Source: Mugil cephalus
Lineage: Eukaryota > Chordata > Actinopteri > Mugiliformes > Mugilidae
Direction: 5' to 3'
Length of the DNA stretch: 64,000 bases
NCBI RefSeq assembly: GCF_022458985.1
Contig: NC_061776.1
Span: 12,311,597-12,375,596 of the forward strand
Both the position numbers and the translations under genes were made by a program. The notes beneath the pieces were generated by a model. It saw only the letters and a program-made list of their open reading frames with translations, ran no database searches and was not told where the DNA came from. How positions within the stretch are numbered: position 1 is the stretch's first letter; every line of letters starts with the position of its first letter. This document shows, in pieces, positions 1-64,000 of this stretch.

Positions 1-7
1 ATTTCAG

Positions 8-129
8 GCCTCTTCTCGCTGCCAGAAACATCTCAGAGCATGTATGTCTGCCAACAAACGCATGTGAATAATTCATACGGTGCTCCTCCGTCACTGACTC
101 CAGCCCGCCGACTACACTGTACTGATTAG
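8..129 (+). other. Weak candidate terminal exon at left edge
   Basis: An acceptor-like TTTCAG ends at base 7 and is followed by a frame that stays open for about 40 codons and stops with TAG at 127-129. The peptide (containing QQTHVNNSYGAPPS) matches no family I recognise. It may be the last exon of a gene to the left, or chance. Confidence 0.15.
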
Positions 130-829
130 ACGTAATAGTGGAGACACAGTGCACCAGCAGAAAATGGGTTCCCAACATTACCTACTGTAATTTATCAGTT
201 CTATTGTTTAGATGATGAGATTAAGAGAAGCCGTTCTTTCCTGTTGGGGTTGACGTGGCCGTCATGTGAACCCACCTTGATTGCTGGAGAAATGTTGGAA
301 GACTTCAGAGCAGGACACGTTGACCACTTGTCCGACTTCAGCTCTGTGCCAGCATCCGATTTCGTCCCACTCTGTTTTACATTCTGCAATATACAGAGGG
401 ATAAAGCTGTAACGTCTCAGCGGTAAACGTCTCTACTTACACATCTGTAAGAGTGAGAACCTGCTTTTTTTTGAGGAATGTTCAACTTTAAAATCAGATC
501 TGGTGTCTGTCCATGTGTCAGTTTTTTTGTTTGTTTTTTTTGGGTGGGGAGTGTTGTTTATCGTTCAGTTTCATTTCAATTTTATTTATATCTCATCAGT
601 AACAATCCAAATTTGTGTCATGCAGAATCCCCCAGAGCATGCACCAAGGCATCTCAAGGCAAACTTTCCCACTTCCGCCCTTTCCGAAAACTGAAATCAA
701 ATCCCGGCTCTCCCACAACTTTTTACAAATGATCAGCAATAAAGCAGAAGCCTATTGTGGCTGCTCTAGGTTCGCCTCAGCCACAGTTGACAGGTTTTCA
801 TTAAATATTGATTCCTTCGCTGTACTCCC

Positions 830-1200
830 TTGTCGTCAGGTTAAGAGCCTGGGTGTCATGTTATGTCCATCCCACAGATTACATACCAGTGCCAATCTCG
901 TTTACACCCTTGTTGCATCATGCATCAGTTACTGTAATACCGTTCTTTGCTCCAAATGTCGCCCAAAATGCTGCAGCTCACATTACAATTTACGTTTAAG
1001 GTCTTTCTCAACCGAGCTCCATCTTTTCATATCTGATTTCCTCCAATTATACGCAACCTCTTCCACTCTCGGATCCTGCTCCGCCAACTCAACTCATTGC
1101 ACTACCTGCCCATATCTCCACTGTGGGTTTCAGTGAACTAAGTCGCTCAGCTCCCGACCTCCATCAAGCCAGACGTCTAACTTTATTTTCTGTGCTGTGT
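830..1200 (+). mobile_element. Degenerate LINE reverse-transcriptase C-terminal fragment
   Basis: Read across two frames, the stretch keeps the skeleton of a CR1/L2-type reverse transcriptase C-terminus: VKSLGVML, then LVASCISYCNTVL (family form: F-ITSRLDYCN-LL), then AQNAAAHI (QNAAARVL), then NRAPSFHISDF (LNGLAPSYISDL). Frameshifts and stops show it is dead. The LINE clade is inferred from these motifs only. Confidence 0.6.
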
Positions 1201-1659
1201 TCTTCCGCGCCGTCACATACAGTACAGAAAACTCACTTAGATAGTTTTCTGTCGGAGTAGTTTTATCCTTCTCATGACAGCCGTAACTTTGAAGTCACAA
1301 AGAAATATAAATATAACTTAATTTAGTTCTCGATTACTCATGTTTGGCTTTGCAGTTCTCGCTTTGCATCAGTCTTGTGTCACAACACGATGATTATTTC
1401 TCTCTCATGGACTGAAGCTGTCACACTAATCAATAAAAATGGTAGCGAGACGTTATCCAATTCTGTCTGTTCTTCGGGGCCCAGACAGTGAAACTTACAG
1501 GAAATAAATTCTGTTGTAAGCCCTGGATTTATTTATTTTTTTGTCTACTGAGACTTTTTTTTAGTTTTTATTTTCTGTGATCTATGGATGGCAGCATCTG
1601 GGGTTCAGATGGTGTACCACTGTGATCCCCGACGCTCATAGCTAAACAAATGGGTTTCC

Positions 1660-2678
1660 TTCACAACACATGAAACCTAAAGAATTAGTGAGAATGAGTT
1701 AGTTAGCTGTTTGCTGTTAGTTGAATCAAACATGAACAAATCAAACATCATAAAGCATTGGTCTTCAACAGGAGGTTTGACCCCTTGGGGTCCATGTAGG
1801 TACTGAAGGGAGGTCACAAAATCTTGAGAGAGATTGATGACTTTCGTTATCCCCTGACTTTTAATTTAGTGCTACAACAAGGTTCATATTATTTTTTTAT
1901 TATTAGAATATGCTTTATGACAGGAGTCTTCAATGTTTTTCAGACCAAGGATCCACCAAACGGATGGAGAGACCCCCACCTACTATATTTGTGTTGTATT
2001 AAACTCAGCCTAGTGCTGTTTAAAAATATACATTATTATTATTTTGCATTCAATATTAAGCTATTCAAATAATACACAGGTTCAAATATTCATTTCTTTT
2101 ACTTTAAACATGTGCAATATTAGGGTGCTCGTGCAACTCCTGTAAACATAAACATACCTAACTGGTGTATGACTGACATATGAAAAAAATAAAACAAAGC
2201 GCTCCATTTTGGCCTCATGGGAGTGAGCTGCACTGTCAGCTTCTCTTCTGCTAATATTGCAGTGTGCCCCTCAGATTTCACCTGGGGACTGAATAGGCTC
2301 TTGGTCAATTGTGCGGAACCTGACAGTGTTTAATATGCGGCCTTGTGATTGGCTCAGCAGCGATAGGGGCGGGGCCTACTGGAGGCTTAGGTCGACAGGT
2401 CTCCTGTATCGCTGAATGTGTGAAGTGTTGGATTCATGTTAATGTGTATTTAAAGAAATTTAAATTTGTGGGGGAAAAATAAAAATATACATATGAAAAA
2501 TGTCTGATCAACCAAAGATTTTGACCCCCGCGCAGTACCTCTGTGGACCCCCTAGGGGTCACAGACCCCCTGTTGAAGACCTATGCTTTATGATGTTTCA
2601 GACATTCATGTTTGTTTCAGCAAACAACTAACTAATTCTCACTGATTCTTTATGTTTCATGTGTTGTGACATGCACCT
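1660..2678. mobile_element. Inverted-repeat non-autonomous DNA element
   Basis: The arms at about 1660-1790 and 2548-2676 are near-perfect reverse complements (for example CATAAAGCATTGGTCTTCAA against the complement of TTGAAGACCTATGCTTTATG). Inside, 1923-2592 is a fuller copy of a dispersed repeat with ends reading like GGTCTTCAA...TTGAAGACC. Shorter relatives lie at 4312-4470 and 35046-35430. No transposase frame is visible. The ends and lack of coding suggest a hAT-like MITE, but I could not define a clean target duplication. Confidence 0.6.
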
Positions 2679-2679
2679 G

Positions 2680-4300
2680 CTCAACATCAAAATTTTGTAT
2701 TTTATCAATATGAGCATGCGAATGTTTGCGCTCAGCTCACAGCACCGCTACCCTTCTCAGCTTTGCAAATCTCCTCTGTGAGGCTGCCACATTATCCGAC
2801 TTGTGTGATGTTGTTTTTAATGTGTTTTTCTGCAACGTTCTGCGTGTGTGTTTGTAGACGTGCTTCAGTTTGCTCTTCAGGGACACACCTGGATGGATGA
2901 GCAGGAGAAAAAGCTTTGCCTCACAATGAGGCGCCACCAGTTCATGAATATATACATATAAGAGGATTAAACATACAATGGCTTTTCTCACAGACGTTAT
3001 TGTGGCGACATTATTGTGTGCCTGTAAATGTACCACAAAAGAAAAGATTATCCAGGACTATGTGTTCATTAGTCAAATGCCTCAGCCTTACACCATATAT
3101 TTAGGGACTGTAAACTTCAAAAATACCAAGTATTGTATCAGAAAAAAACAGGAAAAAAAAAGATGAATTCCTGAGAACATCCTGTACTTCCTGCTATTTA
3201 TGGAGATCAGGGTTAACACATAAGACTTCATCTTCTCAAATATCATCTACACCACGAAACTGTAAAGACAGGTGACCTGATTACTCGGTCACATACTTAT
3301 TCTTTTGTAATTAAAAGTGGACATTTCTATTAATTCTGGCCTAATAAATCTAAAGCATCTGACAGGTCTTATCCACAGTCCAAGCCTCATCTTTTTCTGT
3401 AGATGGATTACAGGAGAAGCTTTTGTTTAATGTCAAGCATGGAAGATTTTTTTTTTCCATCTGCTGCTCCACAGTTTCCAGATTCTAGATACATTTGCCT
3501 GCATATAAAAGACTGATTCACATATGTGTGATGTGAGTAATTTGACAAGAGTAAAGAAATGAAATACCTCTCGTATATATATTAGCCATGGCTATGAACA
3601 TAGTGTGTAATGCTGCAAATGTCTGACGCCATCTCCATCCATGTGGATGAAATGTCAGCAGCAGCAGTCACGAATTTAAAAAAATAAGAAGTGTCGCAAG
3701 AAAGTTTTAATTGTTTTCATTTATTCCCAAAGACAGAAGTGGGAACAAAATAAATGTAAAATACGTTTTCCGCAATAAATCGCTTGACTTAATGTCCGTT
3801 AAAAACAGAAATTATGATTCATCACATGGCAGTATGCCAGTGAATCATGTTTTGTGTTGAGGCTTTCATTCATTTCATTGCGTCCATTCATCCATACAGT
3901 CAACATTTTTTTAATTGGTGTTTGGCCAAGAGGAATGATCACCTCAGGGAAGGAAATAACCAGCAGGGCCAGTTTTTATATAAAAATATCCCACTGTGGA
4001 GAAGGTGTGATCGAAAAGTGACTGAGATCCCTGAGACTAAACCACTCTAGTGGCTCTGTGAGTGACTTTTACATTAGTTTTTGACCTTTAGTAGACCTGG
4101 TGAAGTAAATATAATTATTGTCCAGATGATGGTGTCACGGTAAAGGTCTTTGGCAATATCAGAAGGGTCTGTCAAACTGTGAGCATGAAAGTGGAAGTAT
4201 CGCATTGTTCATTAGCGTGAGGCTAGTGTCGGAAAAAAGGTCAACATGGTGAATCCCTTGTGAGACACAGGTGTGTTGGATGAGCCATAGAGAACGGCTC
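2680..4300. other. Gene-free AT-rich interval
   Basis: I see no convincing exon, RNA gene or recognisable repeat here. Open frames are short and begin or end without splice signals. Confidence 0.5.
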
Positions 4301-4311
4301 TAAGGCATAGG

Positions 4312-4470
4312 TCTTCGACAGGGGGTCCGCGACCACTAGACAATCTGCAGAGGTACTGACAAAATCTCTGGTTGATCAGACATTTTTTTCATATTTCTTT
4401 AAATTCTCACCCACAAATTTAAATTTCTTCAAATATGAATCCAACCTATTTTAGTAAAAGACTAAATGAA
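4312..4470. repeat. Truncated copy of the GGTCTTCAA-ended dispersed element
   Basis: It starts CATAGGTCTTCGACAGGGGG and continues with the same internal sequence (tggttgatcagacattttt, then aaatttaaatttcttcaaat) as the 3' ends of the 1923-2592 and 35046-35430 copies, in reverse orientation. It is cut short on the right. Confidence 0.6.
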
Positions 4471-4599
4471 GGCAGAAGACGTTAGTTTCCCCGCCATTGG
4501 CAGAGTCCCCAAGTTAAAATATATATATAACAACTAACTTCAGACACTCATGAATTAGCTTAGCTTTAGTTGCTCCTGGAATAGAAGTGCCCAAGTCCC

Positions 4600-4970
4600 A
4601 ATGGGCCACATCACAGAAGGTGGCTGAGAACAACAGGGTCAAGGTTCTGTGGGACTTCAGCTTCCAGACTGACAAACAGGTCCTGGCTAACCAACTGGAC
4701 ATCGTGGTGGTGGACAAAGAGCAGAAGAGGGTGGTGGTGATAGATATAGTTGATACCAGCTGACGCCAACATCAGAAAGAAGGAACATGAAAAGGTTGAG
4801 AAGTATCGAGGTTTGAATGATCAGCTGTAATGGATGTGGAAGTTCAAGGTGAGTGTGGTCCACGTGGTAGTAGGAGCACTCAGCGCAACAAACATCCAGT
4901 TTAGAGGACCCAAGCTTGAGAACGACACAGATACCACCCCGTGAGAGCGAGAGAGACGTTTTTATATATG
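4600..4970 (+). mobile_element. Degenerate LINE 3' ORF end with restriction-like endonuclease motif
   Basis: The frame reads KVLWDFSFQTDKQVLANQ, then LDIVVVDKEQKRVVVIDI, then KEHEKVEKY-like sequence after a frameshift. This matches the C-terminal region of fish non-LTR retrotransposons in which PDIVVVDK...VVIDVA marks a restriction-enzyme-like endonuclease. The P of PD is an L here and stops interrupt the frame, so the copy is inactive. Confidence 0.6.
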
Positions 4971-5189
4971 TATGGATCACCATACAACCAACTTCAGACG
5001 CACATGAATTATCTTTGCTTTGGTTTCCCCCCTTAACATTTCCTCTAGCGTCATCCTCACTTCTGTTGATTGGTGAACTGCTTTGATCCCTGACACAAAT
5101 CTCTGAACTGATATCAGAAGGATGTTCATGAAATCTGGTGGAAACATCCATTTTCCTCAGAGGACACAGATTAATTGACAAAAAAATCA

Positions 5190-5560
5190 CCTGGTGGTGA
5201 GCTGGATCAGGGACGGTTAAAGGACAGACCAGACAAATCCGAAAAAGTAGTGAGGGTAAGCCGGGCACAACAGGCCCCTGTATTTGAGATTCTTCCCATT
5301 GAAAGGGGGCAGCTGAGGTCTTCAGGGCATCTGGTGATGATGCTTCCTGGGCACCTTCCTGGATATTTTCCAGATATGGACATCAGGGACGAGACTCCTG
5401 GACAAACCCAGAATTCAGTGGAGGGATTATATATCCCATCTGGCCTGGGAACGCTTTTGGATCCCCCCCAGGAAGAGCCGGTAAGTCACCGCAGCCTGAC
5501 CTCAAGTAAGTGGAAGAAAATTGATGCATGGATGGTTGGATTGACAAGAAATTTGTTTCA
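5190..5560 (+). mobile_element. LINE 3' end fragment
   Basis: The stretch reads as a decayed copy of the common fish LINE 3' end (gagactcctggacaaaccca, ggagggattatatatcccat, ctggcctgggaacgcttttg, cccccaggaagagccgg) and ends in a gatgcatggatggttgg tail typical of its GATGGATGG terminus. I cannot assign the family (RTE/Rex-like is likely). It is non-coding now. Confidence 0.7.
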
Positions 5561-5769
5561 GACATTCATGTTCCACTAAGGGTGAGGGTGGTTGTCTAAG
5601 GAAGCTCCCATCAGCCCAACCCTAACACACAAAGCTGAAGAACATGAGTTTGTTAGCATTTAGCCCAGAGGTTCATGATTTTTAGACTGTACTGTTAACA
5701 ATAAAAGTGTGCAACATTTATTCAGATTTACTGTTATCAGCATCAAACCTTTCCACATCTAATACTTTT

Positions 5770-5772
<3 letters not shown>

Positions 5773-5812
<40 letters not shown>
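5773..5812. repeat. (TA)n microsatellite
   Basis: About 20 consecutive TA units, followed after one base by a second short TA run. Confidence 0.95.
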
Positions 5813-5813
<1 letters not shown>

Positions 5814-5819
5814 ATATAA

Positions 5820-7685
5820 TTCCATAAATATCAACCTGCCGCTACAGAGAAACGAAAAGAATCACCACGATCATTCTGGACCAAAGCAGTCAGGACAGTG
5901 ACATCCCATGTGACTAATATCATAACTAAAAATAAAAGGCTGTTACTGTGAAAAAGCAATTAATTTTAACTAAATGCCACAATGAAACATTGCATTGGTC
6001 CATTGGTTCCAATTTTATATCATATTAGTTCTTCAATTAACCAATCTTGAAATATTAAAATTAAAACAAACAACAAAATAAATAGCCTGTGCCCAGTCAT
6101 GTGCTTTCAGAGTAAATTTGAATCATTGTAGTGGGTGCTGACATTAATCTGAAACCGACTAGTGACATAAAGGCAGCCAATCTGTCTGGGGGATATATGC
6201 ATTTTCTCGCCGTGCCTTATACCATTTACACGGAGCCACCGTATCTAATCCTTTATCCATTCTCTCTCCCTCTTTCTGTCTCACAAAACCAACCAATTGC
6301 ATCCATCAGCTGGTCTGACGAAAGTAACCCTGGGAAACCATAGTGGGGCGTGGACATGTGATTATTCACGGAGCCCCTGGATGATTCACCTCCGTGTCTC
6401 CTCTGTCGCTGTCAGTCTGAGTCAGACTGATCTTTATAAAGTTGAGGATAGAGCAAGGGCAGCAGGACTGAGTTGAAATGCGCTTTCAGATCTTCTGTCA
6501 TCTCTCTAGTCTTCGCTCAGCGAGCGGTCGTCTCAGTGCTGATGCTATGAATTGTGGAGGTTTTTGCACAGTGGGGGGCGACCAAATACATCACCACCAC
6601 CACCGCCACAAGCTTTACTATTCATGACCTAATCTACAGGTTTTGCTGTGAATAGCAATATCAGTGTCTGCCTATCGTTGCAGCAACTTGAAAACACCAT
6701 GACATTTTGTGCAGACGCTCGTGGTGCCTGTGGGGATGAATTTTAATGACGCTGGTTATTAAGATTTTGGTGCAATATTTGTGGTTTTGAGTGAAATATC
6801 TGAACAACTACTACAATGAATTCTGTTTTGGACATCCAGATCCCCTTTTACTATATTTACTATACTTAACTATATTAACCTCATGAGACCTGAGCTTTTG
6901 TTTGGTATGTATTTTTCATTTCTTTAAACACAAGTAGTTTTTGGAAAAACATTATGTCCTCATGCGTGGACAATGGGATTATTTCACTCAATAGTATAAT
7001 AAAGTTACCAATATGTAAAACAATATGTTAATTTTCATGTCTGAACACTGCTGTGCAAAATCAGAATTGCAAAGTATGAAGTTCCAATGTCCTCAATAGA
7101 GTACTTACTAATTAGTGAAGCTATATATTACTATGGGTTACTGTTAATTGAATTTGCCAGTGATATTTAACCAGAAAAGTTAATAAGCATAAAAAAAGAA
7201 GTTTAAACTGTAAAATTAGATGTGGTTTTGCACGTTTTCAGACTTTTGTTATGTGATCAGCTGCAGAGTGAATCCTCTGAAATCCCCACTATCGCGTTTT
7301 TACACCAACTAATGTCTAGTTAAGAGGATAAAAGTTTAAATGGATCAGAATAAGCTGCCACAAACCTAAAACTTAATGTCCCCATATGAGGACGCGGGGT
7401 CTCAGGAGGTTAATTTTAGTGATCTCATGATGTTTCCTCGAAGTACATCAAACTTTTTTTTTTTACTTTAACAGGTAGTTAAAGTAAAAAAAACATTTCC
7501 ATTAGTTGTAAGACACTGTGTGGCACTAAACCAAGGTACACGTGTTTAACACAGCCTTTTTAATTGGTCTTTATTTTTTTTAAATTAAATTAATTTAGCA
7601 GGGTTTTTTTGTTGTTTTTTTTTTGTTTTTGTTTTTTACATTTTTCTAATCTTGTGTAAAACACACTGGAATTTCATTCAAAAAT
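5820..7685. other. Gene-free interval
   Basis: AT-rich sequence with homopolymer T runs around 7450-7635. No exon with paired splice sites and no RNA gene seen. Confidence 0.5.
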
Positions 7686-8220
7686 GTTAAAGAAAGGCAA
7701 CTGGACTCTTAGAGTTTCTTGAAAAGTTTGGATACACATGCTCATTCAATTCAGTGAGAGGATGTGTCCAAACTTTTGACTGGTAGCGTAGCCTCTTCAG
7801 TCATAGAGGACTGGTGGAGAGTCTGAAGGTGTGAATGGGTGTGAAACTTCTTGGGGACAGATGTTCAGACTGTATTGCTGATTGATGGCAGATTATGTGT
7901 CAGTCTACCTGTCCACCTTGTTCACACGTTCCAATTTAGCAAAGACGGCTTCGTTTACCCCTCTTTCAAACGATTTGTTTTTTCTGGCTAACATGTGGAC
8001 TTTTCAAAGGAGTGTCCTTTGTTTCTCAGGTGCAGATGAACCACTGGAACGTTTTCTGTGTGCATTTGTGGATGTGCTGTTTTATTTCCCCCTTGTACAA
8101 ATCCGTGCATTTTCTCACTGCACTGAACAACATTAACTACATCGCTCTATCACCTGCAATCAATTTACTATACGTGCTAACTTCTGTCCCCAAGAAGTTT
8201 CACCCACATTCCACTGACTG
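7686..8220. repeat. Dispersed repeat interrupted by a short Tc1-like remnant
   Basis: Flanks at 7693-7717 (aactggactcttagagtttc) and 7791-7835 (cctcttcagtcatagaggac) resemble a fish repeat also seen reversed at 46085-46210. Between them, 7718-7795 is a short palindromic segment, AAAGTTTGGATACACATG to TGTGTCCAAACTTTTGAC, typical of Tc1-like terminal repeats. An inverted repeat (gtgaaacttcttggggacag at about 7839; its complement at about 8186-8210) brackets the next 350 bases. Confidence 0.45.
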
Positions 8221-11200
8221 ATAGTGGGTTGTTAGAGCACCAATCATTGGAGAAAGAGGACAGAGACAAACAGTCTCCTCCAATGACTGTACTGTACAAC
8301 GATTTAAACCCCCCAAAATATGATTTGCATGTGATTTGTCAGGAAGGAAGCTGAGGTATGTTTCTGAGGTTATTTTGTCATTTGATGCACATTGTTTCAT
8401 GTGAAATTGTATGGTGGGTTTTAGCTATATATATTTTTTTCATAATGAATTTAAATGAGTGCAGGATTAAATGTTCCTCTTAAAATAAAATGAAGTTGCA
8501 TTCTTGGTTGTTGACGCTTACCCCGGCAGTGCTAATCACATATACACACTATGAACAGTCCAGTGATGAAATTCTGCTGAAGGAAATTAACTCGGACTCA
8601 TTCTGCACCACGATAAGTCCTGTTCTTGTTTATTTCCAGTTGGGTACAGAGAACAACACAGACGTCGTGTCATCTTGTTGTTTTGTGGGATCCAAAGCAG
8701 TGTGGAATTTAATATGAAATATTTACAACAGTTTATTTGCAGACTACAAGACATTTTAGTACAGATAAAGCTCTGAGTCCGAGGGTTACTGGGGCACTAA
8801 AATACCACACAACTGTTGTTAATGCTACTTAATACACCTGTATCTTTACAAATATCTGATTTTTGCTAATTATACAAACACTTCTTCTCCTCGCTTGTTT
8901 GGGGCTTCTAGTCAGACTAAGCCAGAAATAATCACACCCCAAAAATACAACGCTTTCGCTCTCTGTCCAGTGCATCTTGTTGTGTAGGGTGGAAATTCAT
9001 TGTAAATAAGACGATTATAAGTGGCAGAGAAGTGCTTGGTGGAAAATAAAGGATGGGGTTACAAGCTCGCAGTTAACTAACTGTTGGGGTTTAGCTGGAA
9101 AACAGAAAAGCTAAATTGGTATCAGGGATTAAGAGATTTTGTTTTCCCGCGTTGTGGTTGTTTCACTGTAGTTAGAATTGGATCTTTAAATTTTAAATTT
9201 GGTGAGAGGGAAACCGTCTTTTTAAGCACATTGCATGTGGGAGGATCATCCTCAGGTTTGCACAGATTGGTCTAATCCTAATAAAATCCTAATAGAACAG
9301 AGGCGCCAGCTTCCAAATAGCATTACAGTGTCATGTCAGAGACGGTGGCATGTTTATGGGCACTTTAGTTGGAGGGAGGAACAGACTAAACCAAGCAGCA
9401 GTGTTATTTGTACAAACAGCTGCAGCATTAATGGAGCTGGAGAGCTGAAGAACGACCTCATTTTTTATTGCACTTCAGGTGTTGCTTTATAGAAATTAGC
9501 TAGAAGCGTGTAGGGCTGCATCAAAGTAATCAGCTACAACAAATCAGCAAACATATTGATTAAAAGGTCTCATTTTAAGTCGCATTATTTGGCATCTGGT
9601 GTACCTGGAGCACACATGCTTCATGCAGAAGGTAAAGCAGTAAAGCCACAGAGACCAAGATGACAAACTGAGAAGCAGATGAAATTGCTGCCTTTCTGGA
9701 GAGCTGATGCACACTGACAGTACAAATTAGGACAGTGGCATTTTGACATACTGACAGCATGTGGGCCTGCACACACACAAAAAAACAAGGCATGTGGGAG
9801 TTTTGAAGTGCAGCCAGTGCCGCCTCAAATTATCCCTAACTTTACAAGGACATGGCCGATCAGGTTGGACATTTATATATTTTTAATTATGAGGAACACG
9901 TCTTTCTCTGGTTGTTACCAAGACAGAGGAAGATGAAGATGATGTTAAGAAATAGAAATCGTAATGGAATATTTGTGAGAAGTTAGCGTACAAGTGTACA
10001 AGAGGAACAACTACAAGGTATCAGTAGCTGCGTTTCCATTTCAGGTTTTTGCTGAATAAAAGTGATATTTCTGAAATTTCAATAAACTTTGTGCATGTTT
10101 CCATTGAAAGGTGTTTTGTGAATGAGCTCTCTTAAAACCTCGTCACGCGAGACTTCACTTTGAGGAAGATGGACTTCAAATAAACTGGTCACATGACGCT
10201 GTGCATCATCTCTGGTGACGCTGGTGACGGGGAAATGCGAAAAAAAAAAAAAAAGGTTTTCCATTATATTGTTGCGATAAACTTTGATATGTCTTAAAAA
10301 CCACCTGAGACCACCATGAGAGTGTGAAAGTGGTTTTAGTATTTAGGTTGTGCACATTGGAAACCAACAAAGCAAAGAGATAATAAAATATGTTTTCTTG
10401 TATATTAGTAACCAGATGTACACATAGCAAAAACATTATTTGCAGTTATTTTGATAATGGTTCAAATGTTCAAATGTCATGTTATTAAGAAATGTTCTGT
10501 TTTTATTTTTTTTTAATAACTTTTAACTTTGCAGAAGTTTAGTTTAACAAACCTGGTACTATGAATGCATCACTTTTGGTATATTATATGATAGTAATAG
10601 TAAAAGTTGGCATTGATGCCACTTGCTGTAATAATATTTGAAATGTTGACCTTTTGCCTGATTAATATTTTGATATTTACTTTCACTAAAGCAAAGGAGC
10701 ATAGTTTATAGAAGTATTCATGGTTTCCAGAGGATGAACTTGGTGGATGGTTTATCCAGTGGACTACTGTGAAATGTTGTGCTCATATAAATGTCCCCCT
10801 TTAGTAGGGTTAATAATCTCAATTTTGTCAAGTAAAATTTTAAACTTTTAAACTCAGTTTAGGGCAAAAGAAATCAAAACATCTGTGGTACTTCATGTTA
10901 AGTGCTTAAACAGGGTAAACGTGACCTACAAAACTAGGGAGATTAGGGCACGCTATACACTTCACAACGCTACTGGGCTCAAGCGCTCTTTTTTTTCTTT
11001 TGATACTGACTACTTTTTAATTTAACGGATATTATGTCTGCCTATAGCCTGTCAAGGCCTTCAACTGAAGATTAGATGTTCCACTAGCTACTTTTTCAAG
11101 TAGCAGCAGCTTACAATGTACAGTGGACTTATAATCATTAGCCACAGTTATTAGCCTGTGCAGTCTGTTTTAATTGATGAAAAACAGTCATATGTAAATT

Positions 11201-12094
11201 TATTACAAATGAAAAGTTATTTGCGTTTGAGGATGTTAGCTTGCTCAGGTTAGCTACCTGGAAACGCTGCTAGCATGGCGGCAAACTCGTTTTGTCTTTA
11301 TCTCAGGTCAGGTCATTTAGAGCAGTTTGTTTACCTCAACACTCTTGTTCTTAGAAATTAAAATGCTTCTGAGTACAGATTAAACTTTTGCTGTCTGTCA
11401 AGTGGTGGAATAATATTCCCATAAGGGAGTTCCCACTTCTAGATGCCTGAACTCAGATCTTTTGATTTGAGTCACACAGACACTGAGAGTGATCTGACAA
11501 CTGTGATGTACAGAATGTGAAAAGATTTCAGTTTTAGCCTGAATTACAGCCACCAAAAATGCACAATTCCACGATTTATGTTCACTGGAGCATTTATCCT
11601 CATTCATTCATATAACAAAAGCCAGAGTAAGTGCAGCGAAAGCCATGAATTATGGAAGCAGACACTGTTTCACTAGGCCTCTGTGATGAATCATGAGGTT
11701 ATTTCTGACCAGCTGTGTGGATAAAAAATGTCCCTGGTGCATCTAACCGTTAAAGTTCAGAGATGTGTCAAGAGGTTGAGGACTCAATTCAAATATTTCA
11801 GAAAGAAAAATTGTGTTTTTTCCCTCCGCTGAGCGCCGCTCTATTCTTAGGCTTTGATTAGCATACAGCTCTAAAAGAAGCTATATACACTTAGCCACTT
11901 GAATGTCACCTCATTTAGGATTAACAGTGACGTATGAAAGGACCTGGGACACGAATGAGTGCTTCCAGACCTCCACTGAGGGAAGAACTTAATTTATTAT
12001 GCAACGTCAATACAGTTGTATGGCATTACATTAAGTTTTAATAGAATAAATACACGCAGGGTTTTCTCAGAATAGGTCTAATTCTTTTTCTTTC
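8221..12094. other. Gene-free interval
   Basis: No recognisable exon. A stretch at about 10028-10270 (agctgcgtttccatttcagg, onward through a poly-A run to ggttttccatta) has the look of a fish MITE, but I could not define its ends. Confidence 0.45.
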
Positions 12095-12121
12095 TTTTTT
12101 TTTTTTTTTTTTTTTTTTTTT
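12095..12121. repeat. Poly-T tract
   Basis: An almost pure T run of about 27 bases following a TTTC-rich lead-in. Confidence 0.95.
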
Positions 12122-12151
12122 GCTTTGCAGTAATGAAACAATGATTTCATT

Positions 12152-12187
12152 AACCCAGTAATGAAACAATGGTTTCATTACTGGGTT
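12152..12187. repeat. Perfect 16-bp palindrome
   Basis: Two 16-base arms (AACCCAGTAATGAAAC and its exact complement) are separated by AATG. A direct partial copy, AGTAATGAAACAATG, begins at 12130. Confidence 0.9.
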
Positions 12188-12189
12188 GG

Positions 12190-15100
12190 ATGGGTCTGGA
12201 TGACTGAGAACCTTCACAGACTTTACTGGCTTTGGTTAAAAACGGTTTCCAGTGCAGATCAAGGAGATATAGGGTTGTTTTCAGTGTGTATGGACAACTT
12301 CAGCTCCTCCTGTGAAGCATCCATAATAATCTTTGATAATTAGTGGCAATTTAACAGATACAATTATATAAAGTGTGATTTTATAGGAGACATTATTACT
12401 GTTGAAACCTGCCCGTTAACGGATACTTAAAGTTACTGTGTGTAGCATTTAGTGCCACCTAGTGGTGTGGCAAAGCCAGTCGTTTAAATATGTCACCCTG
12501 GGCTCTCCCTCTGACGTTCTGATCAGTCAAAAAAAGAAAACATAATCCAATGTCAACACGTTTTAAACTGGTGTAGATCACGTCGTGTCACTCTGGGCAA
12601 CGTTACCACCGCGGGTGAGTCACTGTTGACCGCTATCATTTCACAGAAGGAACATTTTCAACAGACATCACTCTGAAGGACACACAAGCACGCCTACTTC
12701 AACAGTGAACCTCATCAACACACATTTATCTTCATAATGAGCAACGGATGACAACTTTACACCAACAGTGTTATGTCGCTTCACCGCTAATTAAAATCAA
12801 ATGAGTCTGGAAATGTGGAAGTTCACGACTTTCTCGGAGGGGACCCAGGGCCATGGGTGTCGCTGTTCTGGGGCAGTTTCTGATAAAATAAAGAACCGGT
12901 CGTGGAGATGTTACTGTGCACCGGAAGACACCAAGGTCATTGGTTCATAATACAGTCAATGAATCAGACTGGAAGAGCAGAGAGCAATGCGGCTATAAAG
13001 GTTCTCTCTGCGTTTTCTACGTTTCAAACTAAGTCAGTCAAATTAAAGCAGTAACAAACTACTGGCCTGTTTCAGCTGCTATTACAAGACAAACACCAAC
13101 TGGTTAAGGATGATTCAAAAGGAACAATGCCATACCAACAACGAAATATTCAGCTACAAGCAAAAAGTATTGGTTAAAATAAATGCAATGGTCTCTGTCT
13201 GTGTTGTGTGTTCTTGGATTATAGATATATATATAAAAAGTTTGAGTTGTAGAGTGCAGTCTGGAGCTAATTCATCTGTTCAGTGTTCGTGACACAGCCA
13301 GACGACAGTGTCTGAATTTTTCCGATGTTGGTCCGCTGGTGAGAGTCTGTGGCCATTGTTTTTCAGTGTCGTACCAGTCTGCCTCGTTTACATACACCTG
13401 ATTCCCAACTGATTCAGCATGTTGAACCTGCGGCATAATGCATCAGGGAGAGTTACCTGTTCTGTTCAGCTGAGAACACTAGCGTACGAGAAAAGATGAA
13501 AGTAAACTAAATGATATAGTTCAACGGACACCAGAAGGTCCCATTTAATATTACATCTTTATCCCATTCAAATGCACAAATATTTTCATAATTCAAACAC
13601 ATTGTAAATAAACTGTAGACCAACTGGTCAGGATGATTCAGGAGATACCACGTCTGGGTTTGTAGCTCTTGTTGGCTTCCACTTCTGCTTGCCACTACTG
13701 AATACAAAATACAATCTACTGCCACCTACTGGCATGGAGAGTTAACTCCCCTCATGCAGAACTTCAAAGGCTGTAGTGATTTGTAGGAGGTGGATAAATG
13801 TGCCCAGTGACTGAGTACAATACTATAACTTGTGTCTATATGTTAAGAGTGATCTTGAACTTGCCTTATTTAGTTTTTTTTTTAATATTTTGCTTTTGTG
13901 ATCCCTTCCTCCACTTAATAAACTACTTAATGCTTAATTAATTATGATGCATTAAATATTTTTTGTTCTCTGTGCTACTAAGAAAAATCGAAATTTTCTC
14001 ATCATTTTACGTTAGATGCAACTGAAATCTAAAAAAAATATGCATGAGGGGTCTTTATGGTTATGTTGAGATTTAATGTCATCAGAAGGTCATCACACTA
14101 CCAGAAGCTTTCTAAAGCTTCAAATATCTCACCACAAATTCAACTTTAACTAATCCTTTCTGGATTTTTGTGATGGATTCTTTTCATCCTTTCCTCCCCA
14201 GCACATCTCCAAAAAAAAAACTATTTTTGTAGTTTAGCTCATATCCCCGTCTACTAAAATCCCTTCTCGGTGCTCCGAGGAATCTCACTTATCGTGTTTG
14301 TGTGCAGAAACACACTATCCTACACACGCGCACATACGCATAAACGCGTAACCCACCACTGTGGTCGCTCTGGTTCCGCGCCTCGCTCCTCCTCGTCTGG
14401 CTACAAATCTCCCGAGCCCTCAGGTGCTGAGAGACGATGGCGCAGTCCGGATGAATCGCTTCAGCCTGCAAAGATGAGACAAGTAAGTTATCTGAAAAAG
14501 GCAAGACACACGCCGATGCTTTTCTCTGCGTGTGGCTTTGAGGAAGTCATGACGCGTGAGTGGCTGCAGTCATGGTGGTGAAATAAATATATATATAAAT
14601 ATCAAACAAACAAAATTATTATCAGTCACACTTTTGTAAAAGATAACCACCTTCAAGAATTCATAGAAGGAATACATTTGATTTTTTCACGATAATTATA
14701 TGTTTATGAGTTGATATTGTATGCAGTGATGGTAATAATAATAATAATATTTTTGGTCATTCTTTTCGTCGTGCCCTCAGAGGAGTCGTGCTCCAACAAG
14801 TAAGATTAATCTTTAGCAGTCGGACAATTTGTTTTTAATGAGTGTTTTCCTGCTGATTTTGTTTTTAATTGATCGACGCTCGGCTGTGACTGATGCAGGT
14901 CGCCAGCCTGGATAACTGCTAATTAGTGCCCGCAGCTTAATGAGGACAGTTGGTGCCAGATTGTGACCCAAAGAGACAGAGAAGGACGCGGGGCATCGAG
15001 GATGAGAGCAGTTTATGAATAAAGATGAAACAAAGTTGGAATTAATTCGATATTTTTATTTTTGTTTGTTTAAATGCTGCACCAAAACGGACAACTTTCG

Positions 15101-15190
15101 GTGCACTTTGAGTCCCGTTTTAATCAGTAAGTGGATTCGTGCAAGATTCTGCATTGATAAAAAAAATATATAAATAAAAAATCAACATGT
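12190..15190. other. Mostly gene-free interval with a possible 5' exon
   Basis: 12425-13020 contains sequence typical of dispersed fish repeats (gtgccacctagtggtg). On the + strand 14330-14481 is GC-rich and ends at a donor-like ACAA|GTAAGT, so it could be a 5' exon. Around 14880-14990 the GC-balanced sequence containing gctaattagtgcccgcag looks like a possible conserved non-coding element. None of this is proven. Confidence 0.3.
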
Positions 15191-15197
15191 CACTCAC

Positions 15198-15311
15198 CAT
15201 CGGCCTGGACCACAGCTGGAGGTAAAAGATGAGGAATATGAATTTCTCCCGTCGACCTTTCAAGCCTTTACTGTACACTTCCATGCTCTTATCTGTCCTC
15301 TTTATATCCAT
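15198..15311 (-). other. Candidate first coding exon with signal-peptide-like segment
   Basis: On the minus strand a 38-codon frame starts MDIKRTDKSMEVYSKGLKGR and runs through a hydrophobic stretch, FIFLIFYLQLW, to a consensus donor ATG|GTGAGT in phase 0. Basic residues followed by a hydrophobic core suggest a signal peptide. I do not recognise the protein and see no matching downstream exon with confidence, so this is a lead only. Confidence 0.25.
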
Positions 15312-15322
15312 CTCAGGGAGGT

Positions 15323-15442
15323 GGTGATGATGATGATGATGATGGTGATGATGATTATGATGATGCGAGCGCACAAATCCAAGTCTATTAATTCCCTCTG
15401 TGCCTCTTAGACTTCTTCTTCTTCTTCTTCTTCTGCTTCTTC
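15323..15442. repeat. (GAT)n and (TTC)n trinucleotide repeats
   Basis: A GAT/GGT run at about 15323-15365 and a TTC run at about 15410-15442. They create a poly-histidine-like minus-strand frame that is not a gene. Confidence 0.9.
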
Positions 15443-15575
15443 TTTGTAGCTCCCGTATGAAAATATACTCTGTCAACCTAAAATAGGCGAATCCCTGTTG
15501 CTCCTCGTGAGCTGCAAACTTGAAGGAGAGGAGGGCTGCTGTCGCACATCTGCTCCCCCTCTCTCTTGCCCCCTC

Positions 15576-15578
<3 letters not shown>

Positions 15579-15608
<30 letters not shown>
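15579..15608. repeat. (CT)n microsatellite
   Basis: About 15 CT units. Confidence 0.95.
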
Positions 15609-15611
<3 letters not shown>

Positions 15612-15639
15612 AGCAGAATCACTTGAATGAATATCTCCC

Positions 15640-17745
15640 ATTCAGAGACAGATCACACAAACGGCCAATGACCTGATTTCAAGTCACATTTACGTATTTT
15701 GCAAACGATAGAGACAGCAAGACTTCTAAATGTCTCCAAGCATACACTGCTATCTCAAAGGCAAAAAAACACTTAATTATTAACAGAGGATAGCCCAATA
15801 CATTGTTCATTATTGCTATGGTGTCTGCAAGGGGAAATTGAAAAAACACAAATGGACACAGAATGTGTGAGTAAAAGCAGTAATACCACGCGGTCATTTT
15901 ATTACCGGCGTAATGCTAACAGAGCATAACCAGGGCATCTATTCATAGATTGCTAATCTCTCTTAAAGTCTTTGTGCGGTGACTTTTATCATTTCTTGGC
16001 GTGAGAAATGTCATGTGTGGCGTGAGGCCGTGTGAACTTATTGAACTTGAGAGCACCGAGCACGATATGAAAGTAGACCTCAATGTGGTCAGTAGAAATA
16101 GGTTAAATGCACGAAGAACCACGAAGAACTGATGCTTTTGGATGCTGTGTGTTTACTGTGTGAGAAAGAAAAGTTCATATGAACAAATTCTCGTGGTATT
16201 TAACGTGGAAAGCTATGAGTACACCTGAATGTGTTATCAGAATTTTCGCCAAGAATTCCAAGAAAAGTTCATTTTTTGTTCGTTTTCAGAAATGACAGAA
16301 GTGAATGATAAGTTCATAAACTCCAATTTAGTTGTATTGACGTCACTTTGAGGTTAGTAAATCAACAGTCTCATCTTTTCGGTATTCTTTTCCATTTCCT
16401 ATATTTCGTCACCCTGTTGTTTGTAAGCTTGCTAACTGTTAGCTTGATTGGCTTCCACATGCTAACGGTTGCCTAGCAACAGCAGTGTTCTCGCGTAAAC
16501 AAGATTCCACCGCCGAGCTTTTTCCGTATTTGGCAGTCTGGTGGTAACATCATAATAGCTCAGCGTAGGAAATGTAAAGGCATAACAAACAGACGAGACT
16601 GAATTACAATAAATTACAATGTATAAACCTTAACCACATTTCAGTGTGACAAACTGAGAGATGTATGTGTGGCGACAAGGACTCATTTCTTCCGGCTCCA
16701 AATGAACCAAGATGGCGACTGCCAAGTGTCACACTTGAAGCTTCAAGGCAGATGTGCACTTTACTGTTGCGCCATCTTTCAGTTTTACATTCATATACTC
16801 AGTAATGTGAATGTAAATATAGTAAATTTATATGGTGAATTAAAGTTTTTCCTGACAAATGCCATGTGATTGTGAAACTGTGCTTCTTGAATCCATGACA
16901 TTGGTAGAACTGCATGACTGAATGTGTCCTTCAAGTGTATCCAGTATTATTACCAGCTGGTCTGTGATTGCTCTACACGGTGAAAAATGAAGCTGTAATA
17001 AAGATAAAAGACAAACCTGTGCTTTTTGTTCTACTGATTTTCATTCATGAGTTTCTCCCCGACTTGGGGTCTTGTGATGTGCTACCGAGTCAAAATCTTG
17101 TTTTAAAACTTTCATGACTTGTGGTACCTTTGAACGCAGAATATATCTCTATGTTGCCTCGCTGGAGGTGGTTTATGTTGAGTAATGTACAAATTGGGTC
17201 ACATCCCGCAGTTTCCAGGTGGGAATGTGGAGCAGGACAGTGCTAAAAAAGTCAAGGCCTTCCCTGAAGAATATGGTACCCAGGAACAAGAACATTAAGA
17301 GTTAACCTCCAAGCACCTTCAAGTGATTAATTAGCAGGAACGTTTCACTACGGGTGTTCAAAGAGAGCACCACTCAAACAATAGAGCGTTTCACAAACTG
17401 AAACTGTTTTCCTTCAGAGTAATTAAAAGCAAACCTCTCTGTGTAAGGCAGCACGTTATCAGGTCGTCGCATTCACATGGGCTTCCCGTAAAGGTAATCC
17501 AGCAGTTAACAAAAGGTTTGCTAATAGCGAATGGCTAATGGCCTATTTTGTCAAACACAGTGTTTGTTTGCACTTAAATACAGGAGGAATATCTATCAAC
17601 TGTGAGGGTAGGTGTGAGTTATAGGAGCCAGCGTGTCCCATTCAAGCATTTGTTAGCACAAAATACTGGAATTGATTGTACTGGAGGCAGATCTGAATGA
17701 AATATAGACTTACAATAAAAAGGTTGCAAAAGCGTTAATATACAA
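15640..17745. other. Gene-free interval
   Basis: No exon is supported. A segment at about 16960-17130 shares short stretches (ggtctgtgattgctctac) with the tandem duplication that follows and may be a third, more decayed copy. Confidence 0.4.
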
Positions 17746-17749
17746 GGAC

Positions 17750-18520
17750 AGTTAGTTGCTTCAGTCAGTTAACCGAGAGCCCACAGAGACGTCCCTTTTC
17801 CCGTCTGTTTCTAGATTCCGCATTTTTTCCAATGACAGCAAAAGAGTGTGTGTTTTTTTTTTTTTTAGATTTCAAGTGGGCCAATAATCATATTTGTGTC
17901 AAAACAAACAGTCATAGAGTACAGTGAAGCTGCTGTTAAAGAGTCCACAGCAAAAAGACAAAAAGGCCCCCACCACCACCACCACATACACACACACTTC
18001 TTGAGCCTTCAATCAAGTCAAAAATCAATCCTCTTTTGATATTCAAAAGCTATCATGACATCAATAAACTTCAGAAGGATGCCCTTGTTTACTTACGCAG
18101 TGGGTCTGTGATTGCTTTATATTGGAGAAGTGGTAATGCCCTAGGACAATTAGGTGCTTCAGCAAATTAACTGAGAGCCCACAGAAATGTCCTATGGCTT
18201 GTCCATTTTTAGATTCTGCATTTTTCAGTGAGGGAGAATGAGTGTATGTGACTTTTTCTTGTCAGATATCAAGTGAGCAGATAATTGTTTTCAAGTAAAA
18301 GTAAACAAGTCATAGACCACAGTCAAATTGTTATTAAGAGTCCAAAACAGAATGAGTGTAACAGACTGTAGCCGTGCCCGACTTCTTGAGCCTTCAGCCA
18401 AATGAAAAATCTAAATCTTGTTTTGAAATTTGAAAACCGCCACGTGATCAGTAAGCCTCACAAGGGTGCCCTTGTTTACACACCCTCCAGGTCTGTGATT
18501 ACTTTATATGATGAAAGACC
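17750..18520. repeat. Diverged tandem duplication, unit about 390 bp
   Basis: Unit 1 (about 17750-18145) and unit 2 (about 18147-18520) share collinear blocks: gttgcttcagtcagttaac / aggtgcttcagcaaattaac, gagagcccacagagacgtcc / gagagcccacagaaatgtcc, acttcttgagccttcaatca / acttcttgagccttcagcca, and gatgcccttgtttacttacg / ggtgcccttgtttacacacc. Both are followed by ggtctgtgatt. They differ by many substitutions and small gaps. No coding frame spans either unit. Confidence 0.8.
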
Positions 18521-18524
18521 AACA

Positions 18525-20640
18525 AATGGCAAGACAAGCAGGACAGATGAAACTGAAGAGTGTGAGTTTGTGTGAGATGCACTGTGTGTAAACAATACGT
18601 GCCTTAAACTCAGCTCAGCTGGATTTATACTCACAGCTGAACAACACAGAAATGGGGAGATGAGACATACGCAAGGGAAACCAACATAAACTGTTTATTT
18701 TGGTCCCAATTTGGAAGAATTAGACCACTTTGTTTATCGCAAGTGTTCTTTGTGGTTCAAACCGAAAGGACGAGTCATGTGCAACGATTCACAGTGTGTA
18801 TAGAGACACTAAAATATGTCCAGATGAAAATGAAAATGTGGTCCAGTGTGTGGTTAAGAAAAATGGGAAGCCTCCGGCACACATACACAGGGCAGGAGAC
18901 ATATTTGAAATAAAATACATAGTATGTATATATATTTGTTTATCTTGAGATTCTTGGTTTTTCAGTAAGGTAGATTTTTTTTGTGACAAATGCAAATTAT
19001 TATTAAGTTCAGTTAATTTCTTTTATTATTTAAAAAGATGGAAAATAAAGCTAAAACAATGTGTTTTGTCTCACATGTTTAGCTGTGTCTTATATGTACC
19101 TTAAAATCTCAGGTCTTCTCACTGCTCCAAGACAAAGTGCATTTCTTCACCTCGAGGCCCAGTCACAGGTCAGCTGTATGTCTCTATAACCTGAAACGAA
19201 AGGGCCTTAAACATTGTGGAAAAATGTGGCGGTGCTCGGTCTGCTGGCCCATGTTTTTTCATCCACATTCAGCTTGAATTCTGTACCTGTTAGCAGTGCT
19301 TGAATATGAATTTTATTGAGGTTGACAGCTCAGCTTTGCACATTTCAGCTGCACAAAGTGAGCACCCCAGCCACAGTCACTGGAGCAGATGCCAATTTTG
19401 CAGCCAAAAGGATTCACAAATTCAAGCCTTTTCCCTTTCAGAGAGAGAACAGGGTATTTTTCAGACCTTATAAAAGCACTTTGAATCATTTATTCTAGCA
19501 GATGGATGTGCTCGGGAAATGGATAGAAGTACATACTGACATTAAAACCCCTGAAGTAATGTATATTGGAACGGAGCCCAGCAGAGACACGGTGTGCTGC
19601 TCGGATATGGGACATACATAATGCACGAATCAAATGCCAGAATCACATGTACTGAGAATAGCAAGAAAGTAGGACAGAAAAAGAAGTCTGGGTGACAGAG
19701 GATCAAATTAGACAATCAGTCAAAGCACTGTTGGACAGCTCTTTACACAAACACCTAAGGTCAAAGGAGGAAGATCTGAAGGATGAACTGTCTGATTCTG
19801 AAGAATCTCCCCAACTAAATAATATTTGAGAACTTTTACCGTTTTTCCCAGATGAAAATTCAACATAAAAAAAAAACAAAGCCAAACCCCTATGTTTTTA
19901 AACCAAAACCTTCACTTGTGTCTGATGGTAAGACGCTGCCCTTTCTTTGAAATGAGGTGTTAGCTAAGGCCATTCGTCCAGTTTTAACTAGCTACATCTG
20001 TCAGATTTCTGTAGTCGTCTGATGTCAGGAATATCGTCAACTTCTGTTTCACAGGAAACATCTAACACTTGGCTTGGCTTGTGGTGCTCATTTATCTGCA
20101 TGTATAATGTTTCTTGATATTGTTTCACACACACATGTAAAAGACATTTATTTATTTTTTTCAGATTTTTCTGCTTTGATTCATGTGAGGACTTTAATCA
20201 GTCCCAGATAACCAGGCAGTGTTAATGAAATCTCTGGGGCAAAAGGTCAACAAACCCATGACAGAGTTCATTTGCTTTTGATCAAAATGATGTATATAAA
20301 ACTTAGGCGTGGGAGAAAGGCTGAGGGCGGATTCTGTCCAAGCAGTAATCCTCTAGGACTGCAACATGACAAGAGAGGTTAAGATGTTAGACCTAAGACC
20401 CGAAGACTATCCTTCCTAGGAAGTTTAAGATCTACTCCCGGTGGAACGTTTACTCAAAATACAACTCAGTTTCTATCAGAGGGGCAAAAGTGTAAAATTA
20501 ACCCTATAATAAGGGAGAAGCTATGACTATTGTCTATGGCTGTTATGCTGATACATTTTGTTATCTGCTGTCTCTGTCCTATTTAATGTCTTTTTGCTGT
20601 CTGCTCTCTCTGTCCTATTTAATATCTCTTGGTCACTAGT
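18525..20640. other. Gene-free interval
   Basis: I see nothing I can name apart from short AT-rich runs. Confidence 0.45.
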
Positions 20641-20654
20641 TTTCTTGACTTGTG

Positions 20655-20720
20655 CTGCTGTAGCATTTGAATTTCCCCAATGGGGATCAAAAAAATTCAA
20701 TACTAACATATAGTTATGCA
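20655..20720 (+). repeat. LINE/SINE-type 3' tail
   Basis: Contains tttgaatttccccaatgggg followed by atcaaaaaa, the typical 3' end of fish retroposons (ATTTCCCC...GGGATCAATAAA). A reverse-oriented relative is at 46755-46790. Confidence 0.5.
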
Positions 20721-20806
20721 GTATGTATAGTCAATACAGCACACGTCCATGCATATACTTATACATATGCACACAGTCATATATACACGTATGCTTACAT
20801 AACCAC

Positions 20807-20887
<81 letters not shown>
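20807..20887. repeat. (ATCT)n microsatellite
   Basis: About 20 perfect tetranucleotide units. They generate the IYLS-repeat frames on the + strand, which are not genes. Confidence 0.97.
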
Positions 20888-20888
<1 letters not shown>

Positions 20889-21481
20889 GTCTTTTGGACA
20901 TCTGATTATTTGAGAGTTTCAGAAGTGGCACAAGTGACATAAAATAGGGTAGAATTTATAGTTTGGCTCGACTAGTCTACCCTCTGCAGGACAAATGAAG
21001 AAAATGTATTTGTCAGGCAACTTGAACCTGTGCTAAACTTTTACTCAGTTTCATTTTAAAAGAGTGGCATACCTAACTCTGACTAGCTAGACATATAAAG
21101 GACGAACCATTTCGCTCTGCTGTTCAAACCAAACACAGAAAATCACTGTTTTGCGCAGAAATGGGCCGCACGCCCTGTCAAATCGCGATTGAATTTTTCT
21201 ATTGTTACCGTTAGCTGTAGCTAGCGTTCTCAAAGGATCGTGGGAAATGAAGTCTTGAAGGCTCAAAATGGATCATACCAACTGTGTCGCACAATCGCTT
21301 TGATTTTACAAATCCCGTTTGTCGCCAGGAATAATAAACTGTGATTTGTTTACTGATTTTATGTCATTTAATTAAAAAAAATATATATGAGAAATTTTTG
21401 AATTAATGGATAAAGTGGTTAAAAAGCCGACTAACTCCCCCCGGTGCAACGGAAGAATACGGGCCGCCCGTTAATGCGAGT

Positions 21482-21556
21482 CCTCTTCTACCGTTGGATT
21501 ACGGCCGAGGCAGCACGCAAACGGACCGAGCCATAAAACGTCGAATAAAACTAAGA
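21482..21556 (+). promoter_or_regulatory. eef1d: eef1d non-coding first exon with TOP-like start
   Basis: A CpG-rich stretch contains the pyrimidine run CCTCTTCTACC at 21482, which fits a 5' terminal oligopyrimidine (TOP) start, and a donor AAGA|GTAAGT at 21556. mRNAs for translation factors, including eEF1B subunits, commonly start with such a tract and are controlled through mTORC1/LARP1. The transcription start is inferred from sequence only. Confidence 0.45.
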
Positions 21557-23384
21557 GTAAGTTCAGCAAAGTTGCATATTTAGAGCCCGGGACATTACCA
21601 AAGTGTGCTGTTTTTAAAACCAACTAAATATGTTGAACTGTCGAGTTTTTTTTTTTAACGCCACGTGGTCAACAAAACTACAAGTTGGTGGTGCTGTCAA
21701 ACAACTTGACGGTAGCAGCGTAACTTCTGTGTTTTAAATGCAACACGGTTTTCTGTTTAAATTTCTTCCACTTTATCTGTAATTTGTTTCTGGTTTGTTG
21801 CGAGTACTTACTAAACTTGAAAAAAGTTTAAATTAAATTGACCTACTTTTCAGCAGTTGTAATTTATTTTGTCTAATATATATTTTTTGTCTATAGTTTT
21901 TTTTTTTATTATTATTCCCATAAATGTTTTTCAATTAAATTTATTAAATGTATTATTTCTCTGTTGGGCATTAGCGTCCTATTCCAGTTACCAAAGGTGA
22001 GTTTTGAAGCTGCTTTTTTAGCTGATGCTCTAACACCATGTCTCAATTTATTGCGGTCTTGTTGTGTAGGTGAAATATTTTAATCTCAGTTGCCATTTTA
22101 TTGGATGTTAATTGGTAAAGCTAATTGTGTAATTGTGCACGTTTGCAATAAATCAGGTTAAAACTTGAGAAAATTTGAGAGGTTTTCACTAAACGTTATA
22201 ATTTTCTGTAATTCATTTTTAGTCTGTAATTGATATTTAGGTCATTATTAATGAAATTCATCTTAATTGCTGACTACTCTGAAAGATTGATCATTAGTCT
22301 AAAAGTATGTAGAAGCTGTTCGGTTACCACCCTACATATTGTTGCTGAATAAAGTGATATGATCTGTAATTCTTCATGTAGGTTGACTCATATCAGTGCC
22401 ACACAATTTTAAAAACACAGTCTAAGATTTTCGGCAGGTGCATCATTTGACAGCTGCATAATTTTTGCCAGCTGACCCTAAAGTTAAATTGACACCTCTA
22501 AAAAAAGAAAGAAAAAAGAGGCCACTCCAAGTGTTAGGCCATCAGTGCATTTTAGCCGGGTGTATCCAATAAACAAGCGAATGATGGCAAAACTACACTA
22601 ACTTGTGCATTACCAATGTTTTCAATGCATTAGGCGTAGTTTGTTTTAAGTTCTATTTAGTGCATGAAATCTGGTTTGTGTCTTTCGGGTGTGACATCTG
22701 CCTGCCTGTTGATTGATGAAGACATCTACATGATACTGGTGTTCATTCAACTAAATACAGTAAAAACTTTGAATTATCCTCCATTGTGTCAGAGCTATGC
22801 TTTGGTGCACGCATTGAGTTTATTGGTGTTTCAGTGTGAACATCTTGTCATATTTAATGCATAAACTCAGTGTTTGCTTGTTAATTGGACACAGCTGTGC
22901 CTGGAAGGAATAGCCTCATTCTTGTTTTGCAGCACACTAGTTATTATCTGCATGTGACCCCAGGCAGCTCGTTTCAAGTTGAGATTAGGATGCTAAAACT
23001 GTACCTCAGTCGTAGTTGGAAACGTTTTCATGTAAATGTTGGCAGTTTGTGGTGCCCGTGTTACCTTTCGCCTCGTTTGCCTTGGCTTTGCTGTTTGAAA
23101 GGCCAGCGTGAGATTGATCATCTGCTGTAACCTTTCTGAGCATTATTCCATGTTGGAAGGTTTATTCATCTTTATTCTTTGCACCATTTTAAAGGCAAAC
23201 AATTAAATGAATTGTACATTTTCTGGGGTTGGGGACGGCAATTTGATCAGTCTGCTATCTCTGGCTTTTAAGACGACATTGCTGCCACATTTAGCAGCAA
23301 GTACCGGTGTCATGCTAACATCTCACGGACTAACGGCTCGAGCTTCCACCTGTTGCTTGTTTTCTCTCCTCATCAACATATAAA

Positions 23385-24003
23385 GTGAGTAAAGGAGACA
23401 CCCTTTTAATAGAGAAATGGATCAGTCTCGGGCAACTCGTCAGCAGGGAGGAACCCCTCAAAGTGCTGTACCAGTGGGAGCGTCCAGACAGGGCAATGTC
23501 CCCGCTCTGGAGAGAGGCATCATCAGTGGAGACAACATCCAGTTCCGGAGGCTGCGGCAGCGCACCCGTCTGTCCCAGTCGGAGAGCTCTGGGGAGGAAT
23601 GGTTAAGCTCCTCCGTGGAGGCGAGCGGCTCATACGGTCAAAGCCCCGTCCTCCAGGGCATCCAAGCAGAAGCTTCGTGGCGCAACCGCAGCTCCTATGA
23701 AGACGCCGAGGGCAACTTCCATCGCCGACTGGCCTCCAATGGCAACGGGCCGTTCTCATCATCTCCACGGAGCCCAAACACCAGAGGATCCTTCACTGCC
23801 CACTCCAGACGTGGACATGGTCAACAGCAGGACCAGGGGCACACTGTGACCACCGTGAAGGCCTCCGGGACCCCCCACCGTCAGCTCAATAAAGGCCGCA
23901 ATCGCACTTCCTCCGAGACTGAGCAGGGAGGCAAAGGCAGCAGGGGTCCGCACCCGAGGAAGAGAGGCCTCTCAGAGACGGAAAGCAAGCCCAGACGGGA
24001 CAA
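23385..24003 (+). CDS. eef1d: Alternative long-isoform exon of eEF1B-delta
   Basis: The frame starts MDQSRATRQQ at 23417. If spliced at CAA|GTATGA after 24003, it leaves two bases (AA), which join T-ACC-AAA-ATG of the next exon (from 24744) with no stop. The product is a 484-residue long isoform. Residues 88-98 (W-x5-Y-x2-AE) match the eEF1B-delta motif in the next exon ([15 protein letters not shown]), the same motif that recurs in the N-terminal extension of the mammalian long isoform eEF1BdeltaL. The rest is Ser/Arg/Gly-rich with a basic cluster, PRKRGLSETESKPRR (about 180-194), a plausible nuclear signal. The mammalian long isoform acts in the heat-shock transcription response; the same role in fish is inference. 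An acceptor is plausible at 23384. The donor is weak, and read-through would instead end at a hydrophobic tail and a stop near 24103. Confidence 0.65.
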
Positions 24004-24750
24004 GTATGACACCCCTCACATAGGGAATGGGAGAGACATTGGTTCGGTTTATGTTATTGTGGTGGTTTGGCATTTGTTGTCTGCATTTTTGTTTGGCCTT
24101 TAGTTATGATATATTCTGTTGAAGTGAAGCTACATATTAAACTTCTCAATATATAACCTGTTATGTATTATGTCGAACGTACAGTGAAATGTGTTGTGAA
24201 AATAATACAATAAAGTGGGTCTCTGCTGTCACTTGAGGGGAGGTGGTTGTGGGCAGGCAGGCACCCACCCTTTGTTACCTAATCCAGACTTTGCAAACCA
24301 GGCAACTCTGTTTGTGTGAGGAATGTGTAGCCGTCCGTCTGCTTCTGTAACACATCAGCAAAATGTGTAGGTGGTTCAGACATGTATGTCACAAGTTGGT
24401 ATGGACATTTTCTTAGCTTTTATTTTACATGATTACTCGCATATTGTCGCGTCCGCTTGCTGGTTGTGTAAAATAGAAAATGTCTATTGTGTGTAATGTT
24501 ATTACACTTTAATTTTTCTCTCCCTATTCCACCCACAACCCCACCTGTGGCTCTGCATGACACTACAGGCTGTAACATAACAGCGTCACAGTCGAGCATC
24601 TAATTAAGCCGTGCTTTGTTGCTTATTTCCTGTCACTAACTGTGCTGTTTGTGGCCGTGACTGTTTAGCAGATAAGCTGTCAAATACTGATACACTGGTG
24701 GGTCTGCCTTGTCTAATGTCTCTTGAATTCTTAATTTCCTCAGTACCAAA

Positions 24751-27700
24751 ATGAGCGGACTGCAGTGCCTTGCCACAGAGAACATCTGGTTCGACAAACA
24801 GCGCTACGATGAGGCCGAGAAGCGCTTCTACGAGGGAGCTAATGGTCCCGCCACACACCAGCAGGTAGAGGAACCTGAAATAAGTCGTGTTTCTACTATG
24901 CTCTTTGGGTCAGACGTGCAACCGAATCTAAATGATGCGTGTAAAAAGAATCTGTCTTCATTGTCTGTCGGATCAACTTTCCCGTCTGACGCCTGTTCAG
25001 CTGGCGCTGTCCAGTCAGCCCTTTCTATCACTGCCCTGCTGGTTTCTGCAATAGTTGCATCATCGTCTGTCACAGAGCTCAGCAGCTGTGAGTTAAGCTA
25101 CTTGCTATTTGAAGTGGCTCGTCCTGGTGAGGGGGGTCAGGTGGTTTGGCAGCTGTCTCAGCCTGTCCATGACTGCAGCAGGATATTCTACACATCTCTG
25201 GGGAAACAATAGATAGAAATTATACCTTACTCACTTGCAGGTCTTTTATTTATTTTTTTTTTTTTCCAACAAATCACAAGAACTGACATTTCCTCTGATT
25301 TGCATTGCGATCTTAAATGGTGTAGAGAATTATTGTTGTGCGGGTTGGGCCGTCAACACATTTTATTGTACTCTACAATCGTCTGGGTTTTAAAACGGAA
25401 GAAAAAAGAAGGTAGCTGTCATTTCAGGACAGTGTCATTAAAATGACAGCTGCGCCGTGAGTTGTCATGCTAGTTTGTGTGCCCTCAAGTCTGCAGCCAG
25501 AATGTGTGTAACCTCTGTATTGTGACAGTTGGCACATAACCAGGACCTGACACACATCTGCTTTTCATTGATTGCACGTTTTAATCTACAAAGACTCTTA
25601 AAAAAAAAAAAAAAGCTAGTTCAGGTTTTAAAACCATAATTTGTTTTACATGTTTGTTTGTTTGGTGAATGAGCCATCTCGCTTTTGTCTGTTCTGCACG
25701 CTGCTTTGTGTCTTTGTCATTGCTACTGCTTCAACACTGCTTTACCCACACATGCCTGCAGGAGACAGGAGTTAATGACATCCTGCAGGACATTGCTAAC
25801 TCCCGAAAGAATATCGAGCAGTCCCTAAACGGAGTGAGTACTGTACTGTGAGTGAGCTGCTGAACTACACCCCCTGTAGTGGCAGGACTGTGCTCACTAA
25901 TGACACTGGACCAGCCCTGTGATGGGGGAATAGTTGTTGAGAAATGATGAGGTTGTGGACCTTTTAAAAAGGCTTTCATTCTCAGAAATGTAGAATTCTT
26001 CAGGCTGCACATAAGCACTATTTGCATGGTGTATTTTCCCTCTCACCTGTGTTTGCTTACAGTCATCGTCTCCACTGCACTTTCACTAAGTTGCTTATTT
26101 GTTTGCACATAAGTGGTGAAAATGTTTGGTAGAAACATCTTTTCCTCATCAGTAGCTACTTCAATATTTTTATCTTTTGAAGAGCTTCACATATTTTTAA
26201 AACTAATGTATACATTAAAGATCTTATTGGCTGCAATTATTCCTCCTCTTTATACTGCGTGCAAAATTTTCTTCTTTAATCACATTTCAATGTATGTGAC
26301 TAATATATGTGGTTTTGACTTTGGCCAAAGCTAACTTAAGTGTTGAATCGTCAGTTACACAAATAGGACTGAGTTTAAAAAAAAAAAAACTTTCTCATTC
26401 ACGTAAATATTAATTTCAAAGATCTGATATCGTCTTATGAAATCCCTCGAGTTTTCTTTTTTTGTAAATGAAGGCCATTTGTTAGTTTCTCCTAGCATGA
26501 CGTCTCATGAGAATCCACAATGCAGTTAGTCCTCATGTGAGGGATCCAAAGAGCTGAGCAGCTGATGTGTGGCAGAATATAAAAAGCATGATGATAGAAG
26601 AGCTGGATAAAAGCAATCTGGAGAGGAGCAGTGATAAAATATTATGGAAAACCTAATGACAAAGCTTTTATGAGAATCTCTTTTATATCCCAGCAAAATG
26701 GTTTTGGAACTGAAATATATCTGATTGGATTTAAATCAATAGCGACACCCAGGCCTTATACACAAAGCAAATAGATACCAGATTGAATACCCTCTTTGTG
26801 ACTCTGCCCTACTGCTGTAGTAACTAAACACTCACTCATAGAAATCACCTATGTTGAAATCACATGGAACAGTTGGAGGATTCATTGATTATCTATATGG
26901 GTAATATTGTATTTATGTAACACTACACTAATGTAAATATAATTTGAGTTGACCTTAACTTGAATTAACCTGAACTTAAATAATGGACCTGTCCTTTTAA
27001 GGAGTGTCCACAACAAAACACTTTTGTTTTGGCCGCACCACAACATTATGGTCAGTAAAACCAAAGGGATGTTCTGTGAAGCTGCAGGATTGTGTTGCTG
27101 TTGCCCATCTTGGCACTAGAAGTGACTTTTTACACACCCACCTGTGGAAAGTGTCTTTTCTGACGTTCCTACAACCTCTACTCTCCTTCCTGTCTCCGTG
27201 TTTTTTCCTGTTTACCTGAACTTGTTCATCACCGGGTGCAGGTGAAAACAGCTCTGCAACCTGCCAAAGGGCGCCAGCAGAAACGCCAGCACAGAAACGT
27301 AAGTCCTCCTCATCCAGCGAGGATGGGAACGCTGCATGGTTTGCACAGATAGCTGGATGTGCTGGCTATGTCTGCTGCTGTTAACGTCATCACGGCAGAG
27401 CAGTGTCTCATTGTCCTGTGCCACCATCTCACCAGCCTGCTGCTTATGTTCAGTAGATTCTATGGAGATGAAGAAAGATTGAAGACAAAATGAACAGATT
27501 TAAAATGAACGCATCTGGGATTATAATCATTTCATTGTGAGCTTGAGGATTGGCTATTTTTTCATTACTTTTGCCTCAGAGTGCAATGAACCTTGGATAC
27601 AAAGATGCAGCATGAGTTGAGAGCCAGAGTTTACGGCCGGAGCGTTTACAGCAACTTTGATCAAGGTTTTTTCTTGCAGTGCATTGTGTTGTGTTAGCTT

Positions 27701-30700
27701 GCATGCTCACAGGATTATATCCAGTCTTCTGCCTCTTTTGTTCTCCACACACTGTGTTAACCTTCACGTGATCCAAAGCCCAAATGTGATTTGTCAATAC
27801 TGCTGGAACTACAGACGCAAACCAGAAAGCTGAAGGCAGCAAAATGTAGTTCTTATTTTACTTTCTGCATATTATTTTGCAGATATCTGTGTGTGTGGCT
27901 AGTCCAGCTCTTTAAAAAGGTCTAAATATCACATGGTCAGCTCAGTGATAACATGCAAATCACCAAACTCTAGGTGCATTTGACTTTTTTCCAAAGATAA
28001 GAGGCTGCCTGATAATGTTGAATGACAACAAACCAAGTAAAGATGTATATAACCTTCTTCTAATTTTTACGTGGAGGAGTGGATATTTTTGTTCAGCATG
28101 TGTCCTGTTTTAAGAAATATTTGTCAAGAACTGCATGTTGATATTGAAACACGAGAGTTCATTTTAACATCCTCACTGTGTGTGACGTTTATCCAAATGA
28201 TTGTGTGACACATTTTATCACTGCATGATGCTTTTTTGGACACGTTGAGCACTTTTTGTGTGTTTTTTTTTTTGTTTGTTTTTTTTTGGTTTCTTTTGGA
28301 ACTCAAGCTGGTAGTTAACATTTAAACACTGATCTGCAGCATGACTCATGCTAATTGCTTCACATTTATCTTTCGACAGTCGTCCTCACAGGCAGCAGGA
28401 GACCAGGAGCTGGTCTCACGCATGAAGAGTCTGGAGCTGGAGAACCAGACTCTGCACAAAGGTGTGTGTGTGTTTCTACGTCCCTTACTGTGGTTTTACA
28501 TCATTTGTGTTAAACACCCATTGAATTTGACAGTAATGACAGAATGATGTTTTTCAATGCGAAGAACCTATATGAAATTATTCTTATGGCAACAGCTGGC
28601 ATCTTTTTTTTTTTTCAGTAAGAACCTGTTAAATCTCATTGTACTGAACCTGCTCAACACCAAACAGTAGATACTTGAAGCTGATGAACGCTGCAGCTAA
28701 AGAGCCAGATGTTTCCCTCAAACACTGGCTTAAAGTATGATGTTATGTCAGTATTCAAATATTGGAGCTTTAACTATGCTGCTGTTTCCTTGTTAGTGGT
28801 GGAGACCATGAGGGCAGCCCTGCAGAAGCTGGAGACCAGAGTAGCTGTGCTGGAAAAGACTCCTGCACAAGCAGCCGTCCCCTGTGCTAAGGTAGATGAT
28901 TAAGAATTAACCCTTAAAAACCAAACAGATTGCCGGCTATTTGTTAAAGCTTCCGGTTTTTCAATGACCCTAACTCAGTTAGTTTGTGCTTCGTCCTCCC
29001 TTGCACATAATCTTTTGTTCTGTCTTTTATTATGCCTCTTTAAACATGATCTTTTAATTGTGTGACGAGATTAAAAACCAGAATCCCTTTTATTGGCCAA
29101 GTATGTGTGCACATACAAGGAATAGCTCATTGCTACAGAACAAAGTACATAAGTAAATGTAAACAATAGAAAATTGTACAACATGCAAAGATGCATAAGG
29201 TGATTTTCTAACCTTTAAATTGTATTGTTCAGGCTGCCCCAGTCCAAGCCGCTCCAGTCAAAGAGGTAAAGATGGAAAATGGTGATGATGACGATGACGA
29301 CGACGTGGATCTGTTCGGCAGCGATGATGAGGAGGAGGTTGACCGTGTCAAACAGGAGCGCCTGGAAGCCTATGCTGCCAAGAAAGCCAAGAAACCCGCC
29401 CTCATTGCCAAATCATCCATCATCTTGGACGTCAAGCCTGTATGTACCATCCAAGTCCTTCAAATGTGCTCTGAGATAAACTCTTTTTGTGGGAAGAAAT
29501 ATAAATTTGGTATATTGACTTAGGTTACATCACTGTTTCAATGACATGTTAAGTTGTTCTCATTTTCTTATATACCTAAGTTAATGTTGAGTTTTTCTCA
29601 AGGGGACGGAGTATAGAATACAAATAAAATTAATTCATACATATGTATATAGAAATATTTGTTAACGATTTAATCCTGTCTGTGTTCCTATTGTTTAGTG
29701 ACATTGACGTTCTTCCTCATTTGTTTGTTTAGTGGGATGATGAGACAGACATGGCAAAGCTGGAGGAGTGTGTGCGCTCGGTGCAGATGGACGGGCTCCT
29801 GTGGGGAGCGTCCAAGCTTGTGCCAGTGGGCTACGGCATCAAGAAGCTGCAGATCAACTGTGTGGTCGAGGACGACAAAGTCGGCACCGACATCCTGGAG
29901 GAGGAGATCATCAAGTTCGAGGACTTTGTGAGTATTGATGACACTGGTATCAGGAGTCACTTGGGTTTTAATTTGATTATTTTTTTGTGGCATCCATAAA
30001 TTTACCTGCTGAGCTTTCAAAATGACATCTTTGATACCATCTCAGTATAAAACTGCAGTATCAGTACTTTAACATGCACTGTAGTAACTGTTTACTTTAA
30101 CTCCATGTATGGTGTATATACTCCGTATACACAGATACATCAGATTTCTCCACTTATTTTGGAAGTTTACTTTAAAAGTAGCCAAGATGAACAATGAAAA
30201 CAAACAGGTGTTTTTTTTGTCAAGTACAATTTCAATCCAACTTTGGACACCTATCTACAAAAGAACACCACTGTTCTGGTAAACTCTGCATTGTAAGTCT
30301 GTTTTCTAAATAGAAACATATTGAATTTGCTCTTATACAGGGCCAAGAGATTGAATTTAGCTGGAAACATCTGGTCCTTTTAATCTCCTGCTTCCTTAGA
30401 AAAACCAAGTTTCTTGTTTACATTTAAGATACCCGCTTTCTAAAGAAGGCCAACTGCAACCTGGTTGTTAAAGTGTATGTATTATCTAAATGTATGTAAA
30501 TAGAATTGCAGAATTCGTACAGCAGTTTCCTATTGGGAGGAAAAATATCTTTTGTCAATTTTTAAGGGGACAATCACAAGCCACAGTAAAAGCCTCTAAA
30601 TATTGAACTTTTGCTTTCAATGTTGAGGGGAATAAATTACATTATGAATTAAAAAAAAATACTTTATTTTCAATAGATGTTCTTCTGAATACACATCTGT

Positions 30701-30785
30701 TAATACAACAAATGACAAACTTAAATCTATTTTCCTTTATCTGCAGATCCAGAGTATTGATGTTGCTGCCTTCAATAAGATCTAA
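24751..30785 (+). CDS. eef1d: Eukaryotic translation elongation factor 1 delta (eEF1B-delta)
   Basis: eEF1B-delta is a subunit of the eEF1B complex that exchanges GDP for GTP on eEF1A during translation elongation. Eight coding exons join without frame loss: 24744-24864 (ATG 24751), 25762-25833, 27242-27298, 28380-28461, 28797-28891, 29233-29439, 29733-29927 and 30747-30785, giving 286 residues (human short form 281). The N-terminus has [16 protein letters not shown] leucine-zipper-like coil follows ([16 protein letters not shown], then [14 protein letters not shown]). The acidic block [18 protein letters not shown] precedes the C-terminal guanine-exchange domain ([20 protein letters not shown] ... 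[16 protein letters not shown] ... [15 protein letters not shown]), which ends in DVAAFNKI. The 57-base third exon ([19 protein letters not shown]) is basic and may be alternatively used. ATTAAA at 30847-30852 is the likely poly(A) signal. Confidence 0.97.
24865..25761 (+). other. eef1d intron with readthrough frame
   Basis: The frame of the first coding exon stays open past its donor (CAG|GTAGAG) to a stop at 25212. The extra 115 codons look like no known domain and the next exon joins in phase, so I treat this as intron. Confidence 0.7.
30663..30668 (-). terminator. Possible poly(A) signal of the minus-strand TRIM gene
   Basis: TTTATT on the + strand is AATAAA on the minus strand, about 300 bases past the TRIM stop codon. 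If used, the TRIM 3' UTR would overlap the last eef1d exon in antisense. Confidence 0.3.
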
Positions 30786-30970
30786 AGTCCATCGGCCGGT
30801 TCCCAGCTCCACCAAAGTATTGCTGCTGCTCTCGGCTTGTATGGTTATTAAAAAGCAAAGCTGTGAGCATAAACATCGTCTCAGTTTCGTTATTTTCTCT
30901 GTGAGATAAATGGTTTCAACCCCATATTTACAAGGGGAATTAAACTGCTTTTGATGCTGTCCAGTCAATT

Positions 30971-33900
30971 TCACACTTGAAGAGAGGACAGCTTCAACGT
31001 AGAGCCCAACCCCACCCAAAATCCCGGGTATACAGGCTGAGTGAATGTTGTCTTTGCTTTGTAAATTGGAACCATTGTTTCAGAGACATTGTAGAAAGAT
31101 AAAGTCCCACCTCTGAAGTCCAGATACACTCCTATTCTGCTGCTGCAACTAGTAGCTATGGTCACGCTCTCTTTATTGTGCTGAAATGAACAGTCTGTGT
31201 TAGAGCAGTCCAGGCTCCAGGACTTGGAGTTGTGTCCCAGCTTGGAGTCGCTCCCTCCTCCACTCCTGCTCATGTTTTTGTAGCAGATGCCAATGGAAAC
31301 TCCTCCACTTCCAGACCACTCCACCTCCCAGTAGCAGCGCCCTGCCATGCCGGCTCTGCACAGCACCTGGGCCCAGCTGGTGAATCGATCCGGGTGGTCT
31401 GGATAAGGCTGCGCTTCCGATCGCGTGGTCACCCCCCTCCGCCCATCGGAGAACCACAGAAAAGGGTTGGCTGAGTTCGGGTCCAGGGTTATGTCACTGT
31501 GGTCTGGACAGAGGACATGGACAAAAACCAACTAGAGATCGTTGTGTATATTACAGTCAAGGTTAACAGTAATCAAATAATTATACTCACACTGTAGAAA
31601 ATCTGCTCTTGTCTTTGGCTCCGTGTTGAATGATATCTCGATGTCTTTAGCTATTTAGATGCAGGGGATAAATGAATTGTGCTTTAAATGTACAGTTTAA
31701 TAAGCCCTGTCCTCTAGTTACTGTTGCTATTCCCTATGATATGAATTTTTAATATTTTAACGGGGAGTTGACATTTATTGTGCATATGCATTAATAACAT
31801 CTGTGACATTTGTTCTTACATTATGATCACAAATAAAAAATATCTTGGGAGTAGAAAACATGGAAAAGTTTTTGTTTACAAAGTATTTAGTGGAAAAATA
31901 CTTTCACTATTAGAAATGAAAGGGAAAGAGTAGAACTAATATTTAATACATGCAGGCTGTAAACTAGTTAGCCGGGCATGCTAACAATTTAGCTTCCTGA
32001 CGGACTTGTCACTCCATGGTTACGGTTGCTAAGCTCTGATTGGACAATAGTCTTTAGAAGAACAAGGTAGCTACAAAAACATACGTTTTGTTTTTTCGGT
32101 GTTACTCGAATTTTTGATTTCCTTTCTTACTGCTTCCAGTTGTCTCGCTTTAACAGCAGCTTCTGGTTCAAAAAAAACAAAACGGTGGTTACACAAAGTA
32201 CGGGCAAAACATTGTACAACCTCACTAGGTCATCGAAACAGAGCGAAAAAACAAACAAACAAAAGTTCCTGAGATCCTGTTATACATATGGATGGATATG
32301 CTACATTTCATTTTATAAATTGTGTGTTTTTACTGCATAAATTCACAATTATAATTAAGAGAAAACGCGTTTCCTCTTGACCCGTCGCTCCATAGTTACG
32401 GTTGCTAAGCTGATGGGTTTGTTTACGACAACGTAAAACTATTTACAGTATACTCAATACAAATGAAAAAACTGTCATACCTTTAGTTTTTTCCGAGTTA
32501 CTCAGGCTGCTGTTTTCTTTGAGTACAATTACTAGAAATACAGACAAGAGAATAGTAATTATTTGCTGTTTAATGATAATAATAATAATAAATGGGCAGA
32601 AAGTACCTTTATCAGATATTCTGCTGAATTCTTTGTGGAGGTTTTCATCCAGACTCTCCTTCAGATCAGCCAGGGCCCCTCTCATTGTTTTATACATCAA
32701 ATACAGAAGTGCATCAGTGTTGGGCATCTCAGCAGGCTTTGTATGGAAATGAAGAGACTTGCACTTCTGCAGTGACATGCGACAAAAACAAATTAGAGGA
32801 CAGTATTTGAATGCAAGCGCATACCTGGACACGTCAAGAGGAAGTGAAGTGGATTTTAAAGTTTTTATGTTTTTCCACCATTCCTAACATCAAAACTCCA
32901 CACAGAACAGGAAGTATTTCAGCCGTCATTGGTAAAAACCTAAGCACAATAAATTTCACACTGGTTAAAGGTAAATTATACAAAAAAGGTGAGCTCAAGC
33001 TTTCAGACACATGTCAAAGATGCAAAAAAACAATACAGTAGGCTAAAACTGGGTCATTTCAGCTCAACAACATGCATTTGATATGAACATGTGACTGGAC
33101 TTACATAGTTTATTCTTTTTGCTCAATTACAGCAAATCTCGTCATTTAATTTCTAGATTACACATCTATTAAATAGCGGTTAAATTAACCGTAAAGCAGT
33201 CCTGCAGTAATTTGACAGGAAATAACTAAAATCATGTTTATAATGGCAGAATGACCAAAAGAAAGCACGCGTTTGTGTATTCCTTTTAAATGAGGAGTAC
33301 AGCTCTGGTCTCTGACTGGATATTTGTGCTCTGTTTAGACAAGTGATTAATGCCTCATGTCTAATGAACTCTAATTCTTTGGTGTAGATTTTAGGTTTTA
33401 TGAATACAAGCGTTGAAATATACATTACAACCTCATAAAAACGACTCTAAATGATTATCACTAAATAAATGTTGTCATGTTGTCAGTTCTGACAATCTGG
33501 TCTGTAAAGAGAGAACCTGTTACAGTACTGAATGTCCATAATTCCCACATTTTTCTGTGTGAGTAAACTTTTCTGTGTGGACCTGGAGGAAGTGGATGTG
33601 GTCCTCGGTATGAGAGAGCTTCTCCAGCTCAGCCTCGGTCCTCCTGAGCTCGCCTATCTCCCTCTGTATCTTCTCCAGCGCCTCCTCAGCCTGACTGACG
33701 GCCGCTCTCTCCTGGACTCTGATGAGCTCCTTCACCTCACAGCTTTGCTTCTCGATGGATCGGCTCAGCTTGGAGAAAATCCGCTCACTCTCCTCCACGG
33801 CTGCCTCTGCCGAGTGCTGTGGAGGATAAGGTTTTCTCTCTTGGGTCTCATGTAAACCACAATTTTTTTATTTTTTTATTGTGCACAGCACTGCAACAAC

Positions 33901-36401
33901 ACATTAACAGCAACTATAGTTGAAATGCACTCACCTTGAAGTACCTAATAACATATCTAATTTCCTTCTCCGTGTCCCTCAGTTTCTGCACGGACTTCAA
34001 AGAGGCTTCTTGAAGTTTTTTCTAAGAGAATAAAAGACATGAATATCACATGGAGCAGTCCCTCGTGCTGCTTTCCACGGATGGAAATGTTTGATTTCAC
34101 AATCAAAAGGACTGGATTACACAAGAAGGTCTTTGGTCCATCAGCTGCAGAGACATCAGAGCACCAGATAAGACTTCTGGAGGTACAAATTACTCTACCT
34201 GTGTTCAATATTTTAGCTGCTAAAGTCTTTACACCAGACTTGAAAAAGTATTACACCATATACCGTATACAAAATAAGGGGCAGGTATTATGTCTCTGCT
34301 CCGACTTCAAACACCCAACACAGAAAAAGGATGATGCCCATTAGTACTTGGGGGGGGGGTATTTTACAGTCACAAAGCTCAGTACAGTACAGTCTTATGG
34401 GAGGTATTAGCATTGGAGCTAGCATAGATTAGCACAAAACTAGGGAAGCGTTACTAGGCAACCGTCAGACACTGCAGGAAGTTACTATTCCGAGGCAAGA
34501 TAGGTTGTATCAACATTAGGACAAACAGTGAGCTATTCACTCATGTCCAGTTCTTTTGAGAATGGTGTTGGTCGTTAACAGAAAGCACGGACGCCTCACT
34601 TCATCCCTAAACGTTTGGTCAGGAAGGCCATCAAATGAAGCTTCCTCCTGCTATTGAACCTTTGCCCTAAATGAGATCGCTCTAAACCACAACTCTGTCT
34701 TTCATGTATATCATTTCCTTTGTGGTGTACATATTACCTGCGATGACACACACACAGTTATTTATCCATAACATGCTGCTCCTCTTCATAAGTCATTTAA
34801 AGGAAATTCCCCTCATTGGACACAACTAGAATATATTAAAAATATATTAATAAGATATGTTAACATTTTAAATCAAATAGTGGGAGTAGTAGGCGTCGTA
34901 CAAGGTGCAGTTTGGGTGCCTTTCTTAAGGGATTTTTTAGCCATGGATTTAGAGGGAATTCGTACCAGTGACCCCACAAGCCCAAGTACTTTTCTCTAAC
35001 TAGCAGATCATTGGTTTAATGTTGTGTCAACATCAAATCTCTAAGGCTGGGGTCTTCAATGTTTTTCAGGTCAAGGACCCCCAAACTGATGTTATATATG
35101 TTTTATACATTAAACTCGGCCTAGTGCTATTTATACAGACATTATTATCGTTTTGCACTTAATATTAAGCCATTCAAACATTATTTCTTTTACTTCAAAC
35201 ATGTGCAACAGTCGGCTGCTGACTGAAAGATAACATCTTCTGCCTCCATTTATCCCTTTACTAAAATATTTTGGATTCATGTCAGTGCGCATTTTAAGAA
35301 ATTTAAATTAACAGGGAAAATAATAAAAAGAAATATGAAAAATGTCTAATCAACCAAAAATGTTTTGACCCCCCCTGCAGTACCTCCGTGAACCCCCTGC
35401 AGGTCGCCGACCCCCTGTTGAAGACCTATGGGGTTATTTGCACTAATAGTTTCCATAGTTTTACATCCTAATCCTCTGGATTACTTACTTAGATTCTTCA
35501 AATTTCACTCAAAACCACAATTTATTCATCTAGTTCTTGGTTATTAGCAGCTATTTATCTGCTTTCACACGACTACCAACCATTAATAATAAACAGACAC
35601 GTGACATCTGAGTGCCCCTTTAAAGTCAAATCCTCAGCAGCATAAGCAACAGCAGCAGCAGTAGTAGTAGTAGTAGTAAAATAGTAAAAATCTACATGGA
35701 GTGCTCTCTATAAATTCCAGAGTCAGTGTGTTATCTAAGCCGCAGTCAATCAAACCATAAACACATTTGAAGTTCGTGAATGATTAAGTTCCCTGTAAAC
35801 AGTCCCCACCCACCTGTTGTCTGTCCCTCTCGTCCACCGCCGGGACCGTCTCGTGGCCCCGGTGTCTCTCTTTGACGCACTGCGAACACACACACTGCTG
35901 CTCGACGTGACAGTACAGGCGCAGCAGCTTGTCGTGCTGCGGGCACAGCTTCTCTCTCGGCTGCTCCGTGGGCGCGATCAGTTTGTGGGACTTGCCGTGG
36001 AAGCGCTGTTCGTGGGCTCTCAGGTGGCCCGCGCAGTAAGACTCCGAGCACGCGAGGCAGGACTTGACAGCCCTGCTTTTCCTCCCCGGGCAAACGCCGC
36101 ACCTCACGTCCTCCGGTTTGGCCAGGGGGGGACGGGCAGCATCGTGGAATCCGCTTCGCTGAAACTTCTCCACCACTTCCCCGAGAACCGTGTTCCTGCT
36201 CAGCAGAGGTCTCGGGTTGAACACCTGCCTGCACTGAGGGCAGCTGTACTGGCCTTTCTGCTTGGGCCTGTTCCAGTAGTCTTCAATGCAGTCCAGGCAG
36301 TAGCTGTGTCCGCAGGGGATCGTCACCGGGTCCCTCAACACGTCCAGGCACACCGAACAGCAGAACTGGTCCTGCTCTATGGAAATAGTCGCAGCTGCCA
36401 T
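30971..36401 (-). CDS. finTRIM-like E3 ubiquitin ligase (RING, B-boxes, coiled coil, PRY-SPRY)
   Basis: Seven exons join in phase: 36401-35814, 34021-33935, 33816-33583, 32766-32607, 32516-32481, 31650-31591 and 31503-30971, for 565 residues. The RING is C15/C18, C30/H32, C35/C38 and C54/C57, with the classic CLDVLRDPVTIPCGHSYC. A first B-box begins near C101/C104. The second reads CPQHDKLLRLYCHVEQQCVC...H near 153-183. Exon 3 is the 234-base coiled-coil exon usual in this family. The last exon is a PRY-SPRY with LDPNSANPFLWFSD, YPDHPDRFTSWAQVLC, CYWEVEWSG and LDFRGGTLSFYNV. RING TRIMs of this group are ubiquitin ligases, several of which modulate antiviral interferon signalling in fish. The substrate is unknown. 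The order is that of TRIM16/TRIM25-related finTRIMs; I did not assign an ftr number. Confidence 0.92.
32085..32125 (-). pseudogene. Possible decayed duplicate of the 36-base TRIM exon
   Basis: The + strand sequence gttttttcggtgttactcga resembles gttttttccgagttactcag inside the real exon at 32481-32516. Both are preceded, at 32012-32033 and 32389-32411, by a near-identical tggttacggttgctaagc / tagttacggttgctaagc block. This suggests an old local duplication of about 375 bp whose exon copy has decayed. The match is short. Confidence 0.3.
35046..35430. mobile_element. Short copy of the GGTCTTCAA-ended DNA element
   Basis: It begins GGGGTCTTCAATGTTTTTCA and ends CCCCCTGTTGAAGACCTATG, with the same interior as 1923-2592 but about 280 bases of the middle missing. 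It is a non-autonomous internal-deletion derivative in the first TRIM intron. Confidence 0.7.
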
Positions 36402-37406
36402 TTCCCTCCGTGAGTGAACTGAACAGGGAAGGAACAAAGATGGGCGTAGTTCACAGGTGCACTGATCACGGCTTCTCGGGTTTCAGCTGCTGCTCTCTGT
36501 GAAGCCTCCAATCACAGCCAAACACCGGCAAACAGGCCCGTCCCCGACGAACTGGGAAAACCCCCCCTGTCTCTGTGGAGCCTCCCACGGCCTCTCCACC
36601 TCACACCTAGACACTTCACTTCAGCGTTATCTGACACGCCGCTGTTTGTGTGTGCGAAGAAGTCAACCCTCTGCACCCAAAGCCCGTATTTTTTTCTCGA
36701 GTAGTGTGAGTTGTAAACAAACCCGGAGTGAACGCCACATGAGAAAATGAATTCTGTTTATTTAATGTCATCATGTAATTTGGCTACATTGTCCTTAAAG
36801 CATTAAATCATTTCAGTCACAGAGTTTTTTTGGTTAAAAATGAAAAATATGTATAAAAGAATAAAAACTAAAACTGTAATAAACTACGTGTTAACCTCTG
36901 TCCAAATACTGAAACGAGATGCAGTGTCTCAGTCCTACTTTTAGCTGCTTAATACTTAATAAAGTAACCGCGTGGTGCACGTGGCCTTCGGCGCCACTTT
37001 GCTCTTTTCGCTAGGATGCGAGGTTCAAGTAAATCTGACAGCAAAGCCGTGACGTGAATGAGGATAAAACATTAGAACTGTCCCACACACAGCGCAGATC
37101 TGTGAGAATAGTCAGATGTGATGGCACCCGCAGCCCGAAATGTTTGACGTCGTCTATTTCCTTCTGGCGTGAGCGCGTCGCTGGGGGTGTCTCTGTCTGG
37201 ATCCTGAAGACAGTTTGGACCCTGAGCAAGTAGAAGAGGGATTATTAGGATGCTCCTGTGCATTTAACATGGGTATCAGGGGTAAATTATTACAAATAAA
37301 ATGCACTTGAATAATGAATAATATACAGTGACGTTACGGTGATGGAAATATGACATTTCTGTTTTCTTCAGGCTGTTTTTACACATGGATGAAAAATATT
37401 TTTAAC

Positions 37407-37437
37407 TAATTATTTGAACTATAAGTTCAAATAATTA
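37407..37437. repeat. Perfect 14-bp AT-rich palindrome
   Basis: The arms TAATTATTTGAACT and AGTTCAAATAATTA are exact complements around a three-base ATA loop. Confidence 0.9.
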
Positions 37438-38179
37438 CTAGCAAGTGATGATTTTTTTCTTACATTGTATTTCTAAATTGCTGCTGCTTTTTATAAATAT
37501 TATTTATTGTTTTCTTTCCCCTTTTTAACCTATTGTGATATTGTGATATAACACCTTGTATTTCACTTTTAGGATGAACTTTACCACCTGGCCGGGGACT
37601 ACAGCTGTAAATTAGCTTAATTAGCTAAAGCTGCCCCTTGATTAATAGGGACTGTCCACAATAAAATAATAAAAATAAAATAAAAAATAATAATTTAATA
37701 GTAGGTAGTACAGCGTGTGTGAACGTGAAATACTGTCAAGTGCTTTAAGTAGAAAAGTGCTACATAGTAACTACCAATTATATCATATGATCATAAGATT
37801 AAGACAGTTTTAAATGCGAGTGTTTTTATGTATTTAGCGTGTACATGTGAGACCATGTGAAATATTCACATATACAACAGAAAAATGGAAACATTGGAAA
37901 ATATAAGATTATACTCAGCTAATTTTTATATTACAAAAAAAAAGAGCAGTATGGTTGATTACAAAATCATATTACTGAGAACCATCTAATGGCCTAAAAT
38001 TTAATGAAACAGTTAAATTTAATGAATTAGTAAAATTTGAGATTGCTGCATATTATGTATATAGTGTATAAAAAAAATATTCTAAGCATGTTTGAAGAAA
38101 GACATTAAGAACTCAAAGGAACTGATGTGTTCAACAAATTAAAGGTGAAAACAAATACAAAAAGTAAATGCATCTTCAT

Positions 38180-38408
38180 AAAGGGGTGAATTTATGGAAC
38201 AAACTGGAGGAGAAATTAAAAATGTGTGAAACTATTCAGAAATTTAAAAGACTTTTCAAAAATAAGTATATATAAATAAGTAGTATGTAAGTATGTTACT
38301 ACTATTACTATTATTACTATTATCATAACTGGAAATGTCTGTAAAGTAACTGTACCCACTTTGAGAATGACCAAATAAAAACTATTCATTCATTCATTCA
38401 TTCATTCA
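38180..38408 (+). mobile_element. LINE C-terminal and 3' tail fragment
   Basis: The frame GVNLWNKLEEKLKM...FKRLFKNKYI-stop (38182-38275) matches the conserved last segment of fish LINE reverse-transcriptase proteins (G-x-LWN-L...K--F...FKR--K). It is followed by a short 3' region and an (ATTC)n tail at 38384-38408. The upstream part is degraded. Confidence 0.65.
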
Positions 38409-38649
38409 AAAGGAAGAAAGAAACTGAGATACAACCTAGTCTAATACTTTGGCCTCATGAGTTCTTTTATTTCAGATCAAGTTCATTTCCCTACTAAATT
38501 AATACTTTTGTATTTCCACCTACGTAAGCGTGTGTGTGTAATTTAGGGCTTTTCAATTATATCTTTTATGTTGTTACTTGAAAGACAGAGAAAATGAGTC
38601 TGGATGTTTCAGTGCATTTTCATTGCATTTTTTTAAAATCTGGCACTAC

Positions 38650-38704
<55 letters not shown>
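38650..38704. repeat. Poly-A followed by (TA)n
   Basis: About 29 A residues run directly into about 13 TA units. Confidence 0.95.
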
Positions 38705-38710
<6 letters not shown>

Positions 38711-39032
38711 TATAAATCATCAACCATCAAAATAAGTGTTGCTACTGATAATTGACATGTTGACAAGGCTCTAATAATGCCTCCAAGAAAAAGACACTTT
38801 GCATTTATATTATTGAAAATATCTCACTTTTTGAGTTTTTTTCTCTTTTTTTTGAAAAAATGTTGTGATCATCAGAAACATTGGCATATAACAGGTGAAA
38901 AGCCAGAAAAAAATCTAACTTTTGGTATTTATGATTAATACTGCAGCGGATTAAAAGATTTATGGAAAAAAAAAAATGCATTTTTGAAGATGACACTTTT
39001 GTGAGTTTTAAAGGGTTAAATGAACATAAAGG

Positions 39033-39148
39033 CTACGGTGGCTGTTTACCAAACGGCGTGAAGGCAAAGGTGGGCATGGCTGGTGGTGCAGAGAGGAACG
39101 GGTTGAGGGGGCTGATGGGAGTTTGGTCCAGTCCGGATGGAGAGATCA
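39033..39148 (-). other. Candidate short terminal exon of the second TRIM gene
   Basis: A strong pyrimidine-rich acceptor (CTCCGTTCTCACAG) ends at 39149. Read in the phase left by the TRIM exon at 42649 (one base, G), the exon encodes VISPSGLDQTPISPLNPF...FTPFGKQPP and stops at 39033. The block is more GC-rich than its surroundings. If real, it replaces the PRY-SPRY domain by a 38-residue proline-rich tail. An upstream acceptor in a different frame is also open, so this assignment is uncertain. Confidence 0.3.
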
Positions 39149-40189
39149 CTGTGAGAACGGAGAGAACGAGCAGAGTTAGTGCGGAGCCTCTGGACTGTGA
39201 GAAGCTGCAGAACTTATGCAGATTCAGCAAACTCCCCGGTAAACAAACACGCTGAGTTTGGTGTTTTTTCGGCTGCGAGGTATCGGGTCAGGATGGGATT
39301 TATTTATTTACTTTATTAGAGCGGTCACACGCCGTTTAAGTACAGAGCTACATTTATATCTCACAGGAAATATCCAGTGAAGGGTTAGAATTATTACCAA
39401 CTGTATTAATTTACTGAGGCTTGTATCCCATTACTGTCAGTACATCCCAGCTATACACAACATTAGTAACACCTAATAATATCACAAATGAACTATTTCG
39501 CTTAAAATTACGCGCAAAACCTTTTATGAATAATCCTGCTGCAGAGCTGAAAACTGAAGTGAACAACAACCCGGTGAATCCGGACTCTCGGATTCTGAGA
39601 AATGAGGAGCCGCCCGCGATAAAACCATGAAGATTACCTTCGAACTGACCGTGTCCTGATGAATGCTGGTTTCACCTGGTCAATTATTAATTTGGCTTTT
39701 TCACAGCTTCACAGTGGACTTCACACACTTAGTTAATCCAAAGGTCGATGCTGCTCACGTGTCACTGACAACTTGTGTCTACATAGGAAACATTACATAA
39801 CTAAACGGATAAATTCGAGGCAGAAGGTTCGTCCCCACGTCTCAGTCAAGCTGCAGCAATCACTGGTTCTAAAGGGTTTTACTAAACAGGGCGGCTGTGA
39901 TTTGATCTGAGCAGCTCTGGTTCCTGTAATCTTTTTTTCCTCGTCGTTATTCGTGTGTCTTTACATGTTCTGTAGCTGCTTTCGAGCTTTGATCATCTCT
40001 CGTGGAACCACCTGGAGACTATATATTGACTTGTAGATGGTTCTGGCTCCTACTGTTTCATTCTGGTGAGGAGCACAGGTGTGTTTCTTTCACTGATTTA
40101 GCAGCACACCATGTAATTATTCGCAGTTTTGCCTTTGTTAGTTGCTCTACAATGAATAAGAAAGCATAAGTGATCCCTACACACCAATC

Positions 40190-40660
40190 CACTCACACTC
40201 CTCCGCTCCTCATTCTCTCTCTAAACACTAAAGACTCTTAAACCACCTCCACTGCACCACACACACTTAAAAAATCTGTTTGCACAATACTATGCACCAA
40301 ATATTGCACTAGTTTAGTAAAATTGGGTAGCTATTACTTATTATTCATGCACTGTTTATATCGTCTAATTTATCATCTACCATTTCCTCTAGTATATTCA
40401 CAGTATCTCTATCAATCGTTGTGTATATCTCGTACATATGGTCTCATCTGTACATAGGTTTCATCTGTAAAAACTGTCTATATGCTGTTAAAAGAACCTG
40501 TACCACACCTCTTATACACCTATAAACTATTTATGCTACATGCACTTACTGCACATGTGGTTAGATGCTAAACTGCATTTCGTTGCTCTGTACCTGTACA
40601 TGTGTAATGACAATAAAGTCGATTCTAATCTGACATAATCTAACCTAATTGGATCTAAAC
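40190..40660 (+). repeat. LINE 3' untranslated tail
   Basis: The stretch ends with actgcatttcgttgctctgt, acatgtgtaatgacaataaa and gtcgattctaatc, the characteristic 3' terminus of a widespread fish LINE family whose copies end in repeated TCTAAT units. No reverse-transcriptase sequence remains. Confidence 0.6.
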
Positions 40661-41087
40661 TAATCATATTTTATGCTGCTTCTGGTTTCCTTGCTGCAAT
40701 CATTAGTTGATAATCCTCTGTCGACTGTTCAGATTTTACATATTTTCCTGTCATAACTCAGGTATTCGCAGGTTTATTTTTTCACGCTTTTGTCTCTTGT
40801 TGTCTGTTAAATACATTTAATGTTGGCTCCTGCCTTGTGTCACGACCTGATTCGTTAAGTCAGTGTTGTTCGTCATTTTAATAGACGATAATATCGTGTA
40901 AATGAACACAGTGCGTGTTTTACGTCTGCCCATTTTCTTCCGTTCTACTGTTCATTTGAGTGAAATTCATGAATAAAGTTAAAGTTAAATGACTTTTTCT
41001 GTTGATATCCTGATAATCTCATTGTTGTGACATTTTTTGTCCACAATAATCAAACTAAGTTTACAAGTTTTTATGGATAGGAACCCC

Positions 41088-41114
41088 CACATTGATACTG
41101 TTTGTATCAATGTG
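41088..41114. repeat. Perfect 11-bp hairpin
   Basis: CACATTGATAC and GTATCAATGTG flank a five-base TGTTT loop. Confidence 0.85.
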
Positions 41115-41784
41115 AAGACCAACAACGGCTCAAATGCTTGGTTGTAGCAGACAAACAACATGAAGGAAACACTTTAACTATTAAACTATTTTAGACTGTT
41201 TCTATAAACAATTATCATGGGAAGATGAATTCATAATTATAATAACCATTCTGCAGCTCTACTGTCGGGTCACTTTTATTTAAATGGCTCTAACGCTACA
41301 TGAAACACCTTCAGTTGAGATGGGAAAACTATGAAGCCCTTAAGGGAACATGCTACATTTCTTCTTTAAAAAGTATCTTGTGTTTATGAGATACGATCTT
41401 GTGCGTGAGCTGCCTCTGGAAGGTGTGTCATGTTATTCAGACATTAGCCCCTACGTCTGTGTTTCATGTGGCTCATTCACACGGGATGATCTCTGCTGCT
41501 TTACACCTGACTCCGCTGCGTGTCAGAGAGCAATTTACACTTCTGACAGCTTTAGTTACCCTGGGAAGAAATTAGTTTCTTGGGCGTGTGACATACTTTT
41601 TTTTTTTTTTTTAAATCCCCCATGTCCCCTTAGGGGCTCCATACAAACCTCCCAACAAGACACCTTGAAATAAGAGATATGTACTTTGTGAGTTTTGTTT
41701 TTATCAAATGATCCTAAAAAGATATCAGCTCTTCAGATGATGTTTAAGATGCATTTACATTCACACAGAGATACTTAAGTCATT

Positions 41785-42390
41785 CAGTGCGTTTACATGC
41801 AGAGCTTAATCGAGCTATGCTCAAAATTAGACTTTCTGACTACAGTCCTTGTCCCAGTTTACATGAAGCGCAAGAAAATCGAACAACTGTTCTCCTCCTC
41901 TACACTAGGTGGCGATACGTGTCTTTTCAGCGGGTTAATACCACGTTAATACGGCCCGATTTCCTGGTTGACCTATAACGCGGTATAATAAACTAGAGTC
42001 ATTCATGCGGCGTACGAGCACTTCAAACAACAACCAGACGCATAATAGTACAATTTTAATCTTGTACGTAATGTTCGCGCTACTTCTGGTGCAGGTAAGA
42101 TCCGCGCTATCCCTCAGACGGCTCCGTTTCTCGTCTTCTTTTGCGATCGACTTTCTTAGCCATTTTGTTCCGGGGTCACGCGCCAGCGCAGTGGTTGTGG
42201 AGCATGTGCACACGTATTATCCGATTGAAAACTCTGATTCAATTGTATTATCTGGGTGTCTCAACCGGATCATGAGAACTCGATGAGAACGATTTTAATT
42301 GGAGTTAAGTGTTTACATGCACTTAAGTTCTCCTGTTATAGTCCAATTAAGGCAATAATCAATTTTTTTCACGTGCATGTAAACGCACTG
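41785..42390. mobile_element. MITE with CAGTGCGTTTACATGCA terminal inverted repeats
   Basis: The left end CAGTGCGTTTACATGCA and right end TGCATGTAAACGCACTG are perfect complements. Further tttacatg motifs lie just inside both ends. The 606-base element has no transposase frame. Flanking bases give no clear target-site duplication, so I do not name a superfamily. Confidence 0.75.
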
Positions 42391-42648
42391 ACTGTCTCCC
42401 TAAAGAGGCGAGGTCTTTAAGACCTTGTGAATGTGTGATGAAGACCAGACTCACATATGGGCGTTTCCATGTGTTCGGCTGACCCGGCGTCACCAGACTG
42501 CGTCGCGTCATGCTGCACTGGAGGATTCTGGTGACCTACAATAACTACATCTTTCACTACAAAAGAGAGAAATGACATTTAAAAAAAAAAAACAAACAAA
42601 AAAAATCATTTCTTTTCATGTTTTCCAAAGAGACGTAGCCCTCTGTAC

Positions 42649-45600
42649 CTTTCTCATAAATGCTGACAAATCCTTCCTGACAGACCTCCTGCAGCAGCCC
42701 CTTAAAATCTGACAGAGCTGTCATGACGGGGAGCACGGTGAGGCCGGGGTCAGAGGTGACTAGAGGCAAAGCCGGCAGCCCAGGTGGAGCGTGGAGAGAC
42801 TGACAGCTCTAAACACGGACAGCAAGGGTTAGGGGTGAAGTCTGGCCAAGTGTTAGAGAAAAATCTAAAAGACACGGAGGAGCCCGCGAGGCGTTACCTG
42901 AAGGAAAGAGACGGGGTCCTCTGTGTTGGAAACCTTGTCCAGTTCAGCCTCGCTCTTCTTCAGCTCGGCGATCTCCTTCTGGATCCTCTCCAGCAGCTGC
43001 TCGGCGTCGCTGACGGCCATCTTCTCCTGGGCCTTGATCAGCTCCCGCACCTCGAAGCGCTTCAACTCTATCGACCGGATCAGCTCAGAGAAGACGCTGT
43101 CGCTCTCCTCCGACGCTGCCCGAGCCGAGCGCTGGAGGGAGACACAAAGCAACGAACAGCAGACAGAGTGAGGATGATAATGGCTGTGGTTCAAAGGAGG
43201 TTCCCAGCCGTAATGCTAATAAAACGACATGTATTGAACTGTAACATGAGCGTGGCGGCGGGACAGTTTTATTAGTATGAGCACTTACGGTGAGAGAGAA
43301 AATGGCTTGTCTCAGCTCCTGCGCCTCCTTCTCTCTCTGCTGAGCCCTCATCTGGGAGCTGTGCTTCATGTCACCGAGCTGCATCTGAGGACAAATGTCG
43401 ACATGATGCAAAATGTCACTTTTACTGAGTGAAAGTAAAGGTTAAATCACTTTTAGGAGGAAGGTGGCTTACAGGTCTGGGTTTAAGGGGGAATCTTAAC
43501 TCCTGAATCATCAGTAAAGAAGAAGCAAAACCAAGTCGATGTCGCTCTTTCACACCAAACAGACCAGATCTAATGCAAACTATTGCATCTTATTATCATT
43601 CATGTGCATGTAAGACATATTCTTCCATCTCTATTTCGTGCACATTTTTTTTTTCCCATTTTGTTTGATTTTATTTTACGAGATTTTGTATTTATTTTTA
43701 CTTGTGTCTCTCACGAACGCAACTAAGCTACTGTATCCAAGCAACTTCCCTTGAGGATCATTTAAGTTCATCTAAGTCTAAACTAAAAGATCTGTTTGTG
43801 CTTTTACTCTCGTTATTCTGCCCAGACCACATCCGACCGACTGGTTCACACTTTCCAGACCTGGACTAGATAAATATGGAGGCATGAAATACTCTGGTTT
43901 TACCTTGTGGCAGAAGTTAAGAACCCACAAACAAATAAATATAATTTCATTGCTTGTCTAAATATTAGTCAAAAGTTCATTGTACTCAGATCAGTGCATA
44001 CTTTAAAGTATTTGTCAAAACAGGGATTTTCTTTACCTCCACCTAAAGAGCTTTATACCAGGGTCAAAGTTTCCTTTAAGAGCTGTGTGTGAGATTTGCA
44101 GTTGTTTACAACTTTGTTTCACTGTAAATCAAAGTGGTGCTTTTGGGAAAAGGTACAGATTTACATTAAAAGAAAAACACCGCAGTTATATTTGTCAGGA
44201 TTCCACTAGTTTCATTTATAAGATTACTGTTCTTAGACCAGAGAAACACGGAGACTCCAGAGACTGTTTGAAACTTTAAACTTAGGATACTTATCATTTC
44301 GTTTATATCAATCTACCCAGACAACGTGAGACCAGAGACTGTTTAAAACTTTAAACTTATAAAATCTGTAAGATGCTTGTCATTTCATTTATATTAATTT
44401 ACCCAAGATTTGATTAAACTGTAAACGGGACAAAGGTTGTTTTGTTCAACAGAAATCTAGATTAGATTTAATCAGGTCTAGATTGGACATTGGACCACTT
44501 ACACACACCAAGAACAGAAAATAAATTTGAATTTGTGAAAACGAGATGTGTGGAAAACTGTGAGGGGAAAGCACCAACAAAGATAAGGAGGAAAAATATG
44601 ACTAATCAACCGTCTTTCACCGTGCAGACCGTCACGTGTTTCTATACAGCATAACCTTTGAATATAAACAGGCTGACCAGATTAGAGTTTGTGAAAAAGA
44701 GGGTCCTACAACCGGGGACACACACAGAGAAACGCAACGCAAATTTGATCTAGTAGAACAAAATCCCAGAAGTGTGAAATCGTTTCAAAGTTTTAGTCTG
44801 ACAAATTTTAAAATCTCAAAAAGGGAACGCCTGGTCACCCTGATATAAACCGATCAGGCATAACAATATGACCACTAACGGGTGAAGTAAAAAACAGTGA
44901 CAATTTATTGTTCTGCTGGGTAACTAGACATGTACCACCCACTTAGACCAGACAGGACACACATGCAAAAATGGTTTAGGAACAACTCAGAAAAACACAA
45001 AAAACAGCACAAGGTGTTGACCTGGCCTCCAAATTCATTACATCCCAAACTAACTAAATAAGTTTCTGTGGGATGCACCGGATCCACAGAGACCCCTACC
45101 CTAAACCCATAGGACCAGAGGTCCACACTAATAACATCCAGGACACCCTCAGAAGACCCATGTCCATTCTCTGATGAGTGGTCATAATGTTACGCCTGAT
45201 CGGTGCAAACAGTACAGCATGAAACAAAACAACTACTTTAGTGTCAAATGTCTCGGTCTTGAGCCTCTCCGGTGATGCCTTACCTGTTTCTGTTGTATCT
45301 CTGCCTCCACCAGCACCGTGTCGTGTCCCTTGTGCTCATCCGTCAGACACAGGTAGCAGATGCAGCACTTGTCGGTGCGGCAGTACACCTCCAGCAGCTT
45401 GTCGTGTTGGGGACAAATTGTCTCCTGGAGTCGCTTGGAGGCCGACACCAGCTTGTGCTTCTTGAAGGCGGCGGACTCGTAGTGAGGCTGGACGTGTGCG
45501 TCGCAGTACGAGGCCAGACACACCAGGCAGGACTTGACAGCCTTGTTCTTGCTCCCGGTGCAGACGTCGCACTCCACGTCGTCGGCCTGCGCCAAGGAAG

Positions 45601-45883
45601 TCTGGGCGGGGGGCGCCGAGGCCTCGCTGAGCCTCGTCTTCCTGAATCTGTCCACCACATCGGCCAGCATGGTGTTTCTATTGAGCGCCGGCCTCGGGTT
45701 GAAGTTTTGTCGGCACTGCGGGCAGACGAAGACCCCGAGGTAGTCGTCCTGGTCCCAGTAGTTCTGGATGCATCTGGAGCAGTAGCTGTGTCCGCACGGG
45801 ATCGTCACGGGGTCCTTCAACACGTCCAGACATATGGAGCAGTTGAACTGGTCCTTGTCCAGGAGGACTCCGGCCTGAGCCAT
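42649..45883 (-). CDS. TRIM E3 ubiquitin ligase lacking a visible PRY-SPRY exon
   Basis: Four exons join in phase: 45883-45284 (200 codons), 43384-43289 (96 bases), 43131-42898 (234) and 42808-42649 (160, ending in phase 1). The first encodes a C3HC4 RING (CSICLDVLKDPVTIPCGHSYC...CPQCRQNFNPRP), a B-box 1-like CDVCTGSKNKAVKSCLVC and a B-box 2, CPQHDKLLEVYCRTDKCCIC...H. Exons 2-3 are coiled coil (SAEARAASEE-like start, ELIRSIELKRFEVRELI). Exon sizes 234 and 160 are the same as in the neighbouring TRIM gene, so the two are paralogues. Downstream to the next gene I find no PRY-SPRY sequence; a short tail exon near 39.1 kb is possible. Without SPRY it would keep ligase and self-association parts but lose the usual target-binding domain. 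Confidence 0.85.
43590..43760 (+). repeat. Dispersed repeat copy 1
   Basis: Shares atgcaactaagctactgt-type and ccaagcaacttcycttgwgg sequence, with similar flanks, with 60045-60190. It resembles a retroposon 3' end lying in the second TRIM gene's first intron region. Confidence 0.5.
44245..44405. repeat. Two-copy tandem repeat, unit about 77 bp
   Basis: The block agagactgtttgaaacttta...cattt(c/g)gtttatat...tacccaga occurs at about 44255 and again at about 44332 with few differences and a short insertion. Confidence 0.75.
44848..45207. mobile_element. Internally deleted Tc1-like element
   Basis: The ends are inverted repeats: ACCGATCAGGCATAACAATA(TGACCAC) on the left and the complement of GTGGTCATAATGTTACGCCTGATCGGT on the right. 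This terminal sequence belongs to a very common fish Tc1-like transposon. The interior keeps scraps such as aatttggaggccaggtcaac (complement strand) but no transposase frame. It is about 360 bases long and lies in TRIM intron 1. Confidence 0.8.
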
Positions 45884-46084
45884 CGTCGAAAAAAACACCC
45901 AAAGACGGTGGAAATAAGTGAAAACACAGGGACGTGGTCGACAGAGTCACAGCAGAGTGCTACTGCCGTTTGGTTTGTTTACAGGAAGTGACGGGGGAGG
46001 GGGTGTGGCTAAAGTGACATCACCGGAAACTGCAGGGGATTTAATTTTTAAAATACAGTTTCAAAATAATATACTTTAAATATT

Positions 46085-46215
46085 GATTGAAGGTTCTCAG
46101 TCATCTAGGTCAAAAAAAAGGCAACCAGACTTTTTTGAGAAGACTCCTCCGAGTGGCTTCTTCAGTTCTAAGACACTGGTGGGAAGTTAAGGTTTAAATA
46201 GGAGACTCTGTGGGT
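46085..46215 (-). repeat. Dispersed fish repeat (reverse of the 7.7 kb and 12.2 kb fragments)
   Basis: Contains attgaaggttctcagtcatc, the complement of the gatgactgagaaccttca-type sequence at 12197, followed by gagtggcttcttcagttcta as at 7.8 kb. Confidence 0.5.
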
Positions 46216-46219
46216 TGAA

Positions 46220-48500
46220 CCCATAATAAACTTGCTTGACTCGTCTCTGTAGGAACCAGAAACTGGTGCAACTAATTGCTTTAAACAGTTGGATACTTAC
46301 CTGTCCTAAGAAATTCTTCTGCTTTACTTGTGTTCTTTAAACTTTTGACACTAAATATACTGTTATGTTATGTCATGTCATGTATCGTTTGTCTTTCGGC
46401 ATATATAATATTTTCCTATGTATACTTTACAGAGTGGTAGATATTTATCTTATTCCAAAGTTAATGGTGTAATAGTATACAATAAATAAACCAATAAATA
46501 CAACAATAACAACACTGCAGTGCAGAAAAAACCCCACCACAAACCAAATTTTAACATCAGTAAAAACAGGAACAAAAATCATCTACACGTTTTAATTCTG
46601 AAATGCTTGTCAACAATAACCCACAGCCTACACACTTTGTTTTTGTTTTTTACAGTTATTTTTTGCACGACCCACTTCCTCACTGTTGTAACATTTATTT
46701 ACCAATTTCAACAATTTTGAATGTCTTTGTATTTCGATTTAGAATAGAAATATACTTTATTCATCCCTTGGGGGAAATTCAAGTTTGTTTTTGTTTTTTA
46801 GAATCGAGAAATACTTTATTCAAAAAAAATACTTTATTCACTTTACTTTTCTCTAATATGTATTTCTCCCTATATATATGTTGTATATATATGTTGTTAT
46901 TTTGTGGTAGATTTTCATTATAATATTCCTGTCAAATTCGTTCTTTTTCGTATTTATCCATGTCAAGTTCAATATCTTGCAACTTACAATAAGGAGGTAT
47001 TTTCAGCAAAAAAAAAGCGGCACTAGACCGCCCCCTATCGCTAATATTACATTACTGCATCTTCACTGTATAAGCAGTTGCAGCCTTTTTGTGTGTGTAT
47101 GTGTGTGCTGTGTATGCATCTTATTTACTCATTTGTGTAATTTGGGGTAGTTTATTCTATAGTCAAGATTTTAACAACCATATTAAAATTGCATGTTTTT
47201 AATTTAAAGTCTTAATTTAGAAAACATGTAGTGGTCAACAAGAACTACACACTTAATCTTCACTACATGTAAAAATTGCGCTCATGTCTTTTTATCCAGT
47301 CCTACTACAGCCTGTTTGAGGAGCTCGGATACATGTTTTCTTAGTTCCTTAAACACATCTGACAACACCCCGTCACAAATCTTGTCAGTACATCTTCATT
47401 GCAGTAATACAAACTACAAACAATTACTCAAACACAGTTTCCAGTGCATTTTTAATTCAAAATGCATGTAAATAATTTAACACAATAAATAAAGTTTGAT
47501 ACATGAATCCATTCCCATAAATGTATAAATAATACATGGACCATGAACAGACGATGCATATTTTCAAACTTCAGTAAATTAAATTTGGTGGTCAGTGTAT
47601 TCACAACATAAATAAGACAGATTAGACTTACATGTTAAAAAAAAAAAATCTAATTTCCTCCATACGGAACAATACATTACTTTGGTCACAAACGAAAGCG
47701 CAGATGCTGCATGAACGAGGAGGTTGCAGGTTTCCAGCTCAATGAAAACAGACAACACTCAAACATTCATTGCTCATTGTGCGTTGCAAGCTCAGAAAAG
47801 TTGCCAGCAACCTTAGGTTCGTGTTTGCCTTTCAATAACAATTCAAGCACTTTCTCTTGAAAATTACATGCGCCTTTTCCAAATCAAGCAGCCCTCTGCT
47901 ATTTTAAATCTGATAAAAGAATAAATAAAATATTCCCTATTAACAGGACATCGGTTTATGTACTCATTTGGGTTAACATGTGCAAAATACTGATGGAATA
48001 GGAAAACAACTGTCGGTACATGTCCAAGATGTCCGTTCAAGTATTTTATCACACATATGGATGTATCTTGTGAAAAGTTTTAACTGTCAGTAACTGTAAA
48101 CTACAAGAAACAGGCACAAAAATATTCTGGTAGTTTCAAAACATGCATCGATGTCAGTGGAAGATTAAGTTTTGCTCTACATGCTAATCTAAAGTCAGAG
48201 AATGAAGACGCCTAAAGCCAGTCTAATCACAGTCCACTACTGAATAAAGCTGCAAGGAGAAAGCTACGGTCCTGTTTGACTTTTACTTCCAGTGAACAAC
48301 TTTCAATATGATCCCAATGCGTACAGTGCTTTTTAAATAGTCAGATAAATTTCAGTTCAAGTTTTCGGCTGTCCTAAGTATTTCACATCATACAAAAATA
48401 CACAGCAGGTAGGACTGAACCAAAACAGCTATGAGTGGAATCTTGGAAGTCAACTAAAACTCTCTACGATGTTTAACTGTTTGTTTGCACGTATGTGTAC
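46220..48500. other. Gene-free interval downstream of the first THEM6-like gene
   Basis: AT-rich. Contains a reversed retroposon tail (tactttattcatcccttggg at 46755). Part of the right-hand portion may be the 3' UTR of the neighbouring minus-strand gene. No other exon seen. Confidence 0.45.
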
Positions 48501-48502
48501 GT

Positions 48503-48506
<4 letters not shown>

Positions 48507-48545
<39 letters not shown>
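48507..48545. repeat. (TG)n microsatellite
   Basis: About 19 TG units, lying about 55 bases past the stop codon of the THEM6-like gene and probably in its 3' UTR. Confidence 0.95.
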
Positions 48546-48546
<1 letters not shown>

Positions 48547-48598
48547 CGATGCTATGATATGTGTCTACACTCATGATACGTGGTGTCATGGTGCGGCT

Positions 48599-49891
48599 TC
48601 ACTTGTTCTTGTCCTCCAGGCCGCTCTCTGCTCTCAGGGCCTGGCTGCTGGCTGAAATAAAGCTGATCCAGTGTTTGAGGTCCTCCGGAAACTCCGGGCA
48701 CTCGATCTGCACGAAAACACAGCGTAAGCAGAATGCAGATGAAGAACAGAGCAACAGTCTCGAGAGGGAACAATTTCCTGGTGAGTTTTCTTGAACAAAG
48801 TTCAAAATATTCCCTGGTTCAAGCTTCTCCATTGTGTTGATCTCATGCTTTTATTTGTCTTAAGTACGGACACACCAAAATTACATCAGAGACTCACTGG
48901 TGATGAAGGCTGACTGTGCCAACAATGATGGCGCCATTCTAAATAATTGTGTCTTTGTAAAAGTATTTGTATATTCAAATGTTTACATTAGATAAAGATG
49001 TAAATGAGCAACCTTTGTGCACTTTCAGCTTCCTCATTCATCAAATGACTGAAAACCCAGTGACTGGGGTCCAACTAGTACCAGAGGTGTGGGACAGACC
49101 AGAAAAACTCACCGGCCGACCATCAGAATAATGTGTCATGGTCTTAATGAGATTAGAAATAAAATATTTTGAATGCATGTTAGACAAGATGATATTCAAA
49201 GGTGTCACCTTTGATTATGAGATATTTGAAAATCAGCTGTTTATTCATTTATTTTATCTACTTTAAGCAGACTATGAATTAATAGTAAATGAAATATTTT
49301 GTGTTTAAGTGATGTGAATCTAGAAATAAACTAATCGCAAAATTAATTTACAGATAAAGAAATTACCTGCCATGCAAATACTTTACACACCTTCTTTTTG
49401 CAGACAAACTCGATGATCATCTCCGGGCTGCAGCGCACCACATTCTGCTTACAGAGCAGGATCGCAGACACAAAGTCGTCTTTCTTGGACACAAAGCGCT
49501 GCTCCAGGTAAAAAGCCTTCTCATCCCAGCCTAGTACTTTGGTCCGAATCTCAAAAGCCTCACGGAAGGCCAGGGAGCGCCGGTACCGGATGGTGGAGGC
49601 CCCTACCACCATTTTGGCTCCCAGTTTGCGTGAGGCCATGAACAGCCCGTTTCTCATGTAATGGTGGAAGCGGGCAAAGTCACACTCCCTCAGATAGCGA
49701 GAGTTGTTCATGTGGCCCATGTAGTCCAAATCGTGGGGAAGAACCATGCCATCAATGCTCTGCTCAGCCAGAATGTCCCATATTCTGGGCTGGAACCAAG
49801 CTTGGACGAACACCTGGGCCCCACGTAGGAAGTACCATACATCCAGGCTACAGAAGAGCAGGAGGAGGGCACCTAGCACCAGCAGCAACAT
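48599..49891 (-). CDS. them6: THEM6-like hotdog-fold protein (copy A)
   Basis: Two coding exons, 49895-49391 (ATG 49891) and 48706-48599, give 202 residues (human THEM6 is 208). An N-terminal hydrophobic anchor ([20 protein letters not shown]) precedes a 4HBT/hotdog domain with [33 protein letters not shown] and [12 protein letters not shown]. The C-terminus is [24 protein letters not shown]6 is a thioesterase-superfamily protein associated with the ER membrane and lipid homeostasis; its substrate is not settled. The start is fixed by an acceptor (TTTCAG|AGAGATG) four bases upstream. An untranslated first exon ends at a donor at 50430. A close paralogue lies at 58.1-58.8 kb with the same exon phases and intron position. 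Confidence 0.93.
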
Positions 49892-50430
49892 CTCTCTGAA
49901 ACATCAGTCCAAATTACACAGCATTAATCTGATGCGTTTAGAAATAATTCATTTACAGCATTCTGCATGCAAGTGTAAAGGTCTACAGCAATTTCCCATG
50001 AAACGATGACTTAAAAAGACAGTGACTGTTTTCTAAATGAACGGCTCCCATTAATGTTTAACAAAATGCATTTTGACCTCATCAATGTCAACACAGCTGT
50101 GTGCAGGAAAACGAGAGATCGGTGCATCTTTAATTCCCTGACTCATTATGGTTGCTAAAAAACAAACAAACACGACAGCTGTTTTATTTTCATAAACAGC
50201 GGCTTCAACCTTGAGAGGACCAGGAAGCTAATGCTGCTGTGTTCAAGTAGACGCTGTGACAGCCAAATCTGTTAGCTTAGCCGCTAGCTGCCAGTAGCCG
50301 GTGGCCTCGGTGCAAAACCGACCGCACTCTCACGCGTAAAGTCGTTACTCTTTTAGCTTTCCTGCGCCAAAATTCAACCTACAGCAATACATATCCCGTT
50401 AGAGTATTTCTGACAACTGCAAAACTCACT

Positions 50431-50475
50431 GTGCGTCCTGAAGAAAGTGCTACCATGAGATGCGATGCAACTTGA
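50431..50475 (-). promoter_or_regulatory. THEM6-like A untranslated first exon / promoter
   Basis: Donor ACGCACA|GTGAGT at 50430 in a CpG-richer patch just upstream of the first coding exon. The transcription start is not visible as a motif. Confidence 0.4.
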
Positions 50476-50499
50476 AGAACCGGTAGAATGAATGAACAT

Positions 50500-52250
50500 G
50501 ACTTCCGGGTGTGTGACGACATGTATTTTAATTGGTTGACGTGTTGGCATGGTTACATGGACGTGGTTTCAGGGAAGTCCATTTTGACTTCCTGCAGTGT
50601 GTACGCTACACTGACATACCAGTTCATTATGTACACTAATGGACAGTCCTGCTTTGAATGTTAGTTTCATAAAAGTTCTGGTATTCACGCATTTGTTTTA
50701 AATGACCGAGAAAGATGTTAACTCAACTGTGCGGTCATCTTTGAGGCTATGGTATGGAGTACCATTGAATTATAATGTGCTGTTGTTATTTTGACAACCA
50801 TATTTTTTTAGTTAGTAGTCTAGGCTAAATAACAGAAACAATTTTTATGTTTAATTAATCCAGTTTAGCAGCACCACACACTACAGCCTCCAAAAATTGT
50901 AACACATAACCTGTTACAACTCGTCCCCTCTGGTAGGTGCTGCAGCCGCAGACACACTGTAGGCCTACACCTAAAACAACCAGACACAGTGACTGTTTCT
51001 TCCTACATGCCATTCTCCATCAATTACAGAACTATTCTAATCTTATTTGCATTACTTAACGTCTTTTTTTTTTAATATTACTCACTGTAAATGCTGCTAT
51101 CTCTACATATAGATGTATACTTATTAATCCCGCTTATAAATAACCCATTAATATAGGCCCTTATTGTTCTTTAAATCCTTTCTTATTCATTATACCGATT
51201 CTTCCCTATTTAATTACTCTAACAATAAAGCTGAATAAATGTCCTGGGAGATTCTGATACCAAAATTGCTGGATTTGTTGCAAATGCAGTTAATAATCAG
51301 TACTTTACATATTTGATGCAAAAACAGAGGTTTATGGAGATTTTTAAGATCTAGATGTTCTCTGAAGTGTGGGACTACATTCTTTTATTTATATAATGTC
51401 AGTTTTGATTGTTCTGTCTTACTCTTTCTTAGTAGATAATTACTGATAAAACCACTACTACTGTTCAACCACCTGAACAAATGGCAGGCCATGTAAATAA
51501 GGATCGGTAGTTCATAGAAAAACAAACAAACAAACAAACAAAAAATGATGACTATGTCATCTGATATGGAAAGAATATCAAGTCCACTGATTCATGCAAA
51601 CTAAGATGAATGTATCTGTTTTAACCACAGGAAGACTGATAACTATGTTAAGTTTGTTTTAATTATGCAGGTTATTTTTTATTCTGTCTCCTTTTAGACT
51701 AGTAAACAGACAGCGCCAAAAATAAATATTACTATTACTATCATTTGAAAATTATTGAACAGTTTGTGCATATTTTTACACGTTATTTACTTATTTTTTA
51801 AAATGATTTGAGACACTTTGTAATATGACAGTTCTGTGTTGGCAGAAGCGAATAAATGTTTAGCCACATGATTTTCTCCTCCAAATATGTGTCGGTACAA
51901 AAACAATGTTTTTCTAGTATTAGACATTTTTCAGACCCACGGACAATTTAGTTACTGTCAGTCTTTGTGACTGTGTAATAAATTCAGTTTTTTAATTTGC
52001 CTGAAATTAGTGAAATGCATTGTCGTCAAAGTCAAACAGGTTTAGTGTTATCAATAAGAAAACAATGGTTTGAATTCAGATACTGGGGTCTCATTATGTC
52101 CAAAAACATTAATAAAAACATAAAGAGACACATTATTAAAATAGACACACAAGACGAGCAGCTGTGAGGAAGGTATTGCACTTCTGTAATAATCTTCATG
52201 AATCTATAGCAAGGTATAACCATTTTAAATATTCAGAGTGGTCAATATTT
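50500..52250. other. Gene-free interval
   Basis: AT-rich. Contains a (CAAA)n run at about 51521-51543 but nothing else I recognise. Confidence 0.45.
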
Positions 52251-52295
52251 TATAACTCAGAACTCAGTTATAGAAGAGATGTGTAGATATTAGTA

Positions 52296-52318
52296 TTTTT
52301 TTTTTTTTTTTTTTTTTT
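52296..52318. repeat. Poly-T tract
   Basis: About 22 T residues. Confidence 0.95.
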
Positions 52319-52334
52319 AATGCTGATAATGAAA

Positions 52335-52585
52335 ACATTGATTCATTCACTCATTCATTCATTGTCCGTAGATGTTAGAGCATACACCTGTTGATGTCTG
52401 GAGCTTCTTCCAGCAGGCAATGGACAAATGATGTTTTTGTCCAATACCGTAAGGACAGGCTGCCAGTACATCACAGGGTTAACACAGAGAGACACCAGGC
52501 CACTCTGGACAGGGCTCCATCACAGGACAAACACACAGAGACAAACAACCATTCACACTCACATTCACACAACAATAAACATAAA
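52335..52585 (-). repeat. Dispersed fish repeat with ATTC tail
   Basis: An (ATTC)n-like run at 52340-52362 is followed by sequence (ggccactctggacagggctc, catcacaggacaaacacaca, ccattcacactcacattcac) that matches the reversed 3' end of a common fish retroposon (gtgaatgtgagtgtgaatgg ... gacctgtccagggtg). It abuts the 3' end of the orphan gene. Confidence 0.6.
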
Positions 52586-52655
52586 TGGGGGTTTTGGATG
52601 AGGAGTGGGTGATAGGACAGCGGTTTTGACAGAGGTCAGACTGAGGCTGGGTCTC

Positions 52656-55600
52656 TCAAGTTCTTCGGAAAATGTTGAGTAGTCGCTTCTTCAGAGATTT
52701 CTTCTTTACTTTTTTTGGTGCCTCCTCAACCTGCTGTTCCAGATGTCTGTCCATTGATGCCTCTCTGGAGTTTTCCCCCTCCTCCACCGTTTTCTCGAGG
52801 GCCTCGGTCACGGATTGTAAATGTTGCTGGAGGTCGGCCCTTTCCTGGTCCCACTGTCTTTTTTGGTTTTCCAGGTCCTCCTGCGTCTTGGTTGCTGCAG
52901 CCGTCATAGTTGCTGTAATCACTATGTTCTCAGAAAGGTAGTGGAGTTTCTCCTCCTCCCACTGACGCTGTTGCTCGTCCATCTGAGTCCGCATTAGAGT
53001 CAGTGCAGCTTTAGCTTTAGCGGTCTCCTCTGCTTGTTGTTGAAGACAGGCCTCGGCTTCCTTCCTTTTTTGCTCTTCTGACTGGAGAGCCTCTTGTAGC
53101 TGTTTACCCTTCAGGAAGACATTTCCATGCATCTCTGTCTTCTTGCTGAGCTCCTGATGAAGAAGAGCCATCTCTTCTTTTGCCTCTTTTCCTTGGGCTG
53201 TGAGCTGTTCTTTCAGTTGCTCCAACTCTTTTCTTAGAGCAGCCTTTTCTTTCTCCAAGGAGGAGATCTTGTCTGTCCCTTCACCCAGAATTCTTTGAAA
53301 CTCCATCTCCGAGATCTGAAGTAAGGTGTCGTTCTTGATCCCAGTGCTGGTGAGTTCAGGCTTGACAGCAGGCTGTGGTTTCTCAGTTGTGTTTCCACGC
53401 AGCATTTGGAGAATTGGATGTACTTTAGTTGCTGCAGGCTGCTGTGTGGGCTCCAAAGGTTGCACTTTGATCCTTGTGGTGGTCTGTGCAGGGTTTGGTG
53501 CAGCAGGTACGTTGAGAGCAGTGACGGGCATTTCTGGAGCTGCACATTGGAGCATGGTAGATGGCTCCACTTCAAGTGTTGTCTCAGCCCGTTTCTTTGG
53601 TGTGGATTGCTGTAATTTAGGTATCCAATCCCTCGGTTTTGGTCCTGGTTGGACTTTAGGTCTTGTGTCCATCCTATCTGTCCGTCTGGAAGGTTGGTCT
53701 TGATGTCTTGTCTCCATCCTGTTTGGCTGTGTGGAACGTTGGACTTTAGACCTCGTGTCCATCCTGTATGGCCCTGTTGAAGGCCTCATGGCAGCCTGTG
53801 GAAGGGTGTCTCCAGCTGCCAACCCAGAAGTTGGCGGAGGTGCTGTGGGTGCTGCTACAGGAATCTCTGAAGATGCACCATGTACAGCAGGAGCTGCAGC
53901 AGGTACTCGTGGACATGCAGCAGGCACTTCTGGAGACGCGACAGGCACTTCTGGAGATGTGGCGGACACATCTGGAAATGCTGCAGGCATTTCTGTAGAT
54001 GCAGCAGGCACTTCTGGAAATGCTGCAGTCACCTCTGGAGATGTGGCAGGCACATCTGGAAATGCCGCAGGCATTTCTGGAGATGCGGCAGGCACTTCTG
54101 GAAATGCAGTAGCCATATCTGGAGATATGGCAAGCACTTCTGGAAATGCGGCAGGCACCTCTGGAGATGTGGCAGGCACATCTGGAAATGCGGCAGGCAT
54201 TTCAGTAGCTGGCTCACGTACTGTGGGAGCGGCGACAGGAATCCCTGGAGCTGCATCAGATACTGTGAGGCTGTGGCTGGTACTTCAGTTGCTGTACCAA
54301 GGTACTTCGGCGACTGTGGGGGACAGTGTAGGCGAGTGTGGCAAGTGATGCAGTTTGGTTGCCTGCGCGTTGGTATCCCAAGTTTTTAACTGCCATCTTG
54401 TCCTTCTTCTGTTTACGGGGTCCCCTCAGGTTAGCGGCCTTGGAGTTCTTCTGTGACTCCTGGAGTTGAGTCGGCTCAGTCTGGAGAGCTGGAAAGTCTT
54501 CATTGTTGAGCTGGATGTTGATGTTCTGCTCAACCTCCTCCTGGAAGTTAGAAGTGATTTTCCTGGAGTCCGCTGGCTGAGACTTCTCCTGGTTTTCCTC
54601 TGCAGACGTCATGGCAGACTTCTTTGGAATGTAGACTTGGTGCCTAAAGTCACGCAGGGTAACTTTAAAGGTCTGTGAACCTTGTAACGTTGTAGCACTG
54701 TTACAGTGCGACACATTCTGGAGATGCGGCAGGCACTTCTGGAAATGCGCAGGCATATCTGGAGATGCGGCAGCACTTCTGGAAATGCGGCATTGGCACG
54801 CAGCCTCTGGAGAATGCTAGCCGGAAGCACATCCCTGGAGATGTGGCAGGCACATCTGGAAATGCGGCAGGCATTTCTGGAGATGCGGCAGGCATTTCTG
54901 GAGATGCGGCAGGCACTTCTGGAAATGCAGTAGCCATATCTGGAGATATGGCAAGCACTTCTGGAAATGCGGCTGGCACCCCTGGAGATGTGGCAGGCAC
55001 ATCTGGAAATGCGGCAGGCATTTCTGGAGATGCGGCAGACACTTCTAGAAATGCAGCAGCCATATCTGGAGATATGGCAAGCACTTCTGGAAATGCGGCA
55101 GGCACCTCTGGAGATGTGGCAAGCACATCTGGAAATGCGGCAGGCATTTCAGTAGCTGGCTCACGTACTGTGGGAGCTGCGACAGGAATCCCTGGAGCTG
55201 CATCAGATACTGTGATAGCTGTGGCTGGTACTTCAGTTGCTGTACCAGGTACTTCGGCGGCTGTGGGGGACAGTGTAGGCGAGGTGGCAAGTGATGCAAG
55301 TTTGGTTGCCTGCGCGTAGGTCTTTTTAACTGCCATCTTGTCCTTCTTCTGTTTTTGCGGTCCCCTCAGGTTAGCGGCCTTGGAGTTCTTCTGTGACTCC
55401 TGGGGTTGAGTCGGCTCGGTCTGGAGAGCTGGAAAGTCTTCATTGTTGAGCTGGATGCTGATGTTCTGCTCAACCTCCTCCTGGAAGTTAACAGTGATTT
55501 TCCTGGAGTCCGTTGGCTGAGACTTCTCCTGGTTTTCCTCTGCAGACGTCATGGCAGACTTCGTTGGAATGTAGACTTGGTGCCTAAAGTCACGCAGGGT

Positions 55601-56383
55601 AACTTTAAAGGTTCTGTGAACCTTGTAGCGGTTTGTAGCACTGGTCTCTGGAGATGTGGCAGGCACATCTGGAAATGCGGCAGGCATTTCTGGAGATGCG
55701 GCAGACACTTCTGGAAATGCAGTAGCCATATCTGGAGATATGGCAAGCACTTCTGGAAATGCAGCAGGCACCTCTGGAGATGTGGCAGGCACATCTGGAA
55801 ATGCCGCAGGCATTTCTGGAGATGCGGCAGACATTTCTGGAAATGCAGCAGCCATATCTGGAGATATGGGAAGCACTTCTGGAAATGCAGCAGGCACCCC
55901 TGGAGATGTGGCAGGCACATCTGGAAATGCGGCAGGCATTTCTGGAGATGCGGCAGGCACATCTGGAAATGCGGCAGGCATTTCAGTAGCTGGCTCACGT
56001 ACTGTGGGAGCTGCGACAGGAATCCCTGGAGCTGCATCAGATACTGTGAGAGCTGTGACTGGTACCTCAGTTGCTGTACCAGGTACTTCGGCGGCTGTGG
56101 GGGACAGTGTAGGCGAGTTGGCAAGTGATGCAAGTTTGGTTGCCTGCGCGTAGGTCATTTTAACTGCCATCTTGTCCTTCTGTTTTCGCGGTCCCCTCAG
56201 GTTAGCGGCCTTGGAGTTCTTCTGTGACTCCTGGGGTTGAGTCGGCTCGGTCTGGAGAGCTGGAAAGTCTTCATTGTTGAGCTGGATGCTGATGTTCTGC
56301 TCAACCTCCTCCTGGAAGTTAGAAGTGATTTTCCTGGAGTCCGCTGGCTGAGACTTCTCCTGGTTTTCCTCTGCAGACGTCAT
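52656..56383 (-). CDS. Orphan modular gene: FPAL-motif modules, proline-rich heptad arrays, coiled coil (frame-disrupted)
   Basis: I do not recognise this protein. From ATG 56383 the frame stays open for 560 codons to 54701. It contains two copies of a module (MTSAEENQEKSQ, then EEVEQN, NNEDFPALQTEP, NLRGP, YAQATKLASLA, GIPVAAPTVREPATE), each followed by about 15 seven-residue units (MPAAFPD/VPATSPE type). A third module starts at 54612 but is broken by small insertions and deletions. Its array then runs in frame into a C-terminal region (from 54200 to the stop at 52656) with basic RMDTR repeats, a long coiled coil (EKEKAALRKELEQLKEQLT ...) and the basic end KKVKKKSLKKRLLNIFRRT. There are no introns in the visible coding part. 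Apart from the frameshifts the whole reads as one chain of about 1,240 residues. The N-E-D-F-P-A-L motif resembles FPAL peptides in some RNA-binding proteins, which is only suggestive. A nearby TATA box supports transcription. Confidence 0.7.
53890..54205 (-). repeat. 21-bp coding minisatellite, array 3
   Basis: About 14 units of 21 bases encode heptads such as MPAAFPD, VPATSPE, VPAAFPE, VLAISPD and MATAFPE. Later units become irregular (VPVASPE, VPAACPR) before the unique C-terminal part. Confidence 0.9.
54256..54830 (-). pseudogene. Frame-disrupted third module of the orphan gene
   Basis: The frame entering from array 2 is lost at about 54770-54830 in irregular sequence (ggcattggcacgcagcctct). 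The module restarts at 54612 but loses frame again near 54360-54390, where an extra tatcccaa-like insertion and a missing A differ from module 2. It ends at a stop at 54256. The next array is in frame with the C-terminus. Either the gene is broken or the repeats were mis-assembled. Confidence 0.6.
54815..55150 (-). repeat. 21-bp coding minisatellite, array 2
   Basis: About 15 units encode MPAAFPD, VLATSPE, VPAAFPE, VLAISPD, MAAAFLE, VSAASPE and so on. Units alternate F-P and S-P types, and six units (126 bases) form a higher-order repeat. Confidence 0.9.
55650..55988 (-). repeat. 21-bp coding minisatellite, array 1
   Basis: Sixteen heptad units follow PTVREPATE and end in VPATSPE before the linker to module 2. 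The six-unit order MPAAFPD, VPATSP-, VPAAFPE, VL-ISPD, MA-AFPE, -SAASPE repeats. Confidence 0.92.
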
Positions 56384-56481
56384 GGCAGACTTCTTTGGAA
56401 TGTAGACTTGGTGCCTAAAGTTACGCAGGGTAACTTTAAAGGTTCTGTGAACCTTGTAGCTGTTGTAGCACTGGTCTCCAT
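56380..56481 (-). promoter_or_regulatory. Upstream ORF overlapping the orphan gene start (ATGA)
   Basis: An ATG at 56481 opens a 33-codon frame (METSATTATRF...FQRSLP) whose TGA stop overlaps the main ATG at 56383 as ATGA. This layout can couple termination to re-initiation. Modules 2 and 3 carry the equivalent leader sequence inside the gene, where it is read in the main frame as coding linker (YKVHRTFKVTLRDFRHQVYI). Confidence 0.45.
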
Positions 56482-56621
56482 TTCAAATCGAATAGCGTTT
56501 ACTGTTCGAATCTCTGACTGTTGCTGTGTTGAATATGAAGTAATCTTCACGTTCGCTCGCTGTGTGTCTTCTGGTAGGTTTACCGATCAATAACTCACGT
56601 GTGGCTTTTAGGAGCTGATCC

Positions 56622-56630
56622 CTATTTATA
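56622..56630 (-). promoter_or_regulatory. TATA box of the orphan gene
   Basis: The minus strand reads TATAAATAG about 240 bases upstream of the ATG, with room for a start near 56595. It is the clearest core-promoter motif in the window. Confidence 0.55.
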
Positions 56631-56639
56631 CTCACAGCA

Positions 56640-58130
56640 ACATTCTACAGATCAAAGCCATGATGACATCACATACCATCAAAGAAACTGACATACATTC
56701 CATGGCAACCAGTGTTACCATAGTTACCTTGAAAAAGTAATCTGATTACTTCTTTAAAAAGTAACTTAGTAACAGCGATGACATCACATTCCATCGGAAC
56801 ATTATATCAGGTCAGTGTGGACATATGAGAGGTGATCTCAATTCATCAATCAATCAACCAGCCAAACCATAAATAAATGTATCATTCATGACATCGACAG
56901 ACTATAAATGACAATCTAATCAGTTTGAAATATTAAATAAACACAAATGCAACACTAGAACTTTGTAAATTCACTTTATTACAGACATGTCTACAACTTG
57001 AAGATGAGCGTGGGCTGCTGAATATGAACCAGTGTCAGCTCATCACTGAAGGAATAAAATGTTTACTGAGAGAGGGCTGGTTCCCACTGGTAACATCTTA
57101 CAAACAAGTTCAAATGTGTGAGAAGGAGAGAACCAGACGACTGAGGCCGATGCTGAATCACTATGAGAATGAGGAAATGATCACCCCTGTGGTTATTAAT
57201 CCTGTTGATCAGACCTCCTTTTAGATTTTTTTTGATAATGTCAGTAATTATAAAAACTGACAATTGAAACCGGTATTAACATTAGACTTTAATAATGACG
57301 GACGTACCAACATTTTGACACATGTAAAAATGATTTTATTGCATTTGCAGTTGTTTTATGTTTGAGATTTAGCAGAGAAAACTTGAAAATGAGCCGAATC
57401 TCTCACCGTTCGCTGTTTTTCCACCCAAACAGATCAAACATTCATGACGATAGCACCCAGAATCAGAGACGACGAAACATCTCTGGCCAGTGAGGCATGA
57501 TGGGAATGAGGTCCATCTAATTACGCAATGAGGCTTCACACAGAGAAATGCAAAATAAAAAAAACAGAGCAAAATTGAGCTCCTAAACCTAAGCTCTCCT
57601 AGCATCTCCAGTGTGGTTTTAGACCTTTGTCCTAAAAATCTGAGCTTGCACATGTAAGCAGGATTCATCATCTCATATAAATTGTCCAAATGTTGTACTC
57701 TCAGGCATTTTAATTTTAATTACTAAGTACATATATTACTTTTGGTGATGGGGGATATCCAAGTCTTCCCCGTTTTATTTTCTGATGTGTGACCTCTGAT
57801 GTACCATAATTTCACAGTTGGCTGCAGTGAAATCTCCAAATTAAACCCCTGAGTCAGTTTTATTATTGCTATAGAACGAGATGGTGCAATTCATACAATC
57901 ATATTCATTTTCTTCAAACAAATGTTGTGTGTTTTCAACCCCTCAAAACAATGTGCTGTTATTCCAGTGTTTAACATGTGCAAATGGGTCAAAGTAAAGC
58001 TTTACAAAGTGTAGGCACAGTTGTGTTTAAGTCAAGTAATGGTAGAGAGAAGCTCAAGGTCTCTCTTGGAAGGCTTTCCCTCGTGGGTTTGTGAACCGAC
58101 TTTTAGTAAACCAGCCTTAGTAGCTACCCA
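56640..58130. other. Gene-free interval
   Basis: 56740-56780 has an aaaaagtaatctgattactt / aaaaagtaacttagtaac type sequence common in dispersed fish repeats. No exon is supported. The right end may be the 3' UTR of the second THEM6-like gene. Confidence 0.45.
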
Positions 58131-58139
58131 TGCAACGTC

Positions 58140-58843
58140 TCATTTGCTCTTCTCCTCTAGACCACTCTCGGCTCTGAGGGCCTGGCTGCTGGCGGAGATG
58201 AAGCTGACCCAGTGTTGAAGGTCCTCTGGAAACTCAGGGCACTCCACCTGCAGAGAGCAAACCACAATCTCAGCATTTGCATTCAGTTCACCTAATCTAC
58301 AATTTGCGCCCGCGCTGAAACTCCTCTGTCCGTCCTCACCTTCCTTTTACACAGGTGCTGCATGATCTTGTCCGGGCTGCTGCGTATGACGCTCTGCTTG
58401 CAGTACATGACAGCACACACCAGCCCGTCTTTAGCCGACACAAATCTCTGCTCCAGGTAAAAGGCTTTGTCATCCCAGGTGACGATCCGACTCCGCAGCT
58501 CATAACTCTCTCCTATATACAGAGGCCTGCGGTAACGAATGGTGGTGGCCCCAACGACCATCGTGGCTCTGAGGGCCCGCGTCGCTTTGAACACACCGTT
58601 GCGCGTGTAGAGGGAGAAGCGGGCGAAGTCGCACTCACGCAGGTAACGAGCATTGTTCATGTGGCACATGTCGATGTCGCGCGACGTCACCCGGCCTGTG
58701 ATGACCTGCTCCGCCGTGATGTCCCGGATCGGGGGCTGAAACCAGGCCCGCAGGACGACCACGGGCGCCCGCAGGAAGTACCACACATCCAGAAAGCAGA
58801 AGAGAGCCAGCAAGATGGCGAGGACCCACAGCAGCCACCACAT
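58140..58843 (-). CDS. THEM6-like hotdog-fold protein (copy B)
   Basis: Two coding exons, 58847-58340 (ATG 58843) and 58247-58140, give 203 residues. An N-terminal membrane anchor ([20 protein letters not shown]) is followed by a 4HBT/hotdog domain with [30 protein letters not shown] and [12 protein letters not shown]. The C-terminal exon ([20 protein letters not shown]) is nearly the same as copy A. Relative to A, the conserved D-x-D-Y-M-G-H-M-N-N stretch is one residue shorter (DIDMCHMNN), so copy B may differ at the acyl-thioester site. The start is chosen because the acceptor (CTCCTCAG|AGAGATG) lies just upstream; the longer MCLLLREM start is therefore intronic. An untranslated exon ends at a donor at 60325. 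Confidence 0.92.
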
Positions 58844-58849
58844 CTCTCT

Positions 58850-60324
58850 GAGGAGAAGACACACGACAGAAGCAGAGGTGTTGACAGATCTGTGATGTCA
58901 CGGAAGGTAAAGATAACTTCAAGGAATCCTAGAAAAAACAAATGAACTAATTCAGCTAAGAGGTACCACTCATGTAGCCAAAGATTAGGGTCTAACTACA
59001 TTTAATGTGACAAACAACATAATTTTAGTTCAGGGACCACATACAGACCAACTTTGACCAATAGTGCAAAGAAGTACTAATAAAAATGTTTGCATTTAAT
59101 GAGCTAATCCTTTAACAAAACATTTTATGTTTTGGGGATTCACATATTTATGTATTTTTTTGTACCCACTAAGTGTTTCTATACTTCACGCTTTGAATAC
59201 TAATTATATTTTTTCCATCACCAATCTCCTGTGTATCATGCATCACTATCATTATCATGTTTATATGGTACATATATGAATTAATCGGCTGCTCTCTTCT
59301 TCTACTTTTTTCAGTCTCTAATGTCCTCAAGTAGAACCAAACACATTGCGTATTAACCTAAATGCTCCTGGACCTTAATTAAAACGCAAACTGAACTGCA
59401 GTAAATCTAAAAAAACAAAAACTCTTAAAATGTTTCACCACCAACCAAGCAGCTTCGTCTGTGCTAAGTCACAGGTGAGGAATCAGTGGTTTTTATTAGG
59501 ATCCTCTGTGGGTGCTGCTCACATGAAACTCTGCTAACTGGGGTCTGTTAATGACCAGATACTAGAGGATGTTGTCCTCACTAAAGCACAACAACAATAA
59601 TAATAATAAAAAAGATAAGTGCATAAAAAAATCCTTTATAAAAGTGTCCATTTAACATCTTTAATGTGTGGTGTTCTCACTTGTGCCAGACTGAGTTTCA
59701 GTGTTCCCACTTCTAAACTGGTTTTACAAAACGTGACAACAGTGTAAACTGGTTTTGCAGGAAAGACAGACGACTCCTGCACAAACCTCCAGGATGAAGT
59801 AAACCGTCTTCTGCACTCGCATAGTTTAGAGGAAATTCAGATATTTTACACAGACTTTAACTGTTTTACACTTGTTGTAGAACAACATGGTGTTGCAATC
59901 AAAGTTACAATTAATCTGAGATCACTGCTACGAGCACAGCATAGTGAGTTATTAGAAAGGCTGCAGAACTAGTGGGTTATAAATCACAACATGTAGTCAG
60001 TGATACAATCTGAGAGAAGTTCTGTTACTGTCGTTCACTTTATTTTGCACCTTTTTTTTGCAAATTTATTCATAATGACGGAAGTGAATATCTTGCTTGC
60101 ACCATACTTTTATTTTATTTTTACTTGTGTTTTGTTATATGCAACTAAGCTACTGTGACCAAGCAACTTCTCTTGTGGATCATGAGAGACTTAAGACTAA
60201 AATGCTGTGATTTTAAAGGTAGTGTTGTTACCTTTCACATTTGCAGGAGACTAAAAACATTTCTCCGTAGCTTCCGCTACGACTTAACTTCGTAATATAA
60301 ACTTTTAGGTAGTTTAACACTTAC
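58850..60324 (-). other. 5' UTR intron of THEM6-like B
   Basis: Lies between donor GCAGTAG|GTAAGT at 60325 and the acceptor at 58848. It holds a dispersed repeat at 60045-60190 and nothing else recognisable. Confidence 0.5.
60045..60190 (+). repeat. Dispersed repeat copy 2
   Basis: Same family as 43590-43760: atgcaactaagctactgtga, then ccaagcaacttctcttgtgg and atcat. Confidence 0.5.
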
Positions 60325-60480
60325 CTACTGCTTGATTCCTCCCGTTTCCAGTCAAATCTGCCGACTCCACAGCATTTAACCGTTGACTGTATGAACCAGC
60401 TCCCACCGAGAAAATGTGTCATGTGAAATACTTCCGGTTGTAACCTTCAAAATGAAAGCGCAGCCGTGTAAGTGCTTCCG
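60325..60480 (-). promoter_or_regulatory. THEM6-like B untranslated exon and promoter region
   Basis: Donor at 60325 preceded on the minus strand by GGAAACGGGAGGAATCAAGC. The region to 60480 has more CpG than its surroundings (cttccggttgtaac, cttccggattt), which suggests ETS-type CCGGAAG sites of a housekeeping promoter. Confidence 0.4.
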
Positions 60481-60499
60481 GATTTCAAGGAGGAAGAAA

Positions 60500-61448
60500 A
60501 GCGTAAACAATCCACATCGCACGTTTTTACCATTTAAGCAGTCGTACATGCCGCAAAGACGGAATTAGGTCGATACCACGCATTATTTGTATTTGTCAAT
60601 ATTTAATTTGAAGGTAACAGTAGTTCACTTCCGGTCACCGATATGTGACGCAACGCAGAGTCGATGATTGGTTGTTGAGTCTCTAAACTAAACTTAACGC
60701 TTTTTATTTTAGTCGTTTACAAAATATATTGAAGCTGAAGCTACAAAATACATATGGAGTTAAATAGCACATTCACTGCTTTAATTTGTAATAAAAATAT
60801 TTTTTTTATTTCTCTACCTAAATGTTATTCAGACAGTTTATCTCATATTTTTATATTAGCCAGCTCTCCAATAATTCAACCGAATGAACTCAGATGTCTT
60901 TATCTAAAGGTTTAAAAGTAGAAAAATTACAACCACTATCCACTACTACACTTCCTTCCATCTGTCAAAATTCATCTATAAATAGACATGAAAATACACA
61001 CAAGAACTCAATCATTGTTCACACTTTATTCTGTTTATTACAAGCAAGAAAACTGTCAGTAAACCTTCATTCAGAACTGGACGGTAGTGAAATTGGAAAA
61101 TATATATAACAATGTATATTTACCAATAATAAAGGAAAACTTAAAAGCACCCGCACACGTCTTACATTATGTTTATCACTACGCTCCTTAAGTCACTTTA
61201 TTTTTAATAAACATTAAGCATTATATCACGTAATAAATGATAACTATAAAATAAAATGTCATGAACGCTGAACAAACAAACTCACCCAAAACTCCTTAAA
61301 CAGACGTCCAGACATTAGTGTTGAAGCACTGACAACTTACAATAACTTTTGTTTTGCGAGTCCCAAACACAACTCAAACTAGCATTCATGTGTCTCGTAC
61401 AACTCTAGAAAGTGCGTATCTAACGAGTCCTCTAACGAACGCACAGAT
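60500..61448. other. Intergenic interval and probable 3' UTR
   Basis: No exon seen. TTTATT at about 61197 (AATAAA on the minus strand) could end the E2/U-box transcript. Confidence 0.4.
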
Positions 61449-63940
61449 TCACTGAATTTGCCGAGACCGATGATCCTTCACCATTTTCTTCATGTCCCAG
61501 TCTGCAACGAAGTCGCTCATTTCTAGCTCGTGTCCTGGGCCGGCCAGTGGATCGTAGCGGTGTCTGCACGAGAGAATGTGGTTTACAAAAACCGTACTTG
61601 CTCATGAAAATAAAAGTTTCCTTTACATGCAGGCTGTGGATAAACTTTAAATTAGTGTCTCACTCACTGTTTGAGGTGCTCCTCAATGGCCTTGCGTTCG
61701 TACACGCTGCCATACACAGTTTTCACAGGATCAACAAACATCTTCTTGGTGAGAGGACAGATCAGATGCTGGGGTATAAACTGCAGCACATGTTCCACCA
61801 GTTTCTACAGAAAATACACACACGATTATGTAAAAAAAACAAAAAAAAAACATTATAAGACAAAACATAATCCATCAAGATTTTGTAAATACACCGGCTC
61901 ATTCACCCTCTCCATCTCGTCCAGTGACTTTCCAGCATGTTCTTCTGTGTGTTTCTTGGCTTCCCATTCATAAATCTCACGGCTCGTCAGGAACTCTTCG
62001 GCTAAAATGCTTCAAGAAAAAAGAGAAATATTCAAGACACTTCACGACAATGTCACCTAATTTCCCTTCGGGTATGAATATACTAAGTGAATGGGGGGTC
62101 ATTCACCGGGGTCAGATGCTGTTTGTGGTCCTAGTTTTGGTGGTGGTGCATCCTTTTTTCAACGTGCTCATGTAGAGTTAATAAAATCAGTCTGTGGCTT
62201 AAAGTAGCTCCATAACCTCTCAACTAACTGCAGCTCTTCTGGTTTCCCCTTTTGAATGACAAATACAGGCTACTGCCACCTGCTGGTACGAAGAATTATT
62301 TCCATTCACAAAGGTGCAGAGCTTCCACTGATCAGGCATAACATTATGACCACCTCGCTAATATTGTGTAGGTCTCCCCTGTGCCTCCAAAACAGTTGTG
62401 AGCCATCAGAGAGTGGGCATGGGCCTCCTGAGTGGGTCCTGTGGTGTCCTGTGGGGGCCTTTGGTTCCTATGGGTTAAACCGTTCGTGTGTTCAACACTA
62501 TATACATAGATTTGTGTTTAAAACGGAAAAACTAAAAGACAGGAACCAAGAGCGCCGGCCATGAAGAATAAAATAAAAACTGTTGTATGTGACTGTGGGT
62601 TTCATTCGGCCTTCCTTGGAAAAGAAATACAAAAGAATTTGATCTGTTCCTGAACTTGGCGACATCGCAACAGGTCGACACATTTCCATCGCTCTGAGAA
62701 CACGTAGGTAGCGTTTACCTGTCCAGTGGATCGTCAGGCTCGGGGATGATGAGCAGTCCGTACACAGCATCAAAGACGTCTCTCATGGTGATGTGGGCGT
62801 TGTAGCTGCGGGTGAATATGCTGTGACAGATGCGGCCCACGCTATTGACGTTGCAGTGATACACCTGACAGTCCTGTTAAGAAATATTAGCTACCAAAAT
62901 GTGTGCAATACATCTATCTACGTCTATTTTAGAAGGATACTCGTGTGACAAAGCGGACGAGCGGAGGCTTCACTGGGTATTCTGCACCAAACTGGCAGTA
63001 CAGCTCAAACACTCCTTTTGCATACGGTGTGTCCGGAGGGCCTTGCATGAGGATCCTCCAGAACGCTGAAAAGATTATGTTGTGCTTTCATTTTTCTATC
63101 ATTTCCAGAGTTTCATCACCCATAAACCTGCACCTCAGAGAAAAGACAGATGATGTAGATCTACGACAGGTGGAGCAGATCATGTAAAACATGTGCACAA
63201 AAATAATACAGACGCAGGCCACGAGAGGCCACATCACTTACTGAAGTCTGACTCGGATGGAAAGACTCTGAAGAAGGGATGTGGGTCACAGTGGAGACTC
63301 TTGAGCTCCTCCAGGATACGTTTGTCCTTCTCCATTAAATCCCTGACCTTTGACTCACGGATCCTCTTCTTCAGGGCACTGTTTTGAAAAAGATTTAGGC
63401 TTTAAAGGTTATTACATGTCAAATAAATTAAAACTGTTTATACCAGGCTCTTAATTAACAGGACATTAATGTTTTTCTGTGTTTTGTATGAGCATGTAAT
63501 CTAAATATGTGATCCTCAGCTCCAATAGTCCTTTCAAATTACACTGACATTTTATCAAATATATTACTGCTGTAAACACTCCTACAATTAAGTATTTGGC
63601 TCATTTTGACAATAATATTTTAATTCACACAGTCTTGGACACTCACCTCTCTGTCATGGTCACTTTGCTGTTTATTTGAGTTGGCAAAGACGTTTCTGGA
63701 GACTCATCATATCCACGATCAGCAAACATGCCTGTTAACACGGACTACAAAAAACACCAGGAATAAGAATTATGAACACATGAAGTCAACGAGCAGTTTA
63801 GAGGAAACTGTAACTCACTTCACTGATGGTGGACGGGTCGAGTTTTTTCTTGGGTTTCCTCTGCGCCAAAGACAGAACTGTCTCGATCTCAAAGAGCCTC
63901 AGACCGTCTTTGGTCGTCTGGGGTTTGAAGCAGCAGCCGC
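61449..63940 (-). CDS. E2 (UBC) - U-box fusion protein, 3' part
   Basis: Eight exons join in phase: 63940-63819, 63744-63647, 63378-63242, 63065-62941, 62873-62719, 62009-61907, 61804-61668 and 61563-61449, for about 330 residues. The 5' end lies beyond the window. A charged linker (LAQRKPKKKLDPS; KKRIRESKVRDLMEKDKRIL) precedes a UBC fold: FWRILMQGPPDTPYAKGVFE, EYPVKPPLVRFVTR, HCNVNSVGRIC with the catalytic-position Cys near 62828, then PEPDDPLDSILAEEF. The HPN motif is HCN here. It is followed at once by a U-box: LICPLTKKMFVDPVKTVYGS, VYERKAIEEHL, DPLAGPGHELEMSDFVADW, MKKMV. UBC folds carry ubiquitin as a thioester and U-boxes bind E2s as E3 modules, so one chain may supply both steps. I do not recognise a named gene with this order. 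Confidence 0.88.
62331..62490 (+). mobile_element. Tc1-like terminal fragment
   Basis: Begins tgatcaggcataacattatg(accacc) and goes on with taatattgtgtaggtctccc, the left end of the same fish Tc1-like family as 44848-45207. It is truncated, with no right end, and lies inside an intron of the E2/U-box gene. Confidence 0.75.
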
Positions 63941-64000
63941 CTGCAAGCAGCGAGGAAAGACATGTTTGTCAGCTATAATAAATATCAACACACAAGTCCA

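Follow-up and report, generated by a model that had tools for sequence, protein, structure and literature searches.

A conserved gene of Mugil cephalus predicted to encode a ubiquitin-conjugating (E2) domain and a U-box in a single multidomain chain

E2 ubiquitin-conjugating enzymes and E3 ligases are usually separate proteins, and an E2 and its RING or U-box E3 partner meet only transiently. In UBE2D, L104 serves the closed state. UBE2O and BIRC6, which we take to be hybrid E2/E3 enzymes, show the general kind of exception, and to our knowledge neither has a U-box or RING in its chain. The contacts between UbcH5a and CHIP are described in the available part of PMC2396629, where P61, F62, P95 and A96 of UbcH5a contact I235, H260, V264, P269 and V270 of CHIP, and polar contacts involve S94 of UbcH5a and R272 of CHIP. 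According to the same text, Met in place of UbcH5a F62 is not tolerated with CHIP; Ubc13, which has Met at this place, works with CHIP and is largely insensitive to mutation of that Met, indicating that a loop with a residue other than Phe may still function. A cationic linchpin is described in an excerpt of PMC12326332 as positioning the donor ubiquitin in RING E3s, and as mattering in U-box E3s too. Among E2s in longer chains, BRUCE-like multidomain proteins and a fungal PARP-E2 fusion are mentioned in the accessible text of PMC2964712. The entry seen for PDB 8v0d, an engineered chain of UbcH5B and RING3 of MIB1, has the E2 first (matched range 5-147 of 237) and the RING in the same chain; the existence of this construct suggests that an E2-then-RING chain is feasible.

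The portion of Marin (2010, PMC3087547) available to us recognizes seven main animal U-box genes (UBE4A, UBE4B, UIP5, PRP19, CHIP, CYC4 and WDSUB1), in addition to Act1 and six lineage-specific genes. It also describes Mb_UBOXa, accession XM_001744651.1, a gene with a VWA domain and a U-box that occurs in Monosiga, Naegleria and others and is given as absent from animals; the term UBC is not found in the main text of that paper. VWA is listed among the domains accompanying U-boxes in the part seen of a Chlamydomonas survey (PMC4378952). No natural animal E2-U-box fusion was named in the titles and abstract openings among the matches listed from the openly licensed literature, which is a weak kind of absence.

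The window, which is the whole 64,000-nucleotide stretch of Mugil cephalus DNA analysed here (C7:12311597-12375596), contains the 3' third of one gene on the minus strand, and a genome of 634.8 Mb in 24 contigs was covered in the searches that accompany it. This part of the gene, at 63940-61449, comprises the last 8 of 24 exons. A preliminary description had read eight in-phase exons as one chain, and all eight are found, bounded by GT-AG, compatible in phase and ending in a TGA stop codon at 61451-61449; spliced as in that description, they yield a product of 329 residues. The borders of the eight exons were fixed before the paralogue described below was found, and seven of these exons are identical in the final model.

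In order along the minus strand, exon 17 (63819..63940, encoding GGCCFKPQTTKDGLRLFEIETVLSL...) follows the VWA domain and is defined by its GT-AG borders and phase, and exon 18 (63647..63744) encodes the VWA-to-E2 linker and is defined by its splice borders. The E2 (UBC) domain starts in exon 19 (63242..63378) with helix 1 (MEKDKRILEELKSL), recognized by the Pfam UQ_con profile, and continues through exon 20 (62941..63065), which holds the beta-sheet and the YPVKPP loop and is supported by UQ_con and by a gapless alignment with UBE2D2. Exon 21 (62719..62864) encodes the catalytic part, with HCN, the catalytic-position Cys of GRIC, and PEPDDPL, and its acceptor is matched to the paralogue. The C-terminal helix of the E2 and the linker toward the U-box are in exon 22 (61907..62009; splice borders). 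The U-box begins in exon 23 (61668..61804, LICPLTKKMFVDPV...YERKAIEEHL), identified by Pfam and by the CHIP and LubX structures, and ends in exon 24 (61449..61563, DPLAGPG...) with the stop codon. Exons 17 to 20, 22 and 24 are each supported in addition by the exon of the same number in the paralogue. About 240 nt past the stop, ATTAAA followed by AATAAA (61197..61208, minus strand) are possible poly(A) signals by pattern. At the other end, 63941..64000 (minus strand) is the 3' end of the intron preceding exon 17, and exons 1-16 lie beyond the window on the same strand at C7:12375700-12382998 (window-equivalent 64104-71402); both assignments come from the gene model and the comparison with the paralogue.

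The start of exon 21 was moved. Two AG acceptors lie 9 nt apart upstream of VYHCN, and the preliminary description had used the upstream one (62873); the downstream one (62864) is likelier, as the acceptor of the paralogue lines up with it by eye and as its use drops a three-residue DCQ insert, leaving a gapless E2 alignment with UBE2D2. On these two grounds the DCQ-containing form was rejected as the main form of the E2, and the acceptor at 62873 may be in minor use.

A second locus, at C14:4582787-4597264 on another contig, has the same 24 exons in unchanged order, and its uninterrupted reading frame encodes 1,072 residues. Gene models for the two copies were first produced automatically with 42 and 69 exons, many of them small and spurious; raised penalties reduced these to 25 and 29, after which the spurious exons still left were removed and the paralogue guided the manual placement of several borders. 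At the exon 10/11 junction two solutions were equally good and one was chosen. Conserved blocks outside the eight exons of the window derive from a translated search, and since each copy guided the borders of the other, the agreement of exon borders outside the window is partly by construction. With this reading, intron phases agree between the copies except at a break in exon 8 of the C7 copy, and five exons differ in length through small indels or the gene end. The whole protein, of ~1,060 residues, consists of a SAM-like domain, two ubiquitin-like stretches, a middle part of unknown fold, a VWA domain, the UBC domain and the U-box. The expectation that the N-terminus and further domains would lie to the right of the eight exons is borne out by the gene model and Pfam, which place the SAM-like, ubiquitin-like and VWA domains there.

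Protein identity between the copies is 66.6% overall (1,053 aligned codons), 61-80% per domain and 54.5% in a short linker. The Nei-Gojobori dN/dS over the 1,053 codons is 0.179 overall, 0.165 in the VWA domain, 0.373 in the short linker, 0.111 in the U-box and 0.088 in the UBC domain, the lowest of the parts measured; these ratios are rough because dS is ~1.3 overall, near saturation, and 2.9, saturated, in the U-box. By this measure the UBC and U-box domains both look to be under constraint. Chance similarity was rejected as an explanation, given the profile scores reported below and dN/dS far below 1. It is also highly improbable that the joining is only apparent, with the UBC exons in one gene and the U-box exons in its neighbour: the same order and joinable phases recur at the second locus on another contig, which led us to discard such an artefact, and the joined exons contain no in-frame stop. 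The paralogue's exon order, open frame and low dN/dS together make separate transcripts very unlikely, and a conserved gene predicted to fuse an E2 to a U-box is well supported.

The gene appears at these two loci of the genome. A query of the E2/U-box region, for which all 44 candidates were scored, gave 37 matches at E<=1. Adjoining exon matches in series were found at C7 and C14 only; elsewhere the matches are weaker and confined to the E2 portion, and they probably represent other E2 genes. A query of residues 1-835 from the C14 protein gave 35 matches at E<=0.1 (33 of 33 candidates scored), every one of them at the C7 or C14 locus. The U-box profile gave at least 70 matches with 150 of 256 candidates scored; many of these, in long open frames, are taken as RING/TRIM genes, and at two loci the U-box sequence reads as that of CHIP. 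A scan of viral contigs with the C14 E2-U-box region returned five pattern-matching stretches and no relatives.

The C7 copy has one flaw, outside the window and without effect on the domains in it. In C7 exon 8 (C7:12379982-12380123) the frame is broken where, between two conserved stretches, 16 nt stand in place of 21 nt in C14. Inspection by eye shows homopolymer runs at this site and a perfect inverted repeat whose arms are 10 bases long; assembly error, polymorphism and real loss are all possible causes of the break. If it is real, the C7 copy could be a decaying pseudogene, with C14 alone at work; its ubiquitin, SAM and U-box scores are also lower than those of C14. This reading is unlikely, as each of the remaining 23 exons has an open frame and usable splice sites, the homopolymer run could be an assembly error, and dN/dS between the copies is low, although that ratio is blind to which lineage is constrained. 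Moreover, both boundaries of exon 8 are in phase 0 in C14, and its omission from a transcript would leave the frame intact.

The N-terminal and middle domains are recognized with varying strength. A SAM_TNK match at residues 5-53 falls below the Pfam cut-off of 25 bits in both copies (C14, 24.0; C7, 19.8). The ubiquitin profile matches residues 194-254 of the C14 protein at 29.4 bits against a cut-off of 25.4, and the C7 copy at 18.0 bits, below it. The first ubiquitin-like stretch, at ~96-170 in C14 numbering, is a reading by eye with no Pfam match in either copy. The best match of the ubiquitin-like region among solved structures is to ISG15, and is weak (E 0.03). This match of one stretch and an interferon-type motif upstream of the gene are the points of likeness to ISG15; unlike those of ISG15, the ubiquitin-like domains of the fish protein are internal and lack a free C-terminus, so they are probably not themselves conjugated. 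In both copies the VWA domain exceeds the cut-offs of two Pfam profiles, with C14 scores of 43.2 bits for VWA_2 at 584-698 (cut-off 27) and 36.2 bits for VWA at 584-752 (cut-off 23.8). DTSSS, a later Thr and LTDGND, seen by eye, are presumably its metal-site residues. A profile of this domain had two matches at E<=0.01 among solved structures, the sensible one being the proteasome subunit Rpn10 (E 0.0014); the other, a designed ankyrin repeat protein, was dismissed as spurious and due to repeats. The remaining Pfam matches at E<=1 were only the sub-cut-off SAM, a zf-Nse match over the U-box region (21.3 bits in C14 against a cut-off of 27) and one Nup49_C. NCBIfam gave only two weak VWA-type matches, far under their cut-offs.

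The UBC domain, claimed from motifs in the preliminary description, is detected by UQ_con (PF00179) at E 1.9e-31 and 109 bits against a cut-off of 27 with the splicing of that description, and at 113.7 bits in C7 and 123.9 bits in C14 after the correction of exon 21; in the C14 protein it spans residues 835-971. Its best solved-structure match scored 94.4 bits with the earlier splicing in a single-sequence search and 110 bits with the corrected splicing and a two-sequence profile, so that the two values reflect both a change of search method and a change of splicing. The motifs quoted in that description are present, including HCN in place of HPN and the catalytic-position Cys in GRIC. The domain resembles the UBE2D/Ubc4-5 class, here human UBE2D2, with a gapless core (57 of 144 positions identical in each copy) and with Cys85, Asn77, Asp117, K4, R5 and P61 retained. 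Unlike UBE2D2, it has HCN for HPN in both C7 and C14 (P76C, with His and Asn retained), F62V, D87S/N, S94N, P95A, A96H/Q and L104D, and it sits in a long multidomain chain. When 29 UBE2D2 positions were mapped onto the two copies, 12 were unchanged in both (the six named above together with K63, Y74, H75, I88, P118 and L119), 15 were changed in both (the seven above together with K8E, R15C, S22R/V, L86H, R90T/D, Q92S/N, W93Y and L97I) and two were changed in one copy only (D59E in C7 and D116Q in C14).

The U-box is recognizable as well. PF04564 matches it at E 4.7e-11 and 43.1 bits (cut-off 21.4) with the earlier splicing, in agreement with the domain proposed from the sequence, and at 41.9 bits in C7 and 51.5 bits in C14 in the full models. 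It spans residues 995-1065 in the C14 protein, which shortens its distance from the E2, previously put at ~35 residues, to 23 by Pfam limits (971 to 995). A solved-structure search relates it to U-box E3s such as CHIP/STUB1 and Legionella LubX, and the likeness consists of the Pfam U-box and of the pocket positions equivalent to CHIP I235 (Leu in the fish U-boxes), H260 and P269, the latter two being retained; V270 is replaced by L/F. Unlike the CHIP U-box, that of the fish protein is fused to an E2, has Lys at the place of F237 and a gap at V264, and has G (C7) or E (C14) in place of the basic linchpin R272. These substitutions on both sides are predicted to weaken the contacts normally used for docking and for the closed state, and to do so similarly in both paralogues.

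How the two domains would then work together may be read in more than one way. It is rather unlikely that the UBC is an active E2 which the U-box does not activate, the protein being a hybrid of the UBE2O/BIRC6 type in which the VWA, SAM and ubiquitin-like domains pick substrates and the U-box dimerizes or binds partners. The loss of the linchpin Arg and the changes in the E2 docking loops and at L104 in both copies are consistent with such an arrangement, as are the retained catalytic Cys, Asn77 and Asp117 in what is the most conserved part of the protein. The U-box itself, however, is constrained (at a dN/dS whose dS is saturated), and its equivalents of CHIP I235 (as Leu), H260 and P269 remain. 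These same pocket residues would suit the converse reading, that the U-box recruits a separate UBE2D-class E2 and the fused UBC, without the F62 and SPA docking residues and with HCN for HPN, is a non-catalytic platform that binds ubiquitin or an E2. This we consider decidedly improbable, as the cysteine would be needless in a platform, whereas Cys85, Asn77 and Asp117 are found in both paralogues and the dN/dS of the UBC domain is the lowest of the parts measured. The presence of these three residues makes active-site chemistry look possible. We prefer the reading that tethering would have replaced affinity between the two domains, and a one-chain, self-contained ubiquitin-transfer enzyme is possible. 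It would still need an E1, as Pfam finds no E1 domain in the protein of either copy.

At the sequence level, a UBC domain and an E3 module are found in one chain, the mark of a hybrid E2/E3. The fish protein resembles UBE2O and BIRC6 as a large multidomain UBC chain which, by analogy, would act on its own targets, and differs from them in having a recognizable E3 domain after the E2. Engineered 8v0d, in the part of its record seen, shares the E2-then-E3 layout and differs in being man-made, the fish chain being natural. Pfam finds no WD40, TPR or RING domain at E<=1, so that the TPR of CHIP, like the other accessory domains of the seven canonical animal U-box genes, is missing from the fish protein. 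Compared by domain content only, Mb_UBOXa is like the fish protein in having a VWA domain and a U-box together, and the fish gene may therefore bear on the statement that this combination is absent from animals. As far as the literature search reaches, an E2 followed by a U-box in a SAM-UBL-VWA chain is an undescribed variant, and sequence databases likely already carry the fish fusion as an unnamed protein.

Upstream of the ATG, the strict interferon-stimulated response element GAAANNGAAACY occurs at -448 and -433 in C7 and at -174 in C14, counted from that codon, and thus within 450 bp of both ATGs and near a putative transcription start. In both genes, by eye, these ISREs directly precede a likely non-coding first exon ending CAAG/GTAAGAT. 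Three of the four strict matches in 114,000 scanned bases (~2.6 kb counted twice, where the scanned sequence overlaps the window) fall upstream of the two ATGs. The 634.8 Mb genome contains 7,940 strict matches (~0.006 per 500 bp), no more than the 9,097 found for the reversed control. An order-2 simulation of the two 500-bp upstream stretches gave P values of 5e-5 and 0.010, which are to be read as post hoc, since the strict form, ending in Y, was introduced only after an initial scan of four motifs in which the narrower long form had no match. In 3.5 kb upstream, the loose ISRE form occurs two times and once vs ~0.4 expected in each copy, GAS occurs two and zero times vs 1.3 and 1.2 expected, and both the narrower long ISRE form AGTTTCNNTTTC and the NF-kB motif are absent from the two copies. 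It is plausible, from the ISREs, that the gene is an interferon-responsive E2/E3 hybrid. In the portion seen of a salmon interferon transcriptome (PMC4337061), vig-2 and CsMig1 are among the fish genes named, and the terms "U-box" and "ubiquitin-conjugating" are not found in that main text.

The explanation that best accommodates these observations as a whole, and to which we give about an even chance, is an interferon-raised, SAM-clustered ubiquitin enzyme with a tethered UBC and U-box. Interferon signalling, acting through the ISREs, would raise expression; the SAM domain would cluster the protein, and the VWA and ubiquitin-like parts would choose partners or substrates. The UBC cysteine could be charged with ubiquitin by an E1, the residues for this being present. 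A tethered U-box, of the same chain or of a neighbouring chain in the cluster, would hold the charged UBC and help pass ubiquitin to the bound target, with tethering compensating for the weakened E2/U-box interface. Gene structure, domain order, conservation between paralogues, purifying selection, catalytic-position residues and upstream motifs provide the support for this scheme from sequence. A bolder form of it, possible but doubtful, is a natural one-chain, SAM-clustered, interferon-induced antiviral effector of fish with its own ubiquitin-like domains and a VWA target reader. Its E2 and U-box would have drifted together from the contacts normally made in docking and in the closed state, since tethering takes the place of affinity, and ubiquitin would then be passed in a geometry not seen in separate E2/E3 pairs.

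A naturally tethered pair would offer a direct test of E2/E3 specificity, and of how much of it is a matter of affinity and how much of activation. The occurrence of the same kinds of change in both paralogues (F62V, SPA to NA(H/Q), L104D, and the linchpin to G/E) suggests that the usual rules may relax when the two domains are fused. The fish fusion would add an animal U-box gene beyond the seven main ones in the text seen of Marin (2010, PMC3087547); with functional ISREs it would also be a ubiquitin effector that responds to interferon.

The E2-U-box gene at the right of the window is interrupted in its eighth exon, which lies outside the window in the overlapping stretch that reads on rightward (L009; C7:12379982-12380123). 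Comparison with the C14 paralogue places a frame break here, with 16 nt in the C7 exon against 21 nt in the open C14 copy, and the break falls at an inverted repeat whose 10-base arms match perfectly and which contains runs of C and of G. The break could be an assembly error, a polymorphism or a real loss. In the C14 gene itself, a fourth strict ISRE-like match lies in the third intron (C14:4595494 region, +1770 from the C14 ATG).

Within the window, all of the following lie on the minus strand. A 4HBT_2 thioesterase frame (58292-58897) adjoins the E2-U-box gene, and with a second (49343-49903) it flanks two long open frames of proline/alanine-rich repeats of the PAAFPDVPATSPEVP type; both thioesterase frames are presumably THEM6-like. 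The 542-aa repeat frame (52656-54284), which by eye ends in a coiled-coil-like stretch, had no match in Pfam, and the 593-aa frame (54701-56482) had a single match, below the cut-off. TRIM-type pieces occupy 30971-36482 (PRY/SPRY, 30971-31531; coiled coil, 33520-33867; RING and B-box, 35784-36482) and 42865-45946 (a second coiled-coil-like frame, recognized by eye, 42865-43215; RING and B-box, 45233-45946).

Elsewhere in the genome, two CHIP-like loci were observed, on contigs C16 (L003/L007) and C20 (L004/L006). Because the same 20-residue U-box text is found in both, CHIP seems to be duplicated in Mugil cephalus.
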